Shown piece after piece: positions 1 through 64,000 of a stretch of 64,000 bases of DNA. The position numbers and the translations under genes were made by a program. The DNA comes from Buxus sempervirens (lineage: Eukaryota > Streptophyta > Magnoliopsida > Buxales > Buxaceae), in assembly GCA_947561395.2 (NCBI GenBank), contig OX387193.1, positions 9,672,001 through 9,736,000 of the forward strand. The letters run 5' to 3'. The notes beneath the pieces are model-generated. The model was not told the DNA's origin, searched no databases, and saw only the letters and a list, made by a program, of their open reading frames with translations. Position 1 is the first letter of the stretch; the number at the start of each line of letters is the position of its first letter.

Positions 1-9
1 TTCAATCTT

Positions 10-774
10 GTGGATCAGCTGAACAAGGTCCCGGCCCAGATTTCAATACTGGGCCTTTTGCTGAATTCCGAAAAGCACAGGGACGCATTGTTAAGGGTGC
101 TACAGAGTGCACACGTGTCCCAGACCATTGATCCATACCAGCTTGGTAAAATGGTTGGTCAAATCTTGTCACATAATGTGATAAGTTTCTCAGAGGGTGA
201 GATCAGCCCAGGTGGGTGTTATCATGTGGACCCTTTGCACATCACTGTGCTTTGTAAGGGCTGCATGATTGCACGGGTTTTAATTGACAACGGGTCGGCA
301 TTAAACGTTTGCCCGTTAATCACTTTTACCAAGCTGGGTCTGGACCAGTCAAGGATCAAACGAAATGGGCGGATAGTAAGGGCTTTTGATAGCTCTAAGA
401 CCCACTCCCTAGGGGAGATTGAACTGCCGGTCACAATTGGGCCGAATATCTTTAACATCACATTTGAGGTGATGGATATACCCGCAGCCTTCAATCTGCT
501 CCTAGGGAGGCCGTGGATACATTCGGCTAGGGCAATACCATCCACACTCCACCAAAGGGTGAAATATGTAAGAGGGCAAAGGGTGATAACAGTCCTAGCC
601 GAAAACTTGGTGTCGCCCATTGTGTCACCTGATGTACCTTTGATCAATGTGGACCTAACTGTCGACAAGATTGCATTCCACTCATTCCAATTTGAGGCGG
701 TCAATTACATACCTGGGGGTGTGAGAAAAAGAAGGAAAAGGGGACCACTGCAGAAAAAATGGTCAAGAAAGTGA
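10..774 (+). CDS. Retrotransposon protease segment (retropepsin-like), end of gag-pro frame
   Basis: This frame encodes an aspartic protease that would cut the polyprotein. The catalytic motif appears as VLIDNGSALNV at about residues 90-100, and the flap-side motif LLGRPWIHSA at about residues 164-173, both typical of plant Ty3/gypsy proteases. The tail is basic (RKRRKRGPLQKK). The true start is upstream of the window: the first ATG at 10 is only the first in view, and homologous polyproteins continue upstream into gag. The frame ends at 772-774, while the next domain continues in a different frame that overlaps from 759, which points to a frameshift. I infer a decayed or frameshift-separated polyprotein. 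The domain call is firm and the boundary is not. Confidence 0.8.
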   Translation: MDQLNKVPAQISILGLLLNSEKHRDALLRVLQSAHVSQTIDPYQLGKMVGQILSHNVISFSEGEISPGGCYHVDPLHITVLCKGCMIARVLIDNGSALNVCPLITFTKLGLDQSRIKRNGRIVRAFDSSKTHSLGEIELPVTIGPNIFNITFEVMDIPAAFNLLLGRPWIHSARAIPSTLHQRVKYVRGQRVITVLAENLVSPIVSPDVPLINVDLTVDKIAFHSFQFEAVNYIPGGVRKRRKRGPLQKKWSRK

Positions 775-1355
775 TGGAGAAATACCACTTTCACCCGGGG
801 AAAGGCCTGGGGATCAATCTGCAGGGGATGGTGGAGCCAATCACGGCTAAGAAACTGATCCCCAAGGTAGGGTTGGGCTTCAAGCCCAGAGGCTGGAGAA
901 GAATGAAACATGAAGAAGGGGAGAGCAGAAGCAAAGGAAAACTCCCGCATCTGAGGGTGAACTTTCCAAAACCCTCCTATATAATCAAAATTTCTCCTCC
1001 CATGGACCAATCCAAGCCTCCATACCACAACCTCAACCCATTTCAAAAGCCTTTTGTTTCGGCCCTACAACCCTATAACCCATCTCCAATACTGGGAGCA
1101 GAAGATGGGCCTAGGCCACAGCCCGAGCAGCAGGTGGACTTTTCTGAGAATGTTGGTGCATTCTTCGCCATGACTGAGGGCGATAAAACTGGTAGTGACA
1201 ACGAGCTACCATTCATTGACTGGGCAGCAGTGAAGATTCTGGATGAGGTTATATCTGGACTGGGCCCCGTAGCAGAAAAGGGCAGTACCCACCCGGTGAT
1301 GATGGCATCGGACGCAGGGCTTTCCCTATTTCCCCTGCTCCCAAAAATTTTGTAA
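759..1355 (+). CDS. Polyprotein segment with G-patch-like motif
   Basis: This frame overlaps the protease frame by 16 bases and continues the polyprotein. Residues 8-70 carry glycine-spaced sequence (YHFHPGKGLGINLQG, then VGLGFKPRGW) that resembles the G-patch found between protease and reverse transcriptase in many plant Ty3/gypsy elements. G-patches bind RNA or RNA helicases; a role here is inferred from the family. The remainder is proline-rich linker. The ATG at 759 is the first available and probably not a real initiation site. The frame ends at 1355 and a third frame carries the homologous continuation to a TAG at about 1439-1441, so at least two further indels separate it from the RT frame. 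It probably cannot yield a full polyprotein without frameshifting. Confidence 0.6.
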   Translation: MVKKVMEKYHFHPGKGLGINLQGMVEPITAKKLIPKVGLGFKPRGWRRMKHEEGESRSKGKLPHLRVNFPKPSYIIKISPPMDQSKPPYHNLNPFQKPFVSALQPYNPSPILGAEDGPRPQPEQQVDFSENVGAFFAMTEGDKTGSDNELPFIDWAAVKILDEVISGLGPVAEKGSTHPVMMASDAGLSLFPLLPKIL

Positions 1356-1440
1356 TGAAAAATTGGGAGGAAACTCCCCTTACCTTTGAAGCAGCGTTTG
1401 TTCGGCAAACTGACGCGGCTTCCAAAAAAAAACTCCAATA

Positions 1441-4400
1441 GTGGATTGCCATTTCCCTGAAGGTTCTAATGGGCCTTCGTCTTCAGGGGAATTATGTTTA
1501 GAAGGCCCACAAAAAACCCAAAAAGATTTTTCTATTTTTTCTAGAAAATTTAATTTTTTCAAAAAGGTCCAAACCACTTATGAACCATATAATCAGACCG
1601 AATTGGACCAGGTTGAATATGACTTCGACCTTGAGCTTGACTTTGACCTCATGGGGATCGAAGAAGAGACCGAGGTCGAAGAAGAAGACATTCCAAAAGA
1701 AATTGAATACCAATTGGAACGTCATGAAAAGGGGGTCCAACCTAATATTGAGGAGACCATATCCATAAATCTTGGGACCGAAGAGGACCCAAAAATTGTG
1801 AAAATCGGGTCATGCTTGTCTGATGTGCAGAAAAATGAAATGTCACAGTTCTTGGCAGATTACAAGGATGTGTTTGCTTGGTTGTATCGTGACATGCTGG
1901 GGTTGGACACGGACATGGTGGTGCATAAGTTGCCAATTTTGCCAGGGGTTAAGCCAATTAAGCAGAAGTTGAGAAGATTAAAGCCGGAATGGACCTTAAA
2001 GGTCAAGGACGAAGTGGTCAAACAATTTCAAGCCGGGTTTTTGGCAGTCTCTACTTACCCTGAGTGGCTCGCAAACATAGTGCCAGTACCAAAGAAGGAC
2101 GGGAAAGTCAGAATGTGTGTAGACTATAGAGATCTGAATAAGGCAAGCTCAAAGGATGATTTTCCACTTCCACACATAGACATCTTGGTGGACAATACTG
2201 CGGTACATAGTCTATTCTCCTTCATGGATGGTTTCTCGGGGTACAATCAGATCAAGATGGCTAAGGAGGATCAAGAGAAAACAGCATTTATCACACCTTG
2301 GGGCACATTCCACTATACAGTCATGCCGTTTGGGCTTAAAAACGCTGGGGTAACATACCAGCGGGCCATGACTGCACTATTCCATGATATGATCCACAAG
2401 GAGATGGAGGTCTACGTGGACGATATGATTGCCAAATCATGCAAAGAGGAGGACCACTTGATCAATCTGAAGAAAGTGTTTGATCGGCTCAGGAAGTACA
2501 GTCTACGGCTTAACCCGGCTAAATGCGTCTTTGGGGCTACATCAGGGAAGTTACTGGGGTTTATTGTGAGCCGAAGAGGAATTGAAATTGACCCGGCTAA
2601 AGCCAAGGCCATAATCGAAATGCCAGCACCCAGAACCGAGAAGGAGGTTCATGGTTTTCTTGGGAGGATTCAGTACATAAGCCGGTTCATAGCACAGCTC
2701 ACTGCTATCTGTGAACCAATTTTCAAGCTTATGTGGAAGGATAACCCGACGGTCTGGAATGAGGATTGCCAGCAGGCTTTCGATACGATCAAGGAATATT
2801 TACTGAACCCACCTGTGCTAGTGCCACCAACTCCAAGAAGACCACTAATCCTGTACTTTTCAGTGTTTGAAACGTCAATGGGATGTGTCTTGGGGCAACA
2901 TGATGAGACTGGTAGAAAAGAAAGGGCAATTTACTATCTGAGTAAAAAATTCACGGAATATGAAGCCAAGTACTCACCATTGGAGAAGACTTGCTGTGCT
3001 CTAGTGTGGGCCACTCAGAGGCTAAGGCACTACTTCCTTAGTCACTCCACACTATTGATATCCCGGATGGACCCGCTGAAATATTTATTTGAGAAACCGG
3101 CACTAATTGGCAGGACGGCAAAGTGGCAACTACTACTGTCCGAATTTGATCTCATGTACGTCACTCAGAAGGCAATCAAGGGTCAAGCCATAGCTGATCA
3201 CCTGGCTGCACATCCTCTGCCAGAATACCAACCCTTGAAGACCAACTTCCCAGATGAGGCAATTCTGTACACTGAAGAGGAGGACAGTGAGAGTTCCTGG
3301 CAGATGTTCTTTGATGGGGCCGCCAACATGAACGGAAATGGAATAGGAGTAGTCTTGGTTAAACCAGATGGTTCACACATCCCGATTGCAGTGAAGCTGA
3401 GATTCCAGTGCACCAATAACATAGCAGAATATGAAGCATGCATAATTGGATTGCAAGCAGCCATGGGTCATGGAGTAGAGGAACTTGACGTATACGGGGA
3501 TTCGAGTCTTATCATCTTCCAAACAACTGGTGAGTTGAAAACCAAGGATCACAAATTGATCCCCTATCACCAGTATTTGGAAGAAGTAAGCACAAATTTC
3601 ACTCGAATTTCCTTCAACTATATGCCAAGGGCCAAGAATCAGTTTGCGGATGCTCTAGCAACATTGGCTTCAATGGTCAGCATACCAGAAGGAGTAGACA
3701 TCAGAACACTGGAAATTGAAGTCAGAGATGAACCGGCTTACTGTCTCGTTCTAGAGGGAGCACCAGAAGAAGAAGCACCGTGGTTTCAGGATATCAAAAA
3801 TTTCTTGAACAATCGGAGTCTGCCAGAAAATGCCACTGCTACTGAGAAAAGGACAATACAGAGATTGGCTGGTCAGTTTCTGCTAAGTGGTGGACATTTG
3901 TACAAGAGGTCACATAACGACATTCTACTTAGATGTGTTGCCAAGGCTGAATCGGAAAGGCTGATTGAGACTGTACATGGAGGGGTTTGTGGGCCCCATA
4001 TGAGCGGACACATGCTTGCGAAGAAAATCTTGAGGCTGGGATATTACTGGACGACCATGGAACATGATTGCTGTATACATGTCAGGAGGTGCAACCAATG
4101 TCAGATATATGCAGATAATAAGCATGCGCCCCCGGGTGAGTTACACAACATGACATCCCCATGGCCCTTTTCCATGTGGGGCATAGATGTCATCGGCATG
4201 ATTTCACCTAAAGCATCGAACGGGCACAGATTTATCCTAGTGGCGATTGATTACTTCACTAAATGGGTAGAAGCAGCTTCATATGCGAACATCACAAGCA
4301 ACCATGTTATCAAATTTTTGAAGCACAATATCATTTGTCGCTATGGACTGCCAAGTGCCATAGTATCAGACAATGCTTCAAACATTAAGAACAAGGACAT

Positions 4401-5028
4401 GAAGAAGATGTGTGAGCAGTTTCAGATCACCCACCATAAGTCAGCTCCGTACAGGCCTAAGATGAATGGGGCAGTGGAAGCAGCAAACAAGAACATAAAT
4501 AAAATCATTCAGAAGATGGTAGTGAGCTACAAGGATTGGCATGAAATGCTGCCACTTGCTCTACATGCCTACAGAACCTCGATCCGGACTTCAACTGGGG
4601 CAACCTCGTATTCCCTAGTCTATGGGATGGAAGCAGTCTTGCCAGTGGAAGTAGAAATCCCATCACTCAGAGTGCTCATGGAAGCGGAATTGGAAGAAGC
4701 CGAATGGGTACAGTCAAGACATGATCAACTCAACTTGATAGAAGAAAAGCGATTAAAAGCACTATGTCATGGCCAGTTGTACCAAAGGAGAATGGCTCGG
4801 GCCTACAATAAGAAAGTGAGGCCCAGAACTTTCCAAGAAGGAAACCTAGTTCTAAAGAAAATTCTACCATTTTTGGAAGACCCTCGTGGTAAGTTCAAGC
4901 CCAATTGGGAAGGGCCTTATGTCGTCAAGAAGGTCCTGTCAGGGGGTGCACTCATCTTGACAGAAATGGATGGGTCAGATTTTCCTCAGCCAATTAACTC
5001 TGATGCAGTAAAAAGGTATTTTCCTTGA
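1441..5028 (+). CDS. Retrotransposon pol: reverse transcriptase, RNase H, archaeal-type RNase H, integrase
   Basis: This is an open frame of 1195 codons that begins inside the polyprotein, since the first codon is GTG and not a normal start. The reverse transcriptase lies at about residues 180-400, with MPFGLKNAG and the catalytic YVDD at 325-328. A first RNase H follows at about 460-600. A second RNase H starts near 620 (FFDGAANMNGNGIG and NNIAEYEAC), the hallmark of the dual-RNase-H lineage. Integrase has an HHCC finger (H846, with C884 and C887) and the catalytic triad D916, D977, E1013 with the canonical 35-residue gap between the last two. The frame has no internal stop, although the upstream protease and G-patch segments are frameshifted. 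The copy could therefore be fairly young but is unlikely to be autonomous as it stands. Confidence 0.93.
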   Translation: MDCHFPEGSNGPSSSGELCLEGPQKTQKDFSIFSRKFNFFKKVQTTYEPYNQTELDQVEYDFDLELDFDLMGIEEETEVEEEDIPKEIEYQLERHEKGVQPNIEETISINLGTEEDPKIVKIGSCLSDVQKNEMSQFLADYKDVFAWLYRDMLGLDTDMVVHKLPILPGVKPIKQKLRRLKPEWTLKVKDEVVKQFQAGFLAVSTYPEWLANIVPVPKKDGKVRMCVDYRDLNKASSKDDFPLPHIDILVDNTAVHSLFSFMDGFSGYNQIKMAKEDQEKTAFITPWGTFHYTVMPFGLKNAGVTYQRAMTALFHDMIHKEMEVYVDDMIAKSCKEEDHLINLKKVFDRLRKYSLRLNPAKCVFGATSGKLLGFIVSRRGIEIDPAKAKAIIEMPAPRTEKEVHGFLGRIQYISRFIAQLTAICEPIFKLMWKDNPTVWNEDCQQAFDTIKEYLLNPPVLVPPTPRRPLILYFSVFETSMGCVLGQHDETGRKERAIYYLSKKFTEYEAKYSPLEKTCCALVWATQRLRHYFLSHSTLLISRMDPLKYLFEKPALIGRTAKWQLLLSEFDLMYVTQKAIKGQAIADHLAAHPLPEYQPLKTNFPDEAILYTEEEDSESSWQMFFDGAANMNGNGIGVVLVKPDGSHIPIAVKLRFQCTNNIAEYEACIIGLQAAMGHGVEELDVYGDSSLIIFQTTGELKTKDHKLIPYHQYLEEVSTNFTRISFNYMPRAKNQFADALATLASMVSIPEGVDIRTLEIEVRDEPAYCLVLEGAPEEEAPWFQDIKNFLNNRSLPENATATEKRTIQRLAGQFLLSGGHLYKRSHNDILLRCVAKAESERLIETVHGGVCGPHMSGHMLAKKILRLGYYWTTMEHDCCIHVRRCNQCQIYADNKHAPPGELHNMTSPWPFSMWGIDVIGMISPKASNGHRFILVAIDYFTKWVEAASYANITSNHVIKFLKHNIICRYGLPSAIVSDNASNIKNKDMKKMCEQFQITHHKSAPYRPKMNGAVEAANKNINKIIQKMVVSYKDWHEMLPLALHAYRTSIRTSTGATSYSLVYGMEAVLPVEVEIPSLRVLMEAELEEAEWVQSRHDQLNLIEEKRLKALCHGQLYQRRMARAYNKKVRPRTFQEGNLVLKKILPFLEDPRGKFKPNWEGPYVVKKVLSGGALILTEMDGSDFPQPINSDAVKRYFP

Positions 5029-5986
5029 GTGAATATTTCTAGGAAATGATCCGAGGCCATTTTTCTTTATTTCCTTCAAAATTTGAATCCCTAGTCTAGC
5101 CAAATTGAGCCGGTTCGTTTCTTTGATAAACCCAAACCGGATTTACAGTCAAATTGGGGCAAAGCCAATTGGGGCAAAGTTAAGGAAAAAAGAAAAAAAA
5201 AGAGGAAAAGTAATGAAAAATGGCAAATGAAAGCCAAGTGTGAAAAAAGAGGCAAAAAATGCAATTTGGGGGAAAAGGGTTAAATTCATCATGACTGTAA
5301 GTCCGGTTGACCTATTTCCACATTTGAAAATGTTTGGGCCTTTAATACCCTTTCTTTCATAAACCAAACCTAGCCTTCATTTCGTCCTATGTTTAAGCCC
5401 TCGGTGATCTTAGTTTATTCATTCAAAGGTTAGAGTAAGGTTGGTGATGACGGAATACAGAAGCCGGCCCTAGTGAAAACCGTAATTGGCGCTAGGGGCA
5501 ATATTGGCAAAAAGGCGAAAAGAAAAAAATAAAAAAAATGAAGAGGTCGAGTTGATCATGTGATCCAAGCTTGAAGAGAAATCAGCACAAGTACTGAGAC
5601 TGAGCAGATTGGGTAATACGGTCAATTCTGGAAAAAAGGCATTTGGGGATGATTCTAAAGGTCCTAAGATGGACGGTTCTGATCCCTCATTATTTTCTGG
5701 ACTACCCTTTTCATTATTTAACCTGGTTCTAATTCCTTTAATTATAGGTGATTAAGTGCATGGACCAAATTTCAAAAAAATAAAAAAAAATATAAAAAGG
5801 AAAAATTATACTTTGGCCAGTGATGAGAAATCAAATACTTTTCATAAAACCTTTGTTTTTACAAGCATCTGAGCATTCTGAGGCCAATAATATAAAAATT
5901 TTATTTTGAATTGAATACTTTGGTTTTCCACTATTGGAGTTCAATTTCGTACAAAGGTATGAAAGAAAAATGTGCAGGAAATAAAG
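5029..5986 (+). other. Untranslated spacer between pol and the antisense genes
   Basis: I see no credible gene here. It contains a 15-base direct repeat (AATTGGGGCAAAG, near 5152-5180), a purine-rich run on the + strand at 5184-5220, and several A-rich tracts. The antisense gene 1 stop codon lies at its right edge (5987-5989), so the spacer should contain the 3' ends of both the sense pol message and the antisense mRNA. The two would converge and could overlap here. That is an inference from gene layout. Confidence 0.6.
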
Positions 5987-7716
5987 TTAATCTCTGTCTT
6001 CTAGCCCCTCCTTAAGCTCCCGAATCCGAGCTGCCTGAGCTGCGATAACTCCAGAAGCCCCCTCTGCAGCGGGATCATTCAAGAAGGAAATAACCTCGTC
6101 TGAAAGAGTCTGCCTAATCCGCATGCTCCTAAGGCTGGCTAAAGCATCCTGATGCTTCTGCCGCAGTGCTCGGACTTCAAGACAGCGGGCCTGCCTATGC
6201 TCCTCAAGTTGCTTCTCCATGGCAAGACGGCGGGATACCTGCTCTGCAAGTTGCCTCTCCATGTCAAGGCCCCGTATCCTGAGTTCCTGGGCCTCCCGTA
6301 CCCATATCTACTGAAGCCGTCTATGAGAAGCTCTCTCAGACTCTAAAATATCCTCATAAGTAGGAGCTAAGACCGCAGGAGGATCTTCGGGTACTGGTGC
6401 CTGACTCTGTATCTGCTCCTTGATCCAGAAGAGATAATCCTTCACATGGGCTTCTGAGAAGACGGGGCCACGCATGAAGCGAACATAGGACTACTCCCTC
6501 ATCAACCAGGCATTCAGCTTCATGGTAGCTGGAGAAAGGGGCCCAAGATGATCCTCATACCCACTTGGGACTATAATCCCCTGGGTCGCTCTGAACTGAC
6601 GAAGGACCCGCAAAGGAAGATAGAGCACCGCATGTCTCAGGCCAGCCAGAATTAGAAAATTACGGTCTCGGAAGCTGATCACGGTCTCTGCATTGGGCTG
6701 ATAAGTACCAGGCCATCTCACCTGGTCATCCTGAAGGGAGCCCAAGAAAGTAAACCAACCCTGTTTGCCCCCTGGAATATCGGGACACCCCCGGTTACTC
6801 ATCAAAATGGGGACTTTCAAGTTCGGGAAGAAGTGTCGATTGATTTCTTCAATCTGACTCAGATGATCAAGTAGCCAAAGCTGCAAAAGAAAAGAGATAT
6901 ATCAGCACATTGTAAAAAAAAAAAAAAAAGCAAAAGAAAAAAAAAGCAAGAAAAAAGCAAGAAAAAAGCAAAAAAAAAAAAAAATATAAAAAAAAGTTTT
7001 TTTTTTACCTGCAGGATCTGTGCACATGCTAGGAAGCGTTTCGACTTCCTATTGTAGCAATCAGTCAAAGCCTGGTACATCCCAGCCAAAATCATAGGGG
7101 CCAACCTCTCCCGCTCCTTAACTTGGCATATCACTGAAATCAGGCCCAAGTCCACCTCATCATCATCTCATGGGAAAAGCAACTGGTTGACCACAATCAG
7201 GGTCAAGGCGTTGAACCGGGCTTCCTTATTCTCCCCTTTCAAAAGCTTCTCAGTCAAAAAAGCCTTAGATAGGGTCAAAAGGGTGTCAGAATCCCCTAAG
7301 TCCTTCTTCCCTATGCCCAAGAATGTAGAAGCCTCCTTCTTGTAACTAGGCCTAAGAGGCGGGTTCACTACCTTCTCTGCAAACCTCAAGCCCAAGATGG
7401 TTTCCACCTCCTCAATGGTTGGGGTCATTTCATGGGTCCCAAAATGGAAAAGGTTGAGGTCGGGTACCCAATGACCTATCATGGCCTCTATAATCTCCCA
7501 CTTGAAGGGAACCTTGGGAATGAGCAGGGTATGGCCTAGATTTGTAGAATCCCATCTCCTTTCCTCATCTAGGGTTATAGAGTTAACCCATCTTGTGTAG
7601 AAGGAATCCACAGGGTTGTACCTAGTGAGATTTGGGGGTTTTGATCTAAAAGGTTGTTTTGCAGGGGAGGCAGTGTGGACAGACAATGGCAGGGCAGAAG
7701 ATGATCCGGATTCCAT
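5987..7716 (-). pseudogene. Antisense gene 1: plant mobile domain (PMD) protein with coiled coil, three nonsense codons
   Basis: Two exons on the minus strand, 7716-7009 and 6880-5987, join in phase 0 at a GT-AG intron (GCAG|GTAAAA ... TTTGCAG|CTTTGG), giving 533 codons before a TAA. Exon 1 has the PMD signature: a tryptophan- and proline-bearing helix, then HFGTHEMTPTIEEVETILGL at about residues 125-145. Exon 2 holds the rest of the domain and then an acidic/basic coiled coil (about residues 440-510) rich in heptads. Three in-frame stops interrupt it: TGA at 7168-7170, TAG at 6491-6493 and TAG at 6309-6311. All three could come from C-to-T changes in CGA or CAG. The start is the ATG preceding MESGSSS, about 110 bases after a TATA box. 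PMD proteins are related to Mutator-type transposase-associated proteins and to Arabidopsis MAIN/MAIL1. The function in this element is unknown. Confidence 0.75.
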
Positions 7717-7826
7717 TGGATGTGATGGGAGCAAGCTAGAACGCAAGAGGAGGAAGAAAAAGGCGAAAAAGGGGGTTTCTAAACTCAAAAACTCGTAAAA
7801 AATGCTCAAATCCCAAGACTGGTTGC

Positions 7827-7989
7827 ATTTATAGTATCTTTTAATGTATCCGGTAACTCAGACCGGATAAACACGGTTTTATTCGTATCCGGTTAAGTAT
7901 ACCGGATACAAAGGAGGCCATGAGTATCTGGTATGTTATACCGGATATAAAGAGCAATCAATGTATCCGGTCTGATATACCGGATACAA
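7827..7989 (-). promoter_or_regulatory. Promoter of antisense gene 1: TATA box with adjacent palindrome array
   Basis: On the minus strand a TATAAAT box lies at 7833-7827, about 110 bases before the ATG of gene 1. Immediately upstream, from 7845 to 7989, are four imperfect palindromes with arms TGTATCCGG and CCGGATACA and loops of 7-11 bases. The unit nearest the TATA box has the loop TAACTCAGA seen also in the LTR arrays. Only about 12 bases separate TATA and the array. The arrangement suggests a transcription-factor or DNA-hairpin module. It also sits just past the end of antisense gene 2 (8179). Confidence 0.6.
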
Positions 7990-9954
7990 AGAAAAATGCA
8001 AAAAAAAGAGCTAAGGATGAAAAATCCGAATTTTTTACCTGTTTCACCTGTGTACAAGTTATAATTGCATAAAATTAAGAACAAAAGAAGTGCAAGACAA
8101 GATAGAATGAATAAAAATATTCTTTTATATATGAGTCTCGTTTGTACAAGTGATAATGAAAAAAACAGAAATCCTAATCTACTGCTCCTGTGCAGGATCA
8201 TCCCCGCGCCCTCTACCACGCGCTCTACGGCCTCTCCCTCGGGATGGTCGGCGCCTATAATAAGACAGGAGGCGCTCCGCCATATAACGCGGTCTCCGTC
8301 CGATGAAGGACTGAAGCTGGTACTCGATGCAGTAGTCCGACGTGTCAGGAGAAGGAACAGGAACAGAATCGGAGGAAGCCTCGGGCTCAGCATCAACCGT
8401 CCCAACTGGACCCTCAGCCATAGCAGGCTCTGCTCCCGCAGCTCCAGAAGGCCCAACATCAGCAGCAGAGGGACCAGGAGCAGAAGTAGCTGGGTCCACA
8501 GAAAAGTCTTAAAGTCAAGATATAAGGAGGAACCAAAGGGAAAAATTAAAGAAAACATACCAGGGATATCTACAGCAGGCACTGGGGGATCCGGATCCAC
8601 TGGGTCAGCAGCAGGGACCTCCTCCGGCTCAGGAACCATCACTGTAGATGAAGGAATAGCCGGGGCATCCGCAGGAGCAGCTGGGGCATCAGTAGATGGA
8701 GCATCACCAGGATCAGCAGCTGGGACATCCACAGGATCCGTAGCCCGAGCAGGAGACGAGTCAGGAATAAGGAAATCAGGCACGAAGGCAGTATCCTGAT
8801 CTGGGACCGAGCCCTGCACAAGTCAAACAAGCATATCAGAATAGCAGAAACAAGAAAATGAAAGAAATGAAAATATAAGAAGGCCAGATACCTGTCTAGC
8901 CTGGAGCTCAGCAACCAAGGCCTCCAGCTCCCTGATCCGGGCATCCCGCTGGGCCACGACCGCATCGTGCTCAGCAATCATATCATCGATCGCGGCCCGC
9001 TGACTCTCGATCCGATCCCGGATGGTATTCAGCTCGTGTACCTGCCAACAAAAACAGAAGTAGGGTCAGAAATGCATAAGGAAAGAAAAGAGGATGAAAA
9101 TATGAAGAGTGAAAGACTTACCGTGTCCTCATGAATCCGGATACGGATCCCGCCGATCTCTGTCACCCCGGCACGAGTGGGTCGATCCATCAAACATCCT
9201 ATAGATACCCGCTGGAACCACTCATCGTAATCTCCAGCTACTGTAAGCCCCTCCGCATCCAGGAAATGATCGAACTGATCAGCGTTAAAACCCGGCAGGA
9301 GCGTGTCGAGACCCACAGGAGGAGGAGGAACGGGGATGCGAAGTGCGCCAGTGCGCTGGAAGTACAGGCGCTCTCCCAAGTACATCACCCTACCAAGCCT
9401 CCCAAGGAAGCACTGGTAGGGCTGACGTCGTCGATCTCTATCGAAAGCATCCTGTACCACCATCTCACGGGCCACTCCGACATCCACGTCATCAAATCGG
9501 GACAGGAGGAGCTGCAAAAAAGAGAAATAGTCAGGTACAGTCAAGATACAGAAAAAGAAATAAAAAGGAAAAAGGATAAAGGGTTTACATCAGGTCGGCG
9601 GGTGTGCGCGCGTGGGAAACGCGGCACGGGGTAAATCGGAGTCGCCACCGCCTGATGGAGTGCAGGCGGACACCTGGGTGCCTAATCTTGTCTAATTAGG
9701 GCTCTTGGGTCTGCGGCTTGAGATTCTAAGGTTGGTTCTCGGTTGCGGGCTGGGGAAGTCCGTAGACACCCCAATCCACCCCGTCGGATGACGGGTCCCG
9801 TGGGTTCCCTAACTTGAGTCAGCTTATTCACTTTGGTTCTCACCCGACTCCTAATCCAGCATGTAACTTGGTTAAGTCTTGGCGGGACCACCTGAGTGGT
9901 GTGGGTCCCTTTAGTTGATTTTATCTTTGCTTATCTTTGGCTTTCTGAGTCTGA

Positions 9955-10560
9955 TTGGGTGGGCCCCTTTTGGAAGGCCCACGGTGTCCTTGGTGGGCCT
10001 GGGTAGGCCCGTGTGCCTTTGGTGGGCCTCTGTCTAACCCTAGGAGGCCCTGTGGGCTTTGGTTAGTGAATTGATTTTGCTTAGATTTGAATTATTAGGT
10101 TTCTTTCATGCAAAAGTGGGCCGGATGGGTCTGTGGGCCCCTTAGGTGGGCCCACATGGTGACCAAGGGTATTTTAGTTTTATCTTATTTATATTTAAGC
10201 CAAAGTCCTTTGGGACGTTGGGCTTGGGGCCCGTAGTCCGGTTTTGGGCTTTGGAAGCCCAAGTTCAATGAAGTTAGGGCCTGAGACCTTCCTTGGCTTA
10301 GTTGGCGGGCTTTGGCGGGCCCGGCAGGCCCTAGCCCATGGTCTCGGCCAAACCAGGCAGTTTATACATTCATTCATATGGCAAGGCTCGGGTGGGCCGC
10401 ATTGGGTTTGGCCCGCCCGATTCAACTGGTTCACCTTTGCTTAGGTTAATTAATTAGCATGCTTTGGTGTCCATTGGGCTTGGTGGGCCCCGTTGGAAGG
10501 CCCACAAGTGTGCCAAGTTTGGACCGGCGGTCCAAGTCCCATCTTGGGTTTCCGGTTGGC
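9955..10560. other. Dense TGGGCC/GGCCCA cluster inside the reverse LTR
   Basis: Across about 600 bases the words GGGCC or GGCCC occur more than a dozen times, mostly as TGGGCC/GGCCCA. In plant genes such site II elements bind TCP factors. Here they lie in the transcribed 3' part of an LTR-like insertion, so function is uncertain. No gene was recognised. Confidence 0.5.
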
Positions 10561-10648
10561 CCGGAAACCCTGCTGGTTCGTTGGTTTTAAAGCTAATCTT
10601 CACAGAATTCGGCAATATATCACAATATAGCAAGAATCATGCTTCTGT

Positions 10649-10754
10649 GTGTATCCGGCAAGTGTGTCCGGATACACAGGGGCCATAGGTGATCCGGCCA
10701 GTGTATCCGGATACACAGAGGCCATAGGTGATCCGGCCTGAGTATCCGGATCAC
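10649..10754. repeat. Palindrome array, GTATCCGG/CCGGATAC type, internal to the reverse LTR
   Basis: Three partial units with GTATCCGG and CCGGATAC arms lie here, separated by the phrase GGCCATAGGTGATCCGGCC. Unlike the other arrays it is not next to a visible TATA box. Confidence 0.6.
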
Positions 10755-11531
10755 CCTGGAATTGGCCTTTTTGGGTTTTGGCCTTTTGGGATTGATCCCA
10801 GGGGGTTTCTAAGGTCTTCTACTAGTCATGTGGGCCCCTGGGAGGGCCCACATTGGTTAAGGTTTGATGGAGAAGCCTCATGTGGCTTCTCTTTGGGACT
10901 TTCCAGCAAGGCTATGGGGGGCTTGGGGGTGACGGAGCATGCAAAACAACTTGCCAACGGGGAGGACAGCATACCAACTTCCCCCCATCAGCAAAGAACA
11001 ATTGATAGATATAAAGAAAACAAGAACGAATAACCGCATGCACGCACGGGGAGCGAATCAAGCATGTAAAAAAACATAAAGGAATGCATGCTCATACGAT
11101 CCTAGTAGGCATGTCATTATGCATGTATGAGCTAAAAACAGCAGAAAGAGATCCTCCAGCATTATCTGAATCTAGACTCACCGCTCGACATAGACCTATA
11201 GAGAAGGGGAAGAGAAGGGGGGGTTATATGGGGGGTACATTAGATCCAACATGAGAAGGAGCAGGCTCCTTTAAAAAGACTTAGTATGGGCCCCTAGACA
11301 GCAACCGAAGGAGATCAAAATATGTTAACATAAACTCTTATGCTTCCTAAGAAACCCTACGTAGACTTCTTACCGAAAGTAGCTCTCATGCCACGAAAGA
11401 AACCGTAACACGTGCTCATGTCACCATAGAAGAGAACCCATGCAATGGATGAAGCCAACTTTAAAAAAAATCATGTTTAGAAAACTCCTATTTTAACATA
11501 TGTACAATAAAGAGCTACTAGGAACCTTACC

Positions 11532-11776
11532 TGGTGGCCCTTGACCTTCTAGGCAATGTGGAGGTGTTCCTTGGAGGTGGTACAGTAACTAGGAGCAGCT
11601 TCCTTCTTAACCACAGCAGCAGCCTCCTCTTCTTCCACTTGTTGGGTTGTCAATGGAGATGGAGGAGGAAGGGGAGGATGGGAGAGGCTTGGGTGGTGTG
11701 TAGAAGGGATGGAGGGCCAAGGGAGTTTGAAGAGGGAGGGATTCCAGTGAGAGTGGGTGAGAGAAGAGAGCTCCAA
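11532..11776 (-). other. Short reading frame in the reverse LTR leader, ending at a splice donor
   Basis: An ATG at 11776 opens a 75-codon frame on the minus strand, about 45 bases after the TATA box, and a CAG|GTAAGG donor occurs at 11531 close to its end. It is proline- and glutamate-rich and I recognise no family. It could be a leader peptide, a remnant, or chance. Confidence 0.25.
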
Positions 11777-11820
11777 AATCGCAGAAAAGAAGCCAACCCC
11801 GGACTGAGCTGCTGTTTTGG

Positions 11821-11944
11821 TATTTATAGAAAAACTAATGTATCCGGCAACTCAGGCCGGATACACTAAGCCCTCTTCGTATCCGGACTTGAAGTCCGGA
11901 TACACTAGCTTCCCTTTGTATTCGGCAACTCAGGCTGGATACAT
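11821..11944 (-). promoter_or_regulatory. LTR promoter (minus): TATA box and palindrome array
   Basis: TATAAATA occurs on the minus strand at 11828-11821, with three palindromes directly upstream at 11839-11944. Two further units at 14814-14881 belonged to the same array before a solo LTR inserted at 12001. The unit next to TATA has the loop CAACTCAGG. A splice donor-like CCAG|GTAAGG follows at 11531. Confidence 0.55.
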
Positions 11945-12440
11945 AACTTAATGATTTCAAAATTTAATGCCGCCGCGAATCTGTCGGCCAAGTGGCGCGG
12001 TGTAGACACCCAAAAATTGCACGATTTTTGATAAATCTTGAAGGAGAGAAATATTTTATTGGAATTTCCAATTCTTTGCATTGGGTTTGAGATACTTAAC
12101 CCATTTGAATCCAAAACGGAAAAGGGAAATGCCCGAATTCAATCTTTTGTGCAAAGTCAAGCTTTTTCCGGTTGAATTTTGTTGACTTTTGACCTCAGAA
12201 AATGAAATATTTTTTAAAGCCAGATTTCAAGATAATTTTTCCCGGTAATCAGGTTTTTAGCCATGTTATTGCATAAAAGAATTTTTTGAGATTTTAAATC
12301 TTGACGAATACCTTGGTTTTAACATATTGAACCTTTTTTTCCAGACCTGAAAAATCGGAATTTTGCCTAGAACTGGAAAGTTGACTTTTTATTCACTTGG
12401 AATTTGGGTCTGGAACTATTTTTAATGGATTCAAATGGGG

Positions 12441-12534
12441 GGGTGTTTGCTTATTTACATGTAATATCTTAAGTAAATGGAGATTAAAAAATACGAGGAC
12501 ATTTACTTAAACGATATTACATGTAAATAAGTAT
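12441..12534. repeat. Inverted repeat (MITE-like hairpin) inside gypsy LTR
   Basis: Arms of about 30-40 bases face each other: TTATTTACATGTAATATC on the left and GATATTACATGTAAATAA on the right, with a TTAAGTAAATG / CATTTACTTAA extension. The same hairpin occurs in the solo LTR at about 27909-28005 but is absent from the LTR at 18889, which is about 490 bases shorter. Confidence 0.65.
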
Positions 12535-12570
12535 TGCCTGTGTTAAAATTTGGAAAAAAGGCTTTTTCCC

Positions 12571-12713
12571 TGTATCCGGCAACTCAGGCCGGATACAAGT
12601 GATTCTCTTTGTATCCGGTGGAAAGTGCCGGATACAAAGGAACTTTAGTGTATCCGGCATTATATACCGGATACATTAAAGCTCTAGTGTATCCGGCCTG
12701 ACATGCCGGATAC
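12571..12713 (+). promoter_or_regulatory. Four-unit palindrome array in solo LTR, upstream of TATA
   Basis: Four units with arms GTATCCGG/CCGGATAC lie about 168 bases before TATAAATA at 12881. The first unit has the loop CAACTCAGG. The fourth ends next to TTTTGCTCAAAATTAGGG. Confidence 0.7.
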
Positions 12714-12880
12714 GCTAGTTTTGCTCAAAATTAGGGTTTTTCGAGAGCTTTTCACTTTTACCATCATATCCCTCATTAAATGAGGGGAAATCTCAGAAAT
12801 AGCCTTAGGGTTAAGGTTGAAGGGCTATAGACATTATGTTGTGTCTACCATTCTCACCAACCCTAACCCTAGCCTTTGCC

Positions 12881-12995
12881 TATAAATAGGAGGCTCCTCC
12901 TTAAGCAAATGGCACTCAACTCTTGTTTTGAATTCTCGCAAAGAAGAACTCCAAGAGAAGAAGAAAACCGCTGGGGAATCGCTTCCAGAACTCAG
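12881..12995 (+). promoter_or_regulatory. LTR core promoter and leader splice donor (solo LTR)
   Basis: TATAAATA (12881-12888) is preceded closely by a double CCCTAA phrase (about 12860-12873). About 110 bases later comes CTCAG|GTAAGC (donor near 12995), followed by T-rich intron-like sequence. The same arrangement is kept in the other gypsy LTRs in the window. Confidence 0.5.
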
Positions 12996-14813
12996 GTAAG
13001 CCTCAACTTTTCTTTTTATTTTCTGTCTTTACATTCCTAGATCTAGATCTCTTCTTCTACCTTTCTGTAGTGTAAAGCCTTGTTTGTATGTGTGGAAATC
13101 CTTCCCCGGCTCAAAGTATCTCAAGACTCCCCTAGCCGTAAAACGTGAAGGCGGATCTAGGAGAAACGAGACTGGGGATTGACCCTAGTGCTAGAACCCA
13201 TGTAGGATAAGGCCTTTTTGATTGATTGTAAACCGTTCCATATTCAAAGTACCCTTGATTATCTTGAAGAACCGTGTTTAACAGGGAGAGAGAACAGAGG
13301 GAAACGATAATGGAACGGAACCCTAGGCTGTTTAGAACCTTATTTTGATGCATGCTATGTTGTTCTATTGATCTTATATGGTTTTTCACATTTGCACATA
13401 CATAGTGTCATTTTGGCGGGATAGGCTCATATTTGGGGTTTATTGCATTTATTGTGATAAATCTCAAATAAATGGCCTCAATCAATTCTGGAATGCCTTT
13501 TGGATGATTTTTAAAGTATTTGTGTTCATCTTGCACGAATCACATATTTGTATCAATTTTCGGATTTGGTTTTTTTCTTCAAGAATGGCTTAGCTTGACA
13601 GCACCTGTACCCCTACTTCGGACGCCCATAACTTCATCATCCGGATGAATTTTGGGGCGATTCCAGAACCATGGGAAAGGTGAGGCTGTCTAGTTTATGT
13701 CCACCAAATTTCACAAATTTCTATCTAGCGGATTTTTGACACCTCTCTGCCGAAGTTGAGTGGACAGTTCAGGTTCAAATGCAGAACTTGTCACTTCGAC
13801 GGAGCGCCATGTGTTCGATTTAAGTCCGATTCGAATGATTTTTGTTTCTATGCACTCCTTTATGAGTCTATTTTCAAATCCAGTTGGTTTCATAATTTTT
13901 GGATTTCATTTGAATTATTGGTAGCCGATTTACTCAGAACTGTTCATTTGTACTTTTCTGGGTAAATCTGTGATCTTCGGGGCCTGTTCGGGAGACCACC
14001 CAAGGCACATCCGAAGGGATTTTTGTATGAGGCTAGTTTCTGTTGAAAGATGGCCATACAAACTTCAATCACACCAAATTTCGTGGATTTTTATGTAGTG
14101 GATTTTTCTAGACAATTTTCCGAAGTTGCCCACTTTTCACTTTTAAAAATCCCCAGCAGCAACTTGAAAGGAGCATAACTCCTAGGATTTTTATCGGAAT
14201 GAAGTGAAATTTTGCATGATACCCTTATTTACTGTAATCTTTCAAATGGACTTGGTTTGGTTCAATTTAATATTGGATTTGAATGATTTTAAGGCAAATG
14301 GCATACTTTTTACCAAACTTCCCGGATTTGATTCAACTTGGTTTTGAGCAACTTGTGCTTTGATTTCCATCTTTTGAGATATTCCAGAAATGATATTGAC
14401 ATAAGAGAGGATCTAAAATCCATTTAGATCTTCATGTGAAAATATCATATATTGGTCCTTTTTCAAGGTCTTTTATGATTTTAGCAAGCTTTCTTATTTT
14501 TTTTGCATGAACATGCACTTGGCAACCACTTCGTGTGGATGAATGGGAGTGCCTAACACCTTCCCCCGTTTATAATCTAATCCCCTTACCCATCTCTGGA
14601 GTTGATTTTCAAGTAGGGTTATTTTTATCCTAGAATGTTTCTTTTTTCGCTTTTTGCTTATTTTTTTTATCCTTTGGTGTCCATTCTCACCCCAAAATTA
14701 TGAATGGTGGCGACTCTCCCATTTTTATTTCGAGCCCCGTGTGTTGACGGAGGGATGATCACACCGGTGATTTTTTCCCATGTCTCACACGCGGATTTCG
14801 CGCGAACACCTTT

Positions 14814-14881
14814 ATGTATCCGGTCTTCAAGTCCGGCCATGAAGGATAGGCAGTGTATCCGGTATATGTGTCCGGATACAA
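14814..14881. repeat. Two palindrome units separated from their array by the solo LTR
   Basis: GTATCCGG and CCGG(ATAC) arms occur twice here. The left half of the same array is at 11839-11944. The solo LTR at 12001-14789 splits them. Confidence 0.6.
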
Positions 14882-15081
14882 ATCGAAAAATTACGGATTT
14901 GACCTTCGACCGATTCGACCGATTTGACCCTTTTTGATATCTACGGATTGCCCGTACGAAATTTTTATATTTAAGATTTAGTCCCTGAGATATTTTGCTG
15001 CGTTGGCTGCCACGTGTGCAGTTCTTGCGCCACGTGTGCAGTTTCCGGCTTTTGCTACTCTGAAACTTCGACAGATCATAT

Positions 15082-15480
15082 CTCCTTCATCCGAACTCCG
15101 ATTTGAGCAAACTCAATTGTGTTAAACTCGTATCGGAGCCCTCTATTTAATGACATGGGGCTAAGCACTTGGCACGGATTCTGAGAAAAAGTCAACTTTT
15201 AGCCTTCCCTTAAGTTTGACTGCCCTTAGAACCTTCATCTGGACTCCGATTCCTGCAAACCCTGTTGCGCTGGAACCGTGTCGGGATTCTTTATCCATTG
15301 AGCTAAAGTAAGGTATTTGGCACGGAAATCGAGGAAAAGTCAACTCTTGGCTTTCCCTCAAGTTTGACCGCCCGCAGAACCTTTATCTGGGCTCCGATTC
15401 CTGCAAACCCAGTTGCGCTGGAACCGTGTCGGGATTCTTTATCCAACGGGATAGATCAAGGTTAACCAAATTTTATCTGA
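15082..15480. repeat. Tandem repeat, about 145-base unit, close to three copies
   Basis: The phrases GACTCCGATTCCTGCAAACC and GCTGGAACCGTGTCGGGATT repeat at about 145-base spacing, together with AAAAGTCAACTTTTAGCC and AAGTTTGACYGCCC. The first copy (from about 15082) is more divergent. The array lies in the 5' (U3) part of the reverse LTR. Confidence 0.7.
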
Positions 15481-16944
15481 TTTAAAGGTCAACTTTTCAC
15501 CCCTTAGGGTTTGACTTTCTGGCCGGGTTTTGTATTTCTGGCCTTTTGGGAGCGCAAAAATGAGGTGTTGGGCCCGAGCGGTCACGGTCTAAGTGCACCC
15601 GAGTGGTGCGGGGCTGACTCCTATCAGCATCCCGGACCTGGGCCGACCATCGCAAAGCCACAAGGAAATCTGCGACCTCAGGTACCGGGGATGGGCGGAA
15701 GAAAGTCATATAGGTGTACATAAACACCTGACAAAATAAAAATTAGTCGGTGATCAAGAAAATAAAGCCTAAGGAATTAAACCAGACAGATGAATTCAAT
15801 ACCTGTAGAATCTGCCAGAAAAACCGGCTGCTAACTCCATCGCCTCTCGGGGATGCCAGGCCTCGAACCGCTTGGCACAACCCGGCCAGGATGGTCCCAT
15901 AGATGAGTCGGCCCCATGCCAGCTGACGGGTCTGACGAAGATCTCTCAAAGCGTCCAAGAAAAGTGGGTTGACACCGGTGGTATCCTCCGGGAAAAAGCA
16001 GCTCCCAAGCATCAACAAGAAAACATGTCGGAAGATGGGCACAAAATCTGCATCCTCCACGGAGATGGTCGCATGTCTCCCGTCGTAATGACGAGCCAGG
16101 CTCTCTCGCAGCCAGCTGATGCAAAGACGACCACTCCGCCCATCCCAAGCAGCAGGTGGCAGGGCCTGATATCCCAAGAGAAGGCCGATGTCCTCCGCAG
16201 AAGGCCGCTCCAAGACAATGGTCCGCCCCGTCAACGGAATACCAGTAATCATCACAAAATCTGAGGGGTGGATCCCTAGCTCCACGTCCGGAAGATGGAA
16301 TGACTGGGTCTCCGGGAAATATCTCTCCATCATGGCGAAGATGAGCGGACGATCGGCTCTGAAGGATGGGATGCTAAGAAAATGGTCCAGATGACACCTC
16401 CCAAACTCGCGCCGGAGGGCCAGAGAAAGCGACTGGGCCAACTCGCTGAATCTCCCCCAACTGCCTCGCAAATGGGAGGAGTGATACGGAAGCGGCACAT
16501 CAGCCCTGATGCACATCGAAGGGTGGCTATCCAAGCCACGGAGGAGCTCTGTATCACGCACAGAGGCCCTCAACTCCTCAGAGACTCCTGCCAGAGCTAC
16601 AGCAGTACCCTCCTGAGCCGCACCTCTGGCTCTGCCTCGGCCTCGACCACGGCCTCTCTCGCCCTCAAGGGCCTGGTCCTGAACTCTGCCTCGGCCTCGG
16701 CCTCGACCTCGAACAGGTGCAACAACGGGCTAAAAGTTCCAGAGAAAGGCGTGAAAATTGGTGTGGGAAGAGAGTAGAAGGAAGAAAAGCAGAATTGAAA
16801 ACCTACCTCGGCAGAGCTCTCCCGGGAGACATCTAGTGGCTTCAACAAGGTGGCACTGGAACTCGCCTCTGTCTGAGCCCGCGAAGTGGAGGGCTGATCA
16901 GCTGGGTCAGCCTCCTCCTGAACGCGAGAACGACTCCTAGCCAT

Positions 16945-17958
16945 CTACACAGGGAAGTGTTTTATGAATTTATTAAAAATTTTACCTTGCTTTTGGTCTA
17001 GGTTCACAGGATTATTTTTCAAAATTATCGTGAATTATGGGGGAAGTGAGAGATATTTTCTATTCCTAATTCTAAAACATTTTTCTCAACCCTAAAAGAT
17101 TATTTCAGCACTTAACCTTTCTTAATATTTTGTGGTTGCAGGATATGGGAAAAGTGAAGACCAAAGGATCAAAAACAGGAGTTATAGGAAAGGCAACAGA
17201 AATTCTAATTTGATATGGCATGTCAGAAAGTCAGGAGAAATTTTCACAATAGAGGGGCAGTCCACCAGTAATAATTCCTCAAAAGGCCTTCGTTATCAGA
17301 AGCATGTAATCAGTATTGCCAACAAGCCAAAGAATTGCAGCAAATTGGAGATCAAAGTTTGTGCTAACAAAAAGTCTAACATACATATCAGGCAAATCAA
17401 TCAGAATTGCAAAATTTTGATCAAGAATTGGCTTTGAGCAATGCAATATGGTTTCTACCATCAATTGGAGATTATCGCAAAAAAGGGAAAAACTCATGCA
17501 ATCAATAATCACCGGCAGTCAATCGGATGAATTAAAGTCTGATCAGATAAACGGGAAAACCCAAAAGACAGCAGTAACAGCAATCAACAACCTAGTGCAA
17601 GGTAAGCAGAAGAATCGGGGAAGCACGAAATAAATCATACAATGCTGTCAAGGCATCACCAAAGCATCAAGCCGCAGGTAATCAAGGGATACAGGATTCA
17701 ACACAGCAAGCATATATTCAACACAGCAAGCATATATCACCAAAGCGTCAGGCCGCAGATAATCAAGGGATACAGGATTCAACACAGCAAGCATTCGGCT
17801 TCTAACATTGAAGGAGTCAATACAGTAAGCATACATGCTCGCCCAATGCATAATGGATTCAACACAGCAAGGAAAAAATATGCATGCTCGCCCAATGTAT
17901 ACAGTACTCGAAACAGTTAACTAAAAGGGGAAGAATGCATACTAAGATGCTCACTGAC
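16945..17958 (-). other. Probable leader intron of antisense gene 2
   Basis: No coding capacity is evident. The stretch is bounded by a donor (CAG|GTCAGT) and an acceptor (GTGTAG|ATG). It contains a short tandem repeat at about 17640-17890, in which GGATTCAACACAGCAAGC recurs, with CATCACCAAAGCATCAAGCC and CGTCAGGCCGC variants in between. The repeat fits the habit of Tat elements of carrying tandem repeats in their 3' untranslated regions. Confidence 0.45.
17640..17890. repeat. Short tandem repeat with GATTCAACACAGCAAGC units
   Basis: The phrase GATTCAACACAGCAAGCAT recurs four to five times with intervening copies of a second phrase (CAYCACCAAAGCRTCARGC). Units are irregular at about 45-90 bases. 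It lies in the predicted leader intron of antisense gene 2. Confidence 0.6.
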
Positions 17959-18309
17959 CTGGTCGGATTGAGTCGGGTTGGAGAAGAGCAGGCGAATGGA
18001 CGAGAAAGCAGAAAAAATCGAGCTAGGGCTCGACTGCTGCCTTGAATGAGCAAACAATGAAGGTCGCCGGAGTTGCAGACTGTCGCCGGCAACAATGGGA
18101 GGCGCCGGAGCTACCGAAAATGGCCTGAGAGGAAGGAAGAACCGTCGGGGACGAAAGAGAAAGAGAGGTAGCCGGTTTGAGTAATCGGAGAAGAAAGAAG
18201 AGAAGGGGAAAAGTCGCGGTCGCGCGCGACTTATAAAACCTTGGGTATCCGGTCACTCAGACCGGATACAAGCAAGCCCTTGATTATCCGGATACACGTA
18301 CCGGATACC
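17959..18309 (-). promoter_or_regulatory. Promoter and untranslated leader exon of antisense gene 2
   Basis: On the minus strand a TATA-like TTATAAG lies at 18237-18231. Two palindromes with GTATCCGG / CCGGATAC arms lie directly upstream at 18243-18309, and the unit closest to TATA has the loop TCACTCAGA. Downstream a CT-rich leader ends in GACCAG|GTCAGT at 17959, a good splice donor, and the matching acceptor is TGTGTAG immediately before the ATG at 16944. This predicts a leader intron of about 1 kb. The promoter call comes from position and resemblance to the gene 1 promoter. Confidence 0.5.
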
Positions 18310-18490
18310 AAAGAAAAAAAAAGAAAAAAAAAGCAGAAAAAACAGAAAAAATAGGAAAAAACAGAAAAAATAGAAAAAAAGCAGAAAAGGAAATGAAAAA
18401 ACAAAAAGGGGAAAAAGAAGAAGAAAAATGTGAAAAAAAAGAAAGAAAAAAAGAAAAAAAAAAGAGAAAAAAAAAAGAAGAGCAAAATTG
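18310..18490 (+). other. Purine-rich (A/G) low-complexity tract upstream of 3' LTR
   Basis: About 180 bases are almost entirely A and G on the + strand. The tract lies between antisense gene 2's promoter and the 3' LTR. The true polypurine primer tract is probably the shorter one at 18875-18887. Whether this tract serves as a secondary primer is unknown. Confidence 0.55.
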
Positions 18491-18534
18491 TGCTATAAGT
18501 CTTACTATTTTCTCAAAATCCCTATTTTGCCTTA

Positions 18535-18720
18535 AAATCCACCTCACAGCCACGAGAGCTCAGTGGAATTTAGGGCAACCTTGGGAAATGTGCTGGTCAA
18601 AAGGATGATATCCACTCACTTTTTAACTTGGTTTGATAAAAAATCAGTTTTCAAAAAAATCCTATTTTTGGGCTTAAAATCCACTTCATAGCCACGAGAG
18701 CTCAGTGGAATTTAAGAATT
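18535..18720. repeat. Direct repeat of about 46 bases near the 3' LTR
   Basis: The phrase AGCCACGAGAGCTCAGTGGA, with AAAATCCACYTCAYAGCC before it, occurs twice, at about 18535-18580 and 18670-18717. It lies in the untranslated 3' part of the gypsy element. Confidence 0.7.
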
Positions 18721-18874
18721 CTTGGAGAGATGCCCCCCTTAAAGTTAGGGCTTTTTGGCAAATCTCCACCCAAAATTTGTTTTTACAAAATTGAATTCAA
18801 TCAAGCAAATCATGCTTAAGGGAGTGCAATTTGGGCTTGTCTAATCTTTGCAGCTCACTGCTTCGCAGCTCCCG

Positions 18875-18887
18875 CAAAGAGGGGCAG
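18875..18887 (+). other. Polypurine tract of gypsy element
   Basis: AAAGAGGGGCAG lies one base from the TGTAGACACC start of the LTR. In LTR retrotransposons this tract primes plus-strand DNA synthesis. Its presence marks the following LTR as the 3' LTR. Confidence 0.85.
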
Positions 18888-18888
18888 T

Positions 18889-21185
18889 TGTAGACACCCC
18901 AAATTGCACAAGCAATCATCAAAAATCATTATCTCCTTGAAAGCCAGCATAGAAATTGAAGAAAATGAACTTTTACCTGTATCCGGTAACTCAGGCCGGA
19001 TACAAGTACTCCTCTGTGTATCCGGTGGAACATATCGGATACAAGTGAGTCTTAGTGTATCCGGTGTCATATACCGGATACCTTAAGGCCCTTGTGTATC
19101 CGGTCTGATATACCGGATACATAAGTTTTGCTCAAAATTAGGGTTTTCCGAGAGCTTTTCACTTTTACCATCATATCCCTCATTAAATGAGGGGAAATCG
19201 CGGAAATAGCCTTAGGGTTAAGGTTGGTGGGCTATAGACATTATGTTGTGTCTACCATTCTCACCAACCCTAACCCTAACCTTTGCTTATAAATAGGAGG
19301 CTCCTCCTTAAGCAAAGGGAACCAACTCTTGTTTTGAATTCTCGCAAAGAAGAACTCCAAGAGAAGAAGGAAATCGCTGCGAGAGTGCTTCCAGAATCCA
19401 GGTAAGCCTCAAACTTTTATTTTATTTTCTGTATTTACATTCCTAGATCTAGATCTCTTCTTCTACCTTTCTGTAGTGTAAAACCTTCTTTGTGTGTGGA
19501 AACCCTTCCCCGGCTCAAAGTATCTCGAGACTCCCCCTAGCCGTAAAACGTGGAGGCGGGATGTAGGAGAAACGAGACTGGGGATTGACCCTAGTGCTAA
19601 AACCCATGTAGCATAAGGCCTTTTGATTGATTGTAAACCGTTTCATATTCAAAGTACCCTTGATTATCTTGAAGAACCGTGTTTAACGGGGAGAGAGAAC
19701 AGAGGGAAACGATAATGGAACGGAACCCTAGGCTGTTTAGAACCTTATTTTGATGCATGCTATGTTGTTCTATTGATCTTATATGGTTTTTCACATTTGC
19801 ACATACATAGTGTCATTTTGGCGGGATAGGCTCATATTTGGGGTTTATTGCATTTATTGTGATAAATCTCAAATAAATGGCCTCAATCAAATTCTGGAAT
19901 GTTTTAAATGTTTTTCAAAGGTTTTGGATTCATCTTACACGAATCTCACACACTTTATCACAGTTTTGAGTTGGTTTTACTCAAAAAGGGCCTAACTGGA
20001 CAGCACCTGTACCCTTACTTCGGATGCTCATAACTTCATCGTCCGGATGAATTTTGGAGTGATTCCAAAACCATGGGAAAGGTGAGGCTGTATAGTTTAT
20101 GTCCACCAAATTTCATAAATTTATATCAAACGGATTTTTGACACCTCTCTGTCGAAGTTGAGTGGACAGTTCAGGTTCAAATACAGAACTTGTCACTTCG
20201 ACGGACCGCCATGTGTTCGTTTTAAATCCGATTCGAGTGATTTTTATTTCTGAGTACTCCTTTAGGAGTCTATTTTCAAATCCAGTTGGTTTCATAATTT
20301 TTGGATTCCATTTGAATTATTGGTAGCCGATTTATTCAGACCTGTTCATTTGTACTTTTCTGGGTAAATCTGTGATCTTCGGGGCCTGTTCGGGAGACCA
20401 CCCAAGGCACATCCGAAGGGATTTTTGTATGAGGCTAGTTTCTTTTGAAATATGGCCATACAGACTTCAATCACACCAAATTTCGTGGATTTTTATGGAG
20501 AGGAATTTTCTGTGTGATTTTCCAAAGTTGCCCACTCATTACTTTTAAATATCCCCAGCAGCAACTTTCAAGGAGCATAACTCCTAGGATTTTTATCAGA
20601 ATGGATTGAAATTTTGCATGAGACTCTTATTTACTATAATCTTTCAAATGGATTTACTTTGGTTCAATTTAAAATTGTATTTGAATGATTTCAAGGCAAA
20701 TGGCATACTTTTCACCGAATTTTCCGGATTTGATTCAACTTGGTTTTTGAGTAACTTGTGCTTTGATTTTCATCTTTTGAGATATTCCAGAAATGATATT
20801 GACATAAGAGAGGATCTAGAATCCATTTAGATCTTCATGTGAAAATATCATACATTGGTCCTTTTTCAAGGTTTTCTATGATTTTGGCAAGCTTTCTTAT
20901 TTTTGCGTGAACATACACTTGGCTACCACTTTGTGTGGATGAATGGGGGTGCCTGACACCTTCCCCCGTTCATAATCTAATCCCCTTACCCATCTCTGGA
21001 TTTGATTTTCAAGTAGGGTTATTTTTACCCTAGAATGTGCTTTTTAGCTCCTTTTGTTTATTTTTAATCTTTTGGTGTCCATTCTCACCCCAAAATTAAG
21101 AATGGTGGCGACTCTCCCACTTTTATTTCGAGCCTCGTGTGTTGACGGAGGGATGATCATTCCGGTGATTTTCCCATGTCTCACA
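18889..21185 (+). mobile_element. 3' LTR of the gypsy element
   Basis: It begins TGTAGACACCCC after the polypurine tract and ends TCTCACA. Within it are a four-unit palindrome array (18978-19122), TATAAATA at 19288-19295 preceded by CCCTAACCCTAAC, and CCAG|GTAAGC near 19401. It is closely similar to the solo LTR at 12001-14789 but about 490 bases shorter, mainly lacking the hairpin region. The downstream flank is AAAAG, whose partner is outside the window. Confidence 0.9.
18978..19122 (+). promoter_or_regulatory. Four-unit palindrome array in 3' LTR, upstream of TATA
   Basis: Four palindromes with arms TGTATCCGG/CCGGATACA lie 166 bases before TATAAATA at 19288. The first loop is TAACTCAGG, as in the gene 1 promoter. 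The last ends before TTTTGCTCAAAATTAGGG, which is shared with the solo LTR at 12001. Confidence 0.7.
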
Positions 21186-22050
21186 AAAGTAACTTTGAAA
21201 AGTTATAACAAATAGCTTTTAAGCCAATGGACATCGTCTACATCCCCCACTGTATACACCTCCACACATGAATTCGTGGGGCCCCCCAAAAGTGAATGGT
21301 GGGCCCCACACATTCATGTGTGGGGGTGTATACAGCGGTGCTATAGGAGATGCAAATTGCTTCTAAACATTTGTACAAGGCAAACCAAAATCGGATCAGT
21401 TTTTTTTTTCTTTTAGTATAAAGCGAAAGGTGATGTTGGATTTAATCATCTTGTTGAAGTCTCAAAATTGAAATCATTGTTCTTCCCACAAGTTTATTTA
21501 GTCCTTTGTATGTTTTCAAGTCAATTCCCGGACAAAGCTGGTAACTTGGAAGCTTATCTGTCCGAGTAATTACCTGTAACTAGGCCGAGTTACCAGCCTT
21601 ATTATTATATAAATAAAGTAATATCTTAAAAGATAAGTAAGAAATATATTATAAACTAATGAGTTTTTAACTAAAACCTGGTTAATTAGGGTAAAACTCG
21701 TTTAAATTTTGGGATTTACTCTATCAAACTACCTAGTAAAAATTACCTGGTTTTTATGGCAAGTAAACTCGCAGTAGGACCTATCCTAGTAACTCGGGCG
21801 AGTATTCTTTAATTAAACATTATCAAACGGGTTTTTTCCTCATTTGTTTTCAAAAACATAAAAACAATTTTGAAAAGTTTTTGGTTTTTAAATTTTTTTT
21901 TATAAAACGTCACCAAAAAACAGCATCTTGGTTTCTATATAAACCTTTTTATTCTTAACACTACAAAAGAAAAAGGCTTCAAAATGACATCAACTATACT
22001 CCGTGAAGGTCCTTGAGTTTAATTTGATTATTGAAGCGACTACATCTTGG
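21186..22050. other. Intergenic sequence with a MITE-like inverted repeat; start of locus copy 1
   Basis: No gene seen. An imperfect hairpin at about 21243-21340 has arms GTATACACC...CCACACATGAAT and ATTCATGTGTGGGGGTGTATAC, with GTGGGGCCC/GGGCCCCAC inside. The same family occurs at 25465-25541. From about 21716 the sequence matches 30304 onward, marking the repeated locus. Confidence 0.55.
21243..21340. repeat. MITE-like inverted repeat (GTATACACC family)
   Basis: Arms of about 40 bases pair with few mismatches around a short loop. The related copy near 25465 received a solo LTR at its right arm. Confidence 0.6.
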
Positions 22051-23834
22051 TAGAGCCGGCAAAAAGCGACCCGACCCGACGGGTCAACCCGACTATAAAC
22101 GGGTTGGGTTGACCCGTTTATTAATTGGGTTGGGTACGGGTTGAGGTTTTCCCAATCCGTCCAAAATCGGGTCAACCCGATTACAACCCGTCCACCCGAC
22201 GGGTTACCCGATCGGAAATTTTCATTCAGCGGAAATAGCCATTTAGGGTTAAGGGTTTTCACATTTCAACTTTTCCTTCTTTTCGTTTTGTCTTCGCCAC
22301 AGCCGCGCTCACGAGTTTGCCTCGCCCTCTCAAAAGCATTCACCAGCTTCTACTCTAGCATGGTTGCCATTAATGGGCATGCCGCCGGTGCGGGATGGGA
22401 ACATGAAGACCGAGCCGGCTGCAGTAGCTGCTTTGGCTGTTGATGATGTGCCAGGTGCGCAGGTTTAGAGTCCGTGCCAACCATCTTCTTCTGCTCGCGT
22501 CCGCCATTGTTTGTGATGGCTTTTTTCTCAGGGCAACATCTGATGAAGTCCGTGCTGCAGACCCAAGTCTCCTTCGAGACTTCCATGGACAGTTTCGGTT
22601 CACACATCATCAGTAACAAACAGTCCGGCAATGTAGCGGCTTCGTCTTTTCGAGGTTCCTTCTCATTAGATTTTTCTTCTTTGCCATCTGCTTGAGAGTG
22701 GGTGACATCCCCCTCAATATTCTCCGTCTCTTCTTGTTCGGTTGGTCTCTCCTCGTTCTCTTTCTCTTTCTCTTCCCCTGTCTCTCGATAGTCGACTCTC
22801 GCTGCTCGATTTCTCGCCCTCTCAAAGTCCCTCGACTCTCGCCTCTTCTTCCTCGGTTCCTCTTCTTTTAGGGTTTGGCACCACAAAAAAACCCTAGATT
22901 CGATTTCGAGGCCTCTTTTGGATTTTGGTCGCATTCTTCTCGGCGTTTTTTTGTTGATTTATCTTTGGAAAGACACGTCGTTCAATCTACTGGAGCTCGA
23001 GATCCATGGCTTCCTCAACAGACTCCACGGCACCAAAACGGAAAGGGAACCCTAGATCAGACGCTAGGGTTTTGGTTTGGACAAGTTCGTTCGGGATTCG
23101 GTGCAGCCAAACTGATACAGTGATGCACCTGAACAGTCGTTTTCAGGTTATTGCGTACTAATTTGGTGATTGGTTCTTCTGAGTTTTGTGTAGTAACGAC
23201 TGAGGGAAGATTTTGTTAGTGGATTCTTTGTTGTTTTTTTTTTGGACAGTCGGTTTGGACAAGTTATTCTTCTGAGTTTTGTGCAGTAATTTGGTGATTT
23301 TAGGTGTGGGTTCTGGTTCAGGAACGACTGAGGGAAGAGTTTGTTAGTGGATTCTTTGTTGTTTGTTTTTTTGGAATTTTATATTTGATGATTGGTTCTG
23401 AAGGAGAGGATTTTGTTATTGATGATTCAGTGACGAATGAGTTGAATCTTGTTCTTTAGCTCGGTTTCTTTCTTCTTCTTCTTTTTGTTTTGTTTTTTGT
23501 TTTCCTCTTTTAGCTGTTGTTTGAAGTTCTTGGTATGGATTGGAAGTTTGATGGATATCGGATAGGATTTTTTGTAAAGGACGAATTTGCAATTTGTGAA
23601 TGAGGTTGGTATCGTGATTGTTTAAAAAAAAAAGTATAAAACTGGTTTTTTAAATTAAAAAAAAAAAAAAGATAATCGGGTTGGCGGGTTGAACCCGATT
23701 AGTGGCGGGTTGGGTTCGGTTTGGGGTTTTCCCAACCCGCCACTAATCGGGTTCAACCCGACCCAACCCGATTATCTCTCAACCCGGTTATGACCCGCCC
23801 GAACCCGACCCAACCCGACCCGTTGCCACCTCTA
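22051..23834 (-). mobile_element. Non-autonomous hAT element with captured host gene fragment, TSD CATCTTGG
   Basis: An 8-bp duplication CATCTTGG (22043-22050 and 23835-23842) flanks it, and the homologous locus near 30630 lacks it and shows the empty site. The ends are TAGAGCCGGCAA and TTGCCACCTCTA, hAT-type inverted repeats, followed inward by runs of CCCGACCC/GGGTCGGG words. There is no transposase. The interior is gene-derived. The 8-bp TSD and end sequences make hAT the best call. Confidence 0.85.
22350..22934 (-). pseudogene. Captured host gene fragment inside hAT element
   Basis: A 194-codon frame on the minus strand. Its centre, PDCLLLMMCEPKLSMEVS followed by KETWVCSTDFIRCCPEKK, looks like a conserved segment of a plant-specific protein family of unknown function that I recall in many dicots. 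The end is rich in Gln, Pro and Ser (QPARSSCSHP), also typical of that family. The amino end is basic and charged, with a run of Glu/Lys. The frame is open throughout, so capture may be recent or it may be transcribed. It lacks a clear promoter of its own. Recognition is by eye; the function of the parent gene is not known to me. Confidence 0.55.
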
Positions 23835-23842
23835 CATCTTGG

Positions 23843-25125
23843 TTATATAATTTATTGCTTGACGGAAAAACTCTCTAAAATTCTTCTATTCGTTAGTGAA
23901 GCTTCAGCCTTCAGGTAATCGTTGCCCGTGAATGCAAGCTTTTTCTAAGCCGAACCACAAAAATTTATTTATGTGTTTGCTTACTTTGAAGTAAGGATTG
24001 TACGCGTAGCAAACCACATGGGCCCACTTAGAAACAACTCTAGTAAAAGTTTAAATCCCTTTACTAATAGTATAGATAATGACTCCCCACTTTGAAATGA
24101 GAGGATCTCAATGCACTTGCTAGTTTAAAGGTTTCCAATATTCCTTCTTGCTCTAATGACTACAAGTACCTTAAGAAGTTGGAAAAAAAACAGGACTTAT
24201 TTAATGACTAAAAGTACTTGGTAGGTTGCAAGGATTTTGAAAGCTTTCAACCATCGTGTAAAGGTGAGAGACAAAGGTTACTGATCATGAACATCATATG
24301 GCGTGGTTAAGAAAGTAAAAACAATAGCAACTTCGTTAACTTTCTACTCATCGACGTGAGGTCTAGCTTTTTGGTGCGGGAACTAGTCCAACCACTTTAT
24401 GCTTGTCTTATTTTCTTCTGGTTTTTTTGTAAGCAAAGAAATGGGGAAGAGGGCTACCAGTGTCCTGGGCGTGACCATAGGGGATTCCTTATGGGAATGT
24501 TTGGATTGAGCCATAGTTATCAAATTGACTCTGTTTTGGTCCTAAGTCCGCACTGTTTAGCTCTTGGGTTTTATTCCAAAAAAAACCTAATTGCTTGAGA
24601 AAGTCACAAGCCTACATATATAGATCTTCACCTTAATTCTCCTCCCCGAGCGATCCGGATCTCACATTTAAGCCTCTAAACCACTTGGGAATAACCCAAG
24701 GGACCACTTATTTGCTGAACGACCACTTCCATGGTAGTTTGTCTTATTTTGTCTGCATTTGGAACCTTAAAAAATATTTTCTTCTTCTTTGTTTTCCAAA
24801 AGTAATGAAAATGATACACCAAATAAAGCAAAAGCAAAAGCGAAGAGACAGACACTTGCATGAATTACGAAGGAGAGGAAGACCTTTAAGAAAATGTCGG
24901 CTACCAAATTTGTCGATTTGCAGTTTGTGTCGGCTATCAATTTGTCGATGGATACTGTCGATTTGCAGTTTTAGAACTAAACGTGGCGGTGGTGGTTCAA
25001 TCTCTCTATAAATACTAAAATCCTTAAATTTGCAGTAGTTTTAACTGTAAATTCGATTGGACTTGCAGAAGGTTCAGATTAAAGATAAAAGGGAAATATT
25101 AAACTCTAATACCTCTGTGGTACAT
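23843..25125. other. Locus copy 1: non-coding flank of the membrane-protein relic
   Basis: No intact gene. This matches about 30640-33220 and 54480-55630. It is the upstream region of the truncated membrane-protein gene copy. Small frames here are conserved between copies only as DNA. Confidence 0.5.
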
Positions 25126-25270
25126 ATCTTCTCAGCTACATCACAGTAGTAGATGGGGTGGAAATGGCAATCTCACCTCATCGTCAGTGTGCCATGAGCT
25201 TGTACATACACAACCAAGTCAGCCTCCTCTCAGGATCTGTAACAGTCGCTTTGCTATCATCCATTTTTTG
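24981..25270 (+). pseudogene. Truncated copy of the four-helix membrane protein gene (copy 1)
   Basis: ACGTGGC (24981-24987) and TATAAATA (25007-25014) match the promoter of the intact genes at 36.9 and 59.3 kb. Exon 1 and the start of exon 2 are gone. What remains at about 25129-25270 is the middle of exon 2 (matching residues about 65-107), with frame-breaking differences and a stop after GGATATGA. It is a relic of the same family, unlikely to encode protein. Confidence 0.75.
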
Positions 25271-25464
25271 GATATGACTAATACAAGTACATATCCACGA
25301 TAGAGTTTTATTTATCAAAGAAACGAATCAGATGTTTTGTACATATAAATATGGTTAAATGTCTTATTAAGACAAGATGATGCGAATTATGATAGTATAT
25401 ATTGGGAATAAAAAAATTTTAATTTTTTTGAAGCTTACTAATATATATATTTGATGCTAAGAAT

Positions 25465-25541
25465 GTATACACAACCCACTCTGTATCCAAAATCCCCCAC
25501 ACATTCATTGGGCTCCACACATTCATTTGAGGGGTGTATAC
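25465..25541. repeat. MITE-like inverted repeat interrupted by a solo LTR
   Basis: GTATACACAACCCAC and GGGGTGTATAC arms flank CCACACATTCAT words. It is related to 21243-21340. The LTR at 25542 entered at the right arm, and the sequence resumes at 28449 with AGCGTGGGCTGTAG. Confidence 0.55.
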
Positions 25542-28443
25542 TGTGAGACATGGAAAAATCACCTAGATGATTCCCTCCGTCATCACATGGGCTCAACAAA
25601 AATGGGAGAGTCGCCACCATTCAATTTTAGGTGTGAATGGACACCAAAATCGTCAAAATAAACAAAAAGGCAAAAACTAGAGTAAAAATAACTCTACTTG
25701 AAAATAAAATCCAGAGATGGGTAAGGGGATTAGATTATGAATGGGGGAAGGTGTTAGGCACCCCCACTCACCCACACAAGGTGGTTGCCAAGTGTTGTTC
25801 ATGTTCAAAAATAAGAAAGCTTGTTAAAATAATCAAAACCCTTGAAAAATGATTAAACAAATGTATGATATTTCCACATGAGGAATCCAATAAATTTCAG
25901 ATCCTCTTTTATGTCATTATCACTTCTGGGACATCACCATTTAAATGGAAATCAAGGCAAGACTTGAATACAAACTAGTTGATACCAATCCGGAAAATTC
26001 GGTAAAAGATAGAGCCATTTGTCTTGAAATTATTCAAATCAAATTTAAATTGAATCAAACCAAATCCATTTGAAAGATTATGATAAATAGAAGACTCATG
26101 CAAATTTTTAATCAAATCTGGTTAAAATCCTAGGAGTTATGCTCCTTTGAAATCTGCTGTTAGAAATTGTTAAAAGTAACAAGTGGGCAACTTTGGAAAT
26201 TCATTTGGAAATATTGACTCCCTATAAATCCATGAAATTTGGCATGAATGAAGTATGTAGGGCCATATTTAAGATGAAACTAGCCTCATACAAAAATTCA
26301 TCCGGATGTGCCTTGGGTGACCTCCCGAACAGGCCTCGAAGATCACAGATTAACCCAGAAATGTGCTGTTGAGCAATTCTGAGTAAATCTGTTACCCACG
26401 ATACAAATGGAATCAAAAAATTATGAAACCAATAATTTGAAATTAGACTTCTGAAGGAAAACACAGAAACAAAAATCACTCAAATCGGACTTAAAACGAA
26501 CACATGGTGCTCATTCGAAGTGACAGGTTCAGCAATCAGACCTGAACTGTCCTGTCAACTTCGACTGAATGGTATCAAAAATCCCCTCCATAAAAATTGA
26601 TGAACTTTTACAGACATAAACTAGACAGCCTCACCTTTGCCATGGTTTAGAATCACCCCAAAATTCATCCGGATGATGAAGTTATGAGTGTCCGATGTTA
26701 GGGTACAGTTGCTATCCGGTTTAGACCTTTTTAAGTAAAATCAATCCAAAATGATGATCAAGTGTGTGTGATCTGTGCAATATAAATCAAAATCACTTGA
26801 AAAAGTGTTGAAGAACCTCTAGGAAGAAATAGGGCACAAGTTTGGCTCACCATTCTCTTCGATTGGAAAGAATATGCCAAAAACCCTAAAGTGGGGCAAA
26901 AATGCCCAAAACCGAGAGGTTAGACCTAGAGATCTTCAATACTCGAGATAAACTTGTTTGAAATCAATAGGAAACATCCCAGAAATGCTTGGGGCTATTT
27001 ATTTCAGATCTATTACAATGAATGCAATAGATCCCAAAATACAAGCCGATTCCGACAAAAAACGGGTGCTATATGTGGATGTGTAAAAATCATTTCTTCA
27101 ATCAAGACATACAACATATAGCATTCATATCAATCAAATGGGGTTCTGAAAAACCTAGGATGCCGTTTCATTCTCGTTTCCTTTAGTTCTCTCTTCCCGT
27201 TTTACGGTTCTTCGAGATAATCTTGGGGTACTTTGAGTATGAAACGGTTTTCATAGAATCAAAAGACTATTCAAAAGGGTTCTAACACTAAGGATCAATC
27301 CTCAGTCTCGTTTCCCCTAGATCTCTCTTCACGTTTTACGGCTAGAGGGAGTCTCGAGGTACTTTGAGTAGAGGAAGGGGTTGCATACACAAAGAGTAGG
27401 CCTTACTCTACAGAAAGGTAGAAGAAAGAGCTAATCCTAGAATGTAAGAACAGAAAAATAAAGAGGGTTTTAGGCTTACCTGGGTTTCTAGAAGCAGTGC
27501 AGCAGCGAATCCCTTCTTCACTCGGAGCTCTTCAATCTCTAACTTCTGGCAAAAATTTTTGGCAAAAGTTTTTGGCCATTTGCTTGAGGAGAGGCCTCCT
27601 ATTTATAGGCAAAGGCTAGGGTTAGGGTTTGCATGATGCTAAACACAAAATGATGTCTAGAGTCCCCCACACTTAACCCTAAGGCTATTTCCGAGATTTC
27701 CATTTCATAAGCAAAGGATATGATGGTAAAAAGTGAAAACTTTCGGAAAACCCTAATTTTGAGCAAAAACCTTGTATCCGACAACTCAGGTCGGATACAA
27801 GCAATTCTCTTTGTATCCAACATTATCTGTCGGATACAATAAAGATCTTTTGTATCTGACATTATCTGTCGGATACAAAAAAGAAGCTTTTATCCGAATT
27901 TTAACACAGGTAATACTTATTTATATGTAATATCATTTAAGTAAATGTCCTCGTAATTTTTAATCTCCATTTACTTAAGATATTACATGTAAATAAGCAA
28001 ACACCCCCCATTTGAATCCATTAAAAATAGTTCCAGACCCAAATTCCAAGTGAATAAAAAGTCAACTTTCCAGTTCTAGGCTAAATTCCGGTTTTTCAGG
28101 TCTGGTAAAAAGATTCAACATATTAAAACCAAGGTATTCGTCAAGATTTAAAATCTCAAAAAAATCTTTAATGCAATAACATGGCTAAAAACCTGATTAC
28201 CGGGAAAAATTATCTTGAAATCTTGCTTTAAAAATATTTCATTTTCTGGGGTCAAAAGTCAACAAAATTCACCCGGAAAAAGTTTGACTTTGCACAAAAG
28301 ATTTAATTCGGGCCTTTTCCTTTACAGTTTTGGATTCAAATGGGTTAAGGATCTCAAACCTAATGCTAAGAATTGAAAATTCCAATAAGATATTTCTCTC
28401 CTTCATGATTTATCAAAAATCGTGCAATTTTGGGGTGTCTACA
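25542..28443 (-). mobile_element. Solo LTR, Ty3/gypsy, reverse orientation, TSD TATAC
   Basis: It reads TGTGAGACATGG at the left and GGTGTCTACA at the right, the reverse complement of the LTRs at 12001 and 18889. TATAC occurs at 25537-25541 and at 28444-28448. TATAAATA lies on the minus strand at 27607-27600. A CAG|GTAAGC donor lies near 27480, 120 bases on. The palindrome array at 27772-27878 is inverted relative to the body of the LTR when compared with the other two. No internal region. Confidence 0.9.
27772..27878 (-). promoter_or_regulatory. Three-unit palindrome array in solo LTR, inverted relative to the LTR body
   Basis: Arms are TTGTATCC(G/A)A / T(C)GGATACAA, and the unit with loop CAACTCAGG is nearest to TATA, not farthest as in the LTRs at 12001 and 18889. 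The inter-unit phrase AATTCTCTTTGTATCC reads in the same direction on the + strand as in the oppositely oriented LTR at 12001. Confidence 0.6.
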
Positions 28444-28541
28444 TATACAGCGTGGGCTGTAGACGATTTCCGATGTAGGTAAGTCTGGTGATGCAAGTCT
28501 GAGGTGGCCTAATAAGGAACAACCTGTACTACCTGTACCAG
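28444..28541. other. Remnant of locus copy 1 between two LTRs
   Basis: About 100 bases: the end of the split MITE, then GTAGGTAAGTCTGGTG, which matches about 33750 and 56170. It shows copy 1 once continued in the order of copies 2 and 3. Confidence 0.6.
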
Positions 28542-30301
28542 TGTAAAACATGGAAAATCACCTACGTGATCTCCTAATCATCACATGGGATTCACAAAAT
28601 ATTGGAGTCACCACCATTCAAGTTAAAGTGTGAATCGACACCAAAGTGAGTAAAAAAGAAAAAGAAAATAGAGCTAAAGTAGCTCTACTTTAAGGTTTAG
28701 TCCAGAGATTGGGTATGGGGGTTAGATTATGAATAGGGGAAGATGTTAGGCACCTCTACTCATCTACACAAAGTGGTTGCCATATGTTATTCATGCTTAA
28801 TAATTGCTTGCAAACAAAGATCACTCAAAGAAACATGTAAAGTAAAAAAACATGTGTATGATTTTCCTCATAAGGTGTCCAATGGATTGTAGAGTCTCTC
28901 TGAGGAAGTATCACTTTCAGGACTTCATTATAAAGGTAAAAATCAAAATTAAAGTTGAAGAAAAACAAATTAAAGCAAATCTGGAAAAATCAACACAAGG
29001 TCATGTTATTTGAGCTAAAAATTTCAATAAACCATAAATCATTAAATTCAAACTCAAATTGAGTGAAACCAATGCCATTTGAAAGCTTGAATGAAGTAGA
29101 AGATTCAGTAAAAATTTGAATCAAATCCAATTAAAATCAAAGAAGATATGTTTGCTTAAATCTACTGTTGTAAAATAGTAAAAGCAGTGAGTAGCCAACT
29201 TTGAAAGTCTATTCGTGGAGATTGGCTCCATATAAATTCTTGAAAATTGGTGTGAATGAAGTATGAGTGCCGTCCTTCGAATGGAATAGGCCTCACTCAA
29301 AACTTCATCCATTTGTGGCTTGTGTGCTTTCTTAAACATGCTTAGAGGATTATAGATTGACTCTGTAACCTGCTACTGAGTAGTACAAAGTCAATCAAGC
29401 ATACATAGCTCAAATTAAAGTGAAAACTCTTGAAACCAAATGAATTTGAAAGTATACTCATAAAAGAAGATTCAGAAATTGAAATCACTCAAATCGGAGT
29501 TAAAATGAGCCTTTGGTGCTCAATCAAAGTGACAAATTCAGCAATCTGATCTGATCTGACTTATCAACTTTAATCAAATGGTTTGAAAAATCGGCTCTAT
29601 ATAAATTGCTCAAATTTTACAGGATTAAACTAGATATCTTCACTTATCAAATGTCTATAGAATCATTCAAAAATTCATCCGTAAAATGAAATTATGAATG
29701 ATCCAAGACAGGGTACAGGTTCTGTCTAGATTTGTAAAATTTAAGTAAAACCAAGCCAAAATAGTGTGTGTGTGTGTTTGATCCACATGATCTGATTTGA
29801 AATCACTTGAAATAAGTTGAAAAACACTCAGAAAGATTTAGGGCATGGATTTGGCTCAAAATTCTCCTTAATTGGAGAGGAAAAGCCAAATCTACTCAAA
29901 TTGATGCAAAATGCCCAAATAAGAGAGATTAGACCACGAGGTCTTCTCTAGAAGATTAAAACTACTTGAAATCAACTCACAAAGTCCTGAGAAATTGCTT
30001 TAAGGCTTCTGATCTTAGATCTACTATATTAAGCATAGTAGATCTAAGATCTATGCCTATTTTGACAAAAATTAAGTGATGTGTGCATGATTGTGTAGGA
30101 AATTAGATTTTTGAGAGAGAATTGAGATCTAATACTATAGAGAGCATAGATCTATGTAATTTCTCTAGATTTAAAACAAAATCATATGCAAATAGCAAAC
30201 ACATGCAAATTTACATAAATCATGCAATTATCTCATCACAAAGGGTTCTAAACCTAAGGATCCATTCCAACACTTGTTTCCCCTAGCTCTTTCTTCACGT
30301 T
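28542..30301 (-). mobile_element. Truncated, diverged gypsy LTR fragment (reverse)
   Basis: It starts TGTAAAACATGGAAAATCACC and follows the reverse LTR order (GAGTCACCACCATTCA, then GACACCAAAG, AGATGTTAGGCACC). Similarity to 25542-28443 continues, at lower identity, to CTTTCTTCACGTTTTA near 30301. The rest, including the TATA region and the palindromes, is missing. No target duplication can be assigned. Confidence 0.7.
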
Positions 30302-30942
30302 TTAATCTATCAAACTATCTAGTAAAAATTACCTGGTTCTTAGGGCGAGTAAACTCGCAGCAGGACCTATCCCAGCAACTCGGGCAAGTATTCTTTAATT
30401 AAACATTATCAAACGAGTTTTTTCCTCATTTGTTTTCGAAAACATAAAAACAATTTTGAAAAGTTTTTGGTTTTTAAATTGTTTTTATAAAACGTCACCA
30501 AAAAATAGGATCTTGGTTTCTATATAAACCTTTTTATTCTTAACACTACAAAAGAAAAAGGATTCAAAATGACATCAACTATACTTCATGAAGTTCCTGA
30601 GTTTAATTTATTGATTGAAGCGACTACATCTTGGTTATTTATTGCTTGATGGAAAAGCTTTCTAAAATTCTTCTATTCATTAGTAAAGCTTTAGCCTTCA
30701 GGTAATCGTTGCCCATGAATGCAAGCTTTTCTAAGCTGAACCACAAAAATTTATTTATGTGTTTGCTTACTTTGAAGTAGGGGTTGTATGCGTAGCAAAT
30801 CATGTGGGGCCCACTTAGAAATAACTCCAGCAAAAGTTTAAATCTCTTTACTAAATACTAATAGTATAGATAATGACTCCCCACTTTGAAATGAGAGGAT
30901 CCCAATGCACTTGCTAGTTTAAAGGTTTCCAATATTCCTTCT

Positions 30943-32135
30943 TGAAAAAGACGGTTTAGACTCTAACAACACCTAGAGGGGGGTGAATAGGTGAAACACA
31001 GCGGAATAAAATTTTCTATTAATTAAAGACAATTCCTCAATTAATAGGCATGAATAGATCCTTAAATATATTTAAGAAAATAAATACTAAGTAGCAAGCC
31101 ACCCAAATTGTAAAATAAATAAGGCAAGTAAAGAGATAACCAAGACAAGCAATTTGGTGACGAAGGGAAAACTCTATAAGAACTCTCACCAGAGAAAAAC
31201 CCTCCGGGCTATGCAGGAGCTACCTAAAAGATCCAATATGAAAAGAAGATTTACAACCTGTAGTTCAGACGACTCAACATCCCTATGGTAGACTCTGCAA
31301 CTCACAGACTTAAAAGTATCTTAGGAACTCCTTAGATTTGCTCCACAGCAACACCTCAGAACTTTGAAGATCTTCTCACACGATCACCCAAAAGAACTCG
31401 CCTAGTATTCGTAGGAACTCCCACGATCAATCTCCCCAACCTGGAACTCCAAGGCTTTGAACAAGGAAGAATAGAAGGTTTGATGGCTCAAAGGAAGAAA
31501 GGAAAAAGAAAGGTTTCTCTTTTTCACACACAAAGATTTAGGGTTCCAAAAACGACTTAGGTAACACTAAAATAACGTCTAAACAATCCTTATATAGGTT
31601 AAGAGAAGATCTAGGAGAAGTAGGAAAAAAATCAGAAAGATTCGGAATTTTATAATTGAATTTCCGTAATGAACGTTTGTTCATCGAATTAACGTGGCTC
31701 TAACGTTCAATATGTAAACTTACTTCTCCTCTTCTCGTTCGAACGACGGCCTCTCGTTGAGTTAAAATATCATGAATGGTCGAACGGCGAGGCGCAGGTT
31801 GTCGAACGCAACTCTCGGGTTTTTCTGCAGACCATAAACGTTCGAATGACACATCGAACGTTGGAGAACGCAACTCTCGGGTTTGTCTGTAGAACTTGAA
31901 CGGTCGAACTCCATAGCTAACGTTGTCCAACGCAACTCTCTGTTTTGTCTGCAGAACTTGAACGGTTGACGATGCTTCAAATGTTTATCTAACATTCATC
32001 ATAACTTCTTCAATTTGACTTTGACTTAGATGCCGTTTGAACCAAGACTCCTATAACCTATCCCAAACACTTTGAACACCTTAAGCACATACTTTTTGAC
32101 ATTGAATAAACCAAACTAAAATATAAAACCTAACA
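30943..32135 (-). mobile_element. Solo LTR, probably Copia type, TSD CTTCT
   Basis: CTTCT flanks it at 30938-30942 and 32136-32140, and copy 1 (near 24145) has the empty site. Ends are TGAAAAAGACGG and AAACCTAACA, giving TG...CA in either direction. The phrase CCTAGAGGGGGGTGAATAGG near the left is common at plant LTR ends of this type. A TATATAAGG box lies on the minus strand near 31600. Superfamily is inferred from these features, without internal genes. Confidence 0.7.
31735..31975. repeat. Tandem repeats upstream of the TATA of the Copia-like LTR
   Basis: Roughly 66-base units repeat three to four times, each with AACGCAACTCTCGGGTTT and TCTGCAGAACTTGAACGG or variants. Short palindromic words such as GAACGTT occur in them. 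In the minus orientation they lie upstream of the TATA box, so they are probably U3 enhancer repeats. Confidence 0.6.
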
Positions 32136-32473
32136 CTTCTTGTTCTAATGACTAAAAGTACTTTAAGAAGTTGGAAACAAAATAGGAACTTATTTAATGA
32201 CTAAAAGTACTTGGTAGGTTGAAAAGATTTTGAAAGCTTTCAGCCATCGTGTAAAGGTGAGCGACAAAGGTTAGTGATCATGAACACCGTATCGCGTGGT
32301 TAAGAAAGTAAAAACAATAGCAACTTCATTAACTTTCTACTCATCGATGTGAGATCTAGCTTTTTGGTGCGGGGACAACTGGTCCAACCACTTTATGTTT
32401 GTCTTATTTTCTTCTGTTTTTTTGTAAGTGAAGAAATGGGGAAGAGAGCTACCAGCCTCTTGGGCGTGACCAT

Positions 32474-32639
32474 CAATAGGGAGTTCACATCTTTTAGGAC
32501 CTTTATCTACAACCTTATTTGTAGGTTTTCATAGGATTGCTTAAAAATTTACAGATATACCATTCACAATACACATGGCATGATCCCAATGCAGACTTCA
32601 CATAAGGTTTTAAATGAAGGTCCTGCAAGATCTCAATTG
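32474..32639. mobile_element. Palindromic MITE in locus copy 2
   Basis: GACCAT occurs at 32468-32473 and 32640-32645, and copies 1 and 3 lack the intervening sequence. Inside, GACCTTTATCTACAACC pairs with the right end. A better-kept member of the same family is at 45283-45446. Confidence 0.6.
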
Positions 32640-33082
32640 GACCATAGGGGCTTCTTCGCCGGAATGTTTGGATTGAGCCATAGTTACCAAATTGACTTTG
32701 TCTTTGTCTGGTGAATTGGACAGTCACTACAACAATATCACGTTTGATATTGTCCGTTTTGGGCCTAAGCTGGCACTGTTTCGTTCTTGGGTTTTATCCT
32801 CAAAAACACCTCTCCTCCCCGAGATTTGGATCTCACATCTAGTCTCCAAAACATTGATTCGCCGAAGGACCACTTCCATGTTAATTTTTCTTATCTTGTC
32901 TGCATTTGGAAACTTAAAAAATCTTTTCTTCTTCTTTGTTTTCCAAAAGTAATGAACATGATACACCAAATAAAGCAAAAGCAAAAGCGAAGACACAGAC
33001 ACTTGAATGAATTACGAAGGAGAGGAAGACCTTTAAGAAAATGTCGGCTAGCAAATTTGTCGATTTGCAGTTTCAGAACTAA

Positions 33083-33372
33083 ACGTGGTGGCGGTGGTTT
33101 ATTCTCTCTATAAATACTAAAATCCTTAAGTTTGCAGTAGTTTTAACTGTAAATTCGATTGGACTTGCAGAAGGTTCAGATTAAAGAAAAAGGGAAATAT
33201 TAAACTCTAATACAATTGTGGTATATATCTTCTCATCTACATCGCAGTAGTAGATGTGGTGGAAATGGCAGTCTCACCTCATCGTCAGTGTGCCATGAGC
33301 TTGTAAATACACAACCAAGTCAGCCTCCTCCCAGGATCTGTAACAGTCGCTTTGCTATCATCCATTTTTTGG
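33083..33372 (+). pseudogene. Truncated copy of the four-helix membrane protein gene (copy 2)
   Basis: The ACGTGG element and TATAAATA (33109-33116) are followed by a leader and a central piece of exon 2 at about 33229-33372. Exon 1, the first helix and the carboxyl end are missing. It breaks off at CCATTTTTTGGATATA as in the other two relics, so the deletion predates the triplication. Confidence 0.75.
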
Positions 33373-33542
33373 ATATATGACTAATACAAGTACGTATCTA
33401 CGATAGAGGTTTATTTATCAAAGAAACGAATCAGATGTTTCGTACATATAAATATGGTTAAATGCCTTTTTAATTAAGACAAGATGATGCGAATTATGAT
33501 AGTATTGGGCATAATAAAATCAATTTTTTTTAAGCTTACTAA

Positions 33543-33720
33543 TCTATACTATTAGTAAAGGGAAGAGGGGGAATATTCCCCCAGATTCTGTCCTCCTTTG
33601 TTTTTTCTTTTTTTTTTTCAATTATTGCCCTCCCCAACTAAAACAATCTGAAACTATAACCACCCGACTACTCTTAATTTCCACATTGAATTTAAACACC
33701 TACTTATATGCTACTGCCAA
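33543..33720 (+). mobile_element. Non-autonomous Helitron (older end mutated)
   Basis: It starts TCTATACTATTAGTAAAG after an A and is followed by TATATTTG. Copy 1 (25440) has the empty site. The 3' CTAG seen in the sister at 55941-56141 is CCAA here, but the borders agree. Confidence 0.6.
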
Positions 33721-34013
33721 TATATTTGATGCTAAGAATGTCAAATGCAGATTAAATGTGGGTAAGTCTGGTGGTGCACATAGTGCTGCATCTTAGTTAG
33801 ATGAGGTGGCCCTATAAAGAACAACATGTACCACCAAGCCTATCTGAATCTAATTTGGGGATGACATCACCTGCTATTTTTACCTAAATCGGTCCAATGC
33901 TACCATGTGAAGCATCTCATGAGCAATGTTTTTTTCATGGCGAACACCACTTGAAATTTTATAACAACAACATAGTGAGATGCTCCACATAACATCATAA
34001 ACATAGAATTCAC

Positions 34014-34187
34014 AAAAAAAACCTCTTGAGTCTTATCAATTCTTTGGGGCTACTTGCTTAAGGTCTATGGGCCTTAGATTTAATTGAGCCATGTAGCTTG
34101 TAGGATCTTGCATGGGCCCTCAGGGATTAGTCAATTGAGTGTAAGCTGGCCAGATACCTTGAGTTCCAAAAGAAAAAAAAAAAAGAA
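34014..34187 (+). mobile_element. SINE-like retroposon absent from the paralogous locus
   Basis: Copy 3 (near 56430) lacks it. An 11-base imperfect duplication, ATAGAATTCAC (34003-34013) and ATAGCATTGAC (34188-34198), flanks it. The end, AGCTGGCCAGATACC then an A-rich tail, resembles plant SINE tails. No A or B box is convincing. Confidence 0.6.
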
Positions 34188-34664
34188 ATAGCATTGACAT
34201 AAACATAACAGAAGATTTTATTCCTCTAATTTGCATTCAAGAATGACTCTTTTGAAGTTTATTAGCTAGTGTCTAAATAAAACCTCTAAGAAAAAGTTTT
34301 TTTATATATATTTTTATTTTATTTTGGTAGGTTCTAAGAAAAAGTTACAATGATAAGAAATTGCATGTTTAGGTATAGATAGAGGACCTGGATGCAAAAG
34401 GTATGGATAAAGGATTGGGCACGAAAGTGTATGACCCACTAGCTAGTAGCCACATTAGGAATAATTAATTTCAACATTTATTTTTGAACCGAACATGAAG
34501 CTTTTTCAAAGTTCGTGCGTCAGCCCATACGCATAATGGCTCCAATTTGTGACGTTAGAATGTTCTTTTCCTATTTTTTTGATGAAACTAAATTTGTCTT
34601 TTCAGTATGATATGATTAACTAAATTGGAGCCGTAATTGAGGAACTAAGGAGTGGGTGGCATGT

Positions 34665-34690
34665 CATTACCAAAAAAAAAAAAAAAAAAA
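34665..34690 (+). mobile_element. Minimal poly(A) retroposition with 17-bp target duplication
   Basis: AGGAGTGGGTGGCATGT occurs at 34648-34664 and again at 34691-34707. Between is CATTACC plus nineteen A. Copy 3 has a single target copy (near 56895). It looks like an almost completely 5'-truncated LINE-mobilised insertion. Confidence 0.75.
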
Positions 34691-34978
34691 AGGAGTGGGT
34701 GGCATGTGCATGCTCCACCTCTGCGTAAATGTCATCTTCTTGGGTTAATTAGATTTTATTTTGTTTCCCTTTTGTTTAATTTCTTTAACCTAAAGGGCCT
34801 AGTTTTCTACTTGATAAAAGTGATTCTCTTTCATTCTTAAAAAGTGAAGGAGAAGATATAATTTTGTGGGAATTAGTTTCATAACTTAAATGACATTTTT
34901 CTAGACTATTTTGTAGAAGTAATTTATTTTTTATTTAAAAAAAAAAGAGATAATTGGTACGTATATGTACAAATTAGA

Positions 34979-35417
34979 GTAAATTACATTTACCTCCTTT
35001 ATGGTTTTAGACAATTGCAGATACCTCCCCTAAGATTTCTGAATTGACACTTACCTCCCTTGTCAAATTTATGAAATATAATTTGACAATTTTACCTCTT
35101 ATCAATTTTTTATTTAAAATAAGAAAAATTCAAAATTTTAAATAATAAAAGCATCCATTACTTTTAACTTGATTATTAAGACTTTTTAACTTTCAAAAAT
35201 TATTTATTATTATAAAAAATCTCAAAATCTTACACTTTTTTGTACTTAAAAAAGGATAAATTCATCAAAACATATTCAGATTTTAATAAAATTTGTACAA
35301 AAGGGAGGGATATGAAGTAGACAAAAAAAAATAGAAGGGAGCTAAATGTCATTTTAGAAACCTCAGGGGAGGTATTTGCAATTGTCAGAAACTAGAAGGG
35401 AGGTAAGTGTAAATTTC
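34979..35417. mobile_element. Inverted-repeat MITE (TTACCTCC family), copy 2
   Basis: Arms of about 100 bases: TACATTTACCTCCTTTATGG and AGATACCTCCCC on the left, GGGGAGGTATTTGC and GGGAGGTAAGTGTAAA on the right. The interior is AT-rich. It is shared with 57183-57619, so it preceded the duplication. Confidence 0.7.
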
Positions 35418-36795
35418 TTTATAAATTAAATACCTTATATGTGTATATATATATATATATTAAGATAAAATTGTAGTTAAAATTATGATTTTATTTAAAA
35501 AAAGCATCTTTTTCTTTTTTAGGTTTTACCAATACTAGGGGAATGTATGCGCCATGCGTGTAGGAAAAAATGAAAAATGAAGAGCATTAAATGGGCAATT
35601 TATATTAAGACCATTTAACATAGCACATCATACTTATTACTATTATAAATCCAACCAATGGTTTTCTGGCTTACATTCATTTCCTAAAAAACCCTCCAAT
35701 TCTTTTCAATTTTACTCTAATACTTGGTTAGTTACTGCCACTTTGTCATAATTGACTGCTTCAATACTTTGTTAATTTGTTACCGTCACGTGCCTTATCT
35801 AACTGCTCTAATTCTTTTGCTAAGCATGCATTCCCTAGTATGAGGAAATCCAATCAGTCAAGGAAGAAACTTTATATATAATATAGTAGCACTACGAAAG
35901 AAAAAGTCCTTAAAATTGATATCCAACTATGCTAGCTCCACGAAGGTCCTATATATAAAGTTATCTAGGTGCCTTGTATTTTACTATAATATGGAAAAAG
36001 CCCTGTAACATTCTTCTAGTTGTCACTGAAAATTCTCGTTATCTTTGCTCATGGATAGAGGCTTTTAGACTGAACCAAGAAAATTATGTGCTTGATTATG
36101 TGTTTGCATGCTTTGCCTTCCTTTTTTTTTTTTTTTTTTCATCTCATCCGTTATTAAGTTCCGCAACACATATGTAGTTGAATCTGTCACCACTTTTATG
36201 TGAATGGCTCTTGCCTTTATTTTTTAATTTGTTCTTTGTTTTTTTCGGCCATGATATCCGCAACACATATAATACTTCAATCAGTCTCCTCTTTTCCTCA
36301 TTTGTCTGAGTGATTCCAAATGAACCCAGTTTGAGGCCTTCCAGTATTTCCTCTAGGAATGCTGTCATGACTTAAAAAGTAGTTTAAAATAATTCACTTA
36401 ATTAAACAATTGGCAAGTGATTAATAGTGTTTCAAAAGATTTCAGGGTTTGAAAGCTTTTTATGAAAATAAAAGTTGAGAGACAAAGGTTAGTGATGATG
36501 AATATGGCGTGCTTAAGAATGTAAAACCTTGGAAACTTCGTTAGCTTTGTCTTATGCGTCCGAACCTAAAGAAAATCTTTTCTTCTTCTTTGTTTTACAA
36601 AAATAATAATCAACATGATCACCACTTTTCGCCAACCGTACAGAGGACTTTCGATCCATCATATAAAGCAAGAGGATTTGAATCTACGATATAAAGCAAA
36701 AGCGAGACAGAGATTGAGAAAAAGACCTTTAGCTTTTCTTAAAGCTTTAAATGACATTTTATCTGGAGAAAATGCTGGTTCATTTTCCGCTTTAG

Positions 36796-36824
36796 ACGTG
36801 GCGGCGGTGTAGTCTCTATATAAG
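36796..36824 (+). promoter_or_regulatory. Promoter of membrane protein gene A: ACGTGGC and TATA
   Basis: ACGTGGC (36796-36802), a core of ABRE/G-box type elements bound by bZIP factors, lies 15 bases before TATATAAG (36817-36824). The ATG follows at 36925. The pair is conserved in all five copies of the gene. Confidence 0.6.
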
Positions 36825-36924
36825 TACTAGAGCAAGCTCTGCTTTAAAGGTAAAATCGATTGTACTTCTTCTGTTTTATTCCACAAAAACAAGAAAAAAT
36901 TTAAAGCCAAAAGAACAAACAGAA

Positions 36925-37562
36925 ATGATCAATTGCGCAAGTCATATTTGCTGTAGCTCAAATCTTGTAACTGTCTGGTATGTGTCTCATTTCTGATCTT
37001 AATTGTTTGTTTTTCATTTTTGTATCCTTTCTATCTAAGTTTTTGAGTTTCATTTTTGTATCTTTCTACCTAAGTTTTTGAGTTTGTTGGTTTCAGTTCA
37101 GTAAAATCACGCCATACCATCATAGCCTTCATCCTCCCAGTGCTGCTTGCATTACTTCAACTTATGTATCAAAACAAGGAGGTTTCTCCATTCGACACAA
37201 ACCCAAAAACCATAATCGCCTCCATTGTCAGCTTACTCATCTACATCATAGTATCTGTGGTGGAAATTGTAGTCTCACCTGATCGTCAGTGTGCCATGAG
37301 CTTGTACATATACAGTCAAGTCAGCCTCTTCTCAGGAGCTGTGACTGTGGCTTTGCTATCATCCATTCTTCTCCCTTCACTCAGGTGGGTATTGTACTCG
37401 TTGTGTGCCTTGCTTCTTGTAGCAATACTGTATAAGTCATTTCAATGGCTGCGCCAATGGGTTCAACAAAGAATAGCTGATGCAGTAGTTCCACAACTAC
37501 TTCACATATTAAATCAACACCAGAGTCACACATTATATTTGCAGACTAGACCACCAGTGTAG
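36925..37562 (+). CDS. Four-helix membrane protein, unknown family (gene A)
   Basis: Two exons, 36925-36977 and 37097-37562, join at CTG|GTATGT ... TTTCAG|TTCAG to give 172 residues. The amino end has a cysteine cluster (MINCASHICCSS). Four hydrophobic segments lie at about 25-42, 56-77, 87-110 and 113-130, with PDRQCAM between the second and third. The tail is amphipathic (FQWLRQWVQQRIADAV) and ends QTRPPV. The start is supported by conservation of exon 1 in the second copy and by TATATAAG 100 bases upstream. The carboxyl 140 residues are one uninterrupted frame. It is a small membrane protein of a family I do not recognise. Its paralogue at 59334 differs at about 16 of 172 residues, and changes are mostly conservative, suggesting constraint. 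Confidence 0.75.
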
Positions 37563-38570
37563 ATTGTACTCTGATATCTTATGTCTAAATGAAAAAAAGA
37601 AGCAAGTTTAGGAAGAGCAACTAATAGGTGAAGTCTATTGCTTGTAAATTTGATCAACTAAAAAGTGTTCAAGACCCTTGTACATAAATATCAAAAGAAG
37701 CAAGTATAAGAAGAAAGGCAAATAGGTGAAAGTATGTGGCTTGTAAATTTTGCTCAAGTAAAAGTGTTCTTGTACAGTTTTGATGCCAAGTTTTAATATA
37801 GATCTTATCAGTACTCTTTTTTTATTTATTTTGTTTGCGTAATTGCAATTGTAATATTATACGTATCAATCAAGCAACAAAGCACTGGCCTGAGGCACCC
37901 AGGTTGTATTCACAAAATGTGAGCAAAATCCATTGAAATATCCGTATGTACTTGAACGAGTCTTCACATTAAGTTCATCAAGCATCAAAGATGGGAAGGG
38001 GGAGTCTGGAAGTTCAAGCAAAAGCTGCAAAATTAGTTCAAGTTTCAGGCTTCAAAAGAGATATTCTTCGTCTTTAAATTTCAGACTTTAAATTCATTAT
38101 ACATACAATATACATAAGTATCTATCTAGCTCCTTCTACCTTTCTTATAAGGTGTATCACCAAAAAATAAAAATTTTTGTTTATATTATCTATTAAGCTT
38201 TTATATTAAATTATAAAATTGACATTAGGCATAGTACTAGAGTTTAATTAATGAGACCCTACCCCCGATGTTACCTTAGATGTGTCACGGAAGAGGCATC
38301 ATCTTTTATACCAAAAAAAGGAAAAGAGCTAGAAGTTTTGCGTTGTAGAATGATTTTAAAATTGAAGTAAAAATGGTTATAGAGGGCAATTTGTATGCAC
38401 TGCAAGTACACTTTAGCTACAAAATTTCTGATGGTACTGGTCACCTACAAAAACATTTGCAGAACTGACCTCCAAAATATATTGTTAGAAACTTTAGGCA
38501 AACCTAAATTTCTACTATTGGGTCTCATATGGCAAACTTTTCTATTCGGCAACAAGAGGTAAAGAAGCAA
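37563..38570. other. Downstream region of gene A, no gene seen
   Basis: It contains the probable 3' untranslated region, with direct phrases TAGGTGAAGTCTATTGCTTG and TAGGTGAAAGTATGTGGCTTG repeated about 110 bases apart. The sequence is colinear with 59976-61040. Confidence 0.5.
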
Positions 38571-39240
38571 TAGTAAAATAGATAATTCAAGATGAACTGC
38601 CTTATAGATTAATAGAAAGTTGAAGATTTAATTTAATGGTAACTAAAACTTTAACCCCACAATATACATAGTTTTCAAGTAAGAATGATGCCTTAAAATT
38701 GTATAAAAGTAAAAACAACAAGAATTAATTAAAAAAATTCAATTGGTAGTGAATCGGTAGCTTTAACTTTGAATATTGTGACAAGTAAACAAAGCATTGA
38801 TTATTTGGTTGTAACTAAAAATTATATCTATGAAAATTGAATTATATACATATAGATATATATGGAAAAAAAGAGTAAAAGCTTTTAATTTATTAGAACA
38901 AAATCATTATAGAGTAAGCATAGCTAATGCAATAGGTAATATAATTAAAGAATACAAAATACAAAATAAAAATAATAGCATTGGCATAAATTTAGATAAT
39001 GCAAGTGCAAATAATGTTGCTGTTAATATTTTAATAGTCCAATTAAATTTAAGTTCAGATAGAAGTTTATTTCATATTTGATGTGCTAGCTTGTCAAATC
39101 ATAAATTTAATTGTATTGCAAGATGCGGTATGAAAATTGTAGGATATATAACTGACCAAGACTTTGAGGAAGTTCGCACTCAGCATATCCATTGGGAATG
39201 GAATATTGCATTAGAATATGCAGCCAAACTCAAATTTTAG
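38570..39240 (+). pseudogene. hAT transposase remnant (copy 2)
   Basis: Broken frames match the hAT transposase core in order: VALTLNIVTSKQSIDYLVVT near 38755-38815, then INLDNASANNVAVNIL near 38985-39035, then an LFHI-C-A stretch and a region resembling the IINLIV segment near 39090. Several stops and frame changes interrupt them. The family's catalytic D in the LDNAS motif is still visible. It is non-functional and shared with 61040-61640. Confidence 0.6.
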
Positions 39241-40469
39241 AAGAAGAAGACACAAAGAGGAAGACCCGGTTGTTTAATTAATTTGTAAATGCATGTCTTA
39301 CCTGTCCAAGCAATATCTTAGAAATGCGAAGCTTAGTCACTCTGCTGCTTTCTATTAATCAAAAGTCATGAAGGTTAGCTTTTTGGTGAGGTGGGGCCAC
39401 TAATGTGAAAACGAACTAAAAGAAATCTTAAGAAAATCCAGTCAAGCGACTTCGCATTAATTAAGATTTATATCATTGAAAAGGATGTGGTAAGGTTTCT
39501 GCAGAAGTGTCCAAGTCTACAAATATACAATTAATATAGAAGTTTTGGCCAGATGTTATCTTTGTTGAAGTTTTGATTCCTTGAATCCTTGGCAGAAAAG
39601 TTGATCTTGAAATGCCATGCAGGATATTCCTCATGTTTAATTATCACCGGAATGTGCGCTCCTCATCACCTATTACTTTGCTTGAGTCAGACCCTTTTAA
39701 TTACGGAGTTTAATTAACTGCTACAACATATAATTCTTCTTACTTCAATCGCCTTGCTTCTTGTAACATTACTACCGAATAACCATTTCAATGGCTGATC
39801 CAATTCTTGCTCTCTAAACACCAATCGGATAAGTTTTTTTCGATTAGCAGTACTAGGTGAAACCCAAAATCAAACCCTTTGGTGACAAGAAAAAGGTGTC
39901 ATTAGCTCCGGGATTCCTCACGCTGCAGGCTAGGATTACGGAGGATGTGAACCCCTGGCTCTCACGTGATCTTGACCCATCCTCATAGCCCTTTTTTAAG
40001 ACCAACTTGTGCATGCTTTGATTTTTGGGCTTGAGCAAGGATATTTATAAGTTTGTAACGACCCAAGGGAGGCCGTCGCCTCTTCTGTCCTAAAACCCAT
40101 GGACAATAAGAAAGGTGCCACTCCATCAGGTATTCATGCATTTCCGATGTAGGATCGAGAATGTTACAATACTGGAGAGAGGATATTAGCTTAAATTAGC
40201 CCACTAAAATTAGGCCCAAAGCCTCAGATGGTAGGATAACTGAAGAGAACTGGGTGAATATTCCCCATATTATGATCCTCCTCTTTTTGTTTCTAAGGAT
40301 TGCCTTCCACAAAAAAAACAATTTGTTATGTCACATCAGCATAACTGAACCACATTGGATTTGAACTCTTGACATGATGAGAGTTCAGAGAAATCATATG
40401 AATATGATTTACCTTTTCTCATGTTTTCACCTCTCCCAAGTTACTTTTATGAATGTTTTGGATACTTAG
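39241..40469. other. Locus copy 2 tail, no gene seen
   Basis: Colinear with 61641-63120 but lacking the Helitron-like piece at 62101-62262. AT-rich, no coding frame of note. Confidence 0.5.
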
Positions 40470-40700
40470 GCTCCGTTTGTTTTGATGTAAAATTTAATGC
40501 GGAAAATGTTTTCAGCAGAATATGGGGTTTTCCGCGTGTTTCTTTTCATGTAAAATATAATACGGTGTAAAATGATTTTCCTAAAATGTAGCTATTTTCC
40601 AAAAAATGACTTACCATTGAAAATCCCATATGTCATTTTCCGGAAAATGATATAACATTTAAATGTGGGGTGTAACTCGGGTCGATTCGAGTTGAGGCCA

Positions 40701-42507
40701 TGTGAGACATGGGAAAAAATCAATTTAATGATTTCCTCAATCATCACACGGGATTATATAAAACAAAGAGTCGCCACCATTTAATTTAGGTGTGAATGGA
40801 CACCAAAATATTAAATAAGCACAAAAGGCAAATTTTAGGGCAAAATATCCCTCCTAAAAAAACAACCAGAGATGGGTAAGGGGATTAAGTTATGAACAGG
40901 GGAAGGTGTTAGGCACCCCTATTCATCCACACAAGGTGGTTGCCAGGTATTTGTTCATGTTAAAATAAAGGAAAAAACTTGCTATAAAAATCATGCAAAA
41001 TCACAAAAAAGGCAAAAATATATGGTTTTTTCATATGAATAGTCTGATTGATCCAGAACTATCAAATATGATCATACCATTCCTAGGGTTTCATGATCAA
41101 AATAAAATTGAGATAAAATCAATTTAAAGTGAAAAATCCAAAAATCTGACTTCAAGCTAAATTCTAGAAATCAAGAAAAATATGATTTTTATAAAATATT
41201 TCAAAATTGAACTTGAATAGTCCAGGACATAGATAAAGCCCAAATTTCACATTAAATCAGAAAATAAAAACCAAAAATACCCATGTTGATGAAGAACACC
41301 AAAAGGGGAGAATTTAGACCGTAGGGTCTTCTCTCAATAATGAAAAACAATTTAAAAACCATATCATGAAACCCTAGAATTTATTTTCAGGCTTTTGGAT
41401 CCAGATCTACCATATTGATCATGATATATCCAAGATCTTAGCCTAAAATCACGAAAATCACGAAAACAGTGCTGTATGTGCAAATATGTGAAAAATCCAA
41501 ATTTTATCAAAAAGTGGGGATCTCATGCTATAAACATCATAGATTCATGTTATTCATTCAGATATGTCATAAAAAGCATTAAAACATGATCAAGATATTT
41601 AAAACAACCACATCTCACAAATTTGAGCACATGGGGGTCTACCCTACGGATCCACCTATTCTCTTTTCCCCTAGTTCTCTCTTCACGTTTTACGGCTAGA
41701 GAGACTCTTGAGGTACTTAGAGATAGGTTTGGGTATACAAACACAATCAAAGGCCTTATTCTATGAAAAAAAGAAAAAACAGATATAGGGTTCTATTCTA
41801 GGGATCCACCTGTTCCCCTTTCCCCTAGTTCTCTCTTCATGTTTTACGGCTAGAGAGACTCTTGAGGTACTTAGAGACAAGTTTAGGAATACAAAAACAG
41901 ATATGGCCTTATTCTACTGTAATAGAGATGATCCTATTACATCTAGAATTGAAGACAGAAAATAAAAAGGGATAGGGGACTTACCTGGATTGAGCAGGCA
42001 GAGCAGCAGGGATTCCTTTCCTTCTCTTGGAGCTTCTTAGAATTCCTTGGATTTCAAAATTTCGTGGCCCTTAGCTAGAGGAGAGAACCTCTATTTATAG
42101 ACACACCCAGGGGCAAGGCTGGTCCAGAAGGATATGGCCTGGTCTTTAAGATAGAGTGAAATACAGAGATAATGCCCATCCATAGCCAACCAAGGTGGCT
42201 TCAGCGAATAAAATACTTAATTCGCTCATTTAAAGATATATTGGACTTCAAATAAAGCTCGGAAATCGAGAGAAGGACAAAACTCGCACGTGTCCTTAGT
42301 GACCGTGAATGCACTACGGTCCAACGGGGACCGTATAGTTTTCACGGGCGCGCCTGACCGTAGAGACTTTTCGGGCGCGACCGGCCCGTCAATGAAATAC
42401 GGGCAAAGCCTGTTTTGTCAATTTTTATGCAATTTTGACCTGTTTTAAGCTCTAATTACATGTTTTTATTATTTTCTCATTTGGCAGTGCAATTTGGGGT
42501 GTCTACA
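40701..42507 (-). mobile_element. Solo LTR, Ty3/gypsy, reverse, TSD GGCCA
   Basis: TGTGAGACATGG at the left and GGGGTGTCTACA at the right, with GGCCA at 40696-40700 and 42508-42512. TATAAATA lies on the minus strand at 42099-42092. A CAG|GTAAGT donor lies near 41985, about 108 bases on. It is a shorter relative of the other LTRs. A duplicated block (CCCTAGTTCTCTCTTCACG... to GAGACTCTTGAGGTACTTAG) occurs at about 41640-41720 and 41800-41880. Confidence 0.88.
42315..42335 (-). promoter_or_regulatory. Perfect palindrome TACGGTCC/GGACCGTA upstream of LTR TATA
   Basis: Eight-base perfect arms around AACGG, about 215 bases upstream of the TATA box. ACCGT words recur on both sides (42300-42365). 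It occupies the place of the GTATCCGG array in related LTRs but has a different sequence. Confidence 0.55.
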
Positions 42508-43183
42508 GGCCAACCCAAGACCAAATCAAAAATATTTATAGTCGAGCCAAACTGAACCGGATTGGAAACTGAAATTATAAAACGAACCCAAAATAAATAA
42601 GAAAAGCAAAACCCAAACCGAAACAATCCGAACCGAATTCCATGAAATCAATTTAGTTTGGTTTGGTTTGGGTTAGACCAACACATGCTTGTGCTCAAAC
42701 AAGGGTATTGTTTGTAATATCCTCAAATTTTAAAGGTAAATTTTCAAAATTTAATATATATTGTATTATATATAATATATATTAGGTTGGTTCAATTTGG
42801 TTTAGGCAAATATATGAATTCGGTTTGGTTTGGTTCTGTTTAGCCGAGCATCCAATTCAAAACTGAATCAGCTTACTTTGGTTTAGAATTTTGGACCGAA
42901 CTGAACAACTATCCAAACCGAACCAAAGTCAGTTTGGGTCATTTTGGGTTCGGTTTAACCCGGACAGAGTTGCACCCTTATTTAAATGTATATCTTTTTT
43001 TTTTTTTAAGTTTTCCTTGATTATTTTCATTTATTCCAAACATAATAAAATGAAAAATTTTCATTTTCAAATCTATTTTCCAATGTCCATTCAAGCAGTT
43101 GAAAAACTTTGATTTCCTGAAAACATTTTCCAATGTAAATGTTTTCCAAAAAAAAATGTTTTACACCAAAACAAGCGGAGTAC

Positions 43184-44450
43184 CTAAATGAGGTTTTCAA
43201 GTCTTTTGAGGGCATTTTGGAAAAAATTCTCAATGGACCGTAAATGATACCGATCCTAAATTATTTACTAAAAGCCAATTATCAAGATTTTGTCGACTGA
43301 ATCTGAATTATTTTGAAAAAGTACCACTAAAAACCAATTTTCCCTTATTTGTTTTTCCAAGATATATTTCGTTGCATTCTAATAATTTTTAGAAAGAGAA
43401 AAAGAAAAGTCGTCAATATATTTTAATCTGAAAGCTAGTTAAACCTTTTAATAGTAAAATATATATGTCCAACAAACTCATCAATATGATCATTTTCTAT
43501 CCTCTCAAAGGGGAGTATCAGTAATTTATTTCACTCTCTCTACTTTGAAGTGGAGAGTTAGGGAGATCCGGGTGCGATCGAGGAGACACCCTTATTATTT
43601 ATTAATAAAAAAATAGTACTGATATAATATATAGTATATTTAGTAAAATAAGAAATAATTTATGAGAAAAGCAAAAACGCAAGCTGCTTTATATATTTAA
43701 AATTTATGTTCTTTCTTCTATTCACATAAGTAAATAGTTGAAGCCTTTAAAAAATGGAAAAATAATATCTTATAATACATTCAATATATCACAACAAACA
43801 TTAATTAGACTATGTTGAACTCTAGATGTGATGCCCGTGCATGCATCGATTTTGAGCTGGTCAAGTTCTCTCACCACATGGAGAGCCCTGCGCACTTGGA
43901 GTGAGTGGAAGGTTCCGGCCGGTAAAATCTTGATAAGATTGATCAGAGAAACAAATGAATTGAGACTTCAATTACTTGCTAAAGTGCAGAATTTTTTTTT
44001 TCTAGGATATACTCTCTTGATTAATTAATGAAACTATCTCAGGATGATTTAATAGTTTTTTCATAATGTGATTTTTCTCACATTAGGCTATTCCCTTTTA
44101 ATTGGTTTTATCTAATTATAACAAAATGTGTGAAGGTTTTCAAAATCTTTTGAGAGCATTTTTAGATGAAACTCTTAATTAACAGTAAAATGACAATGAT
44201 TCTAAATTATTTTAAAAAAGTATCACTAAAAACCAATTATCAAGATTTGATGGACTGAATCTGAATTATTTTGAAAAAGTATCACTGAAAACCAATTTCC
44301 CCAGCAAAGAAAATGAAAATACACGAATAGAATATATAAAATGGCATAAACTCCATCCTTCCACGGTAAGACAACAGACCATGGTACTTAGGTAGATCCG
44401 AAAAACAAATCCAGAGTCCTCGTAGATTAAGTTGCTCGTAGGTGGACCAA
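43184..44450. other. Non-coding block with direct and inverted repeats
   Basis: No gene seen. The stretch about 43370-44125 is the reverse complement of about 63120-63835. AATCTGAATTATTTTGAAAA with AGT(A/A)CCACT occurs at about 43300 and 44258, flanking it as direct repeats. Confidence 0.6.
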
Positions 44451-44488
44451 GCTAGAAAGAGTTTTGTAAATATATTGCTAGAAAGAGT

Positions 44489-44702
44489 TTTGTAAATATA
44501 TTTATGATGCGGAAGCATTCGATCTACTTACTGTAAAGTTTAAGGTAGGAAGTGTTTTGGCTTATGTATAGCCTCGTGTAACCGTGGCCCAACCGTCTGG
44601 GGGAGGCCAGGTCTCTGAAATTCTTGTAATCTTCTCTCCTTTTGTGAGTATATTTCTTATTTAATTTTCAAAAATAAAAAAGAAAAAAAAAAGAAAAAGA
44701 AA
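44489..44702 (+). mobile_element. 5'-truncated LINE-like insertion, TSD GCTAGAAAGAGT
   Basis: GCTAGAAAGAGT occurs at 44477-44488 and 44703-44714. The insert ends in an A-rich tail (from about 44670) after GGGGGAGGCCAGGTCTCTG and TTGTGAGTATATTTC. A 26-base tandem copy of the target lies just to the left (44451-44502). No coding sequence remains. Confidence 0.65.
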
Positions 44703-45113
44703 GCTAGAAAGAGTAAAAACCATGACTGTGTCCGAAAGTTTGATTCTTAATGGAACTCTGCCGTACAATGTCGTGGACTATGCGTTGACACGGCTCTTTT
44801 ATTCGTGTCTACCATTAAATCAACAACTTCATAACCTCATATCCGATAATGTCGTTGAATCATTGAAACGGGTAATAAGATAGAACCGAAAAGACAAAAC
44901 CTCGAACAGATGGAGAGCAAAACTCGTTTTCGAATTTTCACAGAGATTTAGAAGCATCAGAAGAGATACCTTTTTTGATTGGGAAGAGAAAGCAGAGCAG
45001 TTTCACATGCAATTACGGACAAACCCTTTACAACAGTAAGAACACTCAATCTATACACTAAGAAATAAGAATTAGAAGAAGCACTGATACAACGCAGTAA
45101 TCAGTCCATTGTC

Positions 45114-45540
45114 AAGCAAGCCTCTCTTCTCCCTGAATTTCAACATCGTCATCTTTGTTGATGTTGCTGAACCAGCTGGGTGAGCCTTCTTTGGTAGACC
45201 ACCACGAGTTCTACCACTTCTTGAAGAGGCCTTTGGGTAGGCGGAGCTGAAAGGTTCCGGTGGACGTCTACGCCCTCTTTTTGATCGGATGAGATCCTGT
45301 ACAACCTTTATCTACAATCTTATATGCAGCTTTTCATAGGATTGCTTAAAAATTTACAGATATGCCATTCATAATACACATGGCATGATCCTGTGAAAAG
45401 CTACATATAAGGTTGTAGATAAAGTTTGTACAGGATCTCATCTGCTTTTCCGATGGGGTATTAGAGTTGTCTTTCTTGTCGCTATCTGTATTCGGATTTC
45501 GAACGCAATGAGTTCTCACTCCTTCTTTGGTACCCTTCTT
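45114..45540 (-). pseudogene. Possible small basic protein gene, split by a MITE
   Basis: On the minus strand an acceptor TTGCAG precedes 45540, then a frame reads KKGTKEGVRTHCVRNPNTDS and ends SEKQ at about 45447. A 164-base MITE (45283-45446) follows. Beyond it an open frame reads KRGRRRPPEPFSSAYPKASS, then RSGRTRGGLPKKAHPAGS, to a stop near 45070. Lysine/arginine and glycine content suggests a nuclear nucleic-acid-binding tail. I do not recognise the family. An upstream donor-acceptor pair (CTCTCAG near 45570) may mark a leader. Whether it is a real gene is uncertain. Confidence 0.35.
45283..45446. mobile_element. Palindromic MITE within the possible minus-strand gene
   Basis: GATGAGATCCTGTACAA and TTTGTACAGGATCTCATC form the ends, with arms of about 50 bases including TTTATCTACAA / TTGTAGATAAA. 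Same family as 32474-32639. Confidence 0.8.
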
Positions 45541-45719
45541 CTGCAAGTTAGAAACGTCAAGAATATGTAAACAGGCTGAGAGAAGACGATAGCTTGAAGA
45601 AGAGAACGGTGGTGGAGGATGGGGAGAGGATAAGAGTCGTTTTGGATTCAGATTTTGGAATGAGGATTGTTTTAGAGCTTTCGAGAACGGGGGTGGAGGG
45701 ATGGGGAGAGGATAGTAGT

Positions 45720-46461
45720 ATGATAAACAAATAATTAATTTACCTTGTTATTTAATATAATAAAATTATGTGTAAAAGTACAAATTTCCTTTAGAATTCA
45801 CTTTTACATATAACTATTTAATATAGTTATCTATACTAATTTATTACAAGAATACTTTTATATTATAATTAATAAAATTTTTAACACATATAGTAAATTA
45901 TAAATAATAATTATATGTATGGTAGCCAATATATATTTATATTAAGATTTATCCTATGGTAATTAATTATATTAAAATATAATTTTATACTCAATTAAAA
46001 TCCGTTAAATGAAAAATAACATTCTATCTTTCTTTCTTTCTTTTTTTTAAAATTTAATCACAATGGTAAATAGATAAGGATTTTGGATTATAGTATGATG
46101 CTTTTTTTTTTAATCCATAATTAACGTGGAAGTCAAGATAAAAGATTTTTTTCTTAATAAAATTATAATATTTAGGTAGAATTCTAGAAAGTAACTAAAT
46201 ATTATTATTAATAGAAAATATAAGATAAGAGCAAATGATCCTATTTAATTTTTATAAGGGAAAGATTATTTTTAATATAAATACTATAAAATAAAAACAT
46301 TATATATAATTCCAGATCGAGTAAGTTATTTTTTCTTTCTTTAAGGATGAATAATATTAGGACTCTAAAAGGTCTAAACGATTAATTTCTCATATTTATT
46401 TGTAAATCAGTTTATTCTTCATCATGTTCTAATCCTCTTCTTCTTTCTTCTTCATCTTCAG
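45720..46461. other. AT-rich intergenic sequence before the beta-galactosidase relic
   Basis: No gene seen. The first exons expected of the beta-galactosidase (signal peptide and the HYPRSTPEMW region) are not here. Confidence 0.55.
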
Positions 46462-49400
46462 TATGATTTTTCAGACAACTAAGATCTCATCAGATTTCTA
46501 AAGACTGTCCAAGATGAAGGGATGTATGCTGTTCTTCGCATTGGACCTTACATTTGTGGAGAATGGAACTGTGGGTACATACTATATACATTCATTTTTA
46601 TTTTTTTGATTTACATGTTACTTTATGTATTAATTTGGATGTTCATTATTTTTTTAATTTTTGAACTTTTTTTAGAGGATTTCCTGTATGGTTGCATAAT
46701 TTGCCAAATATTCAGCTCAGGACGGTAAACATTGTCTACATGGTAAGGAATTAACCTTTTGTTTGTTATGATTTTGCTTCCTGAAATTTTTTATTTGCTT
46801 GTGTAAATACTGAACATGTTCTTTATGTTGACTTCTTAGAATGAAATGAAAACCTTCACAACCTTGATCGTCGGCATGGCGAAAAAAGAGAAGCTGTTTG
46901 CATCTGAAGGAGGGCCTATTATTCTTGCTCAGGTTTTCATTTATGGATCTTAAATTCACATTTTTATGTAATAATCAATTATTATTATTTATATTGGTAT
47001 TTCATTCTGTTATATCTCATGGAAAAGATCGAAAATGAGTACGGTAATGTCATCAGATCATATGGAGCTGCCGGAAAATCGTACGTCAAAAGATATGCGC
47101 GGCAGAAGCTTGAAATATTGGAGTTCCATGGATAATGTGTCAAGAGAGCGATGCGCCGGCACCTATAGTACGAATAAAGCTGATCAAGTTGGACTGATTC
47201 TTTTGCAATTTTACATTTTTATTAGTAGGTTTAATTTACCTATAAAATTTTTGGCTTAAATTTTCTCAGATCAATACATGCAATGGATGGTATTGTGATC
47301 AGTTCACTCCTAACAACCCAAACAGCTCTAAAATGTGGACTGAGAATTGGTTGGGCTGGTGGATTTCTAATATCTTCTTGGTTTAATTTTCCCTTTTCCT
47401 TGTTAATTTATATTTCAGTTCTTAATTTATATATCATGTTGCATCTTTTAGGTTTAAGAACTGGGGAGGTCAAGATCCTTTTAGAACTGCAGAGGATCTG
47501 GCTTTTGCTGTTGCCCATTTCTTCCAATTAAAAGGCACTTTCCAGAACTACTATATGGTTGGTATCCATCATTCATACAAATTTACACAAAAATTTAGAA
47601 AATAAAAGAAAAAACTGTTTTGTTGATTTTTTTTCTTATTAATTTTTATCCTGGTATGGTTTCAGTATCATGGAGGCACCAACTTCGGCCGGACTGCAGG
47701 AGGGCTGCATATCGCGGCATCATATGATTATAATGCACCTCTTGATGAATATGGTACTTAATTAGAATTTATAATTGTTTTAGAAAGTTTAGTTATCATT
47801 ATTGTTGTTATTTTTTTGGATTTAGATTACTGATGCATTTATAACTTCAATAATTTTGAAGGTAACTTGAATCAACCCAAGTGGGGGCATCTTAAAGAGC
47901 TCCATCTTTTGCTCAGATCAATGGAGAAGACTCTTCTGGAGATGTAAAGAGCTTTGATCTTGGAAATTCTTGCTGGGTGGGTTCACATCTTCTTCTATGT
48001 TATTAATTGCTTCAGATGTACTTTTAAAAGTGATTGAGCTGTGCTAACCCTTTAATCTTTATATCGTTAAGGGGACAATTTACACTTTTGAGGGAACATC
48101 AAGCTGCTTTTTATCTAACCTAAACTCCAACAAAGATGTCAATGTTACCTTCCAAGGTGCTGCATATACCATACCTGCTTGGTCTGTGAGCATTCTTCCT
48201 GATTGCAAAAAGGTCACCTGCAATACCGCTAAGGTAACAAATCTATGCTTCGATTCTTTCTCTCTAATATACTTGGGTTTCCTGTGTGTGTTATGAAAAT
48301 CTTTACAACTGTCATTGTTTCTTCAGGTTAATTTTCAGACATCAGTGATGGTGAAGGTGCCCAAAAAAGCTGAAAATGAACCCAAAAGCCTTGTCGGGTC
48401 ATGGGTGCCTGAGTATACCTAGAGCACTGTCCAGCATGGTAAGGGTCATTTCCATACTGACCGTATAATGGAGCAGAAGGCCGTGACCAACGACACCAGC
48501 GATTACTTGTGGTACATGACTAGGTAATTTTTCTTAAATCAACCATTTATATGTTAAATAATCATTCCTTAAGAAACTTTTTGTATAATTTTCAATACTT
48601 TGGCTGATCTTTTCTGCTATTGTAATTAGTGTAACACTAGAAGATAATGATCCAATTAAGGGCGACCACGTGACACTGAGGGTGAACACTGCAGGGCATG
48701 GACTTCATGCTTATGTTGGTGGCAAGTACATAGGTAAGAATTCTCAAATATCTATTATCTGTTACCTATTTCTCAGTTCTTTTTGTTTGGTATGTGGTTG
48801 TGAATTTATTTTTTTGTTATAGGATCTCAATGGGCTAAATATGGACAGTACAGCTTTACGTTTGAGAAACAAACTAAATTGAAGCATAAGCTGAACCATA
48901 TTACACTGCTCAGTGGTACAGCTGGGCTGCCCAATTATGGTGGTAACTTTGACACAGTACCAGTTGGAATTGTTGGTGTTCAACTGATCAGAAAGCACAA
49001 AGATGAAGAGATAACCATGGATCTGTCCCAACACAAATGGGTTTACAAGGTAGGCTTGAATGGTGAAGAGAAGCCGCTTTACAAGCTTCAACCTGCCAAT
49101 TGGAAAACCACTGATCTTCCTACCAATAGGATGCTGACTTGGTACAAGACACACTTCCAGGCTCCTCTTGGAACAGACCCCATTGTGTTGGTCTGCAATG
49201 TATGGGTAAAGGCCATGCTTGGGTGAATGGAAAGAGCCTTGCTCAATACTGGCCGAGCTACCTTGCCGATGAGAAAGGCTGCAGCGATACCTGTGACCAC
49301 CGTGGAACATACAGTAACAATAAATGTCCAACAAACTGTGGAAAACCCTCTGGTGAGGAAAACTTACAATTCATGCTTGATTAATAGTTAATTCCCTTAA

Positions 49401-49889
49401 AAGTTTTGTTTGATTGAGTTTCATGCATTACTAGCTAACACATTGGTTTTGTTTGAGGAACTGGGAGGCAATCCTTTTGATGTAAATTTCCGGACTGTAA
49501 CTATTGGGACAGCCTGCGCACATGCTTCTGAAGGGAGAACAGTGGAGTTGTCATGCCAGGGTGGCCAAACCATCTTAGAAGTCCGGTTCACTAGCTTTAG
49601 AAACCCGGAAGGTAGTTGTGGATCATTCAAGAAAGGTGGTTATGATGCCAGCAACACTTTATCCATTGCTCAAAAGGTAATTCATCTTGGAATTCTTGGG
49701 AGTGTTGGTTCTCTAGATTCATTAACAGGAAACTGAATTATCATTGTTTTTTATCTTATGTATTTTTTGCAGGCTTGTCTTGGCAAAGAGAGTTGCTCAA
49801 TTGATGTCTCTGAGTCCACATTTGATACTGGAAATTGTGGTGCTGACAGTGATTTCCCAAAGAGCCTTGCAGTGGAGGTAGCTTGTTAG
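46462..49889 (+). pseudogene. GH35 beta-galactosidase pseudogene, 5' exons lost
   Basis: Fourteen exons can be followed by splice sites: 46462-46574, 46676-46742, 46840-46932, 47028-47167, 47270-47358, 47452-47557, 47666-47753, 47872-47976, 48072-48233, 48327-48523, 48630-48733, 48823-49352, about 49440-49676 and 49773-49889. They hold the GH35 marks in order: [59 protein letters not shown], and a carboxyl SUEL-type galactose-binding lectin domain ending at TAG 49887-49889. Intact relatives hydrolyse terminal beta-galactosyl residues in the cell wall. Breaks: stops at 46480-46482 and 48420-48422, frameshift plus TGA in exon 4, frameshifts in exons 8 and 12, loss of the YHVPRSW segment, and no signal peptide exons. 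Confidence 0.88.
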
Positions 49890-52800
49890 TCTTCCTAATA
49901 GGAAAGGTAGGGTTTTTAGAGTCTAGGTAGGAAAGTTACAGGGTTTTTAGTGTCAAGTTATTGAGAATGTTTGGAAAAAGGATGAAGAAAACAAGAGTAA
50001 CATCAATGTTCAATTGAATTAATGAATGAAGAATTATAAAATTGATTTTCTCATGGCATCCAGAGTTCAAAATGATCAAGCTCTTTCTTTTCTGTAATAA
50101 AAGAATGCAACAATTTTATAAAGGCAGAACACGGAAGAAACCAAAAAATTCATTGATACCAGATTGCACAAAAAAACAACAGAAAAAGTCTAATCTCTTC
50201 ATATTCTCACGAACAGAGCTGTGAGAATATTTCTAATGGAAACATAGGTACCTTATATGGAAATTGACATAGATCTTAAGGATTGCATTGATTTTTCTGA
50301 TTTTCTTTATTATTCTCCCCCATTTTGTGTGTGTGAACTGGAATTTCATCCTTCGTATGATTTGGTTTTGAGTTTTTTTTATCTTCGATTTACTTTATCA
50401 TTAAATTTTAATTGAGAATCTTTAGGGGAACTGAAAATGCTTATATTTCTTTTCATCCTTCCCCATTAGACTTTCTATATATTTCCTTTTAAGGTACCTG
50501 TGTTTCCATTTTGGAGCTCATCATTGAGTCAGCAGAGACTGCAATGAGTAAATCTGAACCGGATATCATTTTTCTTTACTATAAGAACCTAAGAAATAAT
50601 GATTAAAACATCCGCAACATCACTTGTCACAAATAATGAAAAATCTTCATTGAGAACTCATTGAGAACTTCAACAAAACTTGGATGGAATCAGCCTTACC
50701 ATTTGAGAGGTCCACCTAAAGCTTTTAGTTCAACCAACGATAATCCACCATAACATTAATATCAACAACAAAACCCCTGTCTCGTATATTTTATATTTTA
50801 ACGACAATTTCTTAATTAGACTCCTCTAAAAAAATAAAAGTTTTAAGATAAAAATATTTCATTGACAGTAATGATTATTTTAAGCACACCTTCCCCCGAA
50901 AAATTCATTTTAATATTCCTTACTTAATGATAACTTAAAAAATTAATGAAGTAGAAGAAATAACTTATAAAAATAATAAGATAGAATTCAAATAATCAAT
51001 TGAAATAAACTAAAACATTTTAAGTAGTCATACACACAAATAAATTGATAGATTTATCTGCATGGGTGCATGCATGTGCATATTTGTGCATGTTCCAATA
51101 GAGAATGCCATTTCAATTCTAAATATTTAAATGGCTGTTTGTTTCAATTAATTTGTTGTAATATTATAACTTGAGAACAATTTAATATCAAATTATATGA
51201 TAAACCATGGGACTAAAAGAAAATACAAAAAAACAAAATAAATTATTTACCTTGAAATTAACTACTAAACATTTAGTTTGCTCCAATATCTCAATCAAAT
51301 ACTGCTACAAAAGCAAACAAAAATCAAACAAATTAAATAGGAGTTAAACCAATTCATTTGAAAAAACAAAATTAAACAAGAGTTAGATTGAAAGACATAT
51401 AATATAGTTTTTATGAAATTTTATATATTTATCAACGATAATAGATTTACCTATTTCATTAAGGAAATGCAGATTATAGAAGTATAGAAACTGCCATCTA
51501 TGGAATGGAAATGGTGAAGGTTGGGGAGAAGCAATTATCTTAAGCAACATATTTATAAGCTTAAATCATTTACATAATTTGTTAGTATCATTTACAATTT
51601 GTTAGTATCATTCAAAATGTAAAATGTGTGGCAAACTATTCATAACAATCTCACTATGCTCTATAATGAAAAAAATAATATTTAATTACTTACAATAACA
51701 ATTGCATTGTGCAAAGTAGATGTCTTTACATGAAGTCACGTAGTTTCAAACTAACTATGAAGAAAATAATTATTAAGTGTATGTTATTAAATCATTAAAA
51801 TTATTATTATTATTTAATGATAGTGCACATCTAAAATAATTAAAAAAGAATTGGAATCCAATCAAATATACATTAAATAAAAAAATTTCTACAATGAAAG
51901 TGACTTCACTAAAATGAATTAAATATGATAATCATTTTAAATTATTAAAATATATACAAAGCTCCATTTTCCATTACATTATATTTTAAGGCATTTAAGT
52001 CTCATGTTAGATATATTAATTATTTTAATAATTAGTATATTTAACTAATTAAAATAAGTATTTTGATGATTACTAATATCTATTAATAATTATTTGATTA
52101 AATTATTATCGTAGTATGATCCCTTTTACTTTTAGATGATGTTGATGGCCTAGTATATCCAACCATAGTGGCCTCACCATCTTGGATGGTGAGCAACAAT
52201 CTTAGGGAACAAGGGATGATAAAAATACTAACCAATATATTTCAAAGAGTAAATTTCAGAAACCTCTTGATGTATGCGCTAATCATACATATCTTCCTTC
52301 ACATTTCCAAGATAACACTTTCCCCCTTGTAAGAGGCCATTCTTATAAAAGTTTTATTTGTGTTTATTTAAATGCCCTCTACTTTACCAGAAAATTACTT
52401 CCCCTATTTTTAGTAAAATTACTTCTTCTCTTTCTTTACTCTTTTTTCTAACTCACCAAATAATTAATTTGAAGGATAAATTCTTGTTTCTACACTAACA
52501 AGATTGATGATATTAGCCATATTTGTCAAAAAAATTGGATGGCCACTTAACGAAGGGCGACGAACATGACATTTCTACAAACCTTATGGGGAAAAGTGTT
52601 ATTTTGGAAACGTGAAGGAAGGTATGTGCTATTAGTGTAAACATCAAGGAAGATTTCAGTAATTTATTTTATTTCAAATCATCTATACCTTGGGAATGGC
52701 AACTAAATGAAACGTGGAATTTAGAGTACAAACCCTAATACATATTACACATCTTCCTCAAGTTATTGGGTTTGAGAACACATTATTGGTGATCTTTGTT

Positions 52801-53120
52801 TTGTTTGAATTTAGTAGGATTTTTTTAGTAATTCTAACTATTGAAATTATTTAGTTAGATAATTATTAGAGAGGAGTCTAATTCAGCAAGTTTCAATTAA
52901 TAATTTCAATAATTGCAATTCTTTTAGTTATATAAATGTTGGACAAGAAGTCTATATGGCGAAGGATGACTAAATGACTCACGACAATAATTAAAAAAAA
53001 ACAATTATATTACTAAAATTCAAGTTATTAAAATTTTCATAGTAAGTTTTGGAGAAAAAATTTGCACAGGATGACTAATTAAATGATTAATTGCAATAAT
53101 AAAAAAAGATACATTGAAAT
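49890..53120. other. AT-rich intergenic region, no gene seen
   Basis: Contains the likely downstream flank of the pseudogene, then long AT-rich sequence with few phrases worth noting (ATTTGTTAGTATCATT twice near 51580). One inverted-repeat MITE is at 52246-52676. Confidence 0.6.
52246..52676. mobile_element. Inverted-repeat MITE (related to TTACCTCC family)
   Basis: AAATTTCAGAAACCTCTTGA and CCTTCACATTTCCAAGATAACACTT face AAGTGTTATTTTGG, CGTGAAGGAAGG and ATCAAGGAAGATTTCAGTAATTT. Arms are about 80-90 bases. It resembles the MITEs at 34979 and 57183 in layout. Confidence 0.65.
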
Positions 53121-53345
53121 TCAAAATTCTAAAACAAGATTATTTTTTGTATTAAAGATTCTAGAAAAATCTATTTTTGGTTTGTGCAAATAAAAAACAT
53201 TACGTAATTTGTGCACTTTTGAAATTAAAGATTCTAAAAAAAGATATTTTTGGTATGTAAAAATAAAAAACACATTATGTAATTTGTATAGTTTAAAAAT
53301 TAAAGTTTCTAGAAAATGATATTTTAGGTATGTGAAAATAAAAAG
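53121..53345. repeat. Tandem repeat, three units of about 66 bases
   Basis: The phrases AAGATTCTAGAAAAATC / TTTTTGGTWTGTGCAAATAAAAAAC / TTACGTAATTTGTGCA repeat three times with change. AT-rich; no function evident. Confidence 0.75.
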
Positions 53346-54230
53346 CATTTTAAGTTGTTAGTGCTTTTAATAATATAAATATAAATATAATGCAGTTCTC
53401 GTTACCAACTTAAAATAATTGAATAGCTTTTGGTATGGGCTACATGGGTTAGGGCTTCCCATCTTAACCGTTAGAGATGGCTTAAATTAATTAAATGAAA
53501 AAATGAGCGAGGTAAGAAAAACTAATACATCTAAACAAGCTGAAATCGTCTTATGCTTTCTCCTGCAGCAGATGATGCTACCTAAGTGAGATGCTGCATG
53601 CTGAGTGAGATGCTGCCGCACAGCGATTGTTTTTCAAATAATAAAGGTCTTTTCACATTTTTCAACGTAATAAAACACTAGTTGTGAGATGCTGCACGTG
53701 GCAGCATTTCACTCACGTAGCATGACAATTTCATCCAGCGTAATACACGAAAGAAAAGAATGTCACTTGCCAAAAAAAAAAGTATTTAATTTGGTTGGGT
53801 TTGGGCATTTAAGCGTGTTCATTGAACAGGCTTGGTCATTAATCACAAGCCCGAACCCGCCCAATGATCAGCCCTACATATGGGTAAGGTGTGAAATTTA
53901 AAAAGTATTTAATTTAGGTAAACTATCATTTACCTAAACTGCTAAGTTTACAACGATAAAATGATCTAAAATTTATCGTACTCATCAGTCAACTCTCAAC
54001 GGCCATAATCATCAGTTGGTGAAGGGGGAAGGTAATTGAATTCATTGTATAACTCAAGACTCAACTCTCAACACACAAAAGAAAAAGGCTTCCAAATCAG
54101 ATCAACTATACTCCGTGAAGGTCCTTGAGCGTTTAATTTGATTATTGAAGAGACTACATAAACTTACGTAGGTATCTTGTATTTGACTCTACCTATTAGT
54201 ATCCGGTGGCCTCCTCTGTTGGAGAAGAGG
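53346..54230. other. Intergenic sequence, start of locus copy 3
   Basis: No gene. GAGATGCTGC words recur near 53590 and 53690, remnants of the Mutator-type MITE family. From about 54050 the sequence matches 21955 onward. Confidence 0.5.
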
Positions 54231-54461
54231 GAAGAAATCTTTTGTGGCCTTTTCCTGAAACGGTCCCTGCATGATGTGACTGTGAGATGCTACTATGTAG
54301 AGCATCTCAGGACCAGAATTTTTTCATTGTTTTAAATGTTTTTAAGTGAGATCCACATGGCAAAACACTGGTAATGAAATGCTCTACACCATGACAGCAT
54401 CTCATGGTTGCATTAGGGACCGTCTTAGGGAAAGGCTACAGACGATTTCATTCCTCGAGAA
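54231..54461. mobile_element. Mutator-type MITE relative in locus copy 3
   Basis: GAAATCTTTTGTGGCCTTTT and AAAGGCTACAGACGATTTC form inverted ends, with GGTCCCTGCATGATG / CATTAGGGACCGT and GAGATGCT words inside. Same family as 58168-58389. Absent from copies 1 and 2. Confidence 0.6.
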
Positions 54462-55489
54462 GATGGGGGCTATTTATTGCTTGACGGATCGGAAAAGCTC
54501 TTTAAAATTCGTCTATTCGTTAGTGAAGCTCTTCAACCTTCAGGTAATCGTTGCCCATGAATGCAAGCTTTTCTAAGCCGAACCACAAAAATTTATTTAT
54601 GATAATGAGTCTCCACTTCGAAATGAGAGGGTCCCAATGCACTTGCTAGTTTAAAGGCTTCCAATATTCCTTTTTGCTCTAATGACTAAAAGATCTTTAA
54701 GGCATTGGAAACAAAATAGGAACTTATTTAATGGCTAAAAGTACTTATTGGTAGGTTGAAAAGATTTTTGAAAGCTTTCAACCATCGTGTAAAGGTGAGA
54801 GAGCTGAGAGACAAAGGTTAGTGATCATGAACATCATATGGCGTGGTTAAGAAGGTAAAAACAAAAGCAATTAACTTCGTTAACTTTCTGCTCATGGATG
54901 TGAGGTCTAGCAATTTTTGGTGCGGGGACAACTAGTCCAACCACTTTATGTTTGTCTTATTTTCTTCTGTTTTTTTGTAAGCGCAGAAATGGGGAAGAGG
55001 GCTACCAGCCTCTTGGGTGTGACCATAGGGGCTTCCTTCCAGGAATGTTTGGATTGAACCATAGTTATCAAATTGACTCCGCTTTGGTCCTAAGTCCGCA
55101 CTATTTAGCTCTTGGGTTTTATTCCAAAAAGCCTAGTTGCTTGAGAGAGTCACAAGCCTACATATATAGATCTTCACCTTAATTCTCCTCCCCAAACGAT
55201 TCGGATCTCATATCTAACCACTAAACCACTTGGGAATAACCCACAGGACCACTTATTTCTTCTGCATTTGGAACCTTAAAAAATCTTTTCTTCTTCTTTG
55301 TTTTCCAAAAGTAATGATCGTGATACACCAAATAAAGCAAAAGCAAAAGCGAAGAGACAGACACTTGCATGAATTACGAAGGAGAGGAAGACCTTTAAGA
55401 AAATGTCGGCTAGCAAATTTGTCGGTTTGCAGTTTGTGTCGGCTATCAATTTGTCGATAGATACTGTCGATTTGCAGTTTCAGAACTAA
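54462..55489. other. Locus copy 3, upstream flank of the relic gene
   Basis: No intact gene. Colinear with 23860-24980 and 30645-33080, without the insertions found there. Confidence 0.55.
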
Positions 55490-55778
55490 ACGTGGTGGCG
55501 GTGGTTTAATCTCTCTATAAATACTAAAATCCTTAAGTTTGCAGTAGTTTTAACTGTAAATTCGATTGGACTTGCAGAAGGTTCAGATTAAAGAAAAAGG
55601 AAAATATTAAACTCTAATACCTTTGTGGTATATATCTTCTCATCTACATCGCAGTAGATGTGGTGGAAATGGTAGTCTCCCCTCGTCGTCAGTGTGCCAT
55701 GAGCTTGTACATACACAACCAAGTCAGCCTCCTCTCAGGATCTATAACAGTCGCTTTGCTATCATCCATTTTTTGGAT
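55490..55778 (+). pseudogene. Truncated copy of the four-helix membrane protein gene (copy 3)
   Basis: ACGTGG and TATAAATA (55516-55523) then the same central exon 2 piece (about 55636-55778), with a 3-base deletion near 55652 relative to the others. Same left and right breaks as copies 1 and 2. Confidence 0.75.
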
Positions 55779-55940
55779 ATGACTAATACAAGTACATATC
55801 GATGATAAAGGTTTATTTATCAAAGAAACGAATCAGATGTTTTGTACATATAAATATGGTTAAATGCCTTGTTAAGACAAGATGATGCGAATTATGATAG
55901 TATTGGGCATAATAAAATCAATTTTTTTGAAGCTTACTAA

Positions 55941-56141
55941 TCTATACTATTAGTAATAAAGGGAAGAGGGGGGGGGGGGGGGGGGGGGGGGAGGGAATAT
56001 TCCCCCAGATTCTGTCTTCTCTTTTTTTTTTTTCCTTATAAACTATTGCTCTCCCCAACAGAAACAATCTGAAACTATAACCAACCTGCTCCTCTTAATT
56101 TCCACTTTGAATTTAAACCCCTACTTATATGCCACCGCTAG
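55941..56141 (+). mobile_element. Non-autonomous Helitron, A|TC...CTAG|T
   Basis: It begins TCTATACTATTAGTAA after A and ends GCCACCGCTAG before T, with no target duplication. Copy 1 at 25440 has the empty site TTACTAATATATA. The hallmark Helitron ends and A-T insertion site agree. A 24-base G run lies inside (55968-55991). Confidence 0.75.
55968..55991. repeat. Poly(G) run of 24
   Basis: Twenty-four G in a row, where the paralogue at 33560 has five. Strand slippage or an assembly/sequencing artefact. Confidence 0.85.
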
Positions 56142-57182
56142 TATATTTAATGCTAAGAATGTCCAATCCAGATTAGATGTAGGTCAGTCTGGTGGTGCAC
56201 GTAGTGCTGCATCTTAGTTAGATGAGGTGGCCTTATAAGTAACAACATGTACCACCAAGCCTATCCGCATCTAATTTGGGGATGACATCACCTGATATTT
56301 TTACCTGAATCAGTCCAATGCTACCATGTGAAGCATCTCACGAGCAATGTCTTTTTCATGTGGTCACCACTTGAAACATTTATAACAATAACATAGTGAG
56401 ATGCTCCACATGACATTATAAACATAGCATTCACATAAACATAGTAGAAGATTTTATTCTTCTAATTTGCATTCAAGAATGACTCTTTTGAAGTTTATTA
56501 GCTAGTGTCTAAATAAAACCTCTAAGAAAAAGTTAATTTTTTTTTTCATGTACTTTTTTTCATTTTGGTAGGTTCTAAGAAAAAGTTACAATGATAAGAA
56601 ATTGCATGTTTAGGTATAGATAGAGGACTTGGATGCAAAAGATATGGATAAAGGATTGGGCACAAAAGTTTATGACCCACTAGATACATTAGGAATAATT
56701 AATTTCATCATTTATTTTTGAACCGCACATGAAGCTTTTTCAAAGTTCGTGCGTCAGCCCATACGCGTAATCGCTCCAATTTGTGACGTTAGAATGTTCT
56801 TTTCCTATTTTTGATGAAACTAAATTTGTCTTTTCGTATGATATGATTAACTAAATTTGAGCCGTAATTGAGGATTCCAGCAATTGAGGTCCTAAGGAGT
56901 GGGTGGCATGTGCATGATCCACTTATGCGTAAATGTCATCTTCTTGGGTTAATTAGATTTTATTTTGTTTCTCTTTTGTTTAATTTCATTAACCTAAAGG
57001 GCCTAGTTTTCTACTTAATAAAAGTGATTCTCTTTCATTCTTAAAAAGTGAAGGAGAAGATATAATTTTGTGGGAATTAGTTTCATAACTTAAATGACAT
57101 TTTTCTAGACTATTTTATAGAGGTAATTTATTTTTTGTTTTAAAAAAAAAGAGATAATTGATACATATATGTATAAATTAGA

Positions 57183-57619
57183 GTAATTACACTTACCTCC
57201 TTTATGGTTTCAGACAATTGTAGATACCTCCCCTAAGCTTTCTGAAATGACACTTACCTCCCTTGTCAAATTTATAAAATATAATTTGACTATTTTACCT
57301 CTTATGAATTTTTTATTTAAAATAAGAAAAATTCAAAAATTTTAGATAATAAAACACCCATTACTTTTAAATTGATTATTAAGACTTTTTAACTTTCAAA
57401 AGTTATTTATTATATTATAAAAAATCTCAAAATCTTACACTTTTTGTACTTAAAGAAGGGTAAATTTGTCAAAACATATTTAGATTTTAATAAAATTTGA
57501 TCAAAAGGGAGGGATATGAAGTAGACATAAAAATGGAAGGGAGCTAAATGTCATTTTAGAAACCTCGGGGGAGGTACCTGCAATTGTCAGAAACCAAAAG
57601 GGAGGTAAGTGTAAATTTC
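57183..57619. mobile_element. Inverted-repeat MITE (TTACCTCC family), copy 3
   Basis: Sister of 34979-35417, at the same relative place, so inserted before the locus duplicated. Confidence 0.7.
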
Positions 57620-58167
57620 TCTATAAATTAAATACCTTATATATATTAAGATAAAATTGTAGTAAAAATTATGATTTTATTTATAAAAAAAAAATCTTTT
57701 TTTTTAGGTTTTACCAATACTAGGGGAATGTAAGCGCTACGCATGTAGGAAAAAAATAAAAACGAAGAACGTGAAATGGGCAATTTATATTAAGACCATT
57801 TAATGTAGCATATCATATCTATTACTATTATAAAGCCAACCAATGGTTTTTTTTGGCTTACATTCATTTCTTAAAAAGCCCTCCAATTCTTTTCAATTTT
57901 AGTCTAATAATTCGTTAGTTACTGCCACTTTGTCATAATTGACTGCTTTAATACTTTGTTAATTTGTTACCGTTACATGCCTTAACTAACTACTCTAATT
58001 TTTTTGCTACGCGTGCATTCCCTAGTATGAGGAAATCCAATCAATCAAGGAAGAAACTTTATAATATAGTAGCACTACGAAAGAAAAAGTCTTTAAAATT
58101 GATATCCAGCTATGCTAGCTCCACGAAGGTCCTTTATATAAAGTTATCTAGGTGCATTGTATTTTAC

Positions 58168-58389
58168 GGAACGAAATCGTCTATGACCTTTCCTTGAAAT
58201 GGTCCTTGATGTGACCGTGAAATGCTGCCATGTGGAGTATCTCATGACTAGTGTGTTTTTCAATGTTTTAAATGTTTTCAAGTGGGACCCACACAACAAA
58301 AAAATCTGACTGTGAGATGCTCCACACGACAACATTTCACAGTTGCATCAGGGACCGTTTCAGGTAAAGGCCACAGACGATTTCACTCC
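58168..58389. mobile_element. Mutator-type MITE, 9-bp TSD GTATTTTAC
   Basis: GTATTTTAC occurs at 58159-58167 and 58390-58398, and the paralogue near 35970 has one copy. Ends GGAACGAAATCGTCTATG and CAGACGATTTCACTCC are inverted repeats. A 9-bp duplication is typical of Mutator-like elements. Confidence 0.85.
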
Positions 58390-59217
58390 GTATTTTACTA
58401 TAATAAGGAAAAAGCCCTGTAACATTCTTCTAGTCGTCACTAAAACTTCTCGTCATCTTTGCTCATGGATAGAGGCTTTTAACCTGAACCAAGAAAATTA
58501 TGTGCATAATTATGTGTTTGCATGCTTTGCCTTCCTTCTTTTTTTTTTTTTTATGTATCTCATCCGTGATTTCCGCAACACAGATGTAGTTGAATCAGTC
58601 TCCACTTTTATGTGAGTGGCTCTTGCCTTTATTTTTTAATTTGCTATTTTTTTCTTTTTTGGCCATGATATCCGCAACACATATAATACTTCAATCAGTC
58701 TCCTCTTTTCCTCAATTATCTGAGTGACTCCAAATGAACCCAGTTTGAGGCCTTCCAGTATTCCCTCTAGGAATGCTGTCGTGACTTAAAAAGTAGTTTG
58801 AAATAATTCACTTAATTAAACAATTGGCAAGTGTTTAATAGTGTTTCAAAATATTTCAGGGTTTGAAAGCTTTTATGAAAATAAAAGTTGAGAGACAAAG
58901 GTTAGTGATGATGAATATGGCGTGCTTAAGAAGGTAAAACCTTGGCAACTTCGTTAGCTTTGTCTAATGCGCCAGAAACTAAAGAAAATCTTTTCTTCCT
59001 CTTCGTTTTAAACAAATAATAATCAACTTGATCACCACACTTTTCGCCATGAAAGGGTAGCTTAATTAAACGGACTCATCAACCGTATTTTGAACCTACG
59101 ATATAAAGCAAAAGCGAGATAGAGATCGAGAAAAAGACCTTTAGCTTTTCTTAAAGCTTTAGCATGACATTTTGTCTGGAGAAAATGCTGGTTCATTTCA
59201 GCTTTAGACGTGGCGGC

Positions 59218-59233
59218 GTAGTCCCTATATAAG
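59218..59233 (+). promoter_or_regulatory. Promoter of membrane protein gene B: ACGTGGC and TATA
   Basis: ACGTGGC at 59218-59224 and TATATAAG at 59226-59233, nearly touching because GGTG is deleted compared with gene A. The ATG follows at 59334. Confidence 0.6.
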
Positions 59234-59333
59234 CACTAAAGCAAGCTCTGCTTTAACGGTAAAATCGATTGGACTTCTTGTGTTCTATTGCACAAAAACA
59301 AGAAAAAACTTAAAGCCAAAAGAACAAACAGAA

Positions 59334-59975
59334 ATGATCAATTGCGGAAGTCATATTTGTTGTAGTTCGAATCTTGTAACTGGGTGGTATGTGTCTCATT
59401 TCTGATCTTATTTGTTTGTTTTTCATTTTTGTACCTTTCTATCTAAGTTTTTGAGTTTCATTTTTGTATCTTTTCCATCTAAGTTTTTGAGTTAATTTGT
59501 TTGTTTCAGTTCAGTAAAATCACGCCATGCCATCGTAGCCTTCATCCTCCCAGTGCTCCTTGCATTACTTCAACTTATGTATCAAAACAAGGACGTGTCT
59601 CCATTTGACACAAACCCGAAAACCATAATCACCTCCATTGTCAGCTTACTCATCTACATCATAGTATATGTGGTGGAAATGGCAGTTTCACCTGATCGTC
59701 AGTGTGCCATGGGCTCGTACATATACAGCGGAGTCAGCCTTTTCTCAGGAGCTGTGACAGTGGCTTTGGTAACATCCATTCTTCTCCCATCACTCCGGTG
59801 GGTACTGTACTCGTTGTGTGCTTTGCTTCTTGTAGCAATACTGAATAAACCATTTCAATGGCTGCGCCAATGGGTTCAACAAAGAATAGCTGATGCAGTA
59901 GTTCCACAACTACTTCACATATTAAATCAACACCAGAGTCACACATTATATTTGCAGACTAGACCCCCGGTGTAG
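59334..59975 (+). CDS. Four-helix membrane protein, unknown family (gene B)
   Basis: Exons 59334-59386 and 59510-59975, with the same GTATGT donor and TTTCAG acceptor as gene A, give 172 residues. The amino end is MINCGSHICCSS, and four hydrophobic segments lie at about 25-42, 56-77, 87-110 and 113-130. The amphipathic tail (QWLRQWVQQRIADAVVPQL) is identical to gene A. Differences cluster around the second and third segments, at about 16 positions overall. The reading frame is intact, so both paralogues may be expressed. The family is unknown to me; membrane location is inferred from hydrophobicity. Confidence 0.75.
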
Positions 59976-61040
59976 ATTGCACTCTGATGTCTTATATATA
60001 AGTGCCAGAGATTGTCTAAATAAATAAATAGAAGCAAGTTTAGGAAGAAAAACTAATAAGTGAAGTATATTGCTTGTACATTTGATCAAGTAAGAAGTAG
60101 TGTTCAAGAACCTTGTACATATAAATCAAAAGAAGCAAGTATAAGAAGAAAGGCTAATAGGTGAAAGTATGTGGCTTGTACATTTTGCTCAAGTAAAATT
60201 GTTCTTGTACAGTTCTGATGCCAAGTTTTAATTTAGATCTTATCAGTATTCTTTTTTTATTTATTTGGTTTGGGTAATTGCAATTGTAATATTATACGTA
60301 TCAATCAAGTAACAAAGCACTGGCCTGAGGCACCCAGGTTTTATTCACAAAATATGTGCAAAATCCATTGAAATATCCCTATGTACTTGAACCAGTCTTC
60401 CCATTAAGTTCATCAGGCATCAAAGAAGGGAAGTGGGAGTCTGGAAGTTCAAGCAAAAGCTGCAAAAGTAGTTCAAGTTTCAGGCTTCAAAAGAGATATT
60501 CTTCGTCTTTAAATTTCAGATTTTAAATTCATTATACATACTATATACATAAATATCTATCTCCTTCTACCTTTCTTATAAGGTGTATCACAAAAAAAAA
60601 AAATTATTTATATTATCTAATTAAGCTTTTATATTGAATTATAAAATTGACAGTAGGCATACTAGAGTTTAATTAATGAGACCCTACCCCCGATATTACC
60701 TTAGATGTTGTCACGGAAAGGGCATCATCTTTTATACCAAAAAAGGAAAAGAGCTAGAAGTTTTGCGGTGTAGAATCATTTTAAAATTGAAGTAAAAATG
60801 GTTATAGTGGGCAATTTGTGTGCACTGCAAGTACACTTTAGCTACAAAATTTCTGATGGTACTGGTCACCTACAAACACATTTGCAGAATTGACCTCCAA
60901 AATATATTGGTAGAAAATTTAGGCAAAACTAAATTTCTACTATTGGGTCTCATATGGCAAAATTTTCTATTAGCCAACAAGAGGTAAAGAAGCAATAGTA
61001 AAATAGATAATTCAAGATGAACTGCCTTATAGATTAATAG
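59976..61040. other. Downstream region of gene B, no gene seen
   Basis: Colinear with 37563-38570, including the duplicated TAGGTGAAAGTATGTGGC phrase. AT-rich. Confidence 0.5.
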
Positions 61041-61640
61041 AAAGTTGAAGATTTAATTTAATGGTAACTAAAACTTTAACACCACAATATACATAGTTTT
61101 CAAGTAAGAATGATGCCTTAAAATTATATAAAGTAAAAACAACAAGAATTAATTAAAAAAATTCAATTGGTAGTGAATCAGTAGCTTTAACTTTGAATAT
61201 TGTGACAAGTAAACAAAGCATTGATTATTTGGTTGTAACTAAAAATTATATCAATGAAAATTGAAATATATATATTTCAATTTTGATTTATTAGAATATA
61301 ACCATTATAGAGTGAGCATAGCTAATGCAATAGGTAATATAATTAGAGAATACAAAATACAAAATACAAAATAAAAATAATAGAATTGGCAAAAATTTAG
61401 ATTATGCAAATACAAATAATGTTGCAGTTGATATTTTAATAGTCCAATTAAATTTAAGTTCAGATAGAAGTTTATTTAATATTTGATGCGCTTGTCAAAT
61501 CATAAATTTAATTTTATAGCAAAATGCGGTATAAAAATTGTAGGAGATAATTGATCAAGACTTTGAGGAAGTTCGCACTCAGCATATCCCTTGGGAATGG
61601 AAATTATGGAATATTACATTAGAATATGCAGCCAAACTCA
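61040..61640 (+). pseudogene. hAT transposase remnant (copy 3)
   Basis: Sister of 38570-39240. A stretch after 61256 is deleted (TATATATTTCAATTTT replaces it), so it is more degraded. LTLNIVTSKQSIDYLVVT is still readable near 61185-61240. Confidence 0.55.
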
Positions 61641-62100
61641 AATTTTAGAATAAGACACAAAGAGGAAGACCCGGTTGTATAATTAATTTGTACATGTCTT
61701 ACCTGTCCAAGCAATATCTAAAAAAAAGGAAGGGTAACATTGAATATATACATAACATGCTTAGAAAGGCAAAGCTTGGTAACTCTGCTGCTTTCTATTA
61801 ATCAAAAGTCACGAAGGTTAGCTATTTGGTGAGGTCGCCACTAGTGTGGAAACGAACTAAAAGAAATCTTAAGAAATCCAGTCAAGCCACCTCGCATTAA
61901 CATTTATATCTTTGAAAAAGATGTGGTAAGGTTTCTGCAAAAGTTTCCAAGTCTACAAATATAAGATATAAAAGTTTTGGCCGGACATGTGATCTTTGTT
62001 AAAGTTTTGATTCTTTGAATCCTTGGGAGAAAGTGGATCTTGAAAAGCCATGCAGGATATTCCTCATGTGTTTAATTATCACAAGAATGTGAGCTCCTCA
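61641..62100. other. Locus copy 3 tail, no gene seen
   Basis: Colinear with 39241-39670. No coding frame of note. Confidence 0.45.
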
Positions 62101-62262
62101 TGTATACTATTATTAAAGAGGGGGAATATTCTTTCAGATTTTGGTTCCCTATTTTTCTAAAACATTGCCCTTCCCAAACAAAATAATCCTCCAATATATT
62201 ATTTCTGCTCTTCCACTTTTATCTAAGTGGGCCGTATGCCTTACGCCCGTGCAGTCACCTAG
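62101..62262 (+). mobile_element. Short Helitron-like insertion, A|TG...CTAG|T
   Basis: TATACTATTATTAAAGAGG near the left end and GTGCAGTCACCTAG at the right. The paralogue at 39665 reads CTCATCACC, the expected empty A-T site. The left end is TG rather than TC, so it is probable, not certain. Confidence 0.5.
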
Positions 62263-64000
62263 TCACCAATTACACTTGGCATAAATGACTATCTCACACA
62301 TATACTTTGCTTGAGTCCCTTTTAAGGAGTTCAATTGCTAACATATATTCTTCTTACTTCACTCGCCTTGCTTCTTGTAACATTACCACTGAATAACCAT
62401 TTCAATGGCTCTAAGTAAACAGCGATTGGATAAGTTTTTTTTCGATTAGTACTAGGTGAAACCCAAAATCAAACCTATAGGTGACAAATATATTGGTGAT
62501 AGTTCCGTGATTCCTCACGTTGGAAGCTAAGATTACAGAGGATGTAAACCCGGCTCTCACGTGATCTTGACCCATCCTCATAGCCTTTTCTAAGACCAAC
62601 TTGTGCATATATGCTTTGATTTATGGGCTCCAAAAAGGATATTTATAAGTTTGTAATGAACCAATAGAGGTGGTCTCCTCTTTTGTCCTAAAACCCATGA
62701 ACAATAGGAAAGGTACCACTCCTGACTTGTACACAACATGGGGTGTTCATTCGTTTCCGATGTAGGATCGAGAATGTTACAATACTGGAGAGAGGATATT
62801 AATTAGCTTAAATTAGCCCACTAAAATTAGGCCCAAAACCTCATATGGTAGGATAGCTGAATATCTATATAGATAACTAGGGGAATATTCCTCATATTCT
62901 AGCCTTCCTATTTTTTTCCAAGGATTGCCCTTCACAAATAAAACAATCCCCAGTTATAACGACCTCTCTTTATCAATTTGTTACGTCACATCAGTATAAC
63001 CAAACCGCATGGAATTTGAACTCTTAACATGATGAGAGTCTAGAGAAATTGAATATGATTCATCCCTTCTTATGTTTTCTCCTCTCCTATGTTACTTTAT
63101 AAATGTTTTGGATACTTAAAAACCAGTTAAAAGGGAACAGCTTAATGTGAGAAAAAACACATGATGAAAAATCTATTAAATCATCCTAAGATAGCCTGAT
63201 TAAATAATCAAGAAAGTAAATCCCAGAAAAAAGTGCACTTTGGCAAGTAATTGAAGTCTCAATTCATTTGTTTCTTTGATCGATCTTATCAAGATTTTAC
63301 TGGAACCTTCCACTCACTCCAAGTGCACAGGACTCTCCATGTGGTGAGAGAACTTGGCCAGCTCAAAATCGATGCATCCACAGGCATTGCATCTAGAGTT
63401 CAATATAGTCTAATACTCGTCTTGATATATTGAATGTATTATCAGATATTATTTTTCTTTTTTTTAAGGGCTTCAACTATTTACTTTTGCGAATAAAAGA
63501 AAGAACAGAAATTTTAAATATATAAAGCAGCTTGCGTTTTTGCTTTTCTCATAAATTATTTCTAATTTTATTAAATATACTATATATTATATCAAATAAT
63601 AATATCATAGTAAGGGAGACTCCTCGATCGCACCCGGATCTCCCTCACTTCAAAGTAGAGAGAGTGAAATCAATCACTCATACTCCACTTTAAGAGGATA
63701 GAAAATGGTCGTATTGATGAGTTTGTTGGACATATTTTAATATTAAAAGGTTTAACTGGCTTTCAGATTAAATATATTGACGGCTTTTCTTTCTCTCTTC
63801 TAAAAATTATTAGAATGCAACGAAAGCTATCTTGGAAAAACAAAGAAAATGAAAATACACGAAAAGAATATATCAAATCAAATCGCATAAAAGTGCTTAC
63901 TTTGTCTCGCAAAGTCTTGAATGAGCATAGGATCATTCTGCCCGTTTCACCATATACTCCCTCCTTCTACGGTAAGACAACAGACTATGGTCCTTAGGTA
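62263..64000. other. Locus copy 3 end and inverted block, no gene seen
   Basis: To about 63118 it is colinear with 39690-40470. From 63120 to 63835 it is the reverse complement of 43370-44125. After about 63835 it matches 44305 in direct orientation. Confidence 0.55.

Follow-up and report, generated by a model that had tools for sequence, protein, structure and literature searches.

A palindrome array as a putative control module common to LTR and antisense-gene promoters of a Tat-type retrotransposon in Buxus sempervirens

The window, meaning the whole 64,000-nucleotide stretch of Buxus sempervirens DNA that we analyzed, carries a Tat-type Ty3/gypsy retrotransposon with nested LTRs and several arrays of one short palindrome. 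Two features of the Tat group were found: the pol product has an RVT_3 domain (residues 633-751) behind RT_RNaseH (474-578), and PMD-type (plant mobile domain) open reading frames (ORFs) lie on the minus strand between pol and the 3' LTR. TRP28 (PF04195), a mark of the Retand lineage, was absent from the Pfam matches of the scanned pieces, a search that may miss unscanned exons. The features of the window are as follows.

1414..5028, plus strand: pol ORF with reverse transcriptase, RNase H, a second RNase H-type domain (RVT_3) and integrase (Pfam scan)
5987..7800, minus strand: antisense gene 1, predicted extent; PMD/DUF7745 exon at 7168-7716, more ORFs down to 5987
7828..7833, minus strand: TATA box of antisense gene 1
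7845..7988: 4-unit array of the antisense gene 1 promoter; units at 7845, 7884, 7923 and 7962, period 39 bp; 11 bp to the gene 1 TATA box, minus strand
9603..15567, minus strand: LTR of family R in reverse orientation, probably solo; limits set by homology with L054-L056, L061, L062 and L068; about six bases missing at its start (15567 side)
10650..10755: 3-unit array in the reverse LTR, downstream of its TATA box; arms partly altered
11839..11943: reverse-LTR array, the 3 units nearest to TATA; period 39 bp, 10 bp to TATA
12001..14789, plus strand: solo LTR; 5-bp target-site duplication CGCGG at 11996-12000 and 14790-14794
12571..12714: 4-unit array in this solo LTR, 166 bp before TATA
14815..14880: reverse-LTR array, its 2 distal units, cut off by the solo-LTR insertion
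15570..18230, minus strand: antisense gene 2, 5' part, predicted extent; PMD exon at 15743-16516, N-terminal part RG-rich
18230..18235, minus strand: TATA-like box, reading TATAAG, of antisense gene 2
18244..18309: 2-unit array of the antisense gene 2 promoter, 8 bp from TATA
18889..21185, plus strand: 3' LTR of the element; begins TGTAGACACC after the polypurine-like tract AAAGAGGGGCAGT, CA at its end
18978..19121: 4-unit array in the 3' LTR, 166 bp before TATA
19288..19295, plus strand: TATA box of the 3' LTR
25542..28443, minus strand: solo LTR with target-site duplication TATAC
27773..27877: 3-unit array in a minus-strand solo LTR

Both antisense genes encode PMD-type proteins. Gene 1 matched DUF7745 at 8e-7 (28.9 bits, cut-off 26) and, under the cut-off of 34.9, PMD at 1.3e-6 (28.2 bits), while gene 2 matched PMD at 2e-13 (50.6 bits, cut-off 34.9); a plant mobile domain carried by a Gypsy element is the mark of PMD-A proteins. 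Past the nested insertions, the 3' part of gene 2 probably resumes at about 9600-8180. Both genes are under strong purifying selection, with dN/dS of 0.07-0.14 across 10 pairs for gene 1 and a median of 0.06 for gene 2. For gene 2 the pooled pN/pS was higher (0.205), and we preferred the median to the pooled value, at least one copy (L015) starting one residue late, out of register. A heptad-like stretch was seen in gene 1 at 5987-6307, by eye only.

The plus-strand solo LTR at 12001-14789 interrupts the reverse LTR at 9603-15567 and splits one of its arrays. The sequence-only reading had assigned units at both 11839 and 14815 to the reverse LTR; both sets are present, and 11839-11943 and 14815-14880 form one array, uninterrupted in L054, L055, L056, L062 and L068. 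Since 12001-14789 is a solo LTR, the sense arrays at 12571 and 18978 do not lie in the two ends of one element. All of the arrays in that earlier list were recovered to within about 1 bp, and those at 10650-10755 and 27773-27877 were added.

The unit measures 27 bp and consists of two inverted half-sites with the core TATCCGG, held a fixed 9 bp apart. Exact arms with a 9-bp loop would be expected by chance 3e-7 times per 64-kb window (order-0 estimate). Across the 676.5-Mb genome there were 14,781 exact TGTATCCGG–N(0-20)–CCGGATACA palindromes, and the reversed control of the pattern gave 0 matches in the same genome; loops of 10-30 bases accounted for 58 palindromes genome-wide. Of 176 closely spaced pairs of units, 167 had a period of 39 bp. 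Within the window this period has two exceptions, a first step of 40 bp in the 10650/10690/10729 array and one longer step in the reverse-LTR array (103-104 bp in relatives). When 57 sites were sampled by exact arms, all fell in this Tat-type element group (three by inference), and none of these exact-arm sites lay in a recognizable host promoter or an unrelated element. Of the four gene 1 arrays sampled on C1, three are followed after 4.9-5.2 kb by an LTR array. Arrays also occur with no evident promoter, as at 10650-10755, which has matching-place counterparts in L054, L055, L056 and L114, and in the leaders of L052, L061 and L065.

The distance from array to TATA box is fixed within each promoter class. 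It is 11 bp in 5 of 5 antisense gene 1 promoters and 7-8 bp in 8 of 13 antisense gene 2 arrays, the remaining five adjoining sequence without a TATA box. In reverse-type LTRs it is 10-11 bp (6/6, and 9/11 in a further set whose other two lack a TATA box by the pattern used), and in sense LTRs it is 153-155 or 163-166 bp (38/38). The proposal of two spacing classes thus holds beyond the window, at 7-11 bp versus 153-155 or 163-166 bp, and array position relative to TATA is not random across the sampled genome copies. The two sense-LTR spacings differ by one common indel of ~12 bp; we dropped helical phasing as the cause of the ~155 versus ~166 spacings because this shared indel accounts for both. 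Of the 57 promoters that have a TATA box, 55 carry CTGA, read on the coding strand, in the loop of the TATA-nearest unit; this count includes locus L070 and excludes the leader row L061, whose TATA box is not conserved in L052 and L065. The sequence-only reading had placed ACTCAG in the lead unit of every array; the motif is frequent there but not universal, with TCAG in the first unit of 35 of 53 arrays of three or more units. Given that CTGA sits in the TATA-nearest unit, the ACTCAG "lead unit" is TATA-proximal in minus-strand promoters and TATA-distal in sense LTRs.

Conservation is concentrated in the arms. Among copies picked by PMD similarity, and hence blind to the motif, the gene 2 array was present in 9 of 10 and the 3' LTR array in 10 of 10; the one copy without a gene 2 array (L041/L012) has a PMD-to-LTR stretch of just ~955 bp. 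In the motif-blind copies the arm cores were identical at.987/.955, versus.728/.757 for loops and.758/.631 for spacers (overall 0.63-0.76). Loops and spacers together (.743) vary more than any 72-column stretch of downstream LTR sequence (lowest,.828), which makes the arms conspicuous inside a block that otherwise changes quickly. Copying between array units is possible, a common origin may link the LTR and gene 1 arrays (their loops 1 and 4 are similar), and some of the sampled LTRs are the two ends of a single element; part of the agreement is therefore descent rather than independent constraint.

Because the geometry and TATA distances are fixed, conservation is confined to the arms and the array is restricted to these elements in the samples, a single cis-regulatory module common to the LTR and antisense promoters is a well-supported reading of the sequence, in line with the shared site proposed earlier. 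In more specific terms, the array is probably a promoter-proximal binding-site cassette of a dimeric factor that would co-regulate the LTR and the two antisense PMD genes. Inverted half-sites 9 bp apart are what one would expect a dimeric, sequence-specific DNA-binding protein to recognize. Such sites would be stacked every 39 bp, the TATA-nearest one carrying an oriented CTGA in its loop, and binding would raise (less likely gate) transcription at both kinds of promoter together, with the result that genomic RNA and accessory proteins would be made under the same conditions. We infer the dimeric binding, the transcriptional effect and the direction of that effect. The factor itself could come from the host or be encoded by the element and act in trans.

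It comes close to an even bet that the dyads are bound by a host transcription factor, which the element exploits at all its promoters. This would suit the element at L054/L055, which has an LTR array and, over the ~2.2 kb that separate pol from its 3' LTR, no PMD match. It would also suit the upstream regions of other PMD genes, where 0 of 23 stretches of 1.2-2.5 kb contained the array; on the latter result we rejected a general tie between the array and PMD genes. Plant LTRs usually rely on host factors, and the TATCC core resembles MYB-related (MYBS-type) sites; we counted both for a host factor. Weighing against it are the elaborateness of a 27-bp dyad at a 39-bp repeat, unusual for a borrowed site, and the lack of any host-gene context at the 57 sites, although exact arms, not required of a host gene, were the basis of the sampling. 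A 22-bp GGGGATACAA repeat near the PMD locus L080, considered as a related array, lies outside the shared element (homology from about L080:650), and a perfect-palindrome pattern derived from it had 0 occurrences at up to 2 mismatches.

More tentatively, the array may be bound by an antisense PMD protein, probably dimeric, that would control both the LTR and its own promoter in an autoregulatory or anti-silencing loop. The array lies 7-11 bp from TATA, where one is present, at both PMD genes, both genes show strong purifying selection, and the array is confined to these elements in our samples. The C-terminal part of gene 2 (8823-9065) gave a weak coiled-coil-type match, under its cut-off, that would permit dimers. 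Precedents in the sections of the literature drawn on here are the host PMD proteins MAIN/MAIL1, which are needed to express genes enriched for a promoter motif (PMC7156037), and the Retand antisense proteins, which have been proposed as regulators (PMC11963269). On the other hand, Pfam scans of the gene pieces named no DNA-binding domain, 1 of the 10 motif-blind gene 2 copies (L041/L012) lacks the array, and the reverse-type element carries the array with nothing matching PMD from pol to 3' LTR; a sequence match to solved structures found none. If PMD proteins were the binders, PMD-less elements with arrays would be regulatory parasites. The full proposal, in which antisense PMD proteins are dimeric sequence-specific regulators that couple the LTR and antisense promoters and also act in trans on PMD-less relatives, seems to us somewhat unlikely.

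We consider it improbable that the palindromes work as RNA hairpins or DNA cruciforms (in RNA packaging, processing or as a structural insulator) rather than as protein-binding dyads. The inverted repeats are indeed perfect, the whole unit is palindromic through some loops (e.g., ACTTGAAGT, CATTTAATG), leader units have symmetrically altered arms (TTAACCGG/CCGGTTAA), and pairs 9/19 and 10/18 show an excess of complementarity, covarying above shuffles. No compensatory changes were found in core pairs 3-8, but with so little variation at these pairs, and next to no such changes expected from shuffles, the absence speaks neither for nor against a hairpin. What does weigh against one is that the array keeps a set position relative to the TATA box whichever strand that box is on, that a TATA-adjacent array lies upstream of the transcript it would have to serve, and that the core is kept as sequence and not for pairing alone. 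A neutral minisatellite, multiplied by slippage and gene conversion and simply carried along, is very improbable despite the 39-bp tandem structure and the tandem repeats that Retand relatives often have between pol and 3' LTR (PMC11963269, in part), because slippage would keep whole units alike, whereas conservation here is limited to the arm cores, with divergent loops and spacers, and because TATA distance is fixed in four promoter classes.

Returning to the array as a shared regulatory cassette, each of its closest parallels also differs from it. In the anti-silencing VANC system, a protein encoded by the element binds the motif and strips DNA methylation. As in the VANC/VANDAL system, according to the sections of PMC5735166 and PMC10398659 drawn on here, a short motif is repeated in the element's own noncoding DNA and rarely dense elsewhere, and VANDAL target repeats diverge fast; here the motif was likewise concentrated in its own element at 57 of 57 sampled sites (three by inference), and an element-encoded binder is possible. 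However, the VANDALs of Arabidopsis are DNA transposons (MULEs) and not LTR elements, and the VANC21 motif YAGTATTAY is, in those same sections, arrayed in one orientation, whereas we found inverted dyads with a 9-bp gap and a 39-bp period in place of same-orientation arrays. In foamy viruses the LTR and an internal promoter share one regulator, Tas (PMC4929722, PMC8670036, in part), an arrangement to which the putative common regulation of LTR and internal promoters here would be analogous; that system, though, is an animal virus with a demonstrated transactivator, and ours has antisense promoters and a hypothetical factor. In maize, the antisense gene23 of Grande has its own promoter and a proposed regulatory role (PMC11963269, PMC7264820). 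Those accounts, in the portions used here, mention no array that an antisense promoter has in common with the LTR, and Retand has TRP28, which was not found in the scanned pieces of the window.

Outside the Tat group, the U3 regions of Tnt1, Tto1 and ONSEN contain repeated cis elements that drive LTR transcription, as proposed here, and that are bound by host (stress) factors. At promoters of antisense accessory genes in these same elements we know of no such repeats. A literature search with the arm sequence returned no apparent transposon paper among the matches listed, judged by title and start of abstract, and one on palindromic LTRs of Ogre or Ty3/gypsy elements found no paper.

Tat-type elements repeatedly carry antisense accessory genes, which are suspected of a regulatory role, with no target site named in the portions of PMC7264820 and PMC11963269 considered here. 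The rigid dyad array offers a concrete, easily synthesized candidate target for the antisense proteins, and a single probe could test both PMD regulation of the proteins' own element and a transcriptional circuit of a plant retrotransposon. Should a host factor bind, the array would mark a host-dependent switch whose exact unit is present 14,781 times in one genome. Should the PMD proteins be the regulators, this would be a first function for retrotransposon PMD (PMD-A) proteins and would amount to a retrovirus-like regulatory circuit in a plant retrotransposon.

The window contains Ty3/gypsy elements inserted into one another. In a domain scan, the pol ORF had its domains in the Tat arrangement, and two antisense genes for plant-mobile-domain (PMD) proteins lie behind pol:

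1414-5028, pol ORF; domain order: reverse transcriptase, RNase H, second RNase H-type domain, integrase
about 7800 to 5987, minus strand, antisense gene 1 (DUF7745/PMD)
9603-15567, reverse LTR, a nested insertion
12001-14789, solo LTR inside the reverse LTR, whose palindrome array it cuts; perfect 5-bp target-site duplication CGCGG
from about 18230 leftwards, minus strand, antisense gene 2 (PMD, E 2e-13)
18889-21185, 3' LTR
25542-28443, minus strand, second solo LTR; target-site duplication TATAC; three-unit array with partly changed arms

Upstream of pol, an ORF at 759-1355 carries a G-patch domain, which is described as atypical in plant Gypsy elements, yet reported (PMC9289625).

The palindrome unit consists of the arms TGTATCCGG and CCGGATACA around a 9-base loop, stacked with a period of 39 bp. 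Within the window, we counted four units at gene 1, two at gene 2, three plus two in the interrupted reverse LTR, four in each of both sense LTRs, three in the solo LTR at 27773 and three at 10650, where one step is 40 bp. A search of the whole genome (676.5 Mb, 247 contigs) for exact arm pairs with gaps of 0 to 20 bases returned 14,781 matches, compared to 0 for the reversed control. Since only 58 exact pairs genome-wide had gaps of 10 to 30, at least 14,723 of these pairs must be separated by no more than 9 bases, and among the matches listed the gap was 9 at every place. Of 176 pairs of adjacent unit starts no more than 160 bp apart, 167 showed the 39-bp step (48 sources, the window and 47 loci). 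Exact copies of a variant unit, whose arms are TTAACCGG/CCGGTTAA, numbered 201 against 45 for the control; at all 50 places listed the loop had 9 bases, with ACTCAG in 40. One unit of this type, with one or two mismatches and the usual ACTCA loop, precedes the ordinary units in each of three apparent internal leader arrays (L052:813, L061:788 and L065:791), and in L061 the two kinds stand 39 bp apart, centre to centre.

To which sequences do these arrays belong? Over the initial 7.9 Mb of contig C1, we read 37 of at least 43 palindrome clusters and assigned them to 25 sense-type LTRs, four gene 1 promoters, five reverse-type LTRs and the three leaders; three of the 25 sense-type LTR stretches also contained a gene 2 array. 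Two leaders, L052 and L065, match the window across the array only, and we infer their membership of the element group from their resemblance to L061 and from a gene 1 array about 11 kb away. Reading 20 of 58 places with odd loops (11 contigs) gave eight sense-type LTRs, 11 reverse-type LTRs and one downstream array of a reverse-type LTR. At none of 57 sites, sampled by the criterion of exact arms, did we recognise a host promoter or an unrelated element, in keeping with the sequence-only reading, which had proposed a single module common to the LTR and antisense promoters of one retrotransposon. In three of the four gene 1 copies sampled on C1, the gene 1 array and the next LTR array are 4.9 to 5.2 kb apart, measured between their first units (L048 to 3699845, L053 to 4536609 and L069 to L070); to the right of the fourth, L066, there is none for more than 30 kb among the palindromes listed. 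The corresponding distance in the window is 11.1 kb, which falls to about 5.2 kb when the two nested insertions (9603-15567, containing 12001-14789) are discounted by length.

Array position is constant within each promoter class across the sampled loci. The distance to TATA was 11 bp in all five gene 1 promoters and 10 to 11 bp in all six reverse-type LTRs (window included in both), and again 10 to 11 bp in nine of 11 further reverse-type LTRs, the other two having no TATA by the pattern used. Among 13 gene 2 arrays, TATA stood at 8 bp in seven and at 7 bp in L070; the remaining five (L037, L038, L043, L044 and L078) have TTTACTTAAG where other copies have TTTTATAAG, so that TATA is missing while the array is still present. 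In 38 sense-type LTR arrays, the distance was 153 to 155 bp in 26 and 163 to 166 bp in 12, two classes set apart by one shared indel beside TATA. The two spacing classes first noticed in the window, about 6 to 12 bp for minus-strand promoters and about 166 bp for sense LTRs, thus hold across loci as 7 to 11 bp versus 153 to 155 or 163 to 166 bp.

Loops also carry polarity. In the unit nearest to TATA, coding-strand loop positions 2 to 5 are CTGA in 37 of 38 LTR, seven of eight gene 2, five of five gene 1 and six of six reverse-LTR promoters, a tally that leaves out the leader array L061, whose TATA has no counterpart in the matching L052 and L065. Position and polarity counts are not all independent, since some sampled LTRs are both ends of one element. 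Arrays of at least three units had TCAG in 35 of 53 first loops, CTGA in 35 of 53 last loops, against 3 of 103 for middle loops, so that arrays tend to be self-mirrored and marked for polarity at both ends. An ACTCAG loop in the lead unit, initially taken to be kept in every array, is therefore frequent and not universal.

To assess conservation blind to the motif, we chose ten copies using gene 2 PMD-exon similarity alone. Nine contained the two-unit gene 2 array, and all ten 3' LTRs contained the four-unit array; in the tenth copy (L041/L012), a stretch of about 955 bp free of units separates the PMD exon from the start of the LTR. With the window added, identities for LTR and gene 2 arrays, respectively, were 0.987 and 0.955 in arm cores, 0.728 and 0.757 in loops, 0.758 and 0.631 in spacers, 0.87-0.94 and 0.69-0.78 in flanks, and 0.80 and 0.87 at CpG positions outside the arms. 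The arms are thus the best-kept part despite containing the methylation-prone CCGG. In the LTR array, identity over loops plus spacers was 0.743, below that of every 72-column stretch in the part of the LTR read downstream (minimum 0.828). The LTR arrays (18978-19121 and relatives), whose loops and spacers vary beyond the surrounding LTR while the arms are fixed, are reminiscent of VANC target repeats, which diverge fast. Among 160 distinct units, core pairs 3 to 8 showed no compensatory changes; these pairs are nearly invariant, and almost no such changes would be expected from shuffles. Complementarity at pairs 9/19 and 10/18 exceeded that in all 500 shuffles, a comparison in which relatedness among units was retained.

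Both antisense genes are constrained. The gene 2 PMD exon had a median dN/dS of 0.06 (30 copies, 412 of 435 pairs; 148 places scored of 3,149 candidates) and a pooled pN/pS of 0.205 with out-of-register copies included, and gene 1 gave dN/dS of 0.07 to 0.14 (five copies).

The sequence-only reading had further supposed that the antisense PMD proteins act on the array. None of 23 upstream stretches of other PMD genes (1.2 to 2.5 kb long) had the array; at least 13 of these stretches come from a transposon family often with two PMD ORFs, and the last 12 were examined for half-sites and repeated 9-mers. A transposon family with two PMD ORFs in tandem is represented by G000 C3:45640023-45644521 and at least 11 similar pairs, whose ORFs are mostly about 575 to 590 aa, roughly 3.4 kb apart and in many cases stop-free. 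Just outside one transposon with two PMD genes, a 22-bp tandem repeat (L080:421-655) contains GGGGATACAA, with ten direct copies resembling a GGATAC half-site. Conversely, a reverse-type element on C1, whose LTRs L054 and L055 are separated by about 14.6 kb, carries a five-unit array beside TATA in both. In the stretch read from this single element, the roughly 2.2 kb between the end of pol (L123:243) and the 3' LTR, pieces of both PMD genes gave nothing better than E 0.13 and no palindromes were found. The element fits a host factor, or else a trans-acting protein that is encoded by an element and exploited by relatives.

Antisense proteins of the related Retand elements have been proposed as transcriptional regulators (PMC11963269, PMC7264820), and Gypsy elements are said to be the sole carriers of the PMD-A clades (PMC5418596). 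In the host, a set of genes with an enriched promoter motif requires the PMD proteins MAIN and MAIL1 for its expression (PMC7156037), and PMD function is elsewhere called unknown (PMC9289625). A site common to LTR and antisense promoters was not found in those portions of the literature on these elements and PMD proteins that our search reached. The mechanism with most support is that these promoters share a promoter-proximal cassette of dyad sites, the putative target of a dimeric DNA-binding factor. Such a factor, which may be either host or element-encoded, would set genomic and antisense accessory transcription together.
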